Part shown: positions 1-64,000 of the stretch, one piece after another
Position numbering within the stretch: position 1 is the stretch's first letter
Layout: each line of letters begins with the position of its first letter
Assembly: GCA_013368325.1 (NCBI GenBank)
Contig: JAACJK010000063.1
Location: 248,001 to 312,000, forward strand
Direction of reading: 5' to 3'
Source of the DNA: Ephemerocybe angulata
Lineage: Eukaryota > Basidiomycota > Agaricomycetes > Agaricales > Psathyrellaceae
DNA: 64,000 nt
The notes under the pieces: generated by a model
The model's database searches: none
What the model was told of the DNA's origin: nothing
Seen by the model: the letters and a program-made list of their open reading frames with translations, nothing else
Made by a program: the position numbers and the translations under genes

Positions 1-522
1 TCACTGGCAATTGCCGAATATTTAGATGAAACGTACCCGGCACCCACATATCCGGCCCTCGTTCGACCAGGGACTCGAGCATTTACTCGAGCGCTATTGA
101 CCGCAATCGACACCAGCCCTAAGGCTATGGCTCCCCTCTATCCATTTATAATCCCAGCTACCTTCGTCCATGTTCATGACCGCAGTAAAGCCTACTTTCG
201 CGCAACAAGGGAATTGCAATTCGGGATGAAGCTGGAGGAAATCACACCGAGAGGTGCCGATAGAGCTGAGGCGTGGGAGAGGGTCGAGATGGGGTTCAAC
301 ATGATTGCAGGGTGGTACAGAGGTTCGAAGTGGATAATGGAGGATGAGCCATGCTATGCGGATCTCGTCGTCGCAGCTTTCCTTATGTGGGTCAGGAAGG
401 TGTTCGGGGAAAGCAGCACAGAGTGGAGAGATGTAAAGAAGTGGAATAATGGAAAGTGGGAAAGGCATATGGAGGCGTGCATGGCATATGAGGACAGTTC
501 AGAGAGGTCTGTTACCAATTGA
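1..522 (+). CDS. Glutathione S-transferase, 3' part (5' end outside window)
   Basis: The reading frame is open from base 1 to the TGA at 520-522 (173 residues). It opens with SLAIAEYLDETYP, which matches the end of the thioredoxin-like GST N-domain, where the (D/E)S-x-x-I-x-x-YLD segment contacts glutathione. The rest is helical and fits the GST C-domain; YADLVVAAFLMW near residues 115-126 looks like the family's N-capping box and helix. Fungal GSTs of about 240-260 residues conjugate glutathione to electrophiles in the cytosol, and many basidiomycete versions also act in lignin-derived aromatic metabolism. The upstream exons with the catalytic Ser/Cys/Tyr region are missing, so the subclass cannot be assigned. 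No intron is apparent in the visible part. Confidence 0.85.
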   Translation, partial: SLAIAEYLDETYPAPTYPALVRPGTRAFTRALLTAIDTSPKAMAPLYPFIIPATFVHVHDRSKAYFRATRELQFGMKLEEITPRGADRAEAWERVEMGFNMIAGWYRGSKWIMEDEPCYADLVVAAFLMWVRKVFGESSTEWRDVKKWNNGKWERHMEACMAYEDSSERSVTN

Positions 523-818
523 CTCGAAATGCGATAGGATGTGTGTAAAACATCCATGACCAATATATTCATCCACAAGTAAGCCACCACATCAACTACA
601 ATGAGAACTAAACTGAACCAAAGAGCCATCAAAGAACATATGTTTTTCACGATTTTTCAATAATATACCAATGCTCGCGAGACCAGAACTGCGATAGCCC
701 GGCGGAAGGGAACAAATTCTGTAGAAAATCCTTTCGTCAGCACTGGGGTTTAGATTATCAAAGACATGGTGTACACACCTGTCGTCTGACAACGGTAGGA
801 GTGACGGACGCAGCTCCT

Positions 819-1328
819 TTAGGTGAAGGGGACGATGATGGACCTGGTCTCGGGGGTATAGCAGAACCCATTATCCAGCCTCTCAATGCAGTTGGAGAGC
901 TGGGTGCACGGGGCAACACAGTTGGGCTGGGAGCAGAACGCAACCTGGGTGGAGGCTTGGAGACACGCAGTGTCGGGAGCAGCGAGGCAGACAGCGTTTC
1001 CATTGTACACGCTGCATTGACCCCCGCAGACCTTCCCGGCGCGCTGGGAGCAGTACACAACACGAGTGTTGAGAGTTCCACGCTTCTCGATGCCCTTGAG
1101 CGGGTTGACGGACGCGTCTTCGTCACCGATGTAGGTGATCTTGGCGTCGGTGGTAGCGAGCCAGTGGTCGATCTGGGCATCGTTCGTAAGCCCTTCAGTG
1201 GCCTACATGCTGTGGTGTCAATATGGCAATTATCTGGGAGGTGATAGAATATTTACAGGGGTAGGGCTGGCCGTGACGACAGTAGCAACAGCGGCGAAGG
1301 CTGCGATGAGGAGAGTAGCGAATTGCAT
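819..1328 (-). CDS. Secreted ten-cysteine protein, copy A
   Basis: Two exons on the minus strand, 1257-1328 and 819-1202, split by a 54-bp GT-AG intron; 151 residues. Exon 1 is a signal peptide (MQFATLLIAAFAAVATVVTA). Exon 2 has a dibasic IEKR site about 55 residues in, suggesting Kex2-type processing, followed by a domain with ten cysteines including CGGQCSVYNG and CSQPNC. This suggests a small disulfide-bonded extracellular protein. I recognise a basidiomycete secreted-protein style but no named family or function. The 5' half, intron and promoter are identical to copy B (3743-4252), while the 3' half has diverged, including R to G and A to T changes around the dibasic site. A TATA box lies 77-84 bp upstream. 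Confidence 0.85.
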
Positions 1329-1949
1329 CTTGGTCAGAAGTGAGGAGGAAGTTGAAGAAAACTCTGGATGAGAACTCTGTAGAAAGATGAACGGATTACC
1401 ATCCCTTATATATGTTTTTTCTGCCCCGCGCTGTAAATCTTCCCCCCAATCCATCGCCCAGAGGCCACACGACACTTGCACGAAACTTTCGTGTTCAAAA
1501 TTCCATATCTCGTAAGTTTGAAATTTACACTTCCTTGGCCTTCGTAAAACTCAAGAGTTTCAAGCGTTTCTGCTGCTTCTTGATGCGCTCACGGTTTTAC
1601 AGTGGGCAGCGTGACTATCGGCGCTTAATTGAGCTGTGCATCTCAACTCTTCCGATTTCCAATGTACGCATAACAGCTACTATCAATCTAGTTGTGTCTC
1701 TTTATAGTGTTTATGCTTACATTCACATTGCTCTGGGATAAGTGACGCTCGCTCGATGGCTGGTAGAACGCAGTGATGTCAACGCCCAGTCAATGATGTA
1801 TTCAAGGAACAATTGCAAATCGCACACATAAGGTCCATACTGGGATAATCTATTTCCAGCTATGGCTTCTCTCTCCTGATGCTGGGGCGCCCGGGAAGGC
1901 AATAGGGTGGGCCAAGTGTGTCCGAATTTGAATTTGAGCTGCATGATTA
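1101..1949. repeat. Inverted repeat arm A (about 850 bp)
   Basis: This stretch is the reverse complement of about 3122-3971 with no difference I could find. It covers the promoter, exon 1, the intron and the first third of exon 2 of the ten-cysteine gene. Similarity continues at a lower level to about 819. Outside position 1949 the two arms diverge abruptly. Confidence 0.9.
1405..1412 (-). promoter_or_regulatory. TATA box of ten-cysteine gene A
   Basis: TATATAAG on the minus strand, 77-84 bp upstream of the ATG at 1328. It is mirrored exactly at 3659-3666 for copy B. Confidence 0.7.
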
Positions 1950-3121
1950 TGGGTAGACAGGTATACTCTGAATGACTTCTTCAGTTCAATTTTCTGACGT
2001 TTTATGCACTGCTATGGGACCTCGAGTACCAGCATAATAAGGACTAAAATCGTGTGATTTTGGTGTGATTATCTCTTACGGTGCTTCAAGTATCACCGCG
2101 GCAAGATCAGGCTGAAGCGCGCAATTGCATGGAGGAGGACAGATTGGATGGAATGACAGATAGGACTTGGCTGGAAACCGAGATTCCAGAGGGTTGCATT
2201 GCAGATTTCACCAAAAATGAAAGGTGCCATGGACCCAAAATGGACGGCACGGTAGCATTCGTCGTGGAGGCCGCAGTTCCATGTCATTGAGAGAGAGTTG
2301 TGGCTGGAACCATGGTTGCCAGAGTATGTGCGACTGTGCCCTCCACCCGAGTTCCACAGCACACGCCATTTCGATGGAATTTCCAATGGAACCCTGTGGA
2401 ATCCTCGTATCCAGAAGGACCCCATGAGCGAACACATTCAATCTGATGTCCGTCATGGGATTGCACGTTCCAGCCCAACCATACCGCGGTGTATTACGAA
2501 AAGAACATCTGGGCAATTGGTGGTATTCTTAGACCCCATTTGAGAGGAAGCCTGCCTTCCATACCTGGGACTGCAATCGCTGTTTTTACACGTACGAGGA
2601 TATGGATAGGAGGGCGTCTTCGTCAGTGGCTCGATCATACATCCGTATTCGCGACCACAGCAGGGTCCCGATTACTAGGTGTCCTTGGCCTGATCTTTAA
2701 CAGGGAGGCACAGCCGTATGAGGGTAACCTGGGTGCATTCTATGCCCTGCACGCTCGAGACTCCTTCAGATACCACAGTCCTGACTGAGTCTATTTATCG
2801 TGGAATTTAAATCCATTGAATCTGTAACTCTAGCATCTTTCCGACCGTCGGCTTGAACTGTAAACTGCTAACCCCTCGCTCAGGCCAGTGTCCTCAGCAT
2901 CTTTCCGACCGTCGGCTTAAACTGCAAAATGCTAACCCCTCGCTCAGGATCACTCCGGAGCGCCCGAGAGGTACATAATAGACTCAGCATTTCTTACAAA
3001 ACCAAAGCATAAACTAGATACATCATGGAAAGACAAGGGTTTAGAGTTTACTGTTAGGCCGATGTCAACTCATCGCAAGCCTTTATTCGGTGTGTGCACA
3101 ATTCGTGCTGACATTAACGAG
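1950..3121. other. Spacer between the inverted ten-cysteine genes
   Basis: About 1.2 kb of unique sequence. Several overlapping ORFs on both strands at 2081-2790 have no recognisable domain and look like chance or relic sequence. It contains the 53-bp tandem pair at 2832-2948. No promoter or gene is assigned. Confidence 0.5.
2832..2948. repeat. Two 53-bp direct repeats
   Basis: Units 2832-2884 and 2896-2948 start AGCATCTTTCCGACCGTCGG and end CCCCTCGCTCAGG. They differ at a few positions and are separated by 11 bp. Confidence 0.85.
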
Positions 3122-3971
3122 TGATCATGCAGCTCAAATTCAAATTCGGACACACTTGGCCCACCCTATTGCCTTCCCGGGCGCCCCAGCATCAGGAGAG
3201 AGAAGCCATAGCTGGAAATAGATTATCCCAGTATGGACCTTATGTGTGCGATTTGCAATTGTTCCTTGAATACATCATTGACTGGGCGTTGACATCACTG
3301 CGTTCTACCAGCCATCGAGCGAGCGTCACTTATCCCAGAGCAATGTGAATGTAAGCATAAACACTATAAAGAGACACAACTAGATTGATAGTAGCTGTTA
3401 TGCGTACATTGGAAATCGGAAGAGTTGAGATGCACAGCTCAATTAAGCGCCGATAGTCACGCTGCCCACTGTAAAACCGTGAGCGCATCAAGAAGCAGCA
3501 GAAACGCTTGAAACTCTTGAGTTTTACGAAGGCCAAGGAAGTGTAAATTTCAAACTTACGAGATATGGAATTTTGAACACGAAAGTTTCGTGCAAGTGTC
3601 GTGTGGCCTCTGGGCGATGGATTGGGGGGAAGATTTACAGCGCGGGGCAGAAAAAACATATATAAGGGATGGTAATCCGTTCATCTTTCTACAGAGTTCT
3701 CATCCAGAGTTTTCTTCAACTTCCTCCTCACTTCTGACCAAGATGCAATTCGCTACTCTCCTCATCGCAGCCTTCGCCGCTGTTGCTACTGTCGTCACGG
3801 CCAGCCCTACCCCTGTAAATATTCTATCACCTCCCAGATAATTGCCATATTGACACCACAGCATGTAGGCCACTGAAGGGCTTACGAACGATGCCCAGAT
3901 CGACCACTGGCTCGCTACCACCGACGCCAAGATCACCTACATCGGTGACGAAGACGCGTCCGTCAACCCGC
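3122..3971. repeat. Inverted repeat arm B (about 850 bp)
   Basis: Reverse complement of 1101-1949. See arm A. Confidence 0.9.
3659..3666 (+). promoter_or_regulatory. TATA box of ten-cysteine gene B
   Basis: TATATAAG, 77-84 bp upstream of the ATG at 3743. Confidence 0.7.
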
Positions 3972-4252
3972 TCAAGAGAATCGAGAAGCGCGGCGCGCTG
4001 AACACGCGCGTTGTATACTGCTCCCAGCGCTTCGGAAACACCTGTGGCGGGAACTGCAGCGTCTACAATGGAAACAGCGTCTGCCTCGCTGCACCCGACA
4101 CCGTGTGCTTGCAGGCCTCCACCCAGGTCGCGTTCTGCTCCCAGCCCAACTGCCTTGCTCCGTGCACCCAACTCTCTAATTGTATCCAGAGGCTGGATAA
4201 TGGGTTCTGCTATACCCCCGACACCAAGTCCATCATCGTTCCCTTCACTTAA
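3743..4252 (+). CDS. Secreted ten-cysteine protein, copy B
   Basis: Two exons, 3743-3814 and 3869-4252, with a 54-bp intron (GTAAAT to TGTAG); 151 residues. It has a signal peptide of about 20 residues, then SPTP, a short acidic pro-region, two basic sites (LKR and IEKR) and a ten-cysteine domain ending in IIVPFT. The layout suggests secretion, Kex2-like trimming and a disulfide-stabilised product outside the cell. Function is unknown. Copy A on the opposite strand shares an identical 5' region, so the two genes probably share expression signals. Start chosen because it is the first ATG after the TATA box and opens a strong signal peptide. Confidence 0.87.
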
Positions 4253-4833
4253 ATACTTCGTTGAAGTAGTTATGTTCTGTGTCGGTCAGTCAATATTCTT
4301 GATGTCCCTCTGGTGGCAGTACATCGCACTGACTGAACTGCTTCTTCAAAGACTATTAGCCTAGGGGTGTGATGGAACTTCGGTAGCGACCGTTTCAAGT
4401 GTCGTTCGCTGTGTATGGAAGTCTTTAGTCGATGATATATATAGCTGTTGTAGCTGTTGAAGTAAATGTGCTTGCATAAGGTATTCGACTCCCTCAGCAA
4501 ATATTATCATGATTATGTCTCGAGACTTCTATGTATTTCAAGGGAACTGTAGGTAGAACCCCGGCGCCAAGTGACGTTCCGTGCTCGGAGAAACCTCGCT
4601 GCCGGCACCCGCTGATATACTACCGGGGCGCTTAATCGAACAAACAACCACATGGTAGACAAACCAGCTGTCCAATATCAATGTGAACATTATAAAGGAC
4701 GTCGACAAACTCCCAGGTGGAGGGAATACACACATAGGGTTCGTTTCTAGTCATCGACGAACGTACATACGCGTAAGGATTCGTTGGGAAGTTAACTACA
4801 GCAGATACCAATTAAAGAGACAAGAAACACTGG
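4253..4833. other. Intergenic region
   Basis: The 3' flanks of convergent genes (ten-cysteine B and the CHAT gene) meet here. I see no ORF with coding character. A GGCGCTTAATCGAAC motif near 4628 recurs elsewhere in the window. Confidence 0.5.
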
Positions 4834-7800
4834 TTAATATCCAAAATGAACATAAGGAACCCACGCGAGCAAGGCTTGCTCGGAATTGCTGCCGAGGCGT
4901 AGCCTCAACTCTTGAATGGCATGGTGAAGAGCGTAAGCGGAGTTGGTGCCGTCAAAGCCACCCGATCTTGGGACACCATCTTCACTATCCTTCCACAGAT
5001 ACTGGTAAAAGTCGGTAGCGACCTGGGGTGCGTGTCGATCACCGATTGACCACATTGTAGCCACCACACGGCGATATCCTGCGGAGAGCATTCCTGCCGC
5101 GAGATGTACAGCTTCGTCAGATAGCTTCTCCTCTCCAGTACTCGTCTGGCATGCCGAAAGGAAAGCAAGGTCAGCATTCTTCAGATTCTTCTGAATGATG
5201 GTCCCAAGATCGAGAGTTCCGTTATGAAATAGGAAGCGACTTTCAAGAGGATCGGCGGAATTTTGGGAAGCGTGGCATGCGAGGTGAACGCTGGTACAGC
5301 TTTCCATATATCGAATATATGTGTCGATGTTATCAACGGCATCGCCTTCAAGTTCCACCACTTTCACCCCGTATTTGATGGCCATGTCGTGGATTGACCG
5401 TACTTCCTGCTTAGTTCCAACGATTGGGGAGGTGCCGGGCGCGTTGGGCTGGCTTGTTAAGAACAACCCTGTCTCGGACTTGTCAATTGAGTGGGATTTT
5501 CTAACGCGATCGGTGAGGGCGGTGACAGTGGGGGTATAGGAGGAGACGGTGTAGTCGTGGATACTTTCGGACTCTTCTGTTCCATAGAGCCCTGCTGCGT
5601 GAATAGGCAAAAAGGAAAGCGGCCCTGTCGGACACCACCAGATTCTGGGCAGGATTGTAGCCGGAGATGAGCAATTATTCTTCTGCATAAAATAGTCAGT
5701 ATGCGCAGTTTGCGGGACAGTTATGCTTAAAGGAACCCACTGAAATGTTCAACTCGTTCAATATCGGTTTCACAATATCTATCCAAAGGCCTCCAAGCAC
5801 ATTATGTGTAGCGCCTTTCCCTTGACGAACCCTGTACGCAGGCCGAATTCCTCTATCCAAGTTATCCGCCACTGAGTCGGTAACTTCCACGGTTCCTCGA
5901 TCACGAAGTTGTTGGGACCGTAGTTCATTTGTTAAGTCACTCCGGTATTGGTTAGCTTTCGCTGAGGAGAAGTTGGGAAGGGGAATGTGAATGGGTTTAT
6001 CACACCCTGCGTGTAGTGCAATCGCATCGCAACGGCGGTCTTCAATGTTGATGACGATAACATAGCCGGAATCAGGTAGGTGACTCAGGAGTGTCGAGCA
6101 CGGCGATGGCTTGAGGAAGTCCCCAAATCCAGAAATATCTCGCACCGTGGCCACAAGGTCGTCCCATTGCAGTGCAAGGCTCAGATGAGAACGAGCCTCA
6201 TCGTCCAACGAGATCTTCTCTGGTAGCGACATGCCTATGCGTGATTTCTCCCGCGTTGAACCTGCAGACTGCAGTCGGAGTGATAATTCTGTAACACGCT
6301 GTGCGAGATCGCTATCGTGGGCCTGGAGTTCGTCGATCGGCGTGCGAAGGTTGGTGAGCTGGCTCCAGACCAAGCAGCGGCCTTGCTCGAGCCACTCAAG
6401 CGCCTTTTCAGGTCGGTTGAGAGCGCATGCTGCGGACGCAGCCATGAGCGGGAGGCCAGCGATATCTTGGAGTTGCACATAACGAAGCTGGACAGTCTGA
6501 TCAAGACCGGTGATCAGTGCAACCAACTCTATGGCAGTATCGAATACCATCAGGACGTCATCTAGCACAGGGGAGTGAAGGTGGAGTAGACGGGCCCAGT
6601 TGACTGCTGCATCTAACCTGGTACGAGGGGGCCCCAAAGTGGCAGTGGCAGCAGCTTTGAAATGGGACATTGCTGCTCCCAATATGGCAGGATTTGTGGG
6701 ATGCTGCATTGATAGCTTGTATACACATTTGCCGAGGATGCACAGCAGACTGGGGAGGCCGGGGTGAGTTTCGGGTGTCTTCTTCAAGGCTAGATATGCG
6801 AATCCAATGGCTTGGGCGAGGTCGGGCATATTACGAGTGTGGTCGAAGCGTGCCATATGCATGGTGGCAAGAGTTTTGAGTTTCAACAAGATACCTCCGT
6901 GATCCAACGGCATCTTCTCCAGGGCGCTAGAGCAAAGAGATACAGCTTCATCAAGATCTGCAAGGCTACCGGCGAAGTTAAAGCGTCTCCGAAGCGAGCG
7001 TCCGAGGTGGTTGAGTAAGGTTGGGTAGTGTGTATGATTCTCTGGGGTCAATTGAACAGCTCTCCGTTGGTATGATATAACTTCGGTGAGGTCCGCGAAG
7101 TTATCTGTGCGCTCAAAGCGGGACTCAAGTGACCCGGCAAGATTGCTGAGCCAAACGGGGAGGCTCGCATGATCCTTGGGAGCAACTTCTACGGCCTTTT
7201 GACAAAAAACTATGGCTTCAGCGAGATCCGTGGGGCTACTCGTGCGTTCAAAACGGAAGTGGTATGCTGATCCGAGGTTGCTGAGCTGGGCTGGAACGTC
7301 CGAATGGCCCTCTGGCGTCAGATGCACAGCGTTTTGCAAGCTTGAAATCGCCTCGGCGAGGTCAGCGAGGTTTGCACTGCGCTGGAAGCGAATCATTAAC
7401 GCCAATCCGAGGCTGTTGAGAAACATATAATCCTTTGGAGCTAGATGTACGGCCCTCTGTTTGAACGATATGGCTTCGGAGAGGTCTGAGAGACCTCCAG
7501 TGCGCTCAAACCGAGTCTGCAGTGCCATCCCGAGGTTGTTGAGTCGTATGGGAAGCTTAGGGTGACCTTCTGGAGTCAGCCTCACGGACTTCTCCTCCAA
7601 TGAAATGGCTTCAGAGAGGTCCGAGAGGTCACTGGTGTGTTGAAATCGCGACAAGAATGACATCCCAAGGTTGTTGAGCCGACCTGGCAGATCTGCATGA
7701 GTATCGGGAGTGTGCTCCAAGGCTCTCTGTTTATATGAGATGCATTCTGTGAGGTCAGGCAGATTTCCAAGGCGCTTGAAGCGCAGGTGGAACGACTGCC

Positions 7801-8572
7801 CAATGTTGTCGAGCCACGTCGGTAGATCCGCATGGTCCTGTGGCGCCAGCTCGAGGGCTTTCCGAACTTTGGCAATAGATTCGTCAATGTCCTTGAGATC
7901 TCCTGTATGCCCGAATCGAGCCCTAAATGATCCTCCGAGACTGTGAAGTCGATTCGGAAGTTCTGGGTCACCTTCTGGAGTTAGGTCCACAGCCTTCAGC
8001 ATAGATGGGATGGCTTCGGAGACGTCTGTGAGATCCCCAGTGGCCTCAAAGCGGGAGAGTAACGCCAATCCGAGGTTGTGAAGCCGAGTTGGCAGACGTC
8101 TATCGCCCACGGGGGTGCGCTGTATGCATCGCTGCGCGTATAATATGGACTCCGAGACGTCCGAGAGGTTTCCAGTGCGTTGAAAGCGAAGGTTGAACGA
8201 GTACTGGAGATTGTTTAGCACAGATGTCATCGTTTCATCGCTGTGAGAAGGTAGTTGTGCTGCTCTCATCCCAACTGAAATGGCTTCATCCAGGCTCGAG
8301 AGACGACCGGCGTGCTCAAAAAGCATATAGAGAGAATCTGCGAGGATTCCCAGCCACCATTGTAGGTATGGGTCTTCAACTTCCGAAGTGAGTTGCACTC
8401 CCCTCCGAAATGCTTCGATTGCTTGTTCAATATCTGTAACGGCGCGGGTATCCATAAATCGGCTTCTACAGGCCTGACCGTCTTTCGCCAGACGGGTGAG
8501 AACATCTGTAGTTATCCAATTAATACCGTCCCCAAACGCCCGAAACACGCCACCTACCTTTGAGATCGTCAC
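4834..8572 (-). CDS. TPR-CHAT protein (caspase-like peptidase)
   Basis: Two exons on the minus strand, 5741-8572 and 4834-5682, split by a 58-bp intron; 1,226 residues. Residues 1 to about 550 are repeats of about 45 residues of the type LP-x-L-x-x-LG-x-x-x-x-RF-x-x-TGDL-x-DL-x-EAI, the TPR-like array common in Agaricomycetes. The C-terminal part is a CHAT domain (clan CD, related to caspases and separase): IWWCPTGPLSFLPIHAAGLY, the catalytic-His motif VHLACHA (His about 1081) and the catalytic-Cys motif LSACQT (Cys about 1122). Both dyad residues are present, so it may be active. CHAT-TPR proteins occur in bacterial and fungal immunity or regulated-death modules; a role here is inference. 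The intron was placed because removing it joins ...LNIS to KNNCSSPATILPR in frame. Confidence 0.9.
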
Positions 8573-9119
8573 TAATCACTTGGCTGTGCCCTTCCATGTT
8601 TGGTTTGAATATGTTTTCGAAAGTTGGGAGAGGAGGCAGTTCGGCGGGAGAAGCTAAACAGGGGATTCTGAGTATCTGAAAGTGCACGGGATATATATCC
8701 AGTCTCGAGACTCCGAGGCCTTCACCTTAATAGGATGAACCACAGCCTTCGTTCGACGGGTTCAACCAAGAACCGCAATTTAACACCTATGTGGCTTTCA
8801 CTAACCTACACGAGAATTCTATGAAGGGAGCAAGGCATAGCCCCGTATACATATTGGGTTCGCTGCTGTGGAGGTACACCACTGCTGGTCCACTTGGCGT
8901 TCGGATGCGACTTGCTGCCATACGTCGGCCATTCTACGCGCACGACTCGTCAAGGATCGCACGGAGGCTGTATCACCTACGTGCATTGCATTGAGAATTT
9001 GTGAGGCATTGTACACTTTCGGCCGAGATCAAAGCACTCGATCTGAGTCGGTCACACACCTGGCTGAAAGTGCATGTTACATGCTCCGTCACCCATCGGG
9101 ATATCCGCCATACTTACTA
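8573..9119. other. Intergenic region upstream of the CHAT gene
   Basis: Contains the 5' region of the CHAT gene and the 3' flank of the sugar porter. No supported gene. Confidence 0.5.
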
Positions 9120-11501
9120 TCACCCCCTCCTCCGTTCATCCAGCAATCGCCTCCGACTCTCATCTCCACCGTCACTGTCATCCCCGCCCCTTACCTCCTC
9201 CCTCTCCCTCTCGTTCTCGTCTATATCATCGTTCCCGTCGGCCCACACACTATGATACGAATGCGCCCCATGGCTATGCGCGCGATGCAGTGTGTCTCTC
9301 GTGCCATACTCCTCGATCGAAGTGCGCAGCGGACGCTCGGAGGTCGGGTGCGAGTGCGTCGTTTCACCTGAGAGGCGGAGTGGAAGGGCTGATTCATCAT
9401 AGCCTGCACTCGAATCTAGAGCGATTCGGATGAGTGTGTTTCCAAGAATAGATGAAAGATGGCGACGCACCTTCGTTGAACAGTGCATCCATATCTTCCA
9501 ACGCAATACCCTTCGTCTCAGGATACACTGCGCAAAGCTGTTAGTATGTGCAGCCTCAGCACAACTACGATGTCCAAAGAAGACGCACTGAAGTACACCA
9601 AAAGGAAGCTCAAGCAACAAAACATCCCATGCATCCAGTACAGCCGGTACTCAATCCACTCTTGCAGCACAGGCGTAAGTTCGCCTACAAGCCAATTGAA
9701 CGCCCAATTCGTCGCCGTCGACAACGACACCCCCTTCGCTCTAAACGTGAGCGGCATAATCTACACCATGCCATATCAGCTCCCGCTGTAAACGACAACA
9801 TACGGACACACAGCCAACAAGAGAGAGAAAACGCACCTCAGGTGGATACAACCACGGCACAGGGCCCCAACTATACCCAAAAGCCGCGTTAAACACCACG
9901 ACGCTCACCACAACAGCGTTTGGCGTCCACGCCTTCGCCTCCCACATGAAGTACCCCGTCGCGAAGAGCGACAAGGCCATCACTGCGGCGCCGCTGAGTA
10001 GGATGGGCCGCCGGCCCCATTGGTCAACGAGGTACCACGGCGGCACGGTGCTTGCGACGTAAAAGAGGGAGTTTAGGCCTGTCATGAGGAGCGCGGCGCG
10101 GCCGGTCCAGCCTGCTTCTGTGGGAGGGTTAGAGAGGGTGGTGGAAGGGAGAGGCAAGTCGTACGTTCGAATACGCGGGCTGGAGGCTGGTTAGCAGCTA
10201 TTGGGTAAGTTATAAGCGGGAGACGTACGAGCGTAGTATGAGATCACTATTCCGCCCTCATATTCAGCTCCTCATCACAATTCAATTGCGTGCTAAATCT
10301 CACCATTAATCCCGTTCTAGTGAAGAAAGACATAAGCACGTCTCCACATAAACGATACCCCCACTCACCAGCTGCGCAAACGCCTGACTCGACATCGCCA
10401 AAAGGACTCTCCTCTTATACTTCCTCCACATCGTCCCATACCCCCTTCCCTCCCCATACTCCCTCTCCCACACCACCCTATCCTTAATCTCGCGAAACTC
10501 CTCCTCCACCGCATCAGTATCCGCACCATCTCCGTGCAACGACGCAATGACGCGCAGGCCCTCGGCGTCCCGGCCGGTGTCGACGAGCCAGCGCGGGCTC
10601 TCGGGAATGAGCAGGGTGCCTGCGGCGAGGATGAAGCCGATGATGCATTGCACGAGGAGCGGAAGACGCCAGGAGAGGTGGGATTCGATATATGAGCAGA
10701 AGTAGTCCGTCCACTGTGAGATGTTCAGAGGGATCGGGGAGAAGGTGGGGACGAAGACGGCAACGTACGACGGAGACTGCGTATCCGATGATGTTGCCTG
10801 TGAATTCTACGCATGCGAGGGCACCTCTATGGGATGGGGGCGAAATTTCGCTTTGGTATATGGGGACGATGGATCTGCGTTCTATGCCTTTGGCTTGAGG
10901 TCATGGGGTTGAGTAGGATGTGGAACGTACGATAAGAGTCCTACTCCGCAGCCGCTAACGAAGCGACCTACGACCATCGTCCAAAACCCAACAGAGAACG
11001 TCTGGACGGTCCCTCCGAGCGTGAACACGATAGCCCCGATGAACAAAGTCTTCCTACGTCCTAGGATATCTCCTACACGTCCTGAGGCCAAAGATGTGAC
11101 TACACCGTCGCGTTAATAGAACCGAAAGAGGGTGCAAGGAAGGATACATACTGAACGCCCCAATTTCCAAAACCGCGACCATCGTCCCAATTTCGATCGC
11201 ACTCGGCGCACCAAAGTACTCGATAAAGTAGGGACCTGTGATGATTCCCGACATGACACTGTCAACCCCGTGTTTCCTCTTGTATTCATATACATTTCCA
11301 ACCACAGAAACGAGGAGTTACTGACCCTTGGTCATAGCCGAACTGAATACGTCCAGCGTTAGTCTCGAATTTTAGCCAAAGAACGTCGTATCGAAGTTGC
11401 GTACGTACGAGGAAGGTGCCTAGGCTGGCAAACACGGATACCGTGTACAGTACTCTCTTGTGCCATAACCTTTGGCGTGTCTTGGACGAGAAGAACCCCA
11501 T
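9120..11501 (-). CDS. MFS sugar porter (hexose transporter type)
   Basis: A multi-exon gene on the minus strand, about nine or ten exons. It starts at 11501 (MGFFSSKTRQRLWHK) and ends at 9120. The spliced reading shows sugar-porter signatures in order: FGYDQG, then GRVGDILGRRK in the TM2-3 loop, VGRFVSGCGVG, PESPRWLVDTGR before the central loop, a second-half DQWGRRPIL, the GYSWGPVPWLYPPE segment, and PETKGIALEDMDALFNE after the last helix. It is expected to be a plasma-membrane H+/sugar symporter or facilitator with 12 TM helices. The last exon encodes an unusual hydrophilic tail rich in His, Asp, Glu and Arg (about 90 residues). Introns are short with GTACGT/GTATGT donors. Internal exon borders were read by eye and some are approximate; the substrate is unknown. 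Confidence 0.85.
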
Positions 11502-12598
11502 GTCCCCGTCCGTCTACCGAGTGTGCTATACAGATGATAGACCGACACTCGATCGACGTGAAGTAGACTTGACGTTCGAGTCGGCTTGTTACTCTTGTAT
11601 CGTGGCCGTTCAGTTCCAAGAGGGGTGCATCCCGTTACCAAGGTCGATGTTGGACATGTGGAGCGAAGGTGGAGGGAGGAAGCGTGGCAGACCGCCGACT
11701 ATCCCCATCCGCCTTTCGAGGTCATGAACATGAGATACAGTATAATAGTAACTCTGCCTTGAACACATATTCGGGTCAGTTTTGGTTATCGAGAAAAAGG
11801 ATAATGTGGATGGTAGCAGGATGTGGTAGGGAATGGAAACGAATTCAAATCGGTGACGTTTGGCGAACGGCGGTCGCCGGGTGCCGACGTTTCCAGCTCC
11901 GCCTAACAGTCCGCCGCGAGGTGCCGAGGTGCCCTGGCAGGAGAACGGCCGCTCGGACGACGTTTGCTGTACCAGACATGGTTCTGTAGTCTCTACCAGC
12001 GAGATCTTCAGCTTCGCGTACCAACCAACAATATTCGCGGCCCCCTCTCGAATGTATGTACAGAACGTCGTGGAATCGGTCATGCCATTAGATTGGTTTA
12101 GAGTGAGTAGTGCGACATAACAGTAGGAGCCGTGGAGATTGAGTACCTGCTAACATAAAGGTACAATGCGAGAGCGACATAACAGTAGGAGCCGTGGAGA
12201 TGGAGTACGTGCTAACATAAAGGTACAATGCGAGAGCGATGGATAGCAATGGATAACAAGTGGATAGCAAAGGGGCCTAGAGGCGTTCGAAGGTCGAAGA
12301 TCTTGTAAATGTAGCTGGAGAGCTGAGCGAAGGTCGAAGGATGATTAGGGCGAAGGCCAAGGAATTATGTGCGAAAGGTGAGTGGCAAGATGCTGGGGTC
12401 ATGGCTTTCAAAACGATGCAATGATATGCGATGGATGCGATAAGATACGTTGGCCGATGCTTGAAGATGCGAAGGGATGGACTATGAGGGAGAATCAGGC
12501 GAATCTATCGAGGAAAGGTGTACAGTAAGCCCTTAGTCCACCAGGTAGCACTCCAAAAATACGTACATGATGCTTCAAGGACTGAGGTTGTACTGCAG
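11502..12598. other. Intergenic region
   Basis: Sugar-porter promoter side and the 3' flank of the pheromone gene. Contains the 62-bp tandem repeat at 12112-12238. ORFs at 11610-12083 show no domain and probably are not genes. Confidence 0.5.
12112..12238. repeat. 62-bp unit, two tandem copies
   Basis: Units start at 12112 and 12174 with GCGACATAACAGTAGGAGCC. They differ at two positions. Confidence 0.9.
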
Positions 12599-12796
12599 CT
12601 ACGCGATTGTGCAGTAGCCACCGCTACCCTGGCCGCTTCCGGTGCCCTCATTGTCGGTGGGGATGTCCTTCGAAAAGACGACGCAGTATCCTCCACTTCC
12701 TTGGCCACTGCCCGTGCCTTCCTTATCAGTGGGCACATCGGGAGACTTGGAGGCGATGGTGCGGACGGAGATGGAGAGGGTGGTGAAGGAGTCCAT
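12599..12796 (-). CDS. Mating-pheromone precursor with two tandem pheromone-like repeats
   Basis: An intronless 65-residue ORF starting MDSFTTLSI and ending with the prenylation box CTIA. CaaX termini (CVIA, CVVA, CTIA and similar) are the hallmark of basidiomycete lipopeptide pheromone precursors, which are farnesylated, trimmed, exported, and sensed by STE3-type receptors. This precursor repeats its C-terminal module: PTDKEGTGSGQGSGGYCVVF followed by PTDNEGTGSGQGSGGYCTIA. The inner copy keeps Cys-Val-Val-Phe but is followed by SKD, so only the last copy has a free CaaX terminus. A TATA box lies about 100 bp upstream. No STE3 receptor gene was found in the window, so this may be a pheromone gene outside the mating-type locus. 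Confidence 0.85.
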   Translation of the reverse strand: MDSFTTLSISVRTIASKSPDVPTDKEGTGSGQGSGGYCVVFSKDIPTDNEGTGSGQGSGGYCTIA

Positions 12797-12893
12797 TTGC
12801 AGTGGGAGATATGAGAGGTGCGAGGAGTGGCTTTGAAAAAGTAGCTTTGGAATGTGCTTCTGAGCTGGAGCTCTAACGCAGAGTAGCTCTCGA

Positions 12894-12900
12894 TTATATA
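12894..12900 (-). promoter_or_regulatory. TATA box of the pheromone gene
   Basis: TATATAA on the minus strand, 98-104 bp upstream of the ATG at 12796. Confidence 0.6.
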
Positions 12901-14262
12901 CAGACGCGTGAAGCTGAGCAAATCCCGGTTACTTGCAGAACAAAAATGACGGCGTCGCGGGTCTTGCGGTCTATGTGACTTGACGCTCAACTGAATTACG
13001 CTATTGTTACTTGAAGGTGACATGTTCCCTGCGTGTCCGGATATGGGGGGCATCGTGGCGTTCTCAGTTCCAGACTCGTGTTCTAGTAATGCCCTACGCC
13101 CTTAATATCCGAGACAAAAGGCAGTTGGATTTGGCGGAGGTGACCTATTGGCTCCCCGAGGCCCTTTGGTGTCTTAGAAAGCCACCCTGCGACAGGGTTG
13201 CATCGAATTGCTCCTCAAAAAGACAGAAACTATGCATGCCTGCCAATGGCGATCGTCTCTCAGAGTTCTCCATGACGTCAACAACCTAGCCACGTTGTTC
13301 AACGGATCCGGCGTTCAGTTGATCCTTATTGTTGATTCATGGGCGCTTAATCGAGCATGTCGGTCCCTCGGTCCTCAATCCCGGGTGCCTGTTGCCCAAA
13401 CGGCATATCGTGTAAGTCGCTCAAACGGAGCTATAAAAAGGGTACCGATTCCTCACAATTGAAGCGGCGTTGAACCTTAACAATTACGATTTGCCAAAAT
13501 CCGGGGCCATTAGTGAGAAACGGGCAGGATTCAGAGTGTGGGTCAAGGGGGTTTCAGCCGAGCAGCCCGAGTATGGCGACCTTACCCGCCAGACAGCTGT
13601 CACTGGGGCGGGGTCACGCTTACTCAGCTGATGGCCATTTCGGCAAGGCCAAAAGCCGAGGTGCAGCCGAGGGCGCTTAATGTAGTACGGCGAATTGAAA
13701 GGGTACTATGATGCACGAGTTTATTGTCTTACCATCGACGCTGTGCAAATTCTGCCTTACCCGCATTTACATATTCGAGATGATGTATGATCCTATCCGG
13801 TAGGTGGATGGATAGGTGCAAACTCTAGTAGCAGGCCTCGAAGTGCATGCACAGTCGTCCCCGAGCCAACAGGACCACATCACGGCAATCGAGGCGAGCC
13901 CTGGAGGGAGAGTCCGGCCCAACTTTGGATGGATGTGAAGATGATCAGGAATGGCCCGGACGTTTGGAGTATTTGACTAGATTGTGTGGCTAAACTCACT
14001 GCATGTTCGTAGGTGATTTGTCGTCATTCTCTCTATATGATATGAACGTGACTATGGCAGAGCCATTTTCCATATATATCTCGGTCTCTCAGCGAGATCA
14101 GCTCCGAAACACATCCTTAATCACCATAATCGCAGCGTTGTAGTCAGGTATACACACAGAATGAAGGAGGATACATCGCGGGATAAGGCAGAAGCATATA
14201 CGGCGCCTGACAGAAGTAAGCGCCTCTATACGCATTAGCTCCAGCCATCTCCGCCCCAACCT
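12901..14262. other. Intergenic region without a supported gene
   Basis: About 1.3 kb. A TATAAAAAG-like box at about 13431 has no convincing ORF after it. Two copies of the GGGCGCTTAAT motif (about 13346 and 13671) are present. Confidence 0.5.
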
Positions 14263-15459
14263 CTAAGCAGGCTGAACGAAAGGCTCAAACACAAAGGTCT
14301 GAGAAAGCCAAACCGTCAGTCGTGCCGTCAAACTATCAACGATAGGCGCCAGACTCACAATGATATCACGCCTAGTATCGGCATACTTCTCCTTGTAGAG
14401 AGCACCGTCCCCACTGAAGAGCATGCTGGAGGAGGTAGGTCCCCACAGGATATCAAGCGGGACTCTTGTGACAGCGTCATTGGTGTTAACCCAGACCGCG
14501 GAGAGTCCCTTTGTCGCGGGGTCGTAAAGCCACTATCAGGATAACGGGATGGGTGAGCAACAGGGTAGCTTTGAAAGGAACTGGTGGACATACGTTCAAG
14601 GTCTCGACATAACGGCTGTTGTCTGGGCCTTGCAACGGACCTCCAGCAGGAACTGAAATGGGTGGATCAGCATCCCTAGTCACGTCATCGGGTGGGAAGA
14701 GGCAAATCGAGCCGTACCTGAGCGAGCTGACGTGGTCATATAGAGGTACCTGTATTCCAACATCACCTCAGTCATCAGGAATGTGTAGGGACGAGCTACC
14801 GACGTACGAGTACATAGAGGTTGGGGTAAACCAGAATCTGTTAGTTGTAGTCCCCGGGACCAGCTTCAAACCAGTCTGAAGCGAGAGGTATAAGACACAT
14901 TAGCTCTGGTTATGGATAAAAAAGGCTTGCGCACCTGAGGGATGTTAAGCTCGAGCAGGTCGGTAACGCTCCGAACGGTATTGAACTGGAAGATATCCGC
15001 CGACGCAGCGTCGTGGCCGGCCATGATACTAGAGAAGCTGTTGATCTTGACGTATCCGGCGCTGGTGCCATCTGCTTTCTTGGCTAGGATGCGCCCTGAG
15101 AGTCTGTACGGCAGTTGTGATATCAGGCCAGGTCAGGTAGAGCCAGAGGACGGGATGTACGCACGGGACGGAGGTAAAGGATGGCATGGGATCTCGACGG
15201 GCGCCTGGAGTTCAAGACGGCTAAGTTTGAGTATGATGAAGGTATAAACATCGCTGGGGGGACTATACGCACGGGTGGGCGAGAACAAGCGGCGGGGGGT
15301 TGCTGGAGTCATCCCGCGCGCGAAACGCTGGGCATTCGTCAACTGGCGCACGCCGACGTTGTCAGCAATATCAACCACATGCCCAGCTGGAATACGCGAC
15401 GCGAGCACCGTGGTGGAGGCAAGAGCAAGGAGTGAAAGGATGTAAAAGAGTGACCGCAT
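14263..15459 (-). CDS. Secreted protein of unknown function, multi-exon
   Basis: The start at 15459 opens a signal peptide (MRSLFYILSLLALASTTVLA). It is followed by TNAQRFARGMTPATPRRLFS, a segment resembling an N-terminal motif I recall from many basidiomycete secreted proteins. Later exons read SGRILAKKADGTSAGYVKIN and DIFQFNTVRSVTDLLELNIP (about 14940-15100), then TGLKLVPGTTTNRFWFTPTS (about 14820-14880), and the last exon ends TFVFEPFVQPA at the TAG in 14263-14265. About five or six exons with GTGCGT/GTACGT donors. Exon 2 borders near 15150-15260 could not be fixed in phase by eye. No catalytic motif is visible and the function is unknown. Confidence 0.65.
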
Positions 15460-16779
15460 TTTCGAACTGGTGAGGGGGAAGGGGAAGAAGGGAGTGCCAG
15501 TGGGCGACGTGGTACGCGAGGCGTTTTTGTGCCATGCGCTTACATAGGTTTTTGACCGGTGGTAGTTACTGAAGGCACCATCAGATTAAAAAATCAGGCA
15601 CGAGCGGGTGCAGAGTCCTGCCGGGCCTGATCCGAATTATTAAATTTTCAGGTCATCTGTATTATGCCCCGGGCATCCTTTGAGCTTTCTTATGTCCTGA
15701 AGAGAGGATTTCTAGATATGTTTTTTAGATAATGTGGTCTTCTATTGCCCTTCTATCGGTTATGAAGTATGCGTCCCTGTGATTGTGGTGCGCGCTTAGG
15801 TCACCGGCGCCCGACTCATCAGCTGCCCGATATAGAATGGGCGCCTATCTAATCTATCTTTTTTTCTGCATCTTCAACCAGCTTCAACCCCATCTCAGAA
15901 GCCGTGTCACATAATACATCCACATGTTCAGAAACTACAGTTAACTACAGCTGGCTACCAGAGCCAAGCTCCGAATCATATCGTGTTAAAAGCCAAATGA
16001 CAAAAGTCGGTTAGCAATTTCTTCATCTCCTAAGATTAGGCATGCCAGGTCTCATCCACCCACACACCCCACACCTCTGTATCGTCGACGTCGGCTTCAT
16101 ATCCCCAAATTCCGCTTCGCAAATGCACGCCCAGATCTAGCTGAGGTCCGCGAAGTCACACAGCCAATATCCTTTCGATCCTCCTTCCGTCGACTTCAGC
16201 TAGCCCCTTGCTTTGCAAAGTTCGGAAGCTTCGGATGGGTGCCTCAGTAAGTATATGAGCTGGAGAGTTAAATTACCCTCAATAAGGACTGCTAAGTTAG
16301 GCTGTAACAGTGGGATGCGATGGGGCATGCTGGATTATGCCGCGTCGTTGGAGAAATCAGCCCTTATCGAAGGCCAAAAGAAGGTGTTTCAACTACAAGC
16401 TTTCAGCCAAAGGTCCGTCATGGTATTCCGTTGTGCACCAAGCTTAGGGAGCACTAAGCGCCCCGACAACACTTAGACTGTATGTACAGCTGGATCCCAG
16501 ATATTAAAGCGCGCACGGACCTTTCCGACGGGCGAAGTAAAATGTGACTTGTGTGACCGCGACGTGGCTCCCGAGCTGAGCTGAGTACATAGGCCAGGAC
16601 ATGGCTGGACGTCGCCCATCACTTTGTCTAGCACACACCCTACACGCTTGTGATTGTAATTTCTTCACATATCTCTTAAATCTTTTTATTCTTTATCCCA
16701 TCATGCTACGCATTTAGAGTGAGTAGCTTCTACGGTGCGGTGTACTCGTCCTTTAATTACGCGGCTCTGTAGGTTTGAG
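15460..16779. other. Intergenic region containing the gene fragment
   Basis: Besides the fragment at 15805-16205 it holds the presumed 5' region of the small ORF that starts at 16780. No other gene was seen. Confidence 0.45.
15805..16205. pseudogene. Truncated duplicate of the 3' end of the 17587-18335 gene
   Basis: Aligns as a direct repeat with 17382-17760, with many substitutions. It covers the 3' flank and the last exon's end but stops where the parent gene continues upstream (after GACTTCAGCT). The parent 5' half is absent, so this is a gene fragment. Confidence 0.75.
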
Positions 16780-17178
16780 ATGCTCAATCTTCCGGACTCT
16801 GGAGCGAGTACCCCTACGGCTTCTCATAGTATCCTCACCCCCTCTGGGTTATCCGCCTCAGCAAAGACATCAAAAATAGCGAAGATTGATTATCCAACCT
16901 TCATCGCGATGGGACGTGACGGTTGCATCGTGACGAGCAGCACCCCTTGTGCCAACATGGAGGTGTACGAGAAGCAGATCATGGGGATGATAAACGAATT
17001 TGTGGCAGCCAGGCGCGCCCACTGGGAAGAGGATTCCCGCGCTTCCCACAACCGGCTCGAGGACGCGAAGAAGTCTGTGAGGGACCTCGCTCGCGTATAC
17101 CGAGATTGGGAAGAGCCACGCGCGAAGGTGGCTGCAGATCACGCATTCGCCCTTATGTCTGCTCTCGCTGTTCGGTAA
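16780..17178 (+). CDS. Small protein of unknown function
   Basis: A 132-residue frame starting MLNLPDSGASTPTASHS. An upstream in-frame ATG at 16735 is possible, but CTGTAG just before the chosen start looks like an intron acceptor. The N-terminal third is Ser/Thr-rich. The C-terminal half is charged and helical (EEDSRASHNRLEDAKKSVRD) and could form a coiled coil. No family is recognised. It sits between the two direct repeats (15805-16205 and 17382-17760). Confidence 0.45.
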   Translation: MLNLPDSGASTPTASHSILTPSGLSASAKTSKIAKIDYPTFIAMGRDGCIVTSSTPCANMEVYEKQIMGMINEFVAARRAHWEEDSRASHNRLEDAKKSVRDLARVYRDWEEPRAKVAADHAFALMSALAVR

Positions 17179-17381
17179 TCTAAGCATGTATGTATTCTTG
17201 TTATCCTTGTCCGGCTGCTCTACTGACGACGACGCTCCATGTGATAAAAGGACCGTAGAATTTGTGGAGAATGCTATCTGTATTATGGACTGGGTAATCT
17301 GAGTTTATTTTGTGTGACCTCTTCTGGGGAAAGTGATTCGAGCGATCTACTTATAAGATATCTGCCCAAGGGTCATCGATC

Positions 17382-17760
17382 TTCGGCGCCTGACTCTGCA
17401 TCAGCTGCCCAATATGGAATGGGCGCCTATCTTATCTTCCTTTCTCCCATCTTGAAATCGTGACACATTTGCATGTTCGAAAGCCACAGGTACATCCAGC
17501 TGGCTACCAGACCCACACTCCAAACCATAGCGTGTTACAAGTCCAATGACAAAGTCGGTTAGCAATTTCTTCATCTCCCCCTAAAATTAGCCCCCAATCC
17601 CAGGTCTCATCCCCCCACACACCCCACACCTCTGTATAGTCGACGTCGGCTTCATATCCCCAAACTCCGCTTCGCAAATACACGTCCAGATCCAACTGAG
17701 GTCCCCGAAGTCGCACAGCCAATATCCTTTCGGCCCTCCTTCCGTCGACTTCAGCTTGCA
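17382..17760. repeat. Direct repeat of 15805-16205
   Basis: The copy inside the intact gene. Shared landmarks include a GGGCGCCTATC box, the AAGTCGGTTAGCAATTTCTT stretch and the CCACACCTCTGTAT stretch. It indicates a tandem duplication of about 1.6 kb that kept only part of the gene. Confidence 0.8.
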
Positions 17761-18335
17761 CGCCGCGGCAGACCGAAACTTCAGCTCGTTTTTGGCGATG
17801 GCGCGAGTCGGGGATCGGCTTGCTGGTAGGGGAGGTATAGGCAGCGGCTTTGGACTATGTTTGCTGACGAGGAAAAGCTCCTTATATCTCGTCGGTTTAG
17901 GCGTGAAATGCGACTGCGGTTGTGGTTCAAAGGGCGCAAGTACCCGTATGCCAGCCTGATTCAGACTACCGGGCGTAGTCCCCACCTTAAGGTCCCAGAC
18001 ATCTATCAGCGCTCACTCCCTCACCGTATCCAAAACGGGCCGACCGGCCACTCGCTCACCTGAATCAACCCAACTCCACGCATCGTCGACGACAAATCTT
18101 TCCTGCGCCCTGCCTCCGGGAAATATGGTAAGAGGAGAAGAACGTAGACTTCCCAGGCCGCGAGTACGACCGTCCAGACCACCGCGCGCACACAAACGCC
18201 GGAGTGCAGCCAGATGGCGAGAATCGCGGTCGCCCGTGCGCCCGTCCAGCGGGTATATAGTGGGGCTTCCGTGACGTGGGTGCGGATGCTGGGCGGCGGA
18301 AGGGCAGGCTCGGATGATAGCAAGGGGGACGGCAT
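17587..18335 (-). CDS. Putative membrane protein of unknown function
   Basis: Two exons, 18060-18335 and 17587-17955, joined in frame by removing a 104-bp intron (GTGAGC to AATCAG); 214 residues. Residues about 33-72 hold two adjacent hydrophobic stretches (ATAILAIWLHSGVCV and VVWTVVLAAWEVYVLLLLPY). The C-terminal half is soluble, with a Pro-rich linker (SPKPLPIPPLP) and a terminal Cys/Trp-rich part (YWLCDFGD, RCGVCGGM). No family is recognised. The acceptor choice rests on keeping the frame open; an earlier AG gives a stop. The 3' end is duplicated upstream at 15805-16205. Confidence 0.5.
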
Positions 18336-18615
18336 GGTGCGTTGGTGCGATCTGAAATGGGTCAGGCAGGATGAAAGGAAAGATGGAAAGGGTGTGGGTT
18401 GATTCTAGGTGGAAACGAAATGGTTAGGAGCATTTGGGACGGAATGCAATCTCAGTACACTGCACTGACGTATCACGAGGCCTAAGGTCTGAAAGTCTTT
18501 CAATCCAATACTAGTGTACAGCACAGGGGTATATACTCAAATACTACAACTCCCAATCTAGAATATAACAATGCTATCACCTTCACTACAGCAGCCACGC
18601 CAGCCACGGCAACCA

Positions 18616-20726
18616 TCACAGAGCATACTCAAACCACGCACTCCGATCCCCCAACCCCTTCTCCTCCTCCTCCCTCCCCCCGCTTCCCAAATCCCTCCTC
18701 ACCCTTGCCTTCCTCCCATTCTCCCTCCACAACCACCCCCAATTCCCCACACACAACACCGCCATCCCCACCGCCATCCCCAACATAACCTTCGTCGCCC
18801 CCTCATACCTTGGCGCAGCGGACAACGACCCCAGAAGCCACGTCGCGAGGATGCCGCCGCTGTTGGTGAGGACGAAGGAGATGGCGATGGCGGTGGCGCG
18901 GCGGGTGAGGGGCGCGCTGTTGTTGGCGCACCAGGTGCTTAGGGTTGGGGCGGAGAGGTAGGTGCCGGGGATGGAGAAGAAGAGGGAGGCGTATTGGATG
19001 GTGTGACGCTCTGATACTGTGGTGGAGCATCAGTATCAGTAGCATTTCGATTATGTGAGACGGGAGAGGGGGAAGGGGAGTGCGTACCGAGGAACATGGA
19101 GAAGCCGATGGTGCAGAGGAGGCACGCGAAGATGGCGACGGGGCCGCGGCATCGGTATCGGTCGGATACGTAGGCGCCTAGAAGGGCGACTGTTCATTTG
19201 GACTGTATTAGACGACACCCCATCGACAGAGAGGGAGAGGGATGACGACGCACCGACGAACGCAGCTGCGAAGGGCGGGACTGTCATCAGCTGGGCCTTC
19301 GACGCAGTATATCCGAGGCCCTGGACGATCGAAGGCGCGAAGCTAACCCAATACGCGTTAGACTTCTTCATCTCGGATGTCACCATGGAAGCTGTGAACG
19401 TACTAAGCTAGACCATACAGCACCGTGCCTAGAAACGAAAGAAGATCATCAATACCCACAACCACCCATTCAGCAAGCGGAGAGAGAGGAAAGGCACATA
19501 CCATCCAAAAAGAACACAACCCCCAAAATCCACACATGCACACTCCTAAACGCCTCCCTTACCTCCCTCCACCTAAACCCCTCCTCCTCAGCCCCCGCCA
19601 CAGCCCCATCCCGCCTCAACGCCTCGTGCACGCACGCCTTTTCCCCCGCACTCAGGAATCGCGCATGCGCCGGGGACCGGGGTAGAAGTGCGAAGGCGCA
19701 AAGTCCGAAGAGGACTGTGAAGAGTCCTTCGAGGAGGAATATCCACGCCCAGCCGGGGCGCCCGCCAAGCCCGTGCAGCTTGATGAGGCCGAAGGCGAGG
19801 AGGCCGCTGAAGGCGGCGGAGAGGGATGCAGCGGAGAAGAATATCGAGATTCTGGGGGTTCGTCGTTAGATTTCATGAGATAGTGGGATTGGGTAGGGAG
19901 ATAGGATGGACGCGTACCTCCATTGAAGCATATGGCGCGGGTAGAAGAATGAGAGGTACAATACAAGCCCGGGGAATACACCGCCTTGCGATTTCATCAT
20001 TGAATGTAAGTCTAAATGACTGACGAAGGAGCAGGGTGTGGTTATGCGCACCTTCGAAGAGCCCGAGGAAGAAGCGCGCTGCTAAGAGACCTTTGTAGCT
20101 CGTAACTAGGCCTATTCGAAGCACGCAAGTCAGTTACTATCGGTCGATTATCCCCTCCATATTCAGGATGCGGATGTGCGCATACCTTGCAGAGTCGTTA
20201 CGACGCCCCAGAGCGTGAGCAGTGTTGGGAGGAGGAGATTCGGGCCTATGACCTGATTGGAGGTTCAATTCATAGTTCGGGAACGTAGGACGAAGATCGG
20301 TGCACTCACTCGCAGCAAGAGGTTCGACGGCAGTTCGGCGAGGATGTAGGGTATGTAGGTGACTGTCAGCGCAATGCTGTATTGGTGGTTTGTCAACTTG
20401 AGGTCCTTCTGCAACCCCGCGACGCGCGCGTTTCCGAGGTTCGTTCGGTCCTACACACCATCCAGCGCATTAGCTTTAGAAGACTGAGACTAGAGCAGGG
20501 AACGTACGAGGAATGAAAGGAAGTAAAACATGGTGACGACGGGCAGGAGCCATAAATCGAGCTTCATCCAGGCGCGCCTCATAAGCGCAGGGTCTGGAGG
20601 CGCGCTGCCGTCGACGAGGCCCCGCGCGGCGTCGCTGTGCGCCGAGTGGTCTTGCGTGCTCGGGATGTCGATGCTGTTGTGTTGTTTCTCGCGGTCTTCG
20701 AACGTGCTCGTGGAGAGTTTCTCCAT
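18616..20726 (-). CDS. MFS anion:cation symporter (Dal5/allantoate-permease type)
   Basis: A multi-exon gene on the minus strand from MEKLSTSTFEDRE (20726) to WFEYAL (stop at 18616). Spliced segments follow the ACS family order: WLLPVVTMFYFLSFLV then DRTNLGNARVAGLQ, LPSNLLLR, GLFEG then GVFPGLVLYLSFFYPR, a central loop with a Glu/Arg-rich segment, then SMVTSEMKKSNAYWVSF, ALLGAYVSDRYRCRGPVAIF and a final ISFVLTNSGGILATWLLG. It is expected to have 12 TM helices in the plasma membrane and import organic anions or vitamins (allantoate, nicotinate, pantothenate and similar). The substrate cannot be inferred. About nine exons with short introns; some inner borders are approximate. Confidence 0.83.
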
Positions 20727-22342
20727 CTTGGTATTCAGTCGCCTACCAGACGCGATCGACGGATGGATGAATGGATATGGGGAGGGCCCGGGAGAGGGAG
20801 TTTGTTGGATGGATAGCAGCCGGAAGCGAAGGGATCCAGCTAGATATACGGTTGCTGTGGTGTGAAGGAAAGAAGAACCATCGCTCGTCCTCGAAGTTTG
20901 GTTCGAGGCCGACCAAAAGGGAGTTGGAAAGTCCGACTTCGCGCTAAAGCGGCACTCCGCTAGCCCACTCGCTTATTCGACCTTGCATCCGATATGGAAT
21001 TAAGGTGGTCACAAGGGGGCCGGTTACGCAAACCCGGGAGTCTGGGTGGTTCGAGGAAGCAAAGGATGGCGCGTGGCTAGGACTTGGCGAATCACCCGAG
21101 GAGTACGCAACCGCCTCTTACTGAGAGATATGGGGTCTTTTCTCCAAGATACCACTGTGGAGTACACCTATCAGGTAGTCAGCATGTAAGTCATCGTTCC
21201 GCGGCTTTGAAAGATAAAACTTCTGCTGACCTAGAACTGAACGAAGAGTCGAAGTCAAGATTATATATGACACCAGTCCATGGAATGCTCGGATAGATGG
21301 AACGATGTTTGCCAGCGTCTAGAAGACACAACCTCTTCTTTTCGTTCCACGTAATGTCTGTCGAGCGACGATACATTCGGTGGTCGTCGCCCAAGCCTCG
21401 AGGCCATCGTCGTCGTTCGAAAGGAAAAGGCGTAGAAGCTGCTCGCTGGCGGATTCTGTTCGGGCGGCTGCTTCCTGCCGCACGGATCCGGACGGCGGCT
21501 CGGCTTCCTCGGCACCTCGGCGGGCGCTAAGTGCTATGGGCGCTAACTTCTTTGTTACCTCTGAGTGGGGAAAGTGGCTAAAAGCAAGTGACCGTGTGTG
21601 TGCGCGGAGGTGGTGGTCTTCGTGATAACCATGAATGCCGGACCCACCCCGCCTCGTTCGGGCCTATATGGAGCCCCGGGAGGAATGACTCGATGGCAGA
21701 TTGTGCCTCATGCATGCTACCTGCAGGGATACGTACGATGGGTAAAATGCCACATTGTACCCATCGATGTATTGGCCTTCACGGATAACAGAAGACAGCA
21801 GAAGACGGTGGACCTGCTCGCACTTCCCTACGTCTCTTCCACCGACGAGAGCGGTGCCACCGAAGGAGGGACGCTCGAGTCCGCACAGATATATATAAGA
21901 CGTGCGAAGCCAAGTTCGCTGCTCCTTGTGTGTCGTTTCACTATAACGCGAGAGTCATTGTGAGGTTGAATACACATAGCAGAAAGCGAAGCAGTCCGGA
22001 GAAAATATTTGGAAAATATGGGAATGATCAAACGAGAATAGAAAAGGTAAAACGCAATGGGCGAAAGGACTCGATTTAGAGAACGCACCAGACTTTGGCG
22101 TGGCCACAATGAGTTTATGTAGTGCATGACAGGCTAGGCGCGTGCTATCTGGTTCCATGTTTGCCTTAGACACACCAGGTGGCAGGCTAACCGTTCGAGA
22201 TCAGACGGGCTCACATACAGCAGGATTCAAACCTAGAATGCTTGAGCATCACCATCGGCATCCACTTCTAGAGTCACCAAGGATTACACGTGCAAGGGGA
22301 CTTACGGAATGCGCGCGACGCAGGTGCAAGATCAGTCGATAT
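20727..22342. other. Intergenic region
   Basis: Promoter side of the permease plus about 1.4 kb without a supported gene. ORFs on both strands overlap one another and have no domain. Confidence 0.5.
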
Positions 22343-22352
22343 TCGCCTGTTC
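22343..22352. repeat. 10-bp target-site duplication, left
   Basis: TCGCCTGTTC, repeated exactly at 24949-24958 on the other side of the TIR element. Confidence 0.75.
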
Positions 22353-22830
22353 GAGGGAGGGTACGATCGGTACAACCCGATCCAGGCACAGATCCGTCAC
22401 GGTCACATCAGCTGACGAATGATGTCTCACGAAGCGCGGGAACGCGCACCTGGTCCCAAATTGGGTTGGATGGCCGCTGCTTGCTCAGTCTCTGGTACAG
22501 CATGGTGCGACGTGGCAGCCACTGAGTCATAAACACGCAGTCACCCGGATGCATCGACACTTCAGTGAATATTCCATCTTATGCTAAAACTACACTCATA
22601 TTCAGTCCAATTACAGGAGCCCTGCCAGTTGTATCAATCCCCGCTCTGCCCCTCCATTTCCCCCACCTCCCCCTTGCCTAACCGCCCGACAATCCCGCCC
22701 GCAACCCTATGACAGGGCTCCATATGTGGCAGGCCGCGCCCATCCATGCCCGCGTTTCATCTTCATCGACGCTGATGTGACCGTGACGGACCTTTTCGTC
22801 TATATCGAGTTGTACCGATCTTACCCGGAC
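22353..22830. mobile_element. Short (MITE-like) derivative within the TIR element
   Basis: The left 145 bp joins directly to the right 320 bp that also ends the larger element. The junction with the next copy (22819-22850) makes a perfect-looking inverted repeat around GTTGTACCGATC / GATCGGTACAAC. Confidence 0.7.
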
Positions 22831-23930
22831 TCGGGTACGATCGGTACAACCCGATCCAGGCACAGATCCGTCACGGTCACATCAGCTGACGAATGATGTC
22901 TCACGAAGCGCGGGAACGCGCACCTGGTCCCAAATTGGGTTGGATGGCCGCTGCTTGCTCAGTCTCTGGTACAGCATGGTGCGGACTTGCGCAAGGGCAT
23001 CCAAGTGGATAGAAGTGTAGATATAGGCAGTATGTACATGTACAGTAGTCCAGAACGATCTCCGAAGTCCCGAACCGCCCATTACCAAACTCGGTACAAA
23101 GCGTGGTCTGAGTGGCTGTGCCGGGGACAAAGCACAACTGGAAGCCCACCTTGCAAAGACATTCCGAGCCTCCCTAGGATTTTGGCGAGCTAAAATATGC
23201 CAGGGACGGATAAGTATAGCATTAATGCATGGAATACGAGCAATTATACCACTCATAAATTTCACAGGGGCGTGCAACATACCAATATCGGTGGCCACTT
23301 AGGCGCCCGGCACCCGCACCTGCATGCACACCTGGGTAATTGCTTTTCTTTGTGTTCGCTTTGTGCAACAGCACTGGCTCAATGGAAATGAATTGTTCGG
23401 AAATATCTCACAGATACTCTCTCAGCTGACCGGGGATCACCCACCACATATGCGCTCCAAGTCGAAGACAAAGGACGCAAATTTGAATCTCCGACCCGGG
23501 CGCTAAATCGTAATCTGCGTGCAGGAAAGGCTTTGGACTGCCACTATCCACTCTCTGCTGCATATTTCTGGGAGTCTGTACTAGAAAACCTAGGTGATCG
23601 TGAATTCTGAAGCATATCCATGCATGTACCCCTGACATTGAGAGGTAGTACTATCAAGTGGCAACACCGGTGACCGGTATATCAAAAACTTTGGACAAAG
23701 GAGCGGAGGCGAGTGGCAACCGGCAGAAAGTCCCGCCAACGATTTTTCTCTCACAAATTCGACGCCTATATAACCAGAGCAGCAGTCACCGGAGCTCCAA
23801 CATCGCACTCTCTCTATTCTCCCTTTCCCCCTTAACCCACACTCTTTACTCGTCTATCATATTCTCCCTCGCCCCCTTAGCCCACGCTCTTTACTTGTCT
23901 ACTGTCTCACATTCCTTTACCCCTCCACCT

Positions 23931-24074
23931 ATGTCGACCCCCCAAACCCCACCCAAACTCCAGTTAGAGGTTACATCGAGCCCGCACCAGCCTATACCGA
24001 AAGACGATGACAAGGACATCTTTCACGCTTTACGGAGGGCAATATCGGCTTGCAAGAGCTACTTGCTTCACTAG
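23931..24074 (+). CDS. Possible 47-residue ORF inside the TIR element
   Basis: MSTPQTPPKLQLEVTSS to ISACKSYLLH, following a pyrimidine-rich leader and a CTATATAA box at about 23767. No family. Included because the layout (TATA, CT-rich leader, ATG) resembles a fungal gene start; a spliced continuation is possible. Confidence 0.25.
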   Translation: MSTPQTPPKLQLEVTSSPHQPIPKDDDKDIFHALRRAISACKSYLLH

Positions 24075-24948
24075 GGTATCTTCCCCAGTAGTCGGGCATG
24101 GCTCCACCACTATCAAAGGGGTGGCATCCAGAGGAGCAGGGCGAGGCGTAGAAGACATCGAGAGGTACATTCTAGAGTAATTCTCGTTACAGTTTTTATA
24201 TCTTTCAGTACTCTTCTGTGGCATGCTGAGTATCCACTACTTCTTGGTCCACTTAACCGTGCAATGGTAACGAGTATGACCATTTACGTCTCTGAGAGGT
24301 GTTTCCATGCATTTTAGGGGCCATATACCACCAGATATTACTCGGAAGCTCATTGAAATATGTGGCCACAGTGGGTGTAATGACCAGCAGGCGAGTGGCA
24401 CAACTTTCGCGACGCGACGCGACGGGCGCCTATTCGTGATATATGTGACACAGCCACTGGTCCAAAAATCGGTGCTCAGTTTGTGCTCAGTACTCGATCC
24501 TTACCGTTCCCAGACCAGATAGGTAGGTTCTAAGGCCCCAAAGAGTTTTAAACAGCCTGCTAATGTATTCTCCTTGCTTTCCGAGCTCCAATCTTTCCAG
24601 GCCCTTTCACGACCCACCTGGATCTACGTGGCAGCCACTGAGTCATAAACACGCAGTCACCCGGATGCATCGACACTTCAGTGAATATTCCATCTTATGC
24701 TAAAACTACACTCATATTCAGTCCAATTACAGGAGCCCTGCCAGTTGTATCAATCCCCGCTCTGCCCCTCCATTTCCCCCACCTCCCCCTTGCCTAACCG
24801 CCCGACAATCCCGCCCGCAACCCTATGACAGGGCTCCATATGTGGCAGGCCGCGCCCATCCATGCCCGCGTTTCATCTTCATCGACGCTGATGTGACCGT
24901 GACGGACCTTTTCGTCTATATCGAGTTGTACCGATCTTACCCGGACTC

Positions 24949-24958
24949 TCGCCTGTTC
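24949..24958. repeat. 10-bp target-site duplication, right
   Basis: TCGCCTGTTC, matching 22343-22352. Confidence 0.75.
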
Positions 24959-25966
24959 TTGACGCCTTACTCACAATGATTGGCGCTCTCCTGGCTCATA
25001 AAGATTTCCCAAAGGTTATCTCGTTTTTTCGCCAAGGGCGGGCTTCGACTTCGTCCGCCATGTTTCGATCGATGGTGGTGGTTGAGAAGAAAAGTTCCAG
25101 GCGACGCGCCCGCCGCCCGCCCCATCACCAAGCCTTGAAGTTTAAAGTCCGCGCGCAGCTCAGGGCTCTGCTTCACCCCGTGTCCAAGCAATCAACTATT
25201 TGTTGGCTGCCCCCTGCGAGACGTTCTCAATAACGGGAGTCCTTATAATTATTGTAGAGAAATCTATAAAGGGCACGACAGTCGTTCCTGAACGGGACAG
25301 GATAATGATAATGATAATGATAATGCCCGTGCGCCGTGCCATTGACAAACGAGGAGAAACAAAGCTGCCACCCTGCCCCAGCGTCCCTTCAAGCTTCACA
25401 AATCAGTGGGATGTAAGATAGGTCGGAAGCCTCCCCTCTGGTCAGTTGCGACGTTTGGGATAGGTTGGGGATAGGCCTCTACCATACGGGAGACCTCCTC
25501 CTCACCGAGACTCAGGATATTGAGACACTTGATTGTTTTGCTGTAAAATAGAAGAATACGAGGATTATTTCTTGGTTGCTATGCTCTATTACTCGAATTT
25601 GGGGATATCGCAGCCAATGGATGGGATGTGGGGTACGATCAACGTTGCTATGTTTACCCCGAACACAAGAAAGGTGATGGAGACAAAAGCAAAAGAACAT
25701 ACATCGGTGGACCATCGAGAATGGGACTGGCTACAAAGCAACAAGTGAGAGCGGTTCCTATTGTTCGCCCTTTCGACTCCGGGGAGGCCCTTTTTCGCAC
25801 GTCCGAAGATGGAAGTGAGCAAAGCCAGAGCAAAGCCAGAGAGTGGGCAAAGCCCAATGGAACCAAGCCACGCCATGGGTATTTAAGGGCAGTGAAATAT
25901 TGAACTTTCACAGTATCCCCCTTCCCGTTGCGCTCAACCATCATTCTCCACTTTCTCTGAAGAATC
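24959..25966. other. Intergenic region with a short microsatellite
   Basis: No supported gene. An ATAATG-type microsatellite of about four units occurs near 25302-25325. A GTATTTAAGG box near 25880 is a possible promoter element of the F-box gene. Confidence 0.45.
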
Positions 25967-26033
25967 ATGATTCGTTCGTGGACTCGTAAGTGGCCCTAGC
26001 TCAACATCCAACCGACAGCGTACTCACTAGCAG

Positions 26034-28044
26034 AACATCGGGTACCCAGTCCCCAGAGATTCCTTTCCTGATCTCCCGAAACGGCTAATGGAGTCCCTCT
26101 CAGTGCTCGACGAAAAGGTCGCCGACATGCATAACGCCCTTATCCCGCGGAACCAAGCCCCCAGAGATCCCTTTCCCGATCGCCCGAAACGACTAATGGA
26201 GTACCTCTCAGCGCTCAACGAAAAGGTCGTTGACATGTATAACGCCCTTAATATCCCGCGGAACCACGGTAAGTCATGTTCATTGGCATTGACCTGATAT
26301 ACCTGAACGGTACTCTATCCCCTAGATCTATCTACCGGGGACCTCCCTTGGACACTGCCAGGGAGGTAATGGAGCTGTGGCTTCATTTCGAAAAGGAGTT
26401 TCAAGAATGGATGAATAGGAGAGGTGAGGTCGACTTTCATAATAGTACCCCCGTGCGAGATACATGTGAGGCTCACACTATATCTCTATTACTATAGTAC
26501 ACATCAACAACCTACCCGTTGAAATTATCAGGAGGATATTCTGGTTCTTGCAACCCGATTCCTGGACGGTGGATGTTACCGACGACCACACGTGCCCGAA
26601 ACTCCTAACCCATGTCTGCAAACAGTGGCGGACCATCGCATTTGACTACGGCGAGCTCTGGAGCTGGATCTCCTTACCACTCTGCGAAAACGTCATCGAG
26701 GCAGACAAGAGGTGCCACTACAGTCTCGAGCATCTGGGCTCTGCCCCGGTAAATCTCAAGCTCGTCGGCAGATTTAACCCCGAGGGCGACAGCGACGACG
26801 ACGGCGGCGACTGGGATGGACATCGGAACGACCCCGCCAAACTGGACTCGGATTTGGTAGAGTGCCTTGCGCTCAATTTCAAGGTCATAATATCATACTT
26901 CAGCGGCAACGGCAACGCCATCAAGACCCTGACACTGTGCCACATGCCTTCCCCCATTCTTTCCGCCCTCCCCGCTGGACTCTTCCCGGACCTCGAGACC
27001 CTGGCATGGGTACAGTGCGAGCACAACGAGGTGCTGTGGAACCGGCTCGGCATAACGCAAGGACCCGTGATCGCCTTCAAAGACTGCACATATCTACGCC
27101 GGCTGGTCTCCTGCACGAAGATGTCAGGTTATCCGGTGGGCACAGGCTTTCGGCCGGAATTGTTTGAGGTCGAGCTCCCCTGGTCCCAGTTGACTCACAT
27201 CAGTGAGGTACGCTCAACTCTCGCGTACCGCAACCTCTCCGCCTGCACATCCCTCCGTTGGGCAAACATCGACTGTGTGGGGACGACCGTTCGCTCTGAC
27301 GGATCCCAGAGTACGAGTACTACATTCCTAGGGGGTGTCGGAAATCTGGCGGTTTCGACGACGCAGCTCGACGACGGCACGCCCACTGGGTTGAAGCGTC
27401 ATTCTAAGATGGAGCTCCAATTCTCCAATTCCCTCTTGCAAGTGGACTTCCCGCACTTGCGGTCATTCTGGCTCAGCCATCGTCGGCACCGCAGCGTCCT
27501 GACTTCGCTGGGCAAGAACACCAAGGAGTGGTTGATGAAGAACTTACATGGGGTGAAGTTCCTGGGCCTTAGGCTTACGGACATCACCTCGGGCGCTCTC
27601 ACATCTATCCTTGCAGCTGCTCCAGAAACCACCACTCTCTTGATCCATATGGGGGCGCGCGGTCCGGTGAATGATCCATGTGCCATCTTAACCGGACTAC
27701 AGCACCCCGACAAATTATGGCGCAAGGCCCTGTTGCCCAAGCTCCACACTCTTATAATCGACGTCCGATCAGAAATAGATCGATGCAACCCGGGATTGGG
27801 TGATTCAGAGGAGGGTGCGGCACTCAGAAAAGTCTTGGATGATAGGGCGCGCCGGCGGCACAGAACCGTTCGGCGTTCAACGCGTTTACGAAGACTCGTT
27901 GTTTATGGCGACTCTCTCGGTGACATTGAAGATGAATTCCTCCCGGTTGTTCAGCCTTTTATCGACAGGTCTGGACTCCTTTTGAGACCAGAGTTGGAGA
28001 GAGATGGGACGACAACGCGATGTCATCCAGAGAGATTCTGTTGA
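26034..28044 (+). CDS. F-box protein with LRR-like C-terminus
   Basis: The certain part is exon 26498-28044, which joins in frame to the preceding exon (about 26326-26423). It contains INNLPVEIIRRIFWFL, a clear F-box-like helix, followed by LLTHVCKQWRTIAFDYGELWSWI, the usual basidiomycete F-box continuation. The remaining roughly 430 residues are leucine-rich and irregular, as in F-box proteins that pick substrates for SCF ubiquitin ligases. Upstream, 26034-26268 encodes two in-frame 36-residue repeats. The phases at 25986 and 26268 do not join cleanly to the next exons, so the true start is uncertain (candidates: ATG at 25967 or 26089), or the 5' end carries a lesion. This family is greatly expanded in Agaricomycetes. 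Confidence 0.75.
26051..26266 (+). repeat. 108-bp tandem duplication in the F-box gene 5' exon
   Basis: Units starting at 26051 and 26159 share CCCCAGAGAT, CGAAACG.CTAATGGAGT and ATCCCGCGGAACCA. The period of 108 bp keeps the frame. The units have diverged by several substitutions and a small insertion. Confidence 0.85.
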
Positions 28045-28637
28045 CATATGACCACGAAGCGGAACTCTGGGACAAGTATGGGCGAATGGAGCTGTTCTGA
28101 GAGGGACCGGCTGGTAACTTTAGCCTCTGCCATGTATTACGTATGCTTCGTTTATTAACTGTGTTTCCTTTGTGTCGTATGAATCTATATGTGTGTCTAA
28201 ACGTTGGGCGCTAATATGACGCGGACCGCGCGCGTGCTTCCCTTAGAGATGCCACTTACCAAAGATCGTATTTAATACATATTTTTAGACTATGGGAAAG
28301 GAATAGTTGATTGTTGGGAGCTGTGTTCAAGTGAGAATGTATGTAGTAGCAACACGCCCGACACAGGCGTCCTTAGTAGTTAAATCTTTGAGTAAACACT
28401 CCTCGTGACTTATAATGCAGACACTAGCCTGGATTACACACCACGTAAGTTTAAACATAGGTTCGAGCGAGATTCGCTGTCTCTTCTTCGGCACAGTGTA
28501 AATAGTATCACAAAAAAAAAAAAAAACCAGAAAACTGTTAGAGCCTTACGCGGTATAAAGCGTGGACTGTCGTTGACACCCCCGAATTTCGAGCATTCTA
28601 CACCAACAACTCCTCATTCAGTTCCACAGCAAGAAAC
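28045..28637. other. Intergenic region
   Basis: 3' flank of the F-box gene, a 15-base A run near 28511 and a GGTATAAAGC box at about 28552 upstream of the ten-cysteine gene fragment. Confidence 0.5.
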
Positions 28638-28679
28638 ATGCAATTCACAACCCCGTCCCTCCTCATCGCAGCCTTCTCG
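28638..28679 (+). pseudogene. Exon-1 fragment of a third ten-cysteine secreted protein gene
   Basis: ATG at 28638 opens MQFTTPSLLIAAFS, matching the start of copies A and B (MQFATLLIAAFAA), after a TATA-like box 80 bp upstream. At about 28680 the sequence switches to the 3' flank of the duplicated Z1 unit, so the gene was cut by the rearrangement that placed this block. Confidence 0.65.
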
Positions 28680-29217
28680 CCTCTGAATCCTTGGCAGCGG
28701 AGCCCGGTCGGCGGTTCGGGGGATTCGGCGCGTTTGCTGGGTTCTAAGGCGGGCGCCTCCGAGTCAGAAGTTGGAGAGCGCTGCGACGGCCATGGTACCG
28801 CAACGACAGCGGTGGTGTGCGTATTCTTAGAGTAATGGATATCCCAGTAAGAGTTTGGGCACTGGCATGGTAGCGGGTTACTGCGCTTACAATGCTAGCT
28901 GGTCGGGCCGGGTCGGCGTGGGTCTGACTGCGTGGGGGACCAATAGGGCGACTCAGTCCAAACAGGAGTGACACTCAAAGTATAAAGCAATGGTTTGTTA
29001 AAACCAAGCAAAGCAAAGTGTATAACCAGTATAAATAAAAAGTGATAGGAGCACAAATGATGGAATTGACACCATGCCCCGCTGGGGCTTGTGACTATTC
29101 TCGTGGATTTGGAAGATAGAATGGTAAAGGAAAACGTGGAAAAAGCTCGCAGTCCGCTGATTGGCTCGCACGTGCGGCATTCTCCTCGTCCGTTTGGCTG
29201 TGGTACACCTGCGACCT

Positions 29218-29639
29218 TCAACGGCGCCCTGGCTTGCGAGCGTTGACCTTGCGTTGATTCCCAGAGTGCTCCTCCGCAATGTGAGCGGCAAGCTGTAGTA
29301 GGTAATCTTAGGTAGAATGGACTCGGGCTTACGTTGTTAGGGTTGACGAACCGCCTGAAGCAGTGGGGGCACTGCAGTAGCTCACCCCCACGACGCTCCA
29401 AACGCTCCGAAAGCTCGCTAATTAGGTCTCGGGTAGAGATGTCGGCCAGAGCATCGCCAATGTCTCGCACGCTCAGGTCATCAACATATTCTCTGGCGTG
29501 AAGGATATCCTAGTGACAGGCGCGTTGTAAGTGGTACAGTTAGCGGGAGAGGAGGAGATTCACCCACATCCGAATGAGCAGATACGAAGTTCGCAAGTGC
29601 GAGAGTGAGGGAGACAATGGAAACAATGGAGACACGCAT
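29218..29639 (-). CDS. Z1: small secreted protein with C2H2-like zinc finger
   Basis: Three exons: 29568-29639, 29333-29509 and 29218-29292; 107 residues. Exon 1 is a signal peptide (MRVSIVSIVSLTLALANFVS). Exon 2 carries HAREYVDDLSVRD, the helical DISTRDLISELSERLERR and CPHCFRRFVNPNN. Exon 3 completes the finger with LAAHIAEEHSG and a basic tail. Cys-x2-Cys-x12-His-x4-His fits a C2H2 finger whose two halves are split by a phase-0 intron. A zinc finger behind a signal peptide is unusual; the role is unknown. It is one of four paralogues (with 45471, 56913 and 60813). A transposon sits 193 bp upstream of its ATG, cutting it off from its distal promoter, which is found again at 38182 onward. Confidence 0.85.
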
Positions 29640-29722
29640 TTCAGAGGTTTACTTGAGATGGTATTGGTTGGTAGGTTTGAAAGTGAGAGATAATGATTAT
29701 TCTACAGCCCTAAGGCAGCGCT

Positions 29723-29728
29723 CTTATA
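29723..29728 (-). promoter_or_regulatory. TATA box of Z1
   Basis: TATAAG on the minus strand, 84-89 bp upstream of the start. The same box precedes Z2 (45380-45385), Z3 (about 56819-56824) and Z4 (60724-60729) at nearly the same distance, preceded in each by a CCAAA/GCAAAAT-type stretch. Confidence 0.75.
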
Positions 29729-29823
29729 GACTTTGGAAAACCGGTCACGTTCAGACAAGTCCATCTGAATCGTAACTGTATCTCAACCGCGACGATGTGG
29801 CAAAACGGAAGTCGTTTTGCGAT

Positions 29824-29832
29824 ACCGATCAG
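29824..29832. repeat. 9-bp target-site duplication, left of element 1
   Basis: ACCGATCAG, repeated exactly at 38182-38190. The paralogous Z2 and Z4 promoters have a single uninserted site at the aligned position (45281-45289 and 60612-60620). Confidence 0.95.
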
Positions 29833-29928
29833 TAGACCGGTAACCGGTCGGTCACGTTTTCAACGTCTATGACGGTTACAAACCGGTCGATAGACCGACC
29901 GGGACGTGTCGGAAGAATTTGGCAGGGC
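29833..29928 (+). repeat. Left TIR of element 1
   Basis: Starts TAGACCGGTAACCGGTCGGT and contains an inner GGTCGATAGACCGACCGG that restates the TAGACC terminus. Matches the reverse complement of 38080-38181 with small indels. Confidence 0.9.
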
Positions 29929-30048
29929 TGACAAGGTAATTAATGAAAAATAATTGAAAACTAATTCTCCTACTGCATTAGGCAGGTATAGAATAGGCAC
30001 GTGTAGCCAAATGTCACGGGCTCTCCGGCCTGGGGCCAGATTGGTCGT

Positions 30049-31035
30049 GTGCGCAATGCGATTGGAACACGGCGTCCCGTTCAGGCTAGCTCGGGAACAT
30101 TGCCTCCGCACATCAAGAAAATCGTCAAGACGAGTCTCAATCTCACTGAGGAGAGGCTTGTGACCATCGACCTCCCTAGCAACCGTCCCGGTACCCTCTA
30201 CGCTATGCATGAAATCGTCGGCTCTCGTGCCGATGCAAGGAATCTCAAGTTTGTCATCAGTCCAAACGGAGAATACGTTCAGACTCTGCTCTTCTTCGAT
30301 GATTCGAAGGAGGCGGCGTCGATGGCCGCATACATCACTTCACTTTTGCCAGAGGACAAGCAGCTACTTGGAATTGTTCGACATTACCACGGAGGCATGT
30401 CAAAGCCTTATCTCCAGGCAATTTTCGATAGCTTTGCAGATCCGACCGGCATGTGCAAGATTTTGTGTGCAACTTCCGGAGCATCAACGGTGAGTTCAAT
30501 GTATCATATACTACCATCTACGTATGCTTAATGCCATTCACAGGGCCTTGACGTTGCTGGAATTCCCCTGGTCATTCAGTACGGAATTCCTCGTGACATC
30601 TCGTCGCTCCTGCAGCGAGGAGGTCGGGCTGGGCGCAGTACGACGGCAATAGCGCTCTACATTATGATGTATGAGCCATGGGTCCTCCAAATCGACATCT
30701 CCGGCGTCTCTTCGGATATCGCATCGGACCCTGACCGGCCTATTCTTGAGCCTCTCCAGAAGAACTCGAGCAAGCAAGAACGGACGAGCTGGGAAATGTA
30801 CCACATCTTCCAACAGAAGATGTGCATACGTGCTCTATTTGCACATTATCTTGCAGATCCGCTTCCGAAAGGTGAGTCTAAGCTCATATGCCTCCTAAAA
30901 ATGCTAAAGCGCACCGATTGGCCAGCCCTAGAGACTGCAGGACCACAGTGCTGTGACCGACACCCTGACCTTACCGAAACCTCGAAGCAGGTCAATTCCG
31001 AGGCATTTTGGCTCGGGTACATAGTAGTGACCTGA
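30049..31035 (+). pseudogene. RecQ-like helicase, C-terminal fragment (element 1)
   Basis: Exons 30049-30489, 30544-30871 and 30932-31035 join in frame. They show RecA2-domain features of RecQ helicases: a TLLFFDDSKEAA segment (motif IV region), HYHGGMSKPYL, GLDVAGIPLVIQYGIP (motif V) and LLQRGGRAGR (motif VI), then a zinc-type C-terminus with CCDRHPDL. Walker A, DEAH and the rest of RecA1 are absent: the frame begins about 200 bp from the transposon end where element 2 has about 1 kb of N-terminal coding sequence. The frame then runs into a stop at 31035 where element 2 continues into its coiled-coil tail. Non-functional as a helicase. Confidence 0.8.
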
Positions 31036-33192
31036 GTTCGCGCTTTTGATGTTAGCTTTTCTGATCCTATCATCACGGCACTTGCCTTTTGTCACGAGAC
31101 CTCGGCACTTGCCGTTCATGATTGCATTCCCGCGCGCCCCTCAGTCCCACTTCAAGTATGCTCTGCGTGTATGAGTAAACGAGCTTAAGTAGCATAGAAT
31201 TGGTTGGCATTGTTCTCTAAATACTACAGACTTATTTGTATCTAATACTACTGGTACATGCAATGAGGGAAGACCGGGGCGGCGGTGAACGCGCGTGCGC
31301 AAACTCGGCGCATCATTGGACGACGCGAAGGGGGAGGTGAAGAGAACCAGGGTGCGATGGGGGCTGTTCCACAGTCCCGTTGTTGGAAGTGGTGATGAAC
31401 TCGCTCGTGTTGTTCAACACGAGCGGAGGGTATCGGGGCAGCGTGTTGGTAGAGCGATGGGGACTGGGATATTGGGCGTTGTTGGACAGCTGAATTCCCA
31501 TGGCATGGGCCCGGGGACAGCGGTGAGGGTGGTGACGGAGAGCGGCGTGAATGAACTCGCTCGCATTTCAACCACGCGAGCAAGGCCTCAGGGGTGATGG
31601 GGACGGTGGGTACGAGCACACGGCGGCCTGATGTAAGTTCCAAGATCAGTTACCCAGCAGCGCGTAAGAATACGCACCTTGTCTTCCGGCTACTCGTCCT
31701 TCACTCCTATCCTCCCCTCCATCTTCCCAAATCCCTTCCCATTCCCCCACTCCCTTTTCCAATCCATCCCGTTTAGTAGTTGCTTCCGTCGTTGGACGCG
31801 CATTGAGGCGGTGGCGAAATCATTCGCAAGTAGGGGGCGATGGCGATGGGGGCGGCGGTGGGCGCAGCGGGTGGTGGCCTAGTGCGATGGTGGCCGTGCC
31901 ATGGTGGAGGTGGTTTGGGACGAGTTTGGGAAGAAGCAAGCGCGCTCGTTGCTGAATCCTGATGCGTCACGCGCAACTCTGTGACACGTCACGAGACGTC
32001 ACGATGGAAGATTCCGCGCCAAATCCAGCATTCTTCCTTCCCCCACGACGAACCGACGTCGCGAGTTCGAAGTTGGTTCGTCCCTCTCCTCTCTGCTCAC
32101 CACCGCCGGCACCCGTAGTCGCATTAAAAGCGACGTCGGTTCTCACCCTGCCGACGCACTGAAGAGCGCTGGCACTCACCCGAAGCATCTACCCGGTAAG
32201 TACCTTTCCCCCGGTCTCTCTCTACTGACCTATGTCATAGGTCTGCCGCCAACGCGCTATCACAGCGACTCAGCGCTGGCCTCGGCGTGCCCTCGTCGCG
32301 TTGAAACGCGATGACGCCCCCGTACCAGCAGCTTGAACCAATTTTACAAAGTCATTTGCTTCGCTCGCACCCTCTATCGTCGCACTCGCTGCCTCTACCC
32401 GTAGGTGGCCCTTCCGTCGTCGTCGCATTGAATAGCGATGACGATTTCATCGCTCTCGCCCATGCCGTCGTCGCATCGAGGAGCGACGATGACTTCGGAC
32501 CCCACCGGAGTGGCCGGCTAGCGCTTCAGGTACCTTCGCGAAGGTACGCAACTCCTCCGCAACTCCTCTCCTGTACCCCGCTGCCCATATACCCTGTAGA
32601 TTCCACCGCCCGTTCCGCACTCCCATCGCCACATTGGCCACACACCCACCGTCTCATCGACGAGCCCTTCTCGCCACGCGACCGCACGCAAGACCTGGCT
32701 GGACGGTTCTTGCCCAGCCCTCCTTTCGTGATGCTCGTACGCACCCTCCCCCCAACTCTCTTTTTGAACTTATATCGTAGGTTTGCCGTCGAGACCACGC
32801 CGACAACGGTATCCGCCCATCAACTCGGAATCCCACAGCGGCGACTCGCTGTGCCCACCGTCAGCCACGAGTTCATCGTCGCCGCCCCGTCATTTTGTCA
32901 CACTTGCCACCACCGCCTGTCCCCTGCCCCCGATTTGGCGTTTCCGCCGTCGTGCCGAAACCGATGATGAATTTGTCCCTCCGCCCTCTGGATCCCATCA
33001 CCGCTCACCAGTCGTTGCACGGAAGAGCGACGGCAGCTCTCTCCTCTTCTACATAGGCAGTAGTAATAGTGTACTCCATAGTCCCTGTATTTTATACATT
33101 CAATGAAACAAGTGTTTGAACTGAATCTGATATTTGACCCTCCCCAACCTCCCCCATCCTGCTAAGCTTGGTGAGAACTGATTTGAGACAAA
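31036..33192. other. Insert-like segment between helicase fragment and coiled-coil gene
   Basis: It has no counterpart in element 2, where the two coding parts are contiguous. No convincing gene: ORFs at 31248-31643 and 32311-32967 are Pro/Ser-rich without a domain. From 32100 to 33030 there are repeated short hairpins of the type GTCGC(N)GCGAC, and two intron-like stretches (GTAAGT at about 32194 to CATAG at about 32239, and one ending ATCGTAG at about 32781). A separate insertion inside the transposon is likely; its ends were not resolved. Confidence 0.5.
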
Positions 33193-33867
33193 ATGCCTCG
33201 GACCAATGCCGCGCGAAGCGTCGGCCCACTTACACTAGGTATTGATGAACTCGTCAAAGGAAAGCTGCTGTATGTCGACCCTGCAACCGAGGTGGCCTAC
33301 TACGGTAATGTAGATGACCCAAACCGAGTGCTCCTGAACGAGAAAAAGAAGCGGTCGGCTGTCGGAAGGGTCAAGAAGCGGTTGGTTGTGGACCGCGACC
33401 CACTCGCATCTCGCTTGGTCCAGTGGCGCCGGAAAGCGTGTAAGCGCCGAGGGCCAGCACACCATCACGACTTCATCCTCAGCAACAAAAGCCTTACCCT
33501 CATTACGAATGCACACCCTCCATCCATCTCGACTGCCACGAAGCTGGCATCATTCCTTTCCGAGACTCCTGCATGGTCCTCTGAATTCGCGCAAGAAATC
33601 ATCGATGTTATTGTAAAGTATGATGCCGAGTTAAAGGAGCTCCGGAAGAACGAGGGTGGAAAGAAAAAGAAAGCAACAACCGAGCCCCCATCGAAACGAC
33701 AAAAGCGTAGCACAGTCCCAGAAGAGGTGGAAATGGGTGAGAACAATGAAGACGTGATGGAGATAGATGAAGATGATGATAGGGCAATGGAGGTAGACAA
33801 TGAGGCAACGGCTTTCACACATGATTCAACCCAGAAACATAGCAATATTGTAAATATGACAACATAG
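33193..33867 (+). CDS. Coiled-coil protein of element 1
   Basis: Intronless, 224 residues, starting MPRTNAARSV. Residues 24-45 (GKLLYVDPATEVAYYGNVDD) match GEMLYEDPKTKKRYFGDVDN in the C-terminal part of the element 2 helicase, and a later segment (SSEFAQEIIDVIVKYDAELK) matches WKAKYAKPILGVIRKFEDDV there. The second half is lysine-rich (GGKKKKATTEPPSKRQKR, a likely nuclear signal) and then very acidic. It is either a separate accessory protein of this transposon family or the detached tail of the helicase. DNA binding is a guess. Confidence 0.7.
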   Translation: MPRTNAARSVGPLTLGIDELVKGKLLYVDPATEVAYYGNVDDPNRVLLNEKKKRSAVGRVKKRLVVDRDPLASRLVQWRRKACKRRGPAHHHDFILSNKSLTLITNAHPPSISTATKLASFLSETPAWSSEFAQEIIDVIVKYDAELKELRKNEGGKKKKATTEPPSKRQKRSTVPEEVEMGENNEDVMEIDEDDDRAMEVDNEATAFTHDSTQKHSNIVNMTT

Positions 33868-33889
33868 GGTAGAGCAAAATGTACATTCA

Positions 33890-36800
33890 CTAATTGACGT
33901 TAAAGGCATCATCTTCTCCTGCCAAAACGTGCGTGTCCTCCGTCGATATTCCATTCTCCGGCAGAGCCTCCTCATCAGCTGCATCTTCATCGGGTCTCCC
34001 GTTCGACTCCTCGTCATCGTCACTGCTAAGCTCGTCGAGATCTTTGGCATCATCCATCGGAACAGCATGCTTGTAGGCCTGTACCATCGAGTAGACCTGT
34101 TGGTTGAATGTCTTGAGGGTCGAGGACTGAATCTTCGCCATTCCGACTGCCTGCGTATCAGGAATGGGGTGCTGTGTGTTGTTTCCAGGTCAGTTTGGGG
34201 GGTGGATGTGGAGCGACTCGCGGGTTATATACTTCTCGATGATATTCACCATTTGCGAAGTGTCGGGAGTGCGATGGGAACGGTTCTGGTACGAGACTCC
34301 AAGGACCTTCGCAACCTGGGACTTTGCATCTTCGATGGAGTTGATAGCAGCAGAAGCATCGCCGAGATTGTCCCAGGTATGCGCAAGACCCTTTGCAATG
34401 ATGAGTTTCTTCAGCTTCCCAATCGAGTACTCCATATTGATATCAACGGGAATAGGGCGCCCGTGAGTGTTGATGAGGGAACCATCGTGCATGATATCTC
34501 TAACCAATGGGGTCAGTCGACGGGGACTTGTATAGATGAGGTATTCACTTACGAGAACTCTTCACTCCAGACATGCTTCAGGCCCAAGGTAATCCAGAGG
34601 ATCTCGTTCGAGTAGTTCGTGCTTCCGCAACCACGGAACTTGAAGAGAAGGAATGGGTAGAGGTCCTCAACACGTCCCACATCCCCAGCTCGGATTGCCG
34701 CTAGGAACTCGTCGAGCAAGAGCAAGTCCCGGAGAAGTAGGTGGAGGTTTAGGTTGGCAATCTCTTTCGATGGATCAAGCTCGTTGGCGTCAGGGGTTGC
34801 CAGGGGCAGCGGGGTACGTTTCGGCTTGGCCTTTCCGGCACTCTCATTCTCGTTGGTCGCTGCAGGTTGGGCAGTAGACGGAGCCGACGATGATGGAGTG
34901 GTGGTAGATGGAGCCGACGACGATGCAGCGGCTGTAGGAGCAGATGCTGGCGTGCTGGTGGGTGGCGTAACTTTGAGATCATGAAGCTGTGTCGGTGTGC
35001 TCGCAGGAATTGGGGTAACGTAGTCATAGAGGATCTCTTCAGCTTTCTTATACAGCTCTTCTGGAGTTGGATTGGTTGCGGCGTAGGCTTCTAAGGTCGA
35101 TACAGTGTCCGATAAGCAGAGCTTCTTCCAGCAGGCGAGTATGGCGCCCTCGAGGATCTGAAGCAGCGCAGAGACGAGGGAATGGTAATCAGGTTTATCC
35201 CCAGCTAACCGAGCCTTTCCCATCGTTGCGAACATCACGTCAAGGCCTGCGAGCTGAGACGGGGACCCTCGGTAATGGCTCAGAGTACCCCAAGCGTCAT
35301 TGAGGCCGGTGTGGAAGAGTCCCATGGATAGTTGCGGAGGTAGGCACATCTCGTGCTGGTTGACATTGTGCGCGCGTGTTTGCTTGATAGAACGGATTCG
35401 GGAATTGGTCAACTGGTCGTTATACGATGGGACAGCAAGGTCGGCGAGCTCCTCTGGAGTACACTTGAGTTGGTTGAAGTAAACTTCATCCCGGAATGCA
35501 ATGTTGCCGCCGACGCTAGCCTCCTCAATTGTCGAAACACGAAGCGCATGCTGCTTCGTGCTTTTCGGGACTTGAGCTGTCAGTCGACGAACTCTGGGCG
35601 TGAATAGTGGCTGGCTGTTACGACCTGGATGATCTATTTATTCTTTTTCTTTCTTTTCCTTTTCCTTTCTATTTCCTCTATTTTTCATCTTTCATTTCTC
35701 TACTTTTCTATTATTTACAAGACGTGTCTCGATCACATGACACAGCACGTGCGATCACATGCACAGGTCACCTGCTACATCACGGGACCAGCACAGCATC
35801 AGTCAGCGCCTCAGTCAGCATGACATCATATGCACAGCACTTGCACAGCTCTTCGACTCATACACGGTCATTCCTTACATAGCATTCCACAGCTTCTGCA
35901 CAGTATGTACAGCCTCGTATAGCCATAGTCACGTCACGGTCACGAAGCATAGCAGTATATAACCTAGGTAGATCTCACTGTATTTCCCCAGTCTTTAGCT
36001 GGTCAATATCACGGCCTTGTCTACAAGTCTCTCGCCTCTTCTCTCTCTCTCTCTCTTCTGTCCTAAGTTAGGGTTAGCAGCGCACCAGACCGGTCGTTCG
36101 CTGACACTGGCTGGCGTAGTTGGAAAAGCCAGAAACATGATGTGTGAGGACGCGAAGGATGCGAGCAATAAAGCACTTGTTGACGGTGTCGGCGTGTTGT
36201 GGGGTAGGGCGAATGTCGCGCGCAAAGTCGAGGGCATTTGGTCCAAGCTTCAGGAAGTTGTCTTGGATAGGCTGCAGCTTCATGTGGGCCACGTTGACAT
36301 GAGGGAGGGGGTATATGATTCCAAACGTGCCCGAGGTGACCTTTGCCGGTGTTCCGAGCCCTCGTTGTTCGACGCTGATGCTGGTGCTAAGGTTGATGTT
36401 ATCGTAACCGAACATGTGTGGACCCTTCGCAACCTTGATAGATTCCTGCATGGCATGCTCTCCGAGCGTCTTCAGAATGGTGCGAATGGAGCTGTAGCTG
36501 ATGCTGAGCCCACATCGATGAAGGGCATCAATGACCTGCCGTGAGGATCCCGACAACCATGCGAAAAGCCCAAACGCAGCTGGGAATCCAAGGCAGTTAC
36601 CTGAATGCTGATAGGCCAGCTGTTTCAAGGCTACAAGGCACACCTACGACAGCTTTTCAGTCAGTAGTGGACGAGGTATGGGTAACTTGTAAAAGACATA
36701 CCCCATCCGGAAACTTGACCGTATTCTCCTTCTTTGCACGCTCCGTCTGTGCAGCCGCAATCAAGATAGACCAGGTGAAGGGGGCACGTTCCTCATGACC

Positions 36801-37929
36801 ACCGATATCGAAGTTTGCAATATACTCGGGAGTGATGGAGGCGAGACTCGATAGCTTCTCAGCACTTGTCACAGCATCCATTTCGTCGCTCACGATCTCG
36901 TTGACGAGTGCCTGGCCTTTTTTAGAGGTAAGCCATGCCCGGAGCTTCTGGCGACCACCCTTCGAGCCTGCAAGCGTGTCAAGAAGGTTCCCAATGTTCT
37001 TGAGATACTCGTTACGGGTGCCGGAATATAAGGTATCGTCCTCCTTGAAGATTCGTTGCATTACATCGAGAGGGTAGACTCGATGTTGTTCTCCCATCGT
37101 GGCGAAGAAATCAAGGATTTTCTTGTCTGCCGGCGCTGCGGACTCGAGCAGCTGGTCCTGAGACTGCGTCCGACGGATAGAGCCACGAGAAGGAGTGCCT
37201 CCCAACGGTCCACCCGAAGGAGACGCTGCCACAGACGCACTGCGACTCATTGAGCTGCGTAGAGGAGTCGGTGCGAAGGAACTGTGGGACGTGGAGTTGT
37301 GAAACGAGCCCATAGACGCCGACCGATTGAGATGAGCTGGGGTGGACGAAAAAACGTCCGGAGACGGTGGAATTGAACTCGAAGCTAGGCTAGGTACATA
37401 TCTTGAAGAAATATCAAGTTAGAAAAGTGTTTTAGAGTAAGAAAATCCACGATTACCTTGCGGACGAGGAGTCCATGAACATGTCGGCTTCAAGGCTCCC
37501 ATCCCCCATCTCAACATCTCCCGAAAGGAAGCCTGACCCCATTCCCACTCCCTGATCGTCTCCTATGCTCCCTGCTCGTTCTGATGGCCCAATAGAGGGA
37601 GATCTCGAGCCTGGCACATCGGAAGTGACAGACCCGGCTCGTGATGTTGACCTGGAAGGTCCACCGGATGGTGGTCCCGGTAGGTGTCGCTTGAGCCAGC
37701 TGGGGCTGCCAGACATGTACTGGACCTCCTCCAGGCTCTCTTGAGCTGTCCCGGGTGTAACGTAGCCCTGCATCTCGGGCCAACGGACGTTCCAACGGCT
37801 GTTCTGGGGTGGCAAATTGGGTGGTGGTGGTGGTACCGGTGCTGCAGATGAAGACACATTCGTGCTGACTGGTGGGGCTGGCTGAGACTTTATACGTTGT
37901 GTTATGAAGGTCCCTTTCTTTGGGGGCAT
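33890..37929 (-). pseudogene. DUF6589-like presumed transposase of element 1, interrupted
   Basis: Reading down the minus strand: N-terminal low-complexity region from MPPKKGTFITQR (37929); exon starting near MGSFHNSTSHSS with TPEYIANFDIGGHEERAPF; exon with VIDALHRCGLSISYSSIRTI and YDNINLSTSISVEQRG; after the insert, YNDQLTNSRIRSIKQ and DKPDYHSLVSALLQILEG; then LLLRDLLLLDEFL and FRGCGSTNYSNEIL; and C-terminal exons ending GEDDAFNVN. These segments align in order with the 48604-51731 gene. The region between the HHVSGFSNYASQCQ and SQPLFTPRVRRL segments is broken by the 464-bp LTR-like insertion at 35616-36079. DUF6589 proteins are abundant in basidiomycetes; the transposase role is inferred from position inside TIRs. 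Confidence 0.75.
35616..36079. mobile_element. Solo-LTR-like insertion in the DUF6589 gene
   Basis: Starts TGTTACGACC and ends GGTTAGCA (TG...CA termini). It contains a promoter-like core, GCAGTATATAACCTAGG at about 35951, followed by a CT-rich end typical of fungal LTRs. 464 bp, absent from the homologous gene in element 2. I could not see a clear 5-bp target duplication (CTGGC against GCGCA), so the exact ends are uncertain. Confidence 0.55.
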
Positions 37930-38079
37930 GGTGGCTGAGGAGAGAGAACAAAGAGGTCGTCGAACACGAGGAGCACACGATGCAAAGCGTTCAGGGGCCT
38001 TGGGCCGAAAATGGACGCAACGTGATTTATTCCACGCCGCACGTGCTATGCTATGCCTACCATATTGGGAAGGTATGGG

Positions 38080-38181
38080 CCGCCCCGCCAAATTAATCCG
38101 AGGCATCCAGGTCGGTCTATCGACCGGCTTGCAGCCATCATAGACGTTATCCTGTAACGTGACCGACCTGTCACAGGTCTA
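38080..38181 (-). repeat. Right TIR of element 1
   Basis: The reverse complement starts TAGACCTGTGACAGGTCGGT and shares the GGTCGATAGACCGACC block with the left TIR. Confidence 0.9.
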
Positions 38182-38190
38182 ACCGATCAG
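38182..38190. repeat. 9-bp target-site duplication, right of element 1
   Basis: ACCGATCAG, matching 29824-29832. Confidence 0.95.
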
Positions 38191-40732
38191 AATACTACAG
38201 TAAGGGGACACCTCGTAGTTGCGTTGAGGTACTTTTACACACGCCGTACAGGCGTCACGTACAAGGACGAAATATTGATGTTCTATATCGTGGTCTCGCA
38301 CCACACCGATTGCTAAGCTTTGGTGGCCTCTGTTTTTTTCAAGGTTAAAGCCTCGACTCGCCAGTCATTTAATCTGGGGTACTTCTATAGTTGAAAGCAC
38401 CTCTCCCCTGGAGCCACCCTCATTCTGCACAGACGGTCACCAGGCAATATGACTAGCTTTGGCTATTCACGTACATACTGTCTCACATATCGTATTCCCC
38501 CGGTTCCCACTGTGTTCCAAGACGATTTAACAAGACTTTCCCGGACGAATTATCACAGAAACGAAACGTATGTCAGTTCTGCCGTCAGCTCATCAGTCAG
38601 CAGAAACTTTGATTCATTCCAATCATATGCTAAAACAGCCGATACACAAGCTATCTATTCGACCAATGATCATGAATGAGAGGTGACGGTAGGTAGGTAC
38701 AAAGGCGTTGTGGTCCCAATCCGGAACTACCTAGTCTCATGATTTCGAGCAAAATATTGAGACCGAGCGGCTGGGTATTGCTATCCAGAATCTACCTGAA
38801 GCCTCCTCAGAAGCGAGTTGTCTCCATTGCGATTGATGGATTCGCTCACATCCTAATATACTAGTATAATTAAGCGCTCGTGAGCCGCTGAGTTTCAATG
38901 CCACCAGGGGCTCTCCCGTTCCAACTTCATAGAGAAAAGGAAAAATCTAGTTTGCTATTGAGATTCAGTCGAAATACGATGGTACATGGCGAAGGAGGTG
39001 TGTGCCACACCGCGCCTAGCGACAGACATAGTACCTAATTCTCGATGATATCATAGCGCCGAGGGGCTGAACGGTAGGGATTTAGTAGCCAGGGTATGTA
39101 CAGTGCGGAGAGGAGTTCACGCCGCGGCCTTACGACTCATACTAAGTAGTTACGTCAAGATCAATGTCAATCTGATGATTTTGCGGGGTCAAATGTATTG
39201 GGAGATTGGCGTTGAGCTGATGAAACGCTCGCTAATGATGAGCGGGGAGGTCGGTCGCGACTCGCTCGCAATTTCCGACATCCCGACTGCGAAGATCTCA
39301 TTTGACCGTTTCTATCCTGTTGAGTGGAAGAGTCAGGAAAATGACACGGATTGGAGAGCCGATTTGTGGAACACGACTTGCAGACGTCTTCCTGGTTCAG
39401 GTATCGTCGAATCCGGCACGCCAGCGGAGGTATTGGGTGAGGGATTTATTCTTGTGAGTCAGTGACGACGCACCCGGTTATCCGTTTCGCTGCTGTGAGC
39501 TCGTAACAAGCTTATGTACGACGTAAACTTGGCCATAACGTTACTTGACAGTTTCTGAGGTTCTGAACGCTCTTACGCGATTCAGTGTGACACCAGTTGC
39601 GTTCTTCTGCTGCTTTCAAAGTTTCACAAAGTTACTTCTTCTACCATCTTACTCGAGGGCTGAATACAGGCGCTGTCTGCAGAACACCGGTAAAGGGTTC
39701 CCGGGATATTCTATCCGTGACAAACTGTATTATGGGAGATTCACGCCCGTTGGGGAATGCGCTTCCGTTAAATAGTGGTCATGAATGAATGGCCTTGTCG
39801 CATAGAAATCCAGCCCCATGAGTGCGAAGGTGGGTCACGGAAACGGTACCCACGTAGTTGGTCGAGTAGAGGATAATATCATACACAGACAGAGAGACAG
39901 AAGAAAGGGAGAGAGAAAATGAGGACCGAAACGAGAGATGTTGGAGTGCCGGTGAGGGTGCGCCCCGCAGCGCGGCAATTTAGGCGCGCGTCGCGCGGCT
40001 AGCTGTCTAACCGGGATCGCCATCATCTCCTTCACACGATCAGCCGATCGTGGCTCTAGCTGGCCGGTGGATGTCGAAGTTGAAGTCGGGTACGCGGAAG
40101 CAAGCGGACCACTCCCGCCACCGTAGCTATAAATAGGCAGAGGATCTGGGCTGCAGCTCGAATAAGTGCCGCTCGATGCATACCCACCGCTGCCACTACC
40201 GTAGGTTGAACACTCCGACTCGGAGGCCGAAAGCAGAGTTAACGGGAGACTCCTTACATACATGTAGATCGGAGCTGAAGGAACACCACACCCCTCCAGA
40301 GAGAGTTCCCAGAGTTTGAGCAACTGAGGAAGCAGCCGTGCAAAGAAAGTCCCACCAACCATTTCTGTGCGCACGCCTGAGGCGAGTGGGTCGCGCGGGG
40401 GCTTTGTGCTCTGGAAAGTTTAGGGTTCAATAACCGTAGAACGCGTGTGACCGGGAAGGTAAGGGGAGGATGCATGGAAGCGAGGCAAAGAGGCAAAGAG
40501 GAGGATGGACGGACGGAAAGCGCGTGTTACGCAGAGGGTAATCGAACGTGCGTTATCAGCGTGTCATTATGTTGTACAGTAAGCTAGAGTCGGCGAGGTA
40601 ATCAAGAACAAAGAAATAGTAGACCAAGAGAGAGAGAGAGAAACGAGATAGAGAATAAAGAGAGCGATACGTATCAACTGATCCAAGCGAAATAAATTAT
40701 CCATCCATCGCATTCCGTAGCGAACCCTATCT
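38191..40732. other. Displaced distal promoter and upstream region of Z1 (inverted duplicate block)
   Basis: The reverse complement aligns with the region upstream of Z4 (about 58,670-60,611) and partly Z2 and Z3. Shared landmarks include GCTTAGCAATCGGTGTGGTG, CCAGGGGCTCTCCCGTTCCA and TTCATAGAGAAAAGG. The part 40,430-40,730 aligns instead with 54,934-55,230 downstream of the broken dehydrogenase. The ORF at 39835-40374 (Ser/Gly/Tyr-rich) is present only here and has no domain; I do not call it a gene. Confidence 0.7.
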
Positions 40733-41743
40733 TCAAACAACATATCCCTGTCAAACAATCAGCAAAACATCCGCACCCGCCCAAAACGCAGACAAACGAC
40801 TCACCCCATCAACCCGAATATTCTGCCCATTCACCCAATGCCCCGCCTCACTGACAAGAAACGCCACAATAGGCGCCACATCATCCGGCTCCCCCAGCCT
40901 CCTGCTGGGTGTCTGCTTCGCTATCCCGTCTATCACATGCTGGGACTTGCCTTCGCGGAAGAGGGGCGTGTCGATGGGGCCGGGGGAGATGGTGTTGACC
41001 GTTATACCGCGCGCGCCGAGGTCCTTTGCGAGGACGCGGCTGATTTGTTCGACGGCGCCTTTGGTTGCGAGGTAGCAGAGGGCGTTGGGGAGGACGGCTG
41101 CGGCGCGGTAGGTGACGTTAGATTAGGGAAGAAGAGAGAAGAGGAAGTCTTACTAGACGCCGCCGTCAAACTATTCGAGAACAACACGATCCTACCCCCC
41201 GGACTCGGCATAACCTCCGCCGCCCTCTTACACATAAACAGCGGCACCTTCACATTCGTCTCAAAATGCGCATCGAAAAACGCCTCATCCACCTCGCCCA
41301 AGCTCCTACTCCCCATCACACCTGCATTCAGCACTAGAATATCTATCCTGCCGAACGTTTTGATAGCCTCGTCGAGGAGGAATAAGCCGCCTTCGACTGT
41401 GGATGTGTTGGCTTTGACGGCGATGGCGCCGCCCTTTCCTTGCGAGCGGATGGCGAGGACGACGGCGTCGGCGGCGGCGCTGTCCGTTACGTAGTTGACG
41501 ACGACGGAGGCGCCGTGTTCACCAAGGCAGCGGGCGACGGCGGCGCCGGTGGAGCGGGAGGATCCTGTTACGACGGCGACTTTGCCTGAGAGGAAGACGT
41601 TGGCGATATACGATGAGTTGGGGTGGGGTGGACGTACCAAGAAGAGAGGTCGTGGGGAGGAACGTGGACGAGCCGGCGAAGCTCTTGGAGTAGGGACCCT
41701 GCGTCGGGACCTCGAGCTTACTCGAGGGCTTCAACGCGTTCAT
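40733..41743 (-). CDS. Short-chain dehydrogenase/reductase, complete copy (SDR1)
   Basis: Four exons: 41638-41743, 41154-41585, 40805-41097 and 40733-40747; 281 residues in one frame. Classical SDR features: VAVVTGSSRSTGAAVA at the cofactor site, NAGVMG, FSNSLTAAST before the active site, CYLATKGAV (the YxxxK dyad), NTISPGPIDTP, and the C-terminus GQNIRVDGGYVV completed by a 15-nt last exon. The cofactor motif departs from the usual TGxxxGxG because the middle Gly is Ser (RST instead of RGI), which may weaken NAD(P)H binding. The family reduces carbonyl or acyl substrates in the cytosol; the substrate is unknown. It supplies the uninserted reference for the element 2 target (40896-40904). Confidence 0.87.
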
Positions 41744-44700
41744 GAACCCCGAGATAAGCGTCGAGCCAGTGCGTTTTGGCGTCATCGAAGCCAGTGGACG
41801 AAGGAGGTGTGTGGAAGGGCGAGGGTGAGGGAAGGAGAGCAGGAGTGCGGTGCGAGGGAGTACGGGTCGCCTGGGGTGCCTCTTCAAGTGCTAGGAGAAC
41901 ATGAGGCGGAGGTCCTGCAGCCTCGTTCCGCAGTCCTCGAGGGCGTCGTGCTGCTCATGCTGCTGAAGGTGAAGCTTTCTTCATTCATTCATTTGGTGGA
42001 TAGTCCAGGAGACAACGAGGTGGCGCCATGCGTGCCTACGTGCCTGTCGGTACTGGAAGGAAGCCGCCGCGCGTGAAGAGATCGATGGTTGCTGCCTCGA
42101 GGATGGTGTTCTGCAGTTAAACGACTAGCTGAAGGCCATCGGGAGTCGCATGTCCTTGCCCTTGCGGGGCCTTGCGGGGTCGTTGGGGTAGTCAGGTCAT
42201 GCATGGTTAGGTGGTGGTGGTGGCGTCTTCGGCCGACATGGTCCTGCTGAACGCCGGCCCTCATGATCGCCAGCGGACGGGCGGCACGCCGGATTTACGA
42301 GGCCCCCATCCCAACGAGGGCGACTGTCCGAGTCGCCAGTTCGGACGTCCATCCCTAAGAAGGAGACGGGGACAGTGCTGCGAGCTATGATGCCATGAAA
42401 TCGTGTGAGAGGTGAGCGGTCTGGTGTGCAGGTATCGCGTGGTGCCGTAGCCACTCTCTGGCATATCGATATCATTGTGTCCTAGTCAAGCTACCAGCCA
42501 GTCGTGCTAGCAAACGTGTACGAGTTCTGACTTCGAGTCGCCAGAATAGTAGGGCTGTCGTCACCAGGGTTCAAATTCTGGCGGATAAACGGGTCCTGCA
42601 GACGTGGCGAAGATAACACCCAGGGAGACTATGTTGCCCAGGGAAGGGAAGGAGGAGAACTGAGTTGAGATGAACACTATACATTCATTCATTTCGTTTA
42701 TCGTTCACTGGGTGAATGGGCTAGAGTCCACGAGGTGGCGCCAGGGCATGCGTACGTGCCTGTCGGGGACACGTATCCATCATCGTCGTTCATAAGAGAT
42801 CTATGGTTGCTGCCTCGAGGATGGGTAAAGCGTGTTCACAGGTTTAGCATTCCGCAGGAAGAGGTAGCGTTGCCTGTGCAGGGTAGGCGGGGGTGGTGCA
42901 TGTCAAGGTCGTGGTCGTGGAGGTCGTGGCCATGATCAGTGAGAACGATTTTCTTCTCACATAGAGGCGGGTTCACGAGACTAGTGGCCATGCTGGCCAG
43001 GCACAACATCATATCATCGGTTCAATCGTGGGAACCACCTTCTCGTTAGGAGTTTGGGTGTTAGGTTGCCGTACGCCGGGTTCGATCCTCGCCTGTGCGG
43101 ATATAAGCGCCCAACCTATGCACATTACAGTGGACAGCGTTTAGCGCCCTTCGTGAGTCTTGCGTTGTACTACACGCACGCACTATTTCATCACATCAAT
43201 ACCAGAGGGCTACAAACCCAATCTCACCTACACTACGACTATCAGTCGGTTGCCGCCCCTTGGCCGCCCCGACTCGGATGCCAGATCATCCGGTCTATTC
43301 GAACATCCTCCAGCAACTGATACACGGTTGTACATGACGAAGATAATGGTACTTGGACTACTCCGAGTGTTCAAGAAGCGGTTTGGACGTGAGCGCTGAT
43401 CACCTCTTTACATCGACCGAATACCGTGTCTTGTTTGACTACCTCTGTTTTAAATCTCGACTTCGGACTCGTCAGTCTTCGTTTTCATGTGTTCCCGTCC
43501 CAAACTAGGCGCTTTCGGTAATATTATTATACCCAAAGACATTTGTTATTACCCTTCGTGATTTACCATCGTTTGAAACGGTGAGGTACGGTAGTGTTGG
43601 AGAATGAAGGAAGGGCGCTTCGAGTCTATGGGGGACGAAATAATTTCTATGCTGAGCGCCGGGGAAGGAGTTGTGGTTAGAGATGTGCAAGTTGCGGAGG
43701 TGAGACGTTTCGATTATTACAGCCCGTTGCGACCAATAACTACCTCCCACTGAATCCTGTTTAATCCTCACGGATAAAGAGAGAGGGTTTAACCTGCTGG
43801 CCTTGTAGGTAGTACTATCCGTTACAATTCTGACTTTTGATGAGCGCGTACCTGGAAAAGAGGTTGGGAAGGCCCATGTGTCTGCGGGCTGCGAGAGGAG
43901 CCTCAGGAAACGATCGGCGGCGATCCGTCGTGACGTACACGGCGCTGATTCGGCGCACCGTGAGACGAGTTGCCACCTTACAAGGCCATCCATTCTGCAT
44001 GACCACCATCTAAGTAACGGAAATAACGGAAACACAGTCCCCAATGGGCGTGAATCTCCTATCATACTTACAGGTTGTCACTGATAGAATGTCCCGGGAC
44101 CGCTTTCCGACGTTCCGCGGACCGCGCCTGGATTTCGCCTGGATTCAGTCCTTGATTGTTTAAGATGGTATAAGAAAGGTAACATTGTGAAACTTTGCAC
44201 GCAGCGATCAGAAGAATGCAACTGGTGTCCCCAACGGGCGCAAATCTCCCATAACTTTCCCGGTGTTCTGCGCCCAGCGCCTGGATTTCGGCGGCCTGGA
44301 TTCACTCCTTGAGTAGCCTAGATGGTACATAGAAGAAGTAACAGGGTTGTGAAACTTTGAAAACAACAGAAGAAGAATTCCGTAAGAGCGTGAGAGCGGT
44401 CAGAACCTCAAGTGTGTGGAACCTCAAGTAACGTTGTTACCAACTTCCAAGTTTACCTCGTACATGGCGCCCTTGTTACGAGCGCACAGCAGCGAAAGGG
44501 ATAACAGGGCGCGTCGTCGCAACAATATATCCCCCACAGTACCTCCATTAGCGTGCCGGTTCGACGATACTCGAACCAAGAAGACCGACCGGCGGTTCTG
44601 CAAGTATTGTCAACCACGATCGCAGACTGTCACTGTGTCATTTGAGTCCTGACCCATACTCCGTTCGACGGCATAGAAACGGTGAAATGAGCCGTCTTCG

Positions 44701-45470
44701 CAGTCGGCGAAAATTGCGACCGACGTCCCTTCATCATTAGCGAGCGCTCAATGCCAATCTTCCTTGAACACATTCGCCTGTCATCAACATTGATGTTAAC
44801 GTAACGTTACTCCTTAGTATGTTGAATCCTAAGACGGACTCAACCCGTGCCAGCAGTGTACATAGTCCCCTGCCTAGTAAATATCTCTATGAAGTTGGAG
44901 TGACGGGAGTGCCCTTGCGAGGTGGCATCCAAGTTGAAACCCAGCGGCTCGCAGGCGCTTAATTATATATTAGAAGTGAGGAGAATCCATAAATCGTGAG
45001 TCAAAGATTCTGCTTCGCCGATGAGCGGGCGGTAGAACTGACATATGTTTCTGTGATAATTCTTCAGGGAAAGAAAGTCTTGTGAAATTGTCTTGAAACA
45101 CGGAGACTACGCTATGTGAATGCTATGTATGTGAGTTGCCAAGACAGTAACTGCCTGGTGACCATCTCTGCTGGACTAGGCTACTGTAGAACATCAATTT
45201 TTTATTTCCTTGTGCATAGCGCCTTTACAGCGTGTGCAATAGCACCTCAACGCGCCAGACTGTCCCCTTCCTGTAGTACTCTGATTAGCATCGTAAAGTA
45301 ACTTCTCTAAACCCATTTTGCTACACCGTCACGGCTGGAGTACAGATACCAATGATACGGTCACCGGTTTGGCAAAATCTATAAGACCACCGCCAAGGGT
45401 TGTAGAATAACCATTCCCCTCACACTTCAAACCTACAACCAATACCTCCCAAAGTCAACCAACCTTCAAA
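41744..45470. other. Intergenic duplicated region upstream of Z2
   Basis: No supported gene. Direct repeats at about 41985-42115 and 42700-42830 (share ACGAGGTGGCGCCA and ATGGTTGCTGCCTCGAGGAT). From about 42830 on it matches 57525 onward. A tandem pair of about 180 bp at about 44040-44380 (each with AGCGCCTGGATT / GCGCCTGGATT and GTGAAACTTTG). 44400-45470 matches the upstream regions of Z3 and Z4. Confidence 0.65.
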
Positions 45471-47835
45471 ATGCGTGTCTCCATCCTCTCCATCTTCTCC
45501 CTCACCCTCGCACTTGCGAACTTCGTCTCCGCTCATTCGGATGTACATGAATCTCCTCCTCTTTCTATAACTATACCACTCACAACTTCGCACCTGCTAG
45601 GACACCCTTAACGCCAGAGAATACGTCGACGATCTGAGCGTCCGCGAAACCAGCGCCGACGTCCTGGCCGACATCTCCACCCGAGACCTCATTAGCGAGC
45701 TCTCAGACCGTCTGGAGCGCCGTGGGGGCGAGCTCCTAAAGTGTCCCCACTGCCCCAGGCAGTTCGTCAACCCTAACAACGTACGCCCCCATTCTCTTCA
45801 TCTACATTACCCATTGCACCCTCTGACTTGCTTCATCTGTTATTTGTTGTTGCAGCTTGCGGCCCACATTGGTGAAGAGCACTCTGGGCAAACCAATCAA
45901 CGCAGACCCTCCACAGGCCGCAAGCCTAAGGCAGGGCGCCGTTGAAGCTCGCAATTGTATGTACCACGGCCCGACGGCAGAGGAGTTGGACGCCGCCGAA
46001 CTAATCAGAGGACCGCAACCTTTTGACACATTTCGGCCCCCTTCCCAAGTATCACTTTTTATTTATACTAGTTATAGACTGCCCATACCAAATCACTGCT
46101 TTATCTCTTGAGGTGCCACCCTGCTTGGACTCGCCCAAGTCTCGTCGCCCAATTCATCCCCCAGCAGTCAGACCCAACCGGTTAGCATTGTAAGCGCAGC
46201 TACAATGCCAGCGCCCAAACATAGTCTTCCTGGGACATCCATCCATACTCTAAGTATACGCACGCCAGCCACCCTCGTCCTTGTGGTACCATGGCCATCC
46301 CATGACTACGCGGCGCTCTCCAACTCCCTCGGAGACACCTGCTTTAGCGCCCAAAGCCCGAGCGCACCGAATGCCCCGAACCGCCGATCCGCCGATCCGG
46401 CGACGGCCCTCGGCAGGGAGACGAGTCCCGAAGTTCCGGCGACGCACCTGGCGCTGATGGTGACATGACATGCTTTCTTTCCGTGACACCCATGTCCGTC
46501 CTCGCGCACTAGTACCCTCTGGAGTCTGGCAGTGGCATGCCGCCTGCGCCTGGATCCTGCGCTATGACACTGCAGCCTCGAGGATGGGACCTCCGCCGAC
46601 GTAGATCAGGCGCGGCGCATGGATATCTGACTGCGAAACGCGACATGCAAGTTGGCGCCGATTCTGCTTCCAAGGTCCCTTATCCCTTGGTCTACTATAT
46701 CTTTTTTGTCCTCAATCGATGGATGGATGGGTGGGTGGATGGATGGATGCGCTCTAGGCTAGGATACCGTAAAACATGAGCCTGTAGCGTATTTCCTTCC
46801 CTCTCCTCCCTCTCCTTCCCACTCCTCCCTCTCCTTCCCTCTCCTCCCTCTCCTTCTCTCTCCTTCCCTCTCCTTCCCTCTCCCCTCGCTCCTGCCCTTT
46901 ATCGTCCCGCCCTCCCTACTCTTCGTACCCACCGAATCCGAGTGAACACTTCCAGAATACGAACATCATCCAGATCACGAACACTACACAGCGCACGTTG
47001 AAGACCGCGCAGACTATTCGTGCCAATGAAACGGGGGATGGAGAAGCCTCGCGTCGGTAGCCTCGCGTCGGTAGCCTCGCAACGGCCACGTTCACCCCGT
47101 CGTTAGCGCGTCCGGCTTCCCGTTCGAGAGTTGAACGTTGAGGGTTCTGCGGATCCGAGGGGGTATCACAGCACGCGCGGGGAGAAACTCAGGAAGGTGC
47201 GGTGCACGTCTTCATTTTGATTTATTCATTCCTCGAAATTGACTTCTCTTTAAATTACCCCATTTCTCCAGGACTTTCGAAGACTGACTGCACGATGAAT
47301 GTCGTTTTTCCAATCCTTGGACGTGCACATAAGGGCTTTGATACACGCCATGCCTGCTACACGATCATGGGTGAACAAGCCAAAGGGGGGAGGCGGGTGG
47401 TTCAGAGTGCGCAGTAGATGGACGTTCTGTGGTGTAAGAACGAAGGCGTGCCCACGGCTTCGTGGAAATCTGCCATCGCACTGTCAGTCACTTTTAGGCA
47501 AGGAGGGCTTCGCAATGTGCGCCGCCGCGGGAAGGAGAAGGGAAGGACTCGAAGATCGACGGGCGTCGTTGGTACGTAAAGAGGGCGCCACGAGGGGTTG
47601 GCCGACGGTTCGTAGAGGATGTTTGGCCGGGCTTTGTACGCTTTCTTTGGATCGGGGTGGACGGCGGGGAGTTTTGGCTTCGATGCCTTCCTTTTGGCTC
47701 AGCTTCCTGACCCTTGTCTCTCTACCTCTGCCTTTGCCTCTCTATTCCTTTTGCTCCTCCCCGCTTTGACGCCCCTGCTCCGCTCGCTCGAACTTCGCCT
47801 GGCATACCCTTTTCGACACCTGCCTGTTTACCTTG
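42830..47835 (+). repeat. Segmental duplication unit 2 (Z2 block)
   Basis: Aligns in the same orientation, with substitutions and indels, to about 57525-63610 (Z4 block). Landmarks: TTTAGCATTCCGCAGG, GGGTTCGATCCTCGCCTGTG, the Z gene, AGTTCCGG-rich 3' flank, a GGAT microsatellite (46720-46750 against 62595-62622), GGGGGTATCACAGCACGCGC and GGTTGGCCGACGGTTCGTAG. Confidence 0.85.
45471..45945 (+). CDS. Z2: small secreted protein with C2H2-like zinc finger
   Basis: Exons 45471-45542, 45601-45780 and 45856-45945; 113 residues. Signal peptide MRVSILSIFSLTLALANFVS, then DTLNAREYVDDLSVRETS, DISTRDLISELSDRLERR, CPHCPRQFVNPNN, and LAAHIGEEHSGQTNQRR with a longer basic tail than Z1. The finger spacing Cys-x2-Cys-x12-His-x4-His is kept. 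A TATAAG box lies 86-91 bp upstream. Its promoter shows a single copy of the site at which element 1 is inserted upstream of Z1. Function unknown. Confidence 0.87.
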
Positions 47836-47844
47836 TACGCTCCC
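45946..47844. other. 3' flank of Z2 up to the broken dehydrogenase
   Basis: Duplicated in the Z4 block. Contains a GGAT-type microsatellite at 46720-46750 and a polypyrimidine run (CTCCCTCTCCTTCC type) at about 46795-46890. ORFs such as 47299-47769 lack domains and their counterpart near 63100-63560 is not conserved as an ORF. Confidence 0.55.
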
Positions 47845-48423
47845 GCTGCCGACGCCGTCGTCCTCGCCATCCGCTCGCAAGGCAAAGGCGGCGCCATCGC
47901 CGTCAAAGCCAACACATCCACAATCGAAGGTGGGCTCTTCCTCCTCGACGAAGGTATCAAAACATTCGGGAGGATAGATATATTGGTGTTGAATGCGGGT
48001 GTAATGGGGAGTAGGAGCTTGGGCGAGGTGGACGAGGCGTTTTTTGATGCGCATTTTGAGACGAATGTGAAGGTGCCGATGTTTATGTGTAAGAGAGCGG
48101 CGGAGGTTATGCCGAGTCCGGGCGGTAGGATTGTGTTGTTTTCGAATAGTTTGACGGCGGCGTCCAGTGAGTCTATCGCTACTCCGCTCTTTCTCTCCTT
48201 CCCTAACCTCCCATCACCTACCGCGCCTAGCCGTCCTCCCCAACGCCCTCTGCTACCTCGCAACCAAAGGCGCAGTCGAACAAATCAGCCGCGTCCTCGC
48301 AAAGGACCTCGGCAGCCGCGGCATCACAGTCAACACCATCTCCCCTGGCCCCATCGACACGCCCCTCTTCCGCGAAGGCAAGTCTCAGCATGTGATAGAT
48401 GGGATAGCGAAGCAGACGCCCAG

Positions 48424-48432
48424 CAGGAGGCT
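48424..48432. repeat. 9-bp target-site duplication, left of element 2
   Basis: CAGGAGGCT, repeated at 54752-54760. Present once at the aligned position in SDR1 (40896-40904, minus strand). Confidence 0.97.
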
Positions 48433-48558
48433 TAGACCGGTGACCGGCCTGTCACATGTATGAAACCCTGCGGGTTGTCGATAGACAGACCGGCACGGCT
48501 GGGTTTGAATTCCCGTATGGATTTTTTGATGGCACCAGTTACCCTTTTGGGCCTAATC
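48433..48558 (+). repeat. Left TIR of element 2
   Basis: Begins TAGACCGGTGACCGGCCTGT. The first about 23 bases follow the same pattern as element 1 (TAGACC.GT.AC.GG.C.GTCAC), and the inner GTCGATAGACAGACCGG block is also shared. Confidence 0.93.
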
Positions 48559-48603
48559 CAAGCCCCTGCCAAACCGTCCTTGACCTCTTCCTCGTCGTCT
48601 ACG

Positions 48604-51600
48604 ATGTCGAACGCTGCCCAAAACCCAGCAAAACCGGTAAAGAAACGCAATAAAAAGCAGCCCCTACCATATGAGCAGAAATTGGACTTCACCGTAGCAC
48701 CGACAGTGCCGGTAACCGCACCAGAGGCCCAGTCTGCCAACCCCGCATCGAGTTCGGGCATCGCAGGCCCCTCAATTGCTTCGGGACCTGGAACGGGTAC
48801 GCAGGTGTATACGAAGGGTGGTACTCGCATGGATCTTGGACCTGCTGAGGCTCCCGTGGGTCCAGCGCCGACTGCAGTATCTGCAGATACAACGAGGTAC
48901 GTCTTCGTTTACATCCCCGGTTGTTTGCATTTTTTCTGAGCCTAGGGATATAGCACCACACAGGGTGTGTCTGGGGCTGCACCAGTACCTACAGCACCCC
49001 CCGTAGCATCCTCTTCGAAACCTAGAATGTCTTCTGCCCAAAGAATAGAGTCTATTGTCGATGGCATCCGCGAAACACCCGGGATTGGCCCGTTCAACGT
49101 CTTCGAAGCCATCGTGGACGGCCGTAACTCTCAGTATAGCCAATTCCGTGACCAACTCTACGCCCCAGGGAATACTAAGCTGTCCGAGATTCTTTCCTTG
49201 GTACATTCGGATCCACGGGGGCGCCTAAAGCTGCAGGAATGGATTACGAGCTCCACTGGCCGTGACATTGTATCTGGCATTATCTCGGATGAGATGGACG
49301 TCTTGCGGGACGACCAGAAGTTGACTGGGGTTGCCGATATCACCCCAGAATACATTCGGAATCGTACTCCCCTCGATATTGAGTCCATGGCTCCCTTCAT
49401 GACGGAGATGGTGGTGTGTGCAGCCCAGACCGAGCGAGCGACGGCCAAGAACGTCAAGAAAAAGCCAGATCAGGTATGTGGCTACTCAATATTGCAAGCG
49501 CGCTAGTTGCTGAGTACCACTTTAGCTTTCCCGTGTCGTCATGAGGCAGTTGTTGTACCAGCGTTCAAACCGTGCCCTTGGCTTTGCGACGGAATTCGGT
49601 CTCTTCCTATGGGGCTGCGGTTGCTCTAAGAACACAATTGAGGCATTACATCGATGCGGCCTCTCAATCTCGTACACGGCCGTAGGTACAGCTCTGGAGA
49701 AGCTCTCGGACCACTGCATTCAGGTTGCAATCGGCATCGCAGCGGGACCGCACGCGTTCTGCTATGACAACATCAATATATCAACCTCGATTTTCGTTGA
49801 ACAGCGCGGCGGCTCAACTCCATCCAAGGTCACTTCTGGAACCCTCGGAATGGTTTACCGCTTGAAGAACGCCACCATGGCCGACATGGAGTTGGCGCCA
49901 ATTCTCGAGCGAATGCACAGCCCCAACTATAACATGGGCCTCAATTTCTATACCGACCTCGTACCGACCGATCAGCAAGCGACCGACTTCGTGCGTCAGC
50001 TGAAGGTCAACATAATCAGTGTTCTTCTTCGGTACGTCAAGGGCTTTGAAAAGCGCGCGTCCGACACGACACTCCAGAGCAAGCCTATCCGAAAGCTTCC
50101 ACCAGACCACATTGCCGAATTCCAGCTCCTGCGGGTCTCAACAACCGAGGAGGCGACCATCAAGGGTAATCTGCAGTTCCAGGAAGAGATGTATCTGGAT
50201 CAATTAGGCCGCACCGCAGAAGAACTCAGTAAATACGCCATCCCGACCATCAACGACCAATTGACAAACTCGAGAATTCGCTCGGGCCAGATTCTACGTG
50301 CCCCTGACATCAACGATTGGAATCGACGATTGGTATTCCAAACAGCGCCGGGTATGTTCCATTTCGGGATGAACTTGGAGTGGGGTATCTACGACAATCA
50401 TCGTGGAAGCATCAGCCTGAGGGCCTCGCTTGCATATTGGATTGCCTTCCTTGCCATAGTCCGACTCGCTTCCGACAAACCAGACTATCACACCCTCTTA
50501 GCAGCACTCCGACATATCCTTGAAGGCCACATTCTCAATGCGTGGAGACTCGTCATCGCCAGCGAAGCTGACAACGCCGATGCTGCGGCTGCGGCTGCAG
50601 CTGAGGCCGCCGGCCCAGAAGATCCAGCAAAGCCAAGACCGAAGCCAGTCAAGGCACCAAGGACACTCAGCGCCTACGCGAAATCGAAGCCAACGACGGA
50701 GGATCTCTTTAAAAAAGCGGAGCTCATTCTGGACAACTATGCGACACCTCTACCACAGCCCTTCTCAGTTCCCGAAACATCCAGCGATGACGAGGGCGAC
50801 CCTGTTTACGCACCAGAGCCAACGCCTTGGACGGACCCTGATCCGGCTGAGGATATAGTCCATCAGAATACCTGACTCCTGACGCGCGACCTTCTCTATT
50901 TCTTCGAGCTCATTGATGCGGTGAAGGACGGTGACTGGGGCAGGATTGAGAACTTCCTCCCTCAGCTTACAATGATGTTTCGAGGGTGTGGGGGAAACAA
51001 CTACTGCACGGAGAGTCTCTTCCTAATCCAAAACTTGAAGTATATTTGGCCTCCCAAATTCGCGTGAGTCACTACTTAAAGTTGTCAGTAATTATGAGCA
51101 TGTTGCTGATCATTTATTCAGGGATGTGATGCGTGATACACTGCTCGTGAATGTGTCTGGAATACCCGGCCATTGCATGGCTGCAGACCTGAACATGGAG
51201 CATAGTATCAAGGAGGTTAAGGTATGTTTATTCAACGATCATCTTCGTCAGCGGCTCCCAAATGCTAATCCGGAACTTATTTAGGATACTATTGTACTAA
51301 AAGGCCTCGAGACGACCTGGGACACAATGCAGAAGGCATCAGCTTGCATCAATGAAGTGAAAGAAATTAAGAGGAAGGTTGCCGCAACCATGAATCTCCC
51401 ATATCAGAAGAAGACTCACAGCGACGTTGACACAAGTCCGCTGGTCTGGCGCGTCGCAGATAAGCTAATGGAGGAAGGGTTCCAAACCTTCACGCCAAAC
51501 AGGGAGGGAAACACCAAAGCCAAACCGGTTGTGGATATCATTGAAGAAGGCTCGAAGAAAGTCAAGGCATCGATCAAGACCTTCAACAAGAAATTCCAGA

Positions 51601-51731
51601 GCTTCATCGGTGGGTATAACTTTGTGCCGGACGACGAGGATGCTCAAGAATTGACGGACACTTTGGCTACGAACGAGATTGTTGTTGGGGAAGACGTAGT
51701 GCTTGACGAAGAAACCAACATGAGTATGTAG
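48604..51731 (+). CDS. DUF6589-like presumed transposase of element 2 (one in-frame stop)
   Basis: Exons 48604-48896, 48954-49473, 49526-51063, 51122-51221 and 51285-51731. Start at MSNAAQNPAKPVKK; an in-frame ATG at 48460 inside the TIR is possible. Order of segments: Pro/Ser/Ala-rich basic N-terminus; ITPEYIRNRTPLDIESMAPF; RQLLYQRSNRALGFATEFGL; EALHRCGLSISYTAV; CYDNINISTSIFVEQRGG (Asp codon 49766); YAIPTINDQLTNSRIRSGQ; GMFHFGMNLEWGIYDNHRGS; DKPDYHTLLAALRHILEG. I recognise this as the DUF6589 family. A TGA at 50873-50875 falls between DIVHQNT and LLTRDLLYFFEL; both sides are conserved with element 1, so it is a nonsense mutation unless read through or spliced out. Likely nuclear, acting on the TIRs. 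Confidence 0.8.
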
Positions 51732-51746
51732 CACAGTAGCACTAAT

Positions 51747-54559
51747 TCAATAGGGTGTTGCATCTGTAATATGACGACGTGCGCCTAACATCTTCCGTAC
51801 TTCATCAAATGAGAGCACACCATCCCGAACCTGCTGAAGTAGCTCTTGAGCTTTCGCAGCTGCAACTTCAGAGGGAGGCTCCGCAGCTATGGATGACGAT
51901 GATGCGGCGGCATTGTTTCCTGAATCCGCCGGTTTTGCTAGTCTTGCAGAGCGCCGTGGGCCAGCGGTAGGAGCGGGACAGAGTTGGGCCAATGCATTTT
52001 CTCGAGCAGCTCGCTCCATCTCCTCAGAGGCCTTTTCAAACGACTGCTTCGCCTCCTCAATCTTCCTCCGCTTCAAGCGCTCTTCCTCTTCCACCTTGGC
52101 ATCCTGCTTCAGCTGCTTCACATCGTCTTCAAACTTCCGGATAACACCGAGAATCGGTTTCGCATATTTCGCTTTCCATGAGGCTGGTAAATCCAATGCC
52201 TCTGCGAGCTCGTCTTCCGATGTGAGGTGATCTTCTAATGTTAGCATTGACAGTCGCTGGATACACTCTTTGGGGAGTATCGATGATGCAAGGATCGCAC
52301 CGCGGATAGGACTGGCCTTCCATGCGTCAAACCGCCACTTCTCGAGTGCGTGAACAAGTGCTGGGCGGTACCCGGTCGGTCGGTACTTCGGTCTTGCGCG
52401 CTTCAGACTCTCAGGTGCAACCGTAGGCTTAGTGACTATCTCATTTTTGCGGGGGTTGTCGACATCGCCGAAGTAGCGCTTTTTTGTTTTTGGATCTTCG
52501 TACAGCATTTCGCCTGGGAAGAAGCTGCCGAAACGGAAGCCATTTCCTGGGTGACGGTCACAGCAAAATCTGCCTGTAAAGCGCAACGCTACAATTGAAA
52601 CAATGACTCAGGAATTAGCACAAAGCCAGGGTGCGAAAGGGTCTCCAAATTAAAGTGTACCGTCGTCAGTCGTATCACCGTTCGCCTCCGCAAAGGTCTC
52701 GCGAAGGCATTTGTCCGACTGAAGAATTTTGGCCATTCCGATACCGACGCGCTGCTCCTTCTTCGATCTATCATTCAAATCACCGCTATGCGGCTGGTCG
52801 GGGTCGTCGGAGCTCCATATGTTCTCTCCGAAAGGTCTCAAGTTAATCTTCTCCACGAACTTCTCAGTCTGGAGAAGGAAGATACATTCCGACACTCCAT
52901 CACGTCCAGCGCGGCCAGCCCGCTGCAGCATCACAGGTACTTCGTTGGTGACGCCGTACTGGACAACGTACGCAACGTCCTTGACATCGATTCCCTGGTA
53001 CGTATAAGTAAGAGTGATAAGAATTACACAATGATTATCGTGCAACTCGTTACGATGAGTGACCTTGGGAAAAGAAATGACCAGACTTGGGTTTGAACCA
53101 AGGACCTGTCCAATCTAGGGGAACGCTCTAACCACTGAGCTATCCGGTCTTGTAAACCCAGAGTGCTAATTGGTGTTAGACCCAATTAAGTCGTAGACTG
53201 CTGTGAGCTCCTGCTGTGTAAGCAGTGTAGCGTAGCTTGTCTGTATGACTGAAGGTTGATTTGTAAAGCGGGTTACGTAATCTTCCAACAAAGAGTGATT
53301 AGCTCTTTAAATGGCATATGATACTCACAACGGCCGCAATCTCGGTTGCGTGGAGCTGGCGACAAGTTCCTTTCGGATCACGAAAGTCTTCGAGAACGGA
53401 CACGAGATACGGTTTCGACATCCCAGCATGGAACGGCCGAATTATTCCTTTGCCTTGCAGATCCGTAGGTAAGCGCTTATCAAGGAAGTTAGCAGCAGCG
53501 GTGCATCGCTCGATGCTCTCGTGAAAAATCACTCCTTTCTTCAAGTCTTCCAAGCAGAAGTCAGGCGGCCAGACGCTAGTCATGGGAAGTGTGTACACCA
53601 GGTTAGAGAAGTCGTCAAGTGAGCCAACGATGCTGTGAGTTGCCGAACAGATATTGGGCCGGTTACTGGTAATCTTGATGCAGTGAAGACGAGTTTCCTC
53701 GAAGAGTAAGTGTTCCCGGATAGTCTTTTTGATATGCGGCGGCTGTGTTCCCGAGAGCGACTGAAATCGAACATGTTTCGAGAGTTTGAGGCGGAATGGG
53801 CCCAGGTTACCCCAGGCCGGGCGAAACGCGGGTCTTCCATGTCGCTTTATGCCGGCCAAGTGAATAAAATGGGCCTCGTCGACATGAACAAGCCGGATAT
53901 GCTTCGAAAACTTTTTGTTGTTGATTATGCGCGCCAGACGAGAGAAATGGCCTTGGTGCATCGAGAGCTGCTCGGGTTGAACGATCAGAACCGTGTATTT
54001 GAGAGCCCAGACATCCTGTAGACAGTAGAACGTTGAAGTTTTGACTCGGTTCAGAGCTGCAGATATGCCAAACCTGCCAAACTTTCGGATCCTTCGAGGT
54101 ATCTTCATTGACTGCGAATGCACGGACGCCGAAGCGAGCAAGCTCCTTCACTTGCCCTTCCTGGACCGTCTTGAGAGGAGAAACAATGATAGAGAGACCT
54201 CCAGAGAGCAGAGCAGGTAGAATCATGCAGATAGTCTTCCCAGAGCCCGTTCCAGCGTCCACTTCCGAGTCCTTTCCAGAGAGCAGTGCGAGCGCCGAAT
54301 CCAGCTGAAATTCCTTCGGAGAGATTCTTCCATCCGTAGCCGTGTGTAGAGCCAAGCATAGTTTCATTCCAAGTGCCAATAGTCTGCTGTTATGCTTCGT
54401 CCAGTAGCCATCCGGTAGTCGTCGGTCGGCTGGGATTCGTGTTCGGTATGCGGCTTCAATATCTTCCATTTTGGTGAGTTTCGAGACGTCTATGGGCAAA
54501 GAAACATCCATAGAAGTGTCCTCTGGCGTATCGACCTGCATTTCCGCTGCTGAATCCAT
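51747..54559 (-). CDS. RecQ-like helicase with coiled-coil tail (element 2)
   Basis: Exons 54074-54559, 53329-54015, 52661-52994 and 51747-52588 join in one frame; 782 residues. RecA1: FQLDSALALLSGKDS, Walker A DAGTGSGKT, IVSPLKTVQEGQV, VHVDEAHF (DEAH box), SLSGTQPP. RecA2: GVIFHESIERCTAAANFL, FHAGMSKPYL, GIDVKDVAYVVQYGV, MLQRAGRAGR. A zinc-type part follows (KCLRETFAEAN... GRFCCDRHPG; His replaces the fourth Cys usual in RecQ). The last roughly 280 residues are an extension: GEMLYEDPKTKKRYFGDVDN, a long charged coiled coil (about 51980-52140) and SARLAKPADSG. Start at MDSAAEMQVD, 192 bp from the transposon end. It probably unwinds transposon DNA or intermediates during transposition. Intron 2 carries a 272-bp insertion. 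Confidence 0.88.
53010..53018. repeat. 9-bp duplication flanking the intron insertion (left)
   Basis: AAGAGTGAT, repeated at 53291-53299. Removing one copy and the insert leaves an intron of about 53 bp, the same size as the 54-bp intron at this position in element 1 (30490-30543). Confidence 0.85.
53019..53290 (-). mobile_element. 272-bp insertion with tRNA-like core in helicase intron (SINE- or MITE-like)
   Basis: Flanked by exact 9-bp duplications and absent from the homologous intron of element 1. On the minus strand it starts TGTTGGAAGATTACG and ends GTGTAATTCTT. It has a tRNA-like block in its middle with intact A-box (TAGCTCAGTGG) and B-box (GGTTCAAACCC) sequences. The ends show a weak inverted similarity (AAGATTACGTAA against AAGAATTACACAA). 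Either a tRNA-derived SINE or a MITE that carried a tRNA-like sequence. Confidence 0.75.
53079..53149 (-). pseudogene. tRNA-like sequence
   Basis: 71 nt. The 7-bp acceptor stem (GACCGGA / TCTGGTC, one G-T), D-arm GCTC...GAGC and T-arm CTTGG-TTCAAAC-CCAAG are good. The anticodon arm does not close properly: stems have mismatches and no loop places a normal U33 and purine 37. No anticodon can be assigned, so I call it a tRNA-derived or pseudo-tRNA sequence. Confidence 0.65.
53291..53299. repeat. 9-bp duplication flanking the intron insertion (right)
   Basis: AAGAGTGAT, matching 53010-53018. Confidence 0.85.
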
Positions 54560-54625
54560 GAAAAGAGGTGTAATTGAGAGGGCCGCAGCCCTCGACGATG
54601 GTACAGTACAAGAACAGGGGCCTTC

Positions 54626-54751
54626 GATTAGGCCCAAAAGGGTAACCCGCGCCATCAAAAAATCCACCCCGGAATTCAAACCCAGCCGTGCTGGTCTGTC
54701 TAACGACAACCCGCAGGGTTTCTTACACGTGACAGGCCAGTTACTGGTCTA
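54626..54751 (-). repeat. Right TIR of element 2
   Basis: The reverse complement begins TAGACCAGTAACTGGCCTGT. Pairs with 48433-48558 at roughly 85-90 percent by eye. Confidence 0.93.
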
Positions 54752-54760
54752 CAGGAGGCT
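54752..54760. repeat. 9-bp target-site duplication, right of element 2
   Basis: CAGGAGGCT, matching 48424-48432. Confidence 0.97.
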
Positions 54761-54933
54761 GGGGGAGCCGGATGATGTGGCGCCTATCGTGGCTTTTTTG
54801 GTTAGTGAGGCGGGGCATTGGGTGAATGGGCAGAATATTAGGGTTGATGGGGTGAGTCGGTTTTTTTTTCTTTTGAGTGTTATGGGTGGGGTATTGATCA
54901 TGATTGGTTGTTTTGTAGGGGTATGTTGTTTGA

Positions 54934-56912
54934 GAGATTGGGAATGCGATCGATGGAACGATAATTTATTTCGCTTGGATTGGTTGATACGTCTTTCTTT
55001 CTCTACTTCGATTCCTCTCCGCGCTCTCTCTTCTCGTTTTTATTCGCTCGACCATGGAAGATCCGCCTTACAACTGACTCTAGCTTACTGTACAACATAA
55101 TTACACGCTGATAACGCACGTTCGATCACCCTCCGCCTAACACGCGGCTTCCACCCCACTTCGCCTGCCTCCATGCCTCCTCCCCTTACCTCCTTCACAC
55201 GCGTTCTACGGTTATTAACCTCCTAAACCTTCATGACAGAGCACGAATCCTTCTTGCGCGACCCACTCTCCTCGAACATACACACAAAAATAGTGCCGCC
55301 GTGATGAGGCGAGACGAGGTGTTTCGGTGGCGCTTTCTTTGCACGGCCGGCCTCTTTGGCTCGTAGGGGGCAAACTCTGGAACTCTTGGAACTCTATCTG
55401 GAGCTGTGTGTTTCTACTAGTAGGGTATAGCTCCGACTCCGCTTGCTTCCGAACGGTAAGAACAATTGGCCAAAGATTGACTTGGATGCGGAATTGAAGA
55501 CTGAGCTGTGCAGCATACAAAAAGCCGTTGTTCACACGCTCGTGATCGCCCGAGTCCCTTCGCGACGGGTGCTTAGACGAAGACAAATCAATGGCAAAGT
55601 CCACTGCGTACATACCCGACTTAGCAACATAAGAAGAATGACGTATGCCCAGCTCACAGCAGCGAAACGGATAAAGGGGTGCGTCGCCACAGCAATACAT
55701 CCCCCACACAGTACCTCCACTATTATGCGTACCGGATTTGATAATACTCGAATCCACAAATCGCAGCATGGCGGGGCAGACACTTTGTCATTTTCCTGCC
55801 CCATATTACTCCCTTCAACGGCATAGAAACGGTGAAGTGAGATGACTTCGCAGTCGGGATTTCGAAATTGCGACTGACGTCCAACGCTCAATATGCCAAT
55901 CTTCCTTGAAGACCCTGTCATCATCAGATTGACATTGATGTGTGTGTGCGTGTGTAATGTTACAAACGTAACTCCTTCGTATGTTGAATCCTAAGCGGGG
56001 ACCCGTGCCCGCAGTGTACATTATACCCTGCCTAGTAAATCTCCCTATGAAGTTGGAGTGACAGGAGTGCCCTTGCGAGGTGGCATTCAAGTTGAAACCC
56101 AGCGGCTCGCGGGTGCTTAATTATATTTTAGAAATGTGAGGACAATCCATAAATCGTGAGTCAAAGATTTTGCTTCGCCGGTGAGCGGACGGTAGAACTG
56201 ACATATGTTTCTATGATAAATTCTTCAGGGAAAGTCTTGTGAAATCGTCTTGAAACACGGAGAATACGGTATGTGAGATCATGCAGGGATGGTCACCAGG
56301 GAGACTCAATTTCAGAACCTTTGCCCCAACTTTGCCCAGCCTCCGTGAAGGCCGATCTCGAGCCTGGTAACTCCAGGGGAGACGTCCGTGAAGGCCGATC
56401 TCGAGCCTGGTAGTTTCAGGGGGACTTCCGTGAAGGCCGAAATCGAGCCTGGTAGCTCCACTGGCAGGGGGGACGTGCTTTCAGAGCCTTGTAGCTCCAG
56501 GGGGGACGTGCATTTAAGTGCAGAAACAGCCCAGATTAAACGACTGGCGAGTTGAAAGAGACGAGACTGAACAACCTAGGGCTCCATGAATAGGTGCACC
56601 TCAACCTTAACAAGACGGAGGCCACCGAAGCTGTGGTGGGGGACCACGATATAGAACATCAATATTTCCTTGTGCATAGCGCCTTTACGGCGTATCCCCT
56701 TACTGCAGTAACCTGATTGGAATCGCAAAACAGCTTCTCTAAACCCATTTTGCAACGTCTTCACGGTTGAAATACACATACGAATCATACGGTCAAATGT
56801 GACTGGTCTGCCAAAATATATAAGACCACATCCAAGGGTTGTAGAATAGCCATTCCTTCTCACATTTCAAACCTACAACCAATACCGCCTCAAGCCAACA
56901 AACTCTCAAGTA
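54934..56912. other. Region between SDR2 and Z3 (duplication unit 3)
   Basis: 54,934-55,230 matches the 3' flank of SDR1 (40,430-40,730 inverted). About 55,620-56,912 matches the upstream regions of Z2 and Z4. Holds the tandem repeat at 56342-56470. No supported gene; the ORF at 55215-55769 is not conserved in the sister blocks. Confidence 0.65.
56342..56470. repeat. Three tandem 42-43-bp repeats upstream of Z3
   Basis: Units start at 56342, 56385 and 56427 with TCCGTGAAGGCCGA and contain CGAGCCTGGTA. The sister promoters carry at most a single related GTAGCTCCAGGGGG segment, so the array expanded in this unit only. Confidence 0.8.
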
Positions 56913-57510
56913 ATGCGTGTCTCCATCCTTTCCATCGTCTCCCTCACTCTCGCACTTGCGAACTTCGTATCTGGTCATTCAGATGTACGTGAACCTCCTC
57001 TCTCCCCCGCTACCTATATACCACTTACAACTTGTTGTTCGCACCTATCACCAGGACGCCCTCCACGCCAGAGAATACGTCGACGACCTAAGCCTACGCG
57101 AAACCAACACCGACGTCCTGGCCGACATCTCCACCCGAGACCTAATCAGCGAGCTCTCTGAGCGTTTGGAGCGCCGTGAAGAATACGTCGACGACCTAAG
57201 CCTACGCGAAACCAACACCGACGTCCTGGCCGACATCTCCACCCGAGACCTAATCAGCGAGCTCTCTGAGCGTTTGGAGCGCCGTGATTGGGGCACTCCC
57301 CACCGGCTCCTGAAGTGCCCCCACTGCCACAGACAGTTCATCATCCCCACCAACGTACGCCCTCTATTCTCTCTACATTACGAGTCATCCATCGCACAAT
57401 CTGACTTCATTTGTTATTTGTTGCAGCTTGTCATCCACATTGCAGAGGTGCACTCTGGGCAAACCAATCAGCCCAAGCCTGTCAACGGCGGCAAGGCAGG
57501 GCGCCGTTGA
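56913..57510 (+). CDS. Z3: secreted zinc-finger paralogue with duplicated helical module
   Basis: Exons 56913-56984, 57055-57354 and 57427-57510; 151 residues. Signal peptide MRVSILSIVSLTLALANFVS, then DALHAREYVDDLSLRETN and DISTRDLISELSERLERR. This 36-residue module is repeated exactly once more, then come DWGTPHRLLKCPHCHRQF and, after the intron, LVIHIAEVHSG with a basic tail. The finger is Cys-x2-Cys-x12-His-x4-His as in the paralogues. The exact 108-bp duplication makes it about 40 residues longer than Z1, Z2 and Z4. TATAAG box 89-94 bp upstream. Function unknown. Confidence 0.87.
57073..57288 (+). repeat. Exact 108-bp tandem duplication inside Z3
   Basis: 57073-57180 and 57181-57288 look identical. 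The period equals 36 codons and starts GAATACGTCGACGACC, so the frame is preserved. Zero divergence suggests a very recent event. Confidence 0.93.
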
Positions 57511-60500
57511 GCGAGCAGTTGTGTCCGCAGATTTAGCATTCCGCAGGTAGAGGGAGCGTTGCCTGTGCGGGGTCGACCGACGGGGTGGTGCAAGGTCAAG
57601 TCGTGGCCGTGGCCAGGCGCGACTCGGAATTGTGTCGTGGGAACCACCTTCTCATTTGGAGCTTGGGTGTTCGGTTGCCGGACGCTGGGTTCGATCCTCG
57701 CCTGTGCGGATTCGGCATAAGCGCCCAACCTATGGACATTGCAGTGGACAGCGTTTAGCGCCCCTCGTGAGCCTTGCGTTGTACCACGCACACACACACA
57801 CACAACTGTCTCATTACATCAACACCAAAGACCTACAAACCCAATCTCACCTCACTACAACTATCGGCGGCGATTCATCCGGTCTATTCGAACATTGTAC
57901 ATACTTACATGACGAAGATAATGATACTTAGACTACTCCGAGTATTCAACTCTGAAGACTCGTGGAAGTGGTTTGGACGTGAGGGCTGATCACCTCTTAC
58001 ATCGACCGAAATACCGTGTGTTGTTCGACTCCCTCTGTTTTAAATTTCCACTTCGGACTCTTCTCTTTCATGTGTTCTTGCTCCAACCTAGGCTGTTTCG
58101 GAGTACATGTAATATCTATAATTTATACCCAAAGTCATTGGTTATTACCCTTCGTGATTTACCTTCGTTTGGAACCGTGAGGGGTAGTGTTGCATAATGA
58201 AGGAAGGGCGCATCGTGGCGACATGACGAGTCACTGGGTAGGGGGTGGGGGGGGGGACGAGATGATTTCTATGCTGAGCGCCGGGGGAGGAGTTGTGATC
58301 ATGAGAGGTGTGTCAGTTGCGGTGGTGGGACGTTTCGATTATTATAGATATAGCCCGTTCCCGTTGCGACCCATAAGTACCTCCCACTTCCTGTTTAATA
58401 CTTACGGATAAAGAGAGAGGGTTGACACAGGTAACCTGTTGGTCTTGTAGGTAGTACGTTGGACGGACAGAGCTGGGAGGAAGACCGCTGTCATGCGGGG
58501 AACACGGAGCAACATGCCCACCGTTCAACGATCCGCGATTCGGAGTCATGACGTACACGGGGCCGATTCGGCTGCAGCCGACTCCTTCTGTGCGTTCCGT
58601 GCGACGAGTTATAATTATAAGCGACCCCTAGTTCTCGTGTGAAAGAGATGATGACTATTCATCCATGACGTCCCGGTTAGACAACTAGCCGCGCGCCTAA
58701 ATTGGCGCGCTGCGGGGCGCACCCTTACTGACACTCCAACATCTCTCGTTTCGGTCTTCATTGACTCTCTCCCTTTCTTCTGTCTCTCTGTCTGTGTATG
58801 ATCTTATCCTCTACTCGACCAAGTACGTGGGTACCGTTTCCGTGGCCCACCTTCGCACTCACGGGACTGCATTTCCATGCGACAATTCATGACCACTATT
58901 CAACGGAAACGCAGTCCCAAATGGGCGTGAATCTCCCATAATACAGTTTGTCACGGATAGAATATCCCGGGGCCCCCCTTTACCGGTGTTCTGCGGACAG
59001 CGCCTGGATTCAGTCCTTCAGTAAGATGGGAGAAGAAGTAACGTTGTGAAACTTTGAATGCAGCAGAAGAATGCAACTAGTGTCATACTGAATTGCGTAA
59101 GAGCGCTCAGAACCTCAGAAACTGTCAAGTAACGTTATTACTAAATTCACGTCGTACATAACCTTGTTACGACTCGGAGCTCACAGCAGAGAAACGGATA
59201 AGCGGGTGCGCCGTTAGAACAATGCATCCCCCACCCAGTACCAGCACTAGCGTGCCGGATACTTGAACCATGAAGACGGGTCTGCAAGTATTGTTCCACA
59301 AATCGCAGCATAGCGGGGCAGACACTGCACCTCCAATCCATGTCATTTTCCTGACTCATACTCCAATAAAACGGTCAAATAAGATGTCTTCGCAGTCGGG
59401 ATTTCGAAAGTTGCGAGCGTTTCATAAGCGCAACGCCAATCTTCCAAGGCATTTGACCCCGCAACATCATCAGATTGACGTTGATCTTGACGTAACTACT
59501 TAGTACTATGAATCCGAAGACGGACTCCGCAGTGTACCCCAAGTGTACCCTGGAGAGTAAATCGTAATCCAGAAGCAATGGCCGCTTTCTGAATGGCGTG
59601 TATTCAACCTCAGTCGAGAATATATCATGATTTAAAGTATAGTTTTTAAAGGGTCAACGGAGCCGTCGGAAAGCACAGAGGAGTAGAGCGGCGATCACCC
59701 CGGGATCCTTGGCACAGGAGTTTCTTTGCTTCCAGGTTACGTTGGCCACACAGGAAACCCTATCGTTCAGCCGCCCGGCACTGCGGTACCATCGAAAATT
59801 AGGTACTATCTCTGACGCTCGACGCCGTGTGCCACAAACCTCCTTCACCATGTACCATCGTATTTCAACTGGATCGCAATAGCAAACTAGATTTTTCCCT
59901 TTTCTCTATGAAGTTGGAACGGGAGAGCCCCTGGTGACATTGAAACTCAGCGGCTCACGAGCGCTTAATTCTATATTAGGACCTGAGCAGATCCATCAAT
60001 CACAGTGGAGACACCTCCCTTTTGAGAAGGCTTCAGGTAGATTCTGGATAGCAATACCCAGCCGCTCGGTCTCAATATTTGGCTCGAAATCATGAGACTC
60101 GTCACCTCTCATCCATTGGTCGAATAGATAGCTTGCGTATCGGCTGTTGCAACGAGGGTAGGCCAGTCTATATATTTAGCAAATGATTGGAATGAATCAA
60201 GGATTCTGCTGAGCTGAGTAGCTGACGGCAGAACTGACATACGTTTCTGTGATAATTCTTCTGGGAAAGTCTTGTAAAATAGTCTTGGAACACGGAGAAT
60301 ACGATATGTGAGACACTATGTGTACGTGAATAGCCAAAGCTAATCATACTGCCTGGTGACCCTCTGTGCAGAATTAGGGTAGCTCCAGGGGGGAGGTGCT
60401 TTCAACTGTAGAAGTACCCCAGATTAAACGACTGGCGAGTCGAAGGAGACGACTTTAACCTTGAAAAGACAGAGGCCACCAAAGCTTAGCAATCGGTGTG

Positions 60501-60812
60501 GTGCGAGACCACGATTTAGAACATCAATATTCCGTCCTCGTACGTAGCGCCTGTACGGCGTGTGTAAAAGCACCTCAACGCGACTACGGAGTGTTTACTT
60601 ACTGTAGTACTCCGATTAGCATCGCAAAACGACTTCTCTAAACCCTTTTTGCCACATCGTCACAGTTGAGATACAGTTACGATTCAGATGGACTGGTCTG
60701 AACGTGACCGGTTTTCCAAAATTTATAAGAGCGCCGCCTTAGGGTTGTAGAATAATCATTCCCTCTCACTTTCAAACCTACCAACCAATACCATCTCAAG
60801 TCAACCTCTGAA
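57511..60812. other. Region between Z3 and Z4
   Basis: Start of duplication unit 4: matches the region upstream of Z2 (42,830 onward), and further on the inverted region upstream of Z1. Contains a short CA repeat at about 57788-57802. No supported gene. Confidence 0.6.
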
Positions 60813-63610
60813 ATGCGTGTCTCCATCGTCTCCATCGTCTCCCTCACTCTCGCACTTGCGAACTTCGTATATGCTCATTCGGATGTGGGTGAATCTCCTC
60901 CTCTCCCGCTATCTGTACCACTCACAACGCGCCTGTCACTAGGATACCCTCCACGCCAGGGAATATGTTGATGGCCTGAGCGTACGAGAAATTGGCGATG
61001 CTCTGGCCGACATCTCTACCCGAGACCTCATTAGCGAGCTCTCGGAGCGTTTGGAGCGCCGCGAAGGGGGTGAGCTACTGCAGTGCCCCCACTGCTTCAG
61101 GAGGTTTGTCAACCCCAACAACGTAAGCCCTGTATCCTATCTACGATTACGAGTCACCGCACACTCTGACTTCATTTGTTACAACTTGCAGCTTGCCGCC
61201 CACATTCAAGAAGAGCACTCTGGGAATCAACGCAAGGTCAACCACCGCCGCCGTTGAAGGTCGGAGCTGTACCACAGCCCAACGGACGAGGAGAATGCCG
61301 GTGCATCTGCGAGCCAAGCGGACCGCGAGCTTTTTCCACATTTTCCTTTACCATTCTATCTTCCAAATCGACGAGAATTATCACAAGCCCCTGCGGGGCG
61401 TGGTGTCAATTCCACCATTTTTACTTTTATCACTTTTCATTTATACTGGTTATAAACTTTTAACTTTGCTTTGCTTGGGTGTAATAAACCACGGCGTTAT
61501 ACTTTTGAGGTTCCTGTTTGGAGCAACCCTATTCATCCCCCACACAGTCAGACCCACGTTGACCAGTTAGCATTGTAAGCGCAGTTACCGTGCCAGTGCC
61601 CCTCTTACTGGGACATCCATTACTCCAAGCATACGCACGCCACCCTCGCCGTTCTGGCACCATGGCCATCCAGCGTCAGCGAGCGGACTTGGACTCGGTG
61701 CACCCGCTTCCAATCACCCACAAAAGCCTGTCCAACTACATAGATACTGGTGCAACGGGTATGAATTAAGTACAGCTGATGGTAAGTATGGTATGGGGAA
61801 GACATTTATGACCTATTGGTTACGACGGAGCATGTTGCGCTGTGTGTGAACCAGTGTCTTAGTTGGTCAAGCTTATTCATCCAGGCTTTATGTACGTCTT
61901 TATATTTTTACCATTTTGAACTGCTTTACTGACGATAATCTGAAGCGTTTTACGGAATAATCGAGTTCAGTTCCGCCCCTCAGTAATCATCGAACGCATA
62001 AATACTCCGATAAGATTGGCATACTTCAGCCCCCTCCCGCTTCTTCATCTTGTACACGTTTCCCATCCCCAGCACTGACTGTACGTACGCCTCTCCAGCC
62101 TCGCCAACCTTTAAGGCTAACTGAGACAGGGCTTGAGAATCCCAATACTACATACGCGTCTCCAAGTACCGAAAGCGCCCGCCTTAGCGCCCAACGAACC
62201 CGCCGCGGAGCCGGACGGCCGAGCGGCCGCCGCCGGCAGGGAAGTCCCGAAGTTCCGGGGACACAGGGTCCGACGCCAGCCGACGCCATGGCACTGGCGC
62301 TGATGGCAACATATGCCAGCATGCTTTCTTTCCGTATCGCCCATGTCCTTGAGCTCGAAGTACTTAGCAGGGCCCGTCTGGCGTGCTGCCTGGGTCTGGA
62401 GCCTGCAGCCTCCGAGGATGGGACCTCCGACGACGCAGATCAGGCGCGGCGCACCGGATATCTGACCGACTCGGGCTACATAACGAGTATCACCGCGACA
62501 TGGCTGGTAAGTTGTAAGCTTATGACATTGCGATCTCTGGTATTCATTCCGCTTCCAAGAACCCATTTTCGTCTACTATGTCTTTTTTGTCCTCAATCGA
62601 TGGATGGATGGATGGATGGATGCGCTCTAGCCTAGCGTACAATATGGTGACTCGGAGTACACGCTGATAATGCACGTTCGATTACCCTACCCCATGCGTC
62701 TTCCTGCCTGCCTGCCTGCCTGCCCGCCTGCCCTCCTTCATCCCCTGCTCCCTACTCCTCGTACCTACCGAATCCGACTGATTATTTCCAGAATACGAAA
62801 ACCGTACATGGCACGAAGACCGCACAGACTACTCTGGAGAAGCCTCGCGTCGCCTCGCAACGACCACGTTCACTTCGTCCCGTCGTCAACGCCTTCGCGT
62901 TGCATTCGAGAGTTGAGGGTTCTGTGAATCCGAGGGGGTATCACAGCACGCGCGTGGAGGAAGGTGCGGTGCGCTTCTTTATTTTCATTATTCATTGAAA
63001 TTGACTTCTCTTTAAATTACCCCATTTCTCCAGGTCTTTCGAAGACTGACTGCCGTTTTTTCCAATCCTTAGACGCGCAAATGAGCTCTTTTATACACGC
63101 CAGCTACACGATCATAGACGAACAAGTCAAAGGGGCGTAGGCGAGTGAGCGCACAGTAGATGGACGTTCTGCGGTGTAAGAACGAAGTCGAAGCCGTGCC
63201 AGGCATGGGCGGGTCAGAATGCTCCGTGGAAAGATGCCATCGCACTGTCAGTCGTTTTTAGGCGGCTTCGCCTTCGTGGTGTGCGCCGCCAGAAGGCGTA
63301 GAAGCGCGGGAAGGACGCGAAGATCGACGAGCGTCGTTGGTACGTAAAGAGGGCGCCACGAGGGGTTGGCCGACGGTTCGTAGAGGATGTTTGGCCGGGC
63401 TTTGTACGCTTTCTTTGGATTCGGGATGGCGGGGAGGGTTGGTTGGATGGCTTCTATTCTGCCTTCTGGCTCAGCTGCCTGACCCTTGTCTCTCTACCTT
63501 TGCCTTTGCCTTTTGACCTCTGGCTCCCTGCCCCTCTGCCTCTGCCTCTAACTTGACGTCTCGGCTCCACCTCGCTTGCGCTACCCAGTTGACTCTACTC
63601 GACACCTGCC
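57525..63610 (+). repeat. Segmental duplication unit 4 (Z4 block)
   Basis: Sister of 42830-47835. The two lose similarity at about 63,610/47,835 right after a shared TTTAC-like/ACGCTC stretch, where unit 2 switches to dehydrogenase sequence and unit 4 to the DUF6534-type gene's promoter. Confidence 0.85.
60813..61257 (+). CDS. Z4: small secreted protein with C2H2-like zinc finger
   Basis: Exons 60813-60884, 60943-61122 and 61192-61257; 105 residues. Signal peptide MRVSIVSIVSLTLALANFVY, then DTLHAREYVDGLSVREIG, DISTRDLISELSERLERR, CPHCFRRFVNPNN and LAAHIQEEHSGNQRKVNHRRR. It is the closest relative of Z1 in protein, introns and 3' flank. TATAAG box 84-89 bp upstream. Its promoter aligns with the Z1 promoter halves at 29,640-29,832 and 38,182 onward, giving the empty-site reference for element 1. 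Confidence 0.87.
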
Positions 63611-63682
63611 CGTTTATCTTTTACGCTCAGAGTTTACCTCAGAGTTGGAGTTTAGTTCAGCTTTCGGTTCAGCTTCTGCAAC
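61258..63682. other. 3' flank of Z4 and promoter of the DUF6534-type gene
   Basis: Matches the Z1 3' flank for about 700 bp and the Z2 3' flank to about 63,610. Contains a GGAT microsatellite (62595-62622) and a CTGC microsatellite (about 62704-62724). No other gene supported. Confidence 0.55.
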
Positions 63683-63980
63683 ATGGCGCCGAATATACAA
63701 CTCTCGTGCGTATTCACTCTATCCTTGACTGAAGGGCATGCGGTTCTGACGAGATGAGGAATGTAGGTTCGGGCCTATGCTCATCGGGACGTTTGTGAAC
63801 ATGATTCTGTACGGGGTGCGTGGCGGGCTTCTCTTTGGCTGTGGTCTCTTTGGCGGCGTCGGTTCTGATAAGCTTCAAGATACTTATCATGCAGGTGCGC
63901 TGAGTACGGTGGTTTGTCGAGGATTGGGTGTTGAGGTTGGTTGTTCGATAGACGTTCCATTACTACCTCACGTACAAGAA
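63683..63980 (+). CDS. DUF6534-type multi-pass membrane protein, 5' part (runs off the window)
   Basis: Exons 63683-63705, 63767-63815, 63880-63894 and 63952-63980 (donor GTACGT at 63981) read in frame MAPNIQLS, then FGPMLIGTFVNMILYG, ILIMQ, TFHYYLTYKK. This is the usual opening of the basidiomycete family with a DUF6534 C-terminal domain (typically about 300-350 residues, seven TM helices). The 15-nt exon encoding ILIMQ is needed to keep the frame and the first TM motif. The rest lies beyond the window. Function unknown; a receptor-like role is sometimes supposed. Confidence 0.75.
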
Positions 63981-64000
63981 GTACGTCCCTCTCCTCCCCC

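Follow-up and report, generated by a model that had tools for sequence, protein, structure and literature searches.

A two-gene DNA transposon of the agaric Ephemerocybe angulata with a predicted DUF6589 transposase and a RecQ-like helicase

The window analysed here, a stretch of 64,000 nucleotides (C77:248001-312000) from the 58.7-Mb assembly of the agaric Ephemerocybe angulata (Psathyrellaceae), contains at positions 48433-54751 a real transposon of 6.3 kb with terminal inverted repeats (TIRs) and two genes. We consider it highly probable that this element is a DNA transposon for which the DUF6589 protein serves as the DDE transposase and which brings its own RecQ-like helicase, with AcademH as its most likely lineage. 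DUF6589 is a large family of uncharacterised function, which gains a likely role because relatives of the element at other places in the genome have ends resembling its own and 9-base target duplications; a transposase assignment would re-annotate many mushroom genes now listed as 'hypothetical'. Four points are new: the Pfam family DUF6589 is linked to elements with a helicase gene, the helicase has a tail predicted to be HRDC-like, the ends carry a dyad, and the two genes are paired across the genome. With defined ends, a defined target site duplication (TSD), and near-identical copies that have spread recently, it would also become possible to test why a RecQ helicase is carried by some DNA transposons.

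Ends, target site, and relatives of the element

48433..48566, plus strand: left TIR, starting TAGACC; 134 nt, 89% complementary to the right arm
54618..54751, minus strand: right TIR; 134 nt, 89% complementary to the left arm
48424..48432, no strand: left TSD copy, 9 bp, CAGGAGGCT, identical to the right copy
54752..54760, no strand: right TSD copy, 9 bp, CAGGAGGCT
47833..48432, plus strand: upstream part of the interrupted short-chain dehydrogenase (SDR) gene (adh_short, E 2.9e-10)
40800..41000, minus strand: paralogous empty site for the 48433-54751 element, with CAGGAGGCT once, at 40896-40904
29833..38181, no strand: second element of the TAGACC family, 8349 bp, with a 9-bp TSD, ACCGATCAG
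60516..60720, minus strand: paralogous empty site for the second element, the target differing at 4 of 9 positions

A sequence-only reading of this DNA had proposed inverted ends starting with TAGACC, a 9-bp duplication at the borders, and two convergent genes whose stop codons lie 15 bp apart, all of which were confirmed, the last from the gene models. The arms measure 134 nt (126 bp in the earlier reading), and when they are aligned with gaps, 122 of the 137 columns are identical; the models of the DUF6589 and helicase genes occupy 48604-54559 of the element. The insertion target was a short-chain dehydrogenase gene (adh_short), of which an inverted paralog lies at 40.4-41.5 kb, with 90% and 73% identity to the two flanks of the element. 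When the flanks are joined with one target copy kept, they align to this SDR paralog with no gap at the junction; the paralog has the target single and uninterrupted, and the window therefore contains the element's own empty site. Paralogous segments with 65-90% identity are common to 28.7-47.7 kb and 54.7-63.5 kb, those of the latter region being inverted relative to 28.7-41.5 kb and direct relative to 43-47.7 kb, and these segments are the source of the empty sites of both elements in the window. For the second element, the alignment of the empty site has an 8-bp gap near the junction. Its helicase match begins downstream of the part with Walker A and DEAH, so that this copy is likely not autonomous. 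About 2 kb separates two helicase-like frames within it.

Further TAGACC ends with 9-bp duplications, for which a genome search had been suggested, were indeed found. The first 25 bases of the element, used as an end pattern against the whole genome, gave 18 exact matches and 22 with up to three mismatches; the pattern read backward, as a control, gave 1. From these 22, sixteen ends could be joined in pairs, which yields eight elements ranging from 119 bp to 13.9 kb in length, that at 48433-54751 included, all eight with identical 9-bp flanks and none with 10-bp flanks; the six unpaired matches lie in C11, C125, C134, C47, and C115 (two). With five more distant copies with located ends added, the 9-bp TSD occurs in 12 of 13 pairs and is thus common to other copies, as previously supposed; C86, C121, C117:1067k, C185, C107, C197, C207, C146, and C77:202k/219k stand outside this count. 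The related elements include a more distant relative at C130:176370-182376 (TSD ACATTTGAC) and an element of another lineage in C154 (TSD TCGCCGCCT), to which a copy at C151:420769-426613 (L019, L051) is identical over 5845 bp with unmatched flanks, possibly an effect of recombination or assembly. A further DUF6589 lineage of eight copies (C47, C55, C117:1451k, C118, C139, C145, C184, and C192; L024-L031) shows 99.8-100% identity along 3.8 kb, which points to recent spread, and the two copies inspected at their ends both start with TAGTCT and have 9-bp TSDs (ACCCTCGTC in C117 and CCTTGCAAC in C139). In C86 and C121, weak inverted repeats and no matching flanks were found.

The relative at C18:77192-91122 (L058, L059, L066, L034, L005, L003) is enlarged to 13.9 kb, and its frames at about 80.9-82.5 kb match the Plavaka transposase PF18759 (E 1.2e-28 and 1.5e-17), which likely reflects a nested insertion. 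At C86:810885-822218 (L014, L047, L048), the DUF6589/helicase unit is tandemly duplicated with a period of 4282 bp.

The DUF6589 protein and its partner helicase

48604..51731, plus strand: DUF6589 gene, predicted DDE transposase; splice model from frames and GT-AG
48604-48896, 48954-49473, 49526-51063, 51122-51221, 51285-51731, plus strand: exons of the DUF6589 gene
50873..50875, plus strand: in-frame TGA inside the DUF6589 domain, the profile resuming in the same frame right after it
51747..54559, minus strand: RecQ-like helicase gene, 782-aa model; introns 54073-54016, 53328-52995, 52660-52589
52119..52370, minus strand: predicted HRDC-like domain in the helicase tail, before the coiled coil
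51981..52184, minus strand: long predicted helix, coiled-coil-like (helix 135-202 in the tail exon); it overlaps the HRDC-like domain at the latter's end
53019..53290, minus strand: tRNA-Ser-derived repeat in helicase intron 2, 272 bp, flanked by ATCACTCTT

The Pfam profile search of the window frames, a check proposed in the sequence-only reading, gave DUF6589 (PF20231) with E 2.7e-41 for the first gene, as well as DEAD and Helicase_C for the second. The structure predicted for DUF6589 is an RNase-H-like model with a conserved D-D-E, and DDE recombinases fill the 18 best VIA-align rows for it, with modest scores; Foldseek returned no significant match to the model. The structure prediction suggested in the earlier reading gave a fitting fold and triad in the model, with this reservation on Foldseek, and the view of DUF6589 as the likely transposase is supported. 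We accordingly speak of a predicted DDE transposase. Its protein matched no other transposase family in Pfam, the DUF6589 profile found nothing among PDB sequences, and none of 36 pattern matches in IMG/VR viral contigs was confirmed. The family is abundant in the genome (90 exon-level profile hits), and two protein searches gave at least 189 and at least 118 homologs at E ≤ 0.001; none outside fungi was present among the named matches listed (the best 120 of the 189, and the second search), in these word-based searches of limited reach. The third catalytic position reads KYAD instead of NYxxE at the loci in C86, C121, and C117:1067k.

The frame opening at 49541 closes at the TGA at 50873-50875, with DUF6589 profile positions 6-265 before it and 270-331 after it. 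Because 15 of 18 aligned homologs have a residue at this column (a gap in the other 3), the copy carries a nonsense codon; an intron spanning the TGA is not favoured, the flanking residues aligning gap-free to homologs. With this in-frame TGA in its DUF6589 gene, the 48433-54751 copy is probably not autonomous and would have to rely on other copies. The TGA, the interrupted SDR gene with its empty paralog, the second element, and the repeat in helicase intron 2 had all been missed in the earlier reading.

The helicase frame is open across four modelled exons, and the 782-aa model is 98% identical to the deposited D9611_011743 of E. angulata (762 aa). GTGSGKT (Walker A), DEAH, and RAGRAGR, noted from the outset, are all present in it. 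By its sequence, the protein is a helicase with a RecQ-type SF2 core: its best PDB matches are RecQ, BLM, RECQ1, and RECQ5 (E 1.6e-17 and weaker), and the RecQ model TIGR00614 matches with E 7.8e-35, yet below the family cut-off, both of which uphold the RecQ-like assignment. The RecQ zinc-binding family PF16124 appears sub-threshold in three of nine homologs (E 0.012-0.24). The tail is predicted to contain an HRDC-like domain followed by a coiled coil, though the Pfam HRDC model gave no match in the helicase. HRDC is a common part of RecQ helicases, present in many but not all of them. The earlier suggestion of a possibly undescribed tail has thereby lost support, and an undescribed domain is not favoured, given the HRDC-like prediction. 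Like E. coli RecQ and BLM, the protein combines the helicase core with possible zinc-binding cysteines and a predicted HRDC-like domain on the C-terminal side; it differs from them in scoring below the RecQ cut-off and in adding the long predicted helix and, near the C-terminus (51939-51956, minus strand), an RRSxRL motif found in 5 of the 16 homologs listed. The repeat in intron 2 includes a tRNA-Ser(AGA) at 53078-53149, has copies 94-99% identical at six places (C117, C134 with two adjacent, C207 with two adjacent, and C67), and is probably a SINE.

Genome-wide, the helicase and DUF6589 hits were each merged into 42 loci. In the raw tally a helicase lies within 6 kb at 31 of the 42 DUF6589 loci, always on the opposite strand (31/31), and 11 loci have none nearby. 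The pairs were scored as 23 convergent and 8 divergent, one "divergent" pair in C86 having been matched to its tandem neighbour and being convergent with its own partner; many loci are near-identical copies, so that the independent cases of pairing are fewer than 31. Outside E. angulata, 36 basidiomycete helicase hits were considered (P0123-P0161, with the 13 distant hits P0162-P0174 left out). Four of them apparently share a contig with a listed DUF6589 hit of the same species, contigs being equated by length only; these are from Lactarius quietus (twice), Mycena vulgaris, and Mycena haematopus.

These data also bear on whether DUF6589 might be a host gene or a passenger, with the helicase or another copy doing the mobilising. 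The loci without a nearby helicase and the non-significant Foldseek result could be taken in this sense. However, the DUF6589 model is DDE-like, a helicase accompanies it at most loci, the two gene models fill the element, and RecQ helicases are not known to have a strand-transfer core; we regard a passenger role as very improbable and retain DUF6589 as the predicted transposase.

Assignment to the AcademH lineage

AcademH was reportedly described as a lineage of Academ DNA transposons by Kojima in 2020. According to the passages cited, AcademH elements encode a helicase and have a TSD of 9 or 10 bp (PMC10045372), and they contain DEAD and Helicase_C domains and occur in Basidiomycota (PMC10799480). 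The E. angulata elements resemble them in each of these respects, with the 9-bp TSD in all but one of the located pairs and a RecQ-like helicase encoded; the earlier proposal of an AcademH-type or related element is therefore in agreement with the TSD and the helicase. The two genes on opposite strands are a feature of the present element beside AcademH, which was compared by its description only. Taken together, the element is most likely a new AcademH-type member.

Two other affiliations were weighed. Kolobok elements make TTAA target duplications, and a KolobokH element would carry a RecQ helicase in addition to its Kolobok DDE transposase. The resemblance is that of a fungal DDE transposon with such a helicase: in the passages cited, KolobokH carries a gene for a RecQ helicase and has been found nowhere but in fungi, and a red-algal Kolobok has its RecQ helicase on the complementary strand (PMC9587614). 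In contrast, TTAA occurs in none of the 12 duplications here, which are of 9 bp; in every pair the helicase gene stands apart from the DUF6589 gene and runs on the opposite strand, whereas the helicase of KolobokH is described as lying downstream of the transposase domain (PMC9587614); and in the consensus, the conserved GLFH motif does not clearly show the C/DxxH signature. KolobokH was rejected on the TSD and the gene layout, and we give it hardly any credence.

The element may instead represent a DDE lineage of its own at the superfamily level, without relation to Academ, whose RecQ helicase was gained independently. This would accord with the lack of a match between DUF6589 and other Pfam transposase families and with the literature searched, in which no mention of DUF6589 was found and PF20231 appears in one unrelated paper only. 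The TSD length and the helicase type nevertheless agree with AcademH as described in the cited passages, and an independent origin of both is less economical; we consider a separate lineage rather unlikely, and AcademH membership the better reading. Among characterised transposases, those of the P element, hAT Hermes, and ISCth4 resemble the DUF6589 model in a DDE core with a helical insertion predicted before the last acidic residue, but they show no sequence match to DUF6589, and the TSD is 9 bp here. P and hAT elements have a TSD of 8 bp.

Terminal palindrome and possible mechanism

48435..48449, no strand: interrupted palindrome at the left end (positions 3-17 of the end), with one mismatched pair
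54735..54749, no strand: interrupted palindrome at the right end

The first 17 bases of the ends contain a palindrome with the consensus GACCNGT-R-ACN'GGTC, in which pair 7-13 is G-C in 9, T-A in 7, and A-T in 2 of 21 ends, and unpaired in 3. In a test with 500 shuffles of the 10 distinct among these 21 ends, the percentage of paired cells, the cells changed on both sides, and the covariation were each reached in one shuffle; 30 shuffles equalled the count of pairs changed on both sides, and 176 that of further pair types. Among the slid controls, one had the same covariation score and far fewer paired cells. The sequences thus lend modest support to termini that are partly covarying palindromes, and the dyad may be either a dimer site or a hairpin, both being allowed.

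In the predicted mechanism, DUF6589 would recognise the TAGACC ends, binding the terminal dyad as a dimer, cut there, and join the ends to the target with a 9-bp stagger, while the RecQ-like helicase would melt the DNA of the ends, or the gaps that joining leaves, instead of acting elsewhere. The TSD is 9-10 bp in one Academ lineage and 3-4 bp in the other, a difference that in the passage cited seems tied to the helicase or nuclease they encode (PMC10045372); this relation fits a role of the helicase in end processing and is no proof of it. More tentatively, we speculate that DUF6589 founds a helicase-dependent DDE class, in which palindromic ends (CCNGT-R-ACN'GG) are kept by paired changes, a dimer reads the palindrome or extrudes it as a hairpin, and melting by the element's own RecQ-HRDC helicase allows both strands to be cut. 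We think this rather doubtful; if true, RecQ unwinding would be an obligatory step of cut-and-paste transposition.

Elsewhere in the window, adjacent minus-strand frames at 4834-8572 contain a CHAT domain (E 3.2e-33) along with numerous tetratricopeptide repeats and jointly resemble a TPR-CHAT protein.
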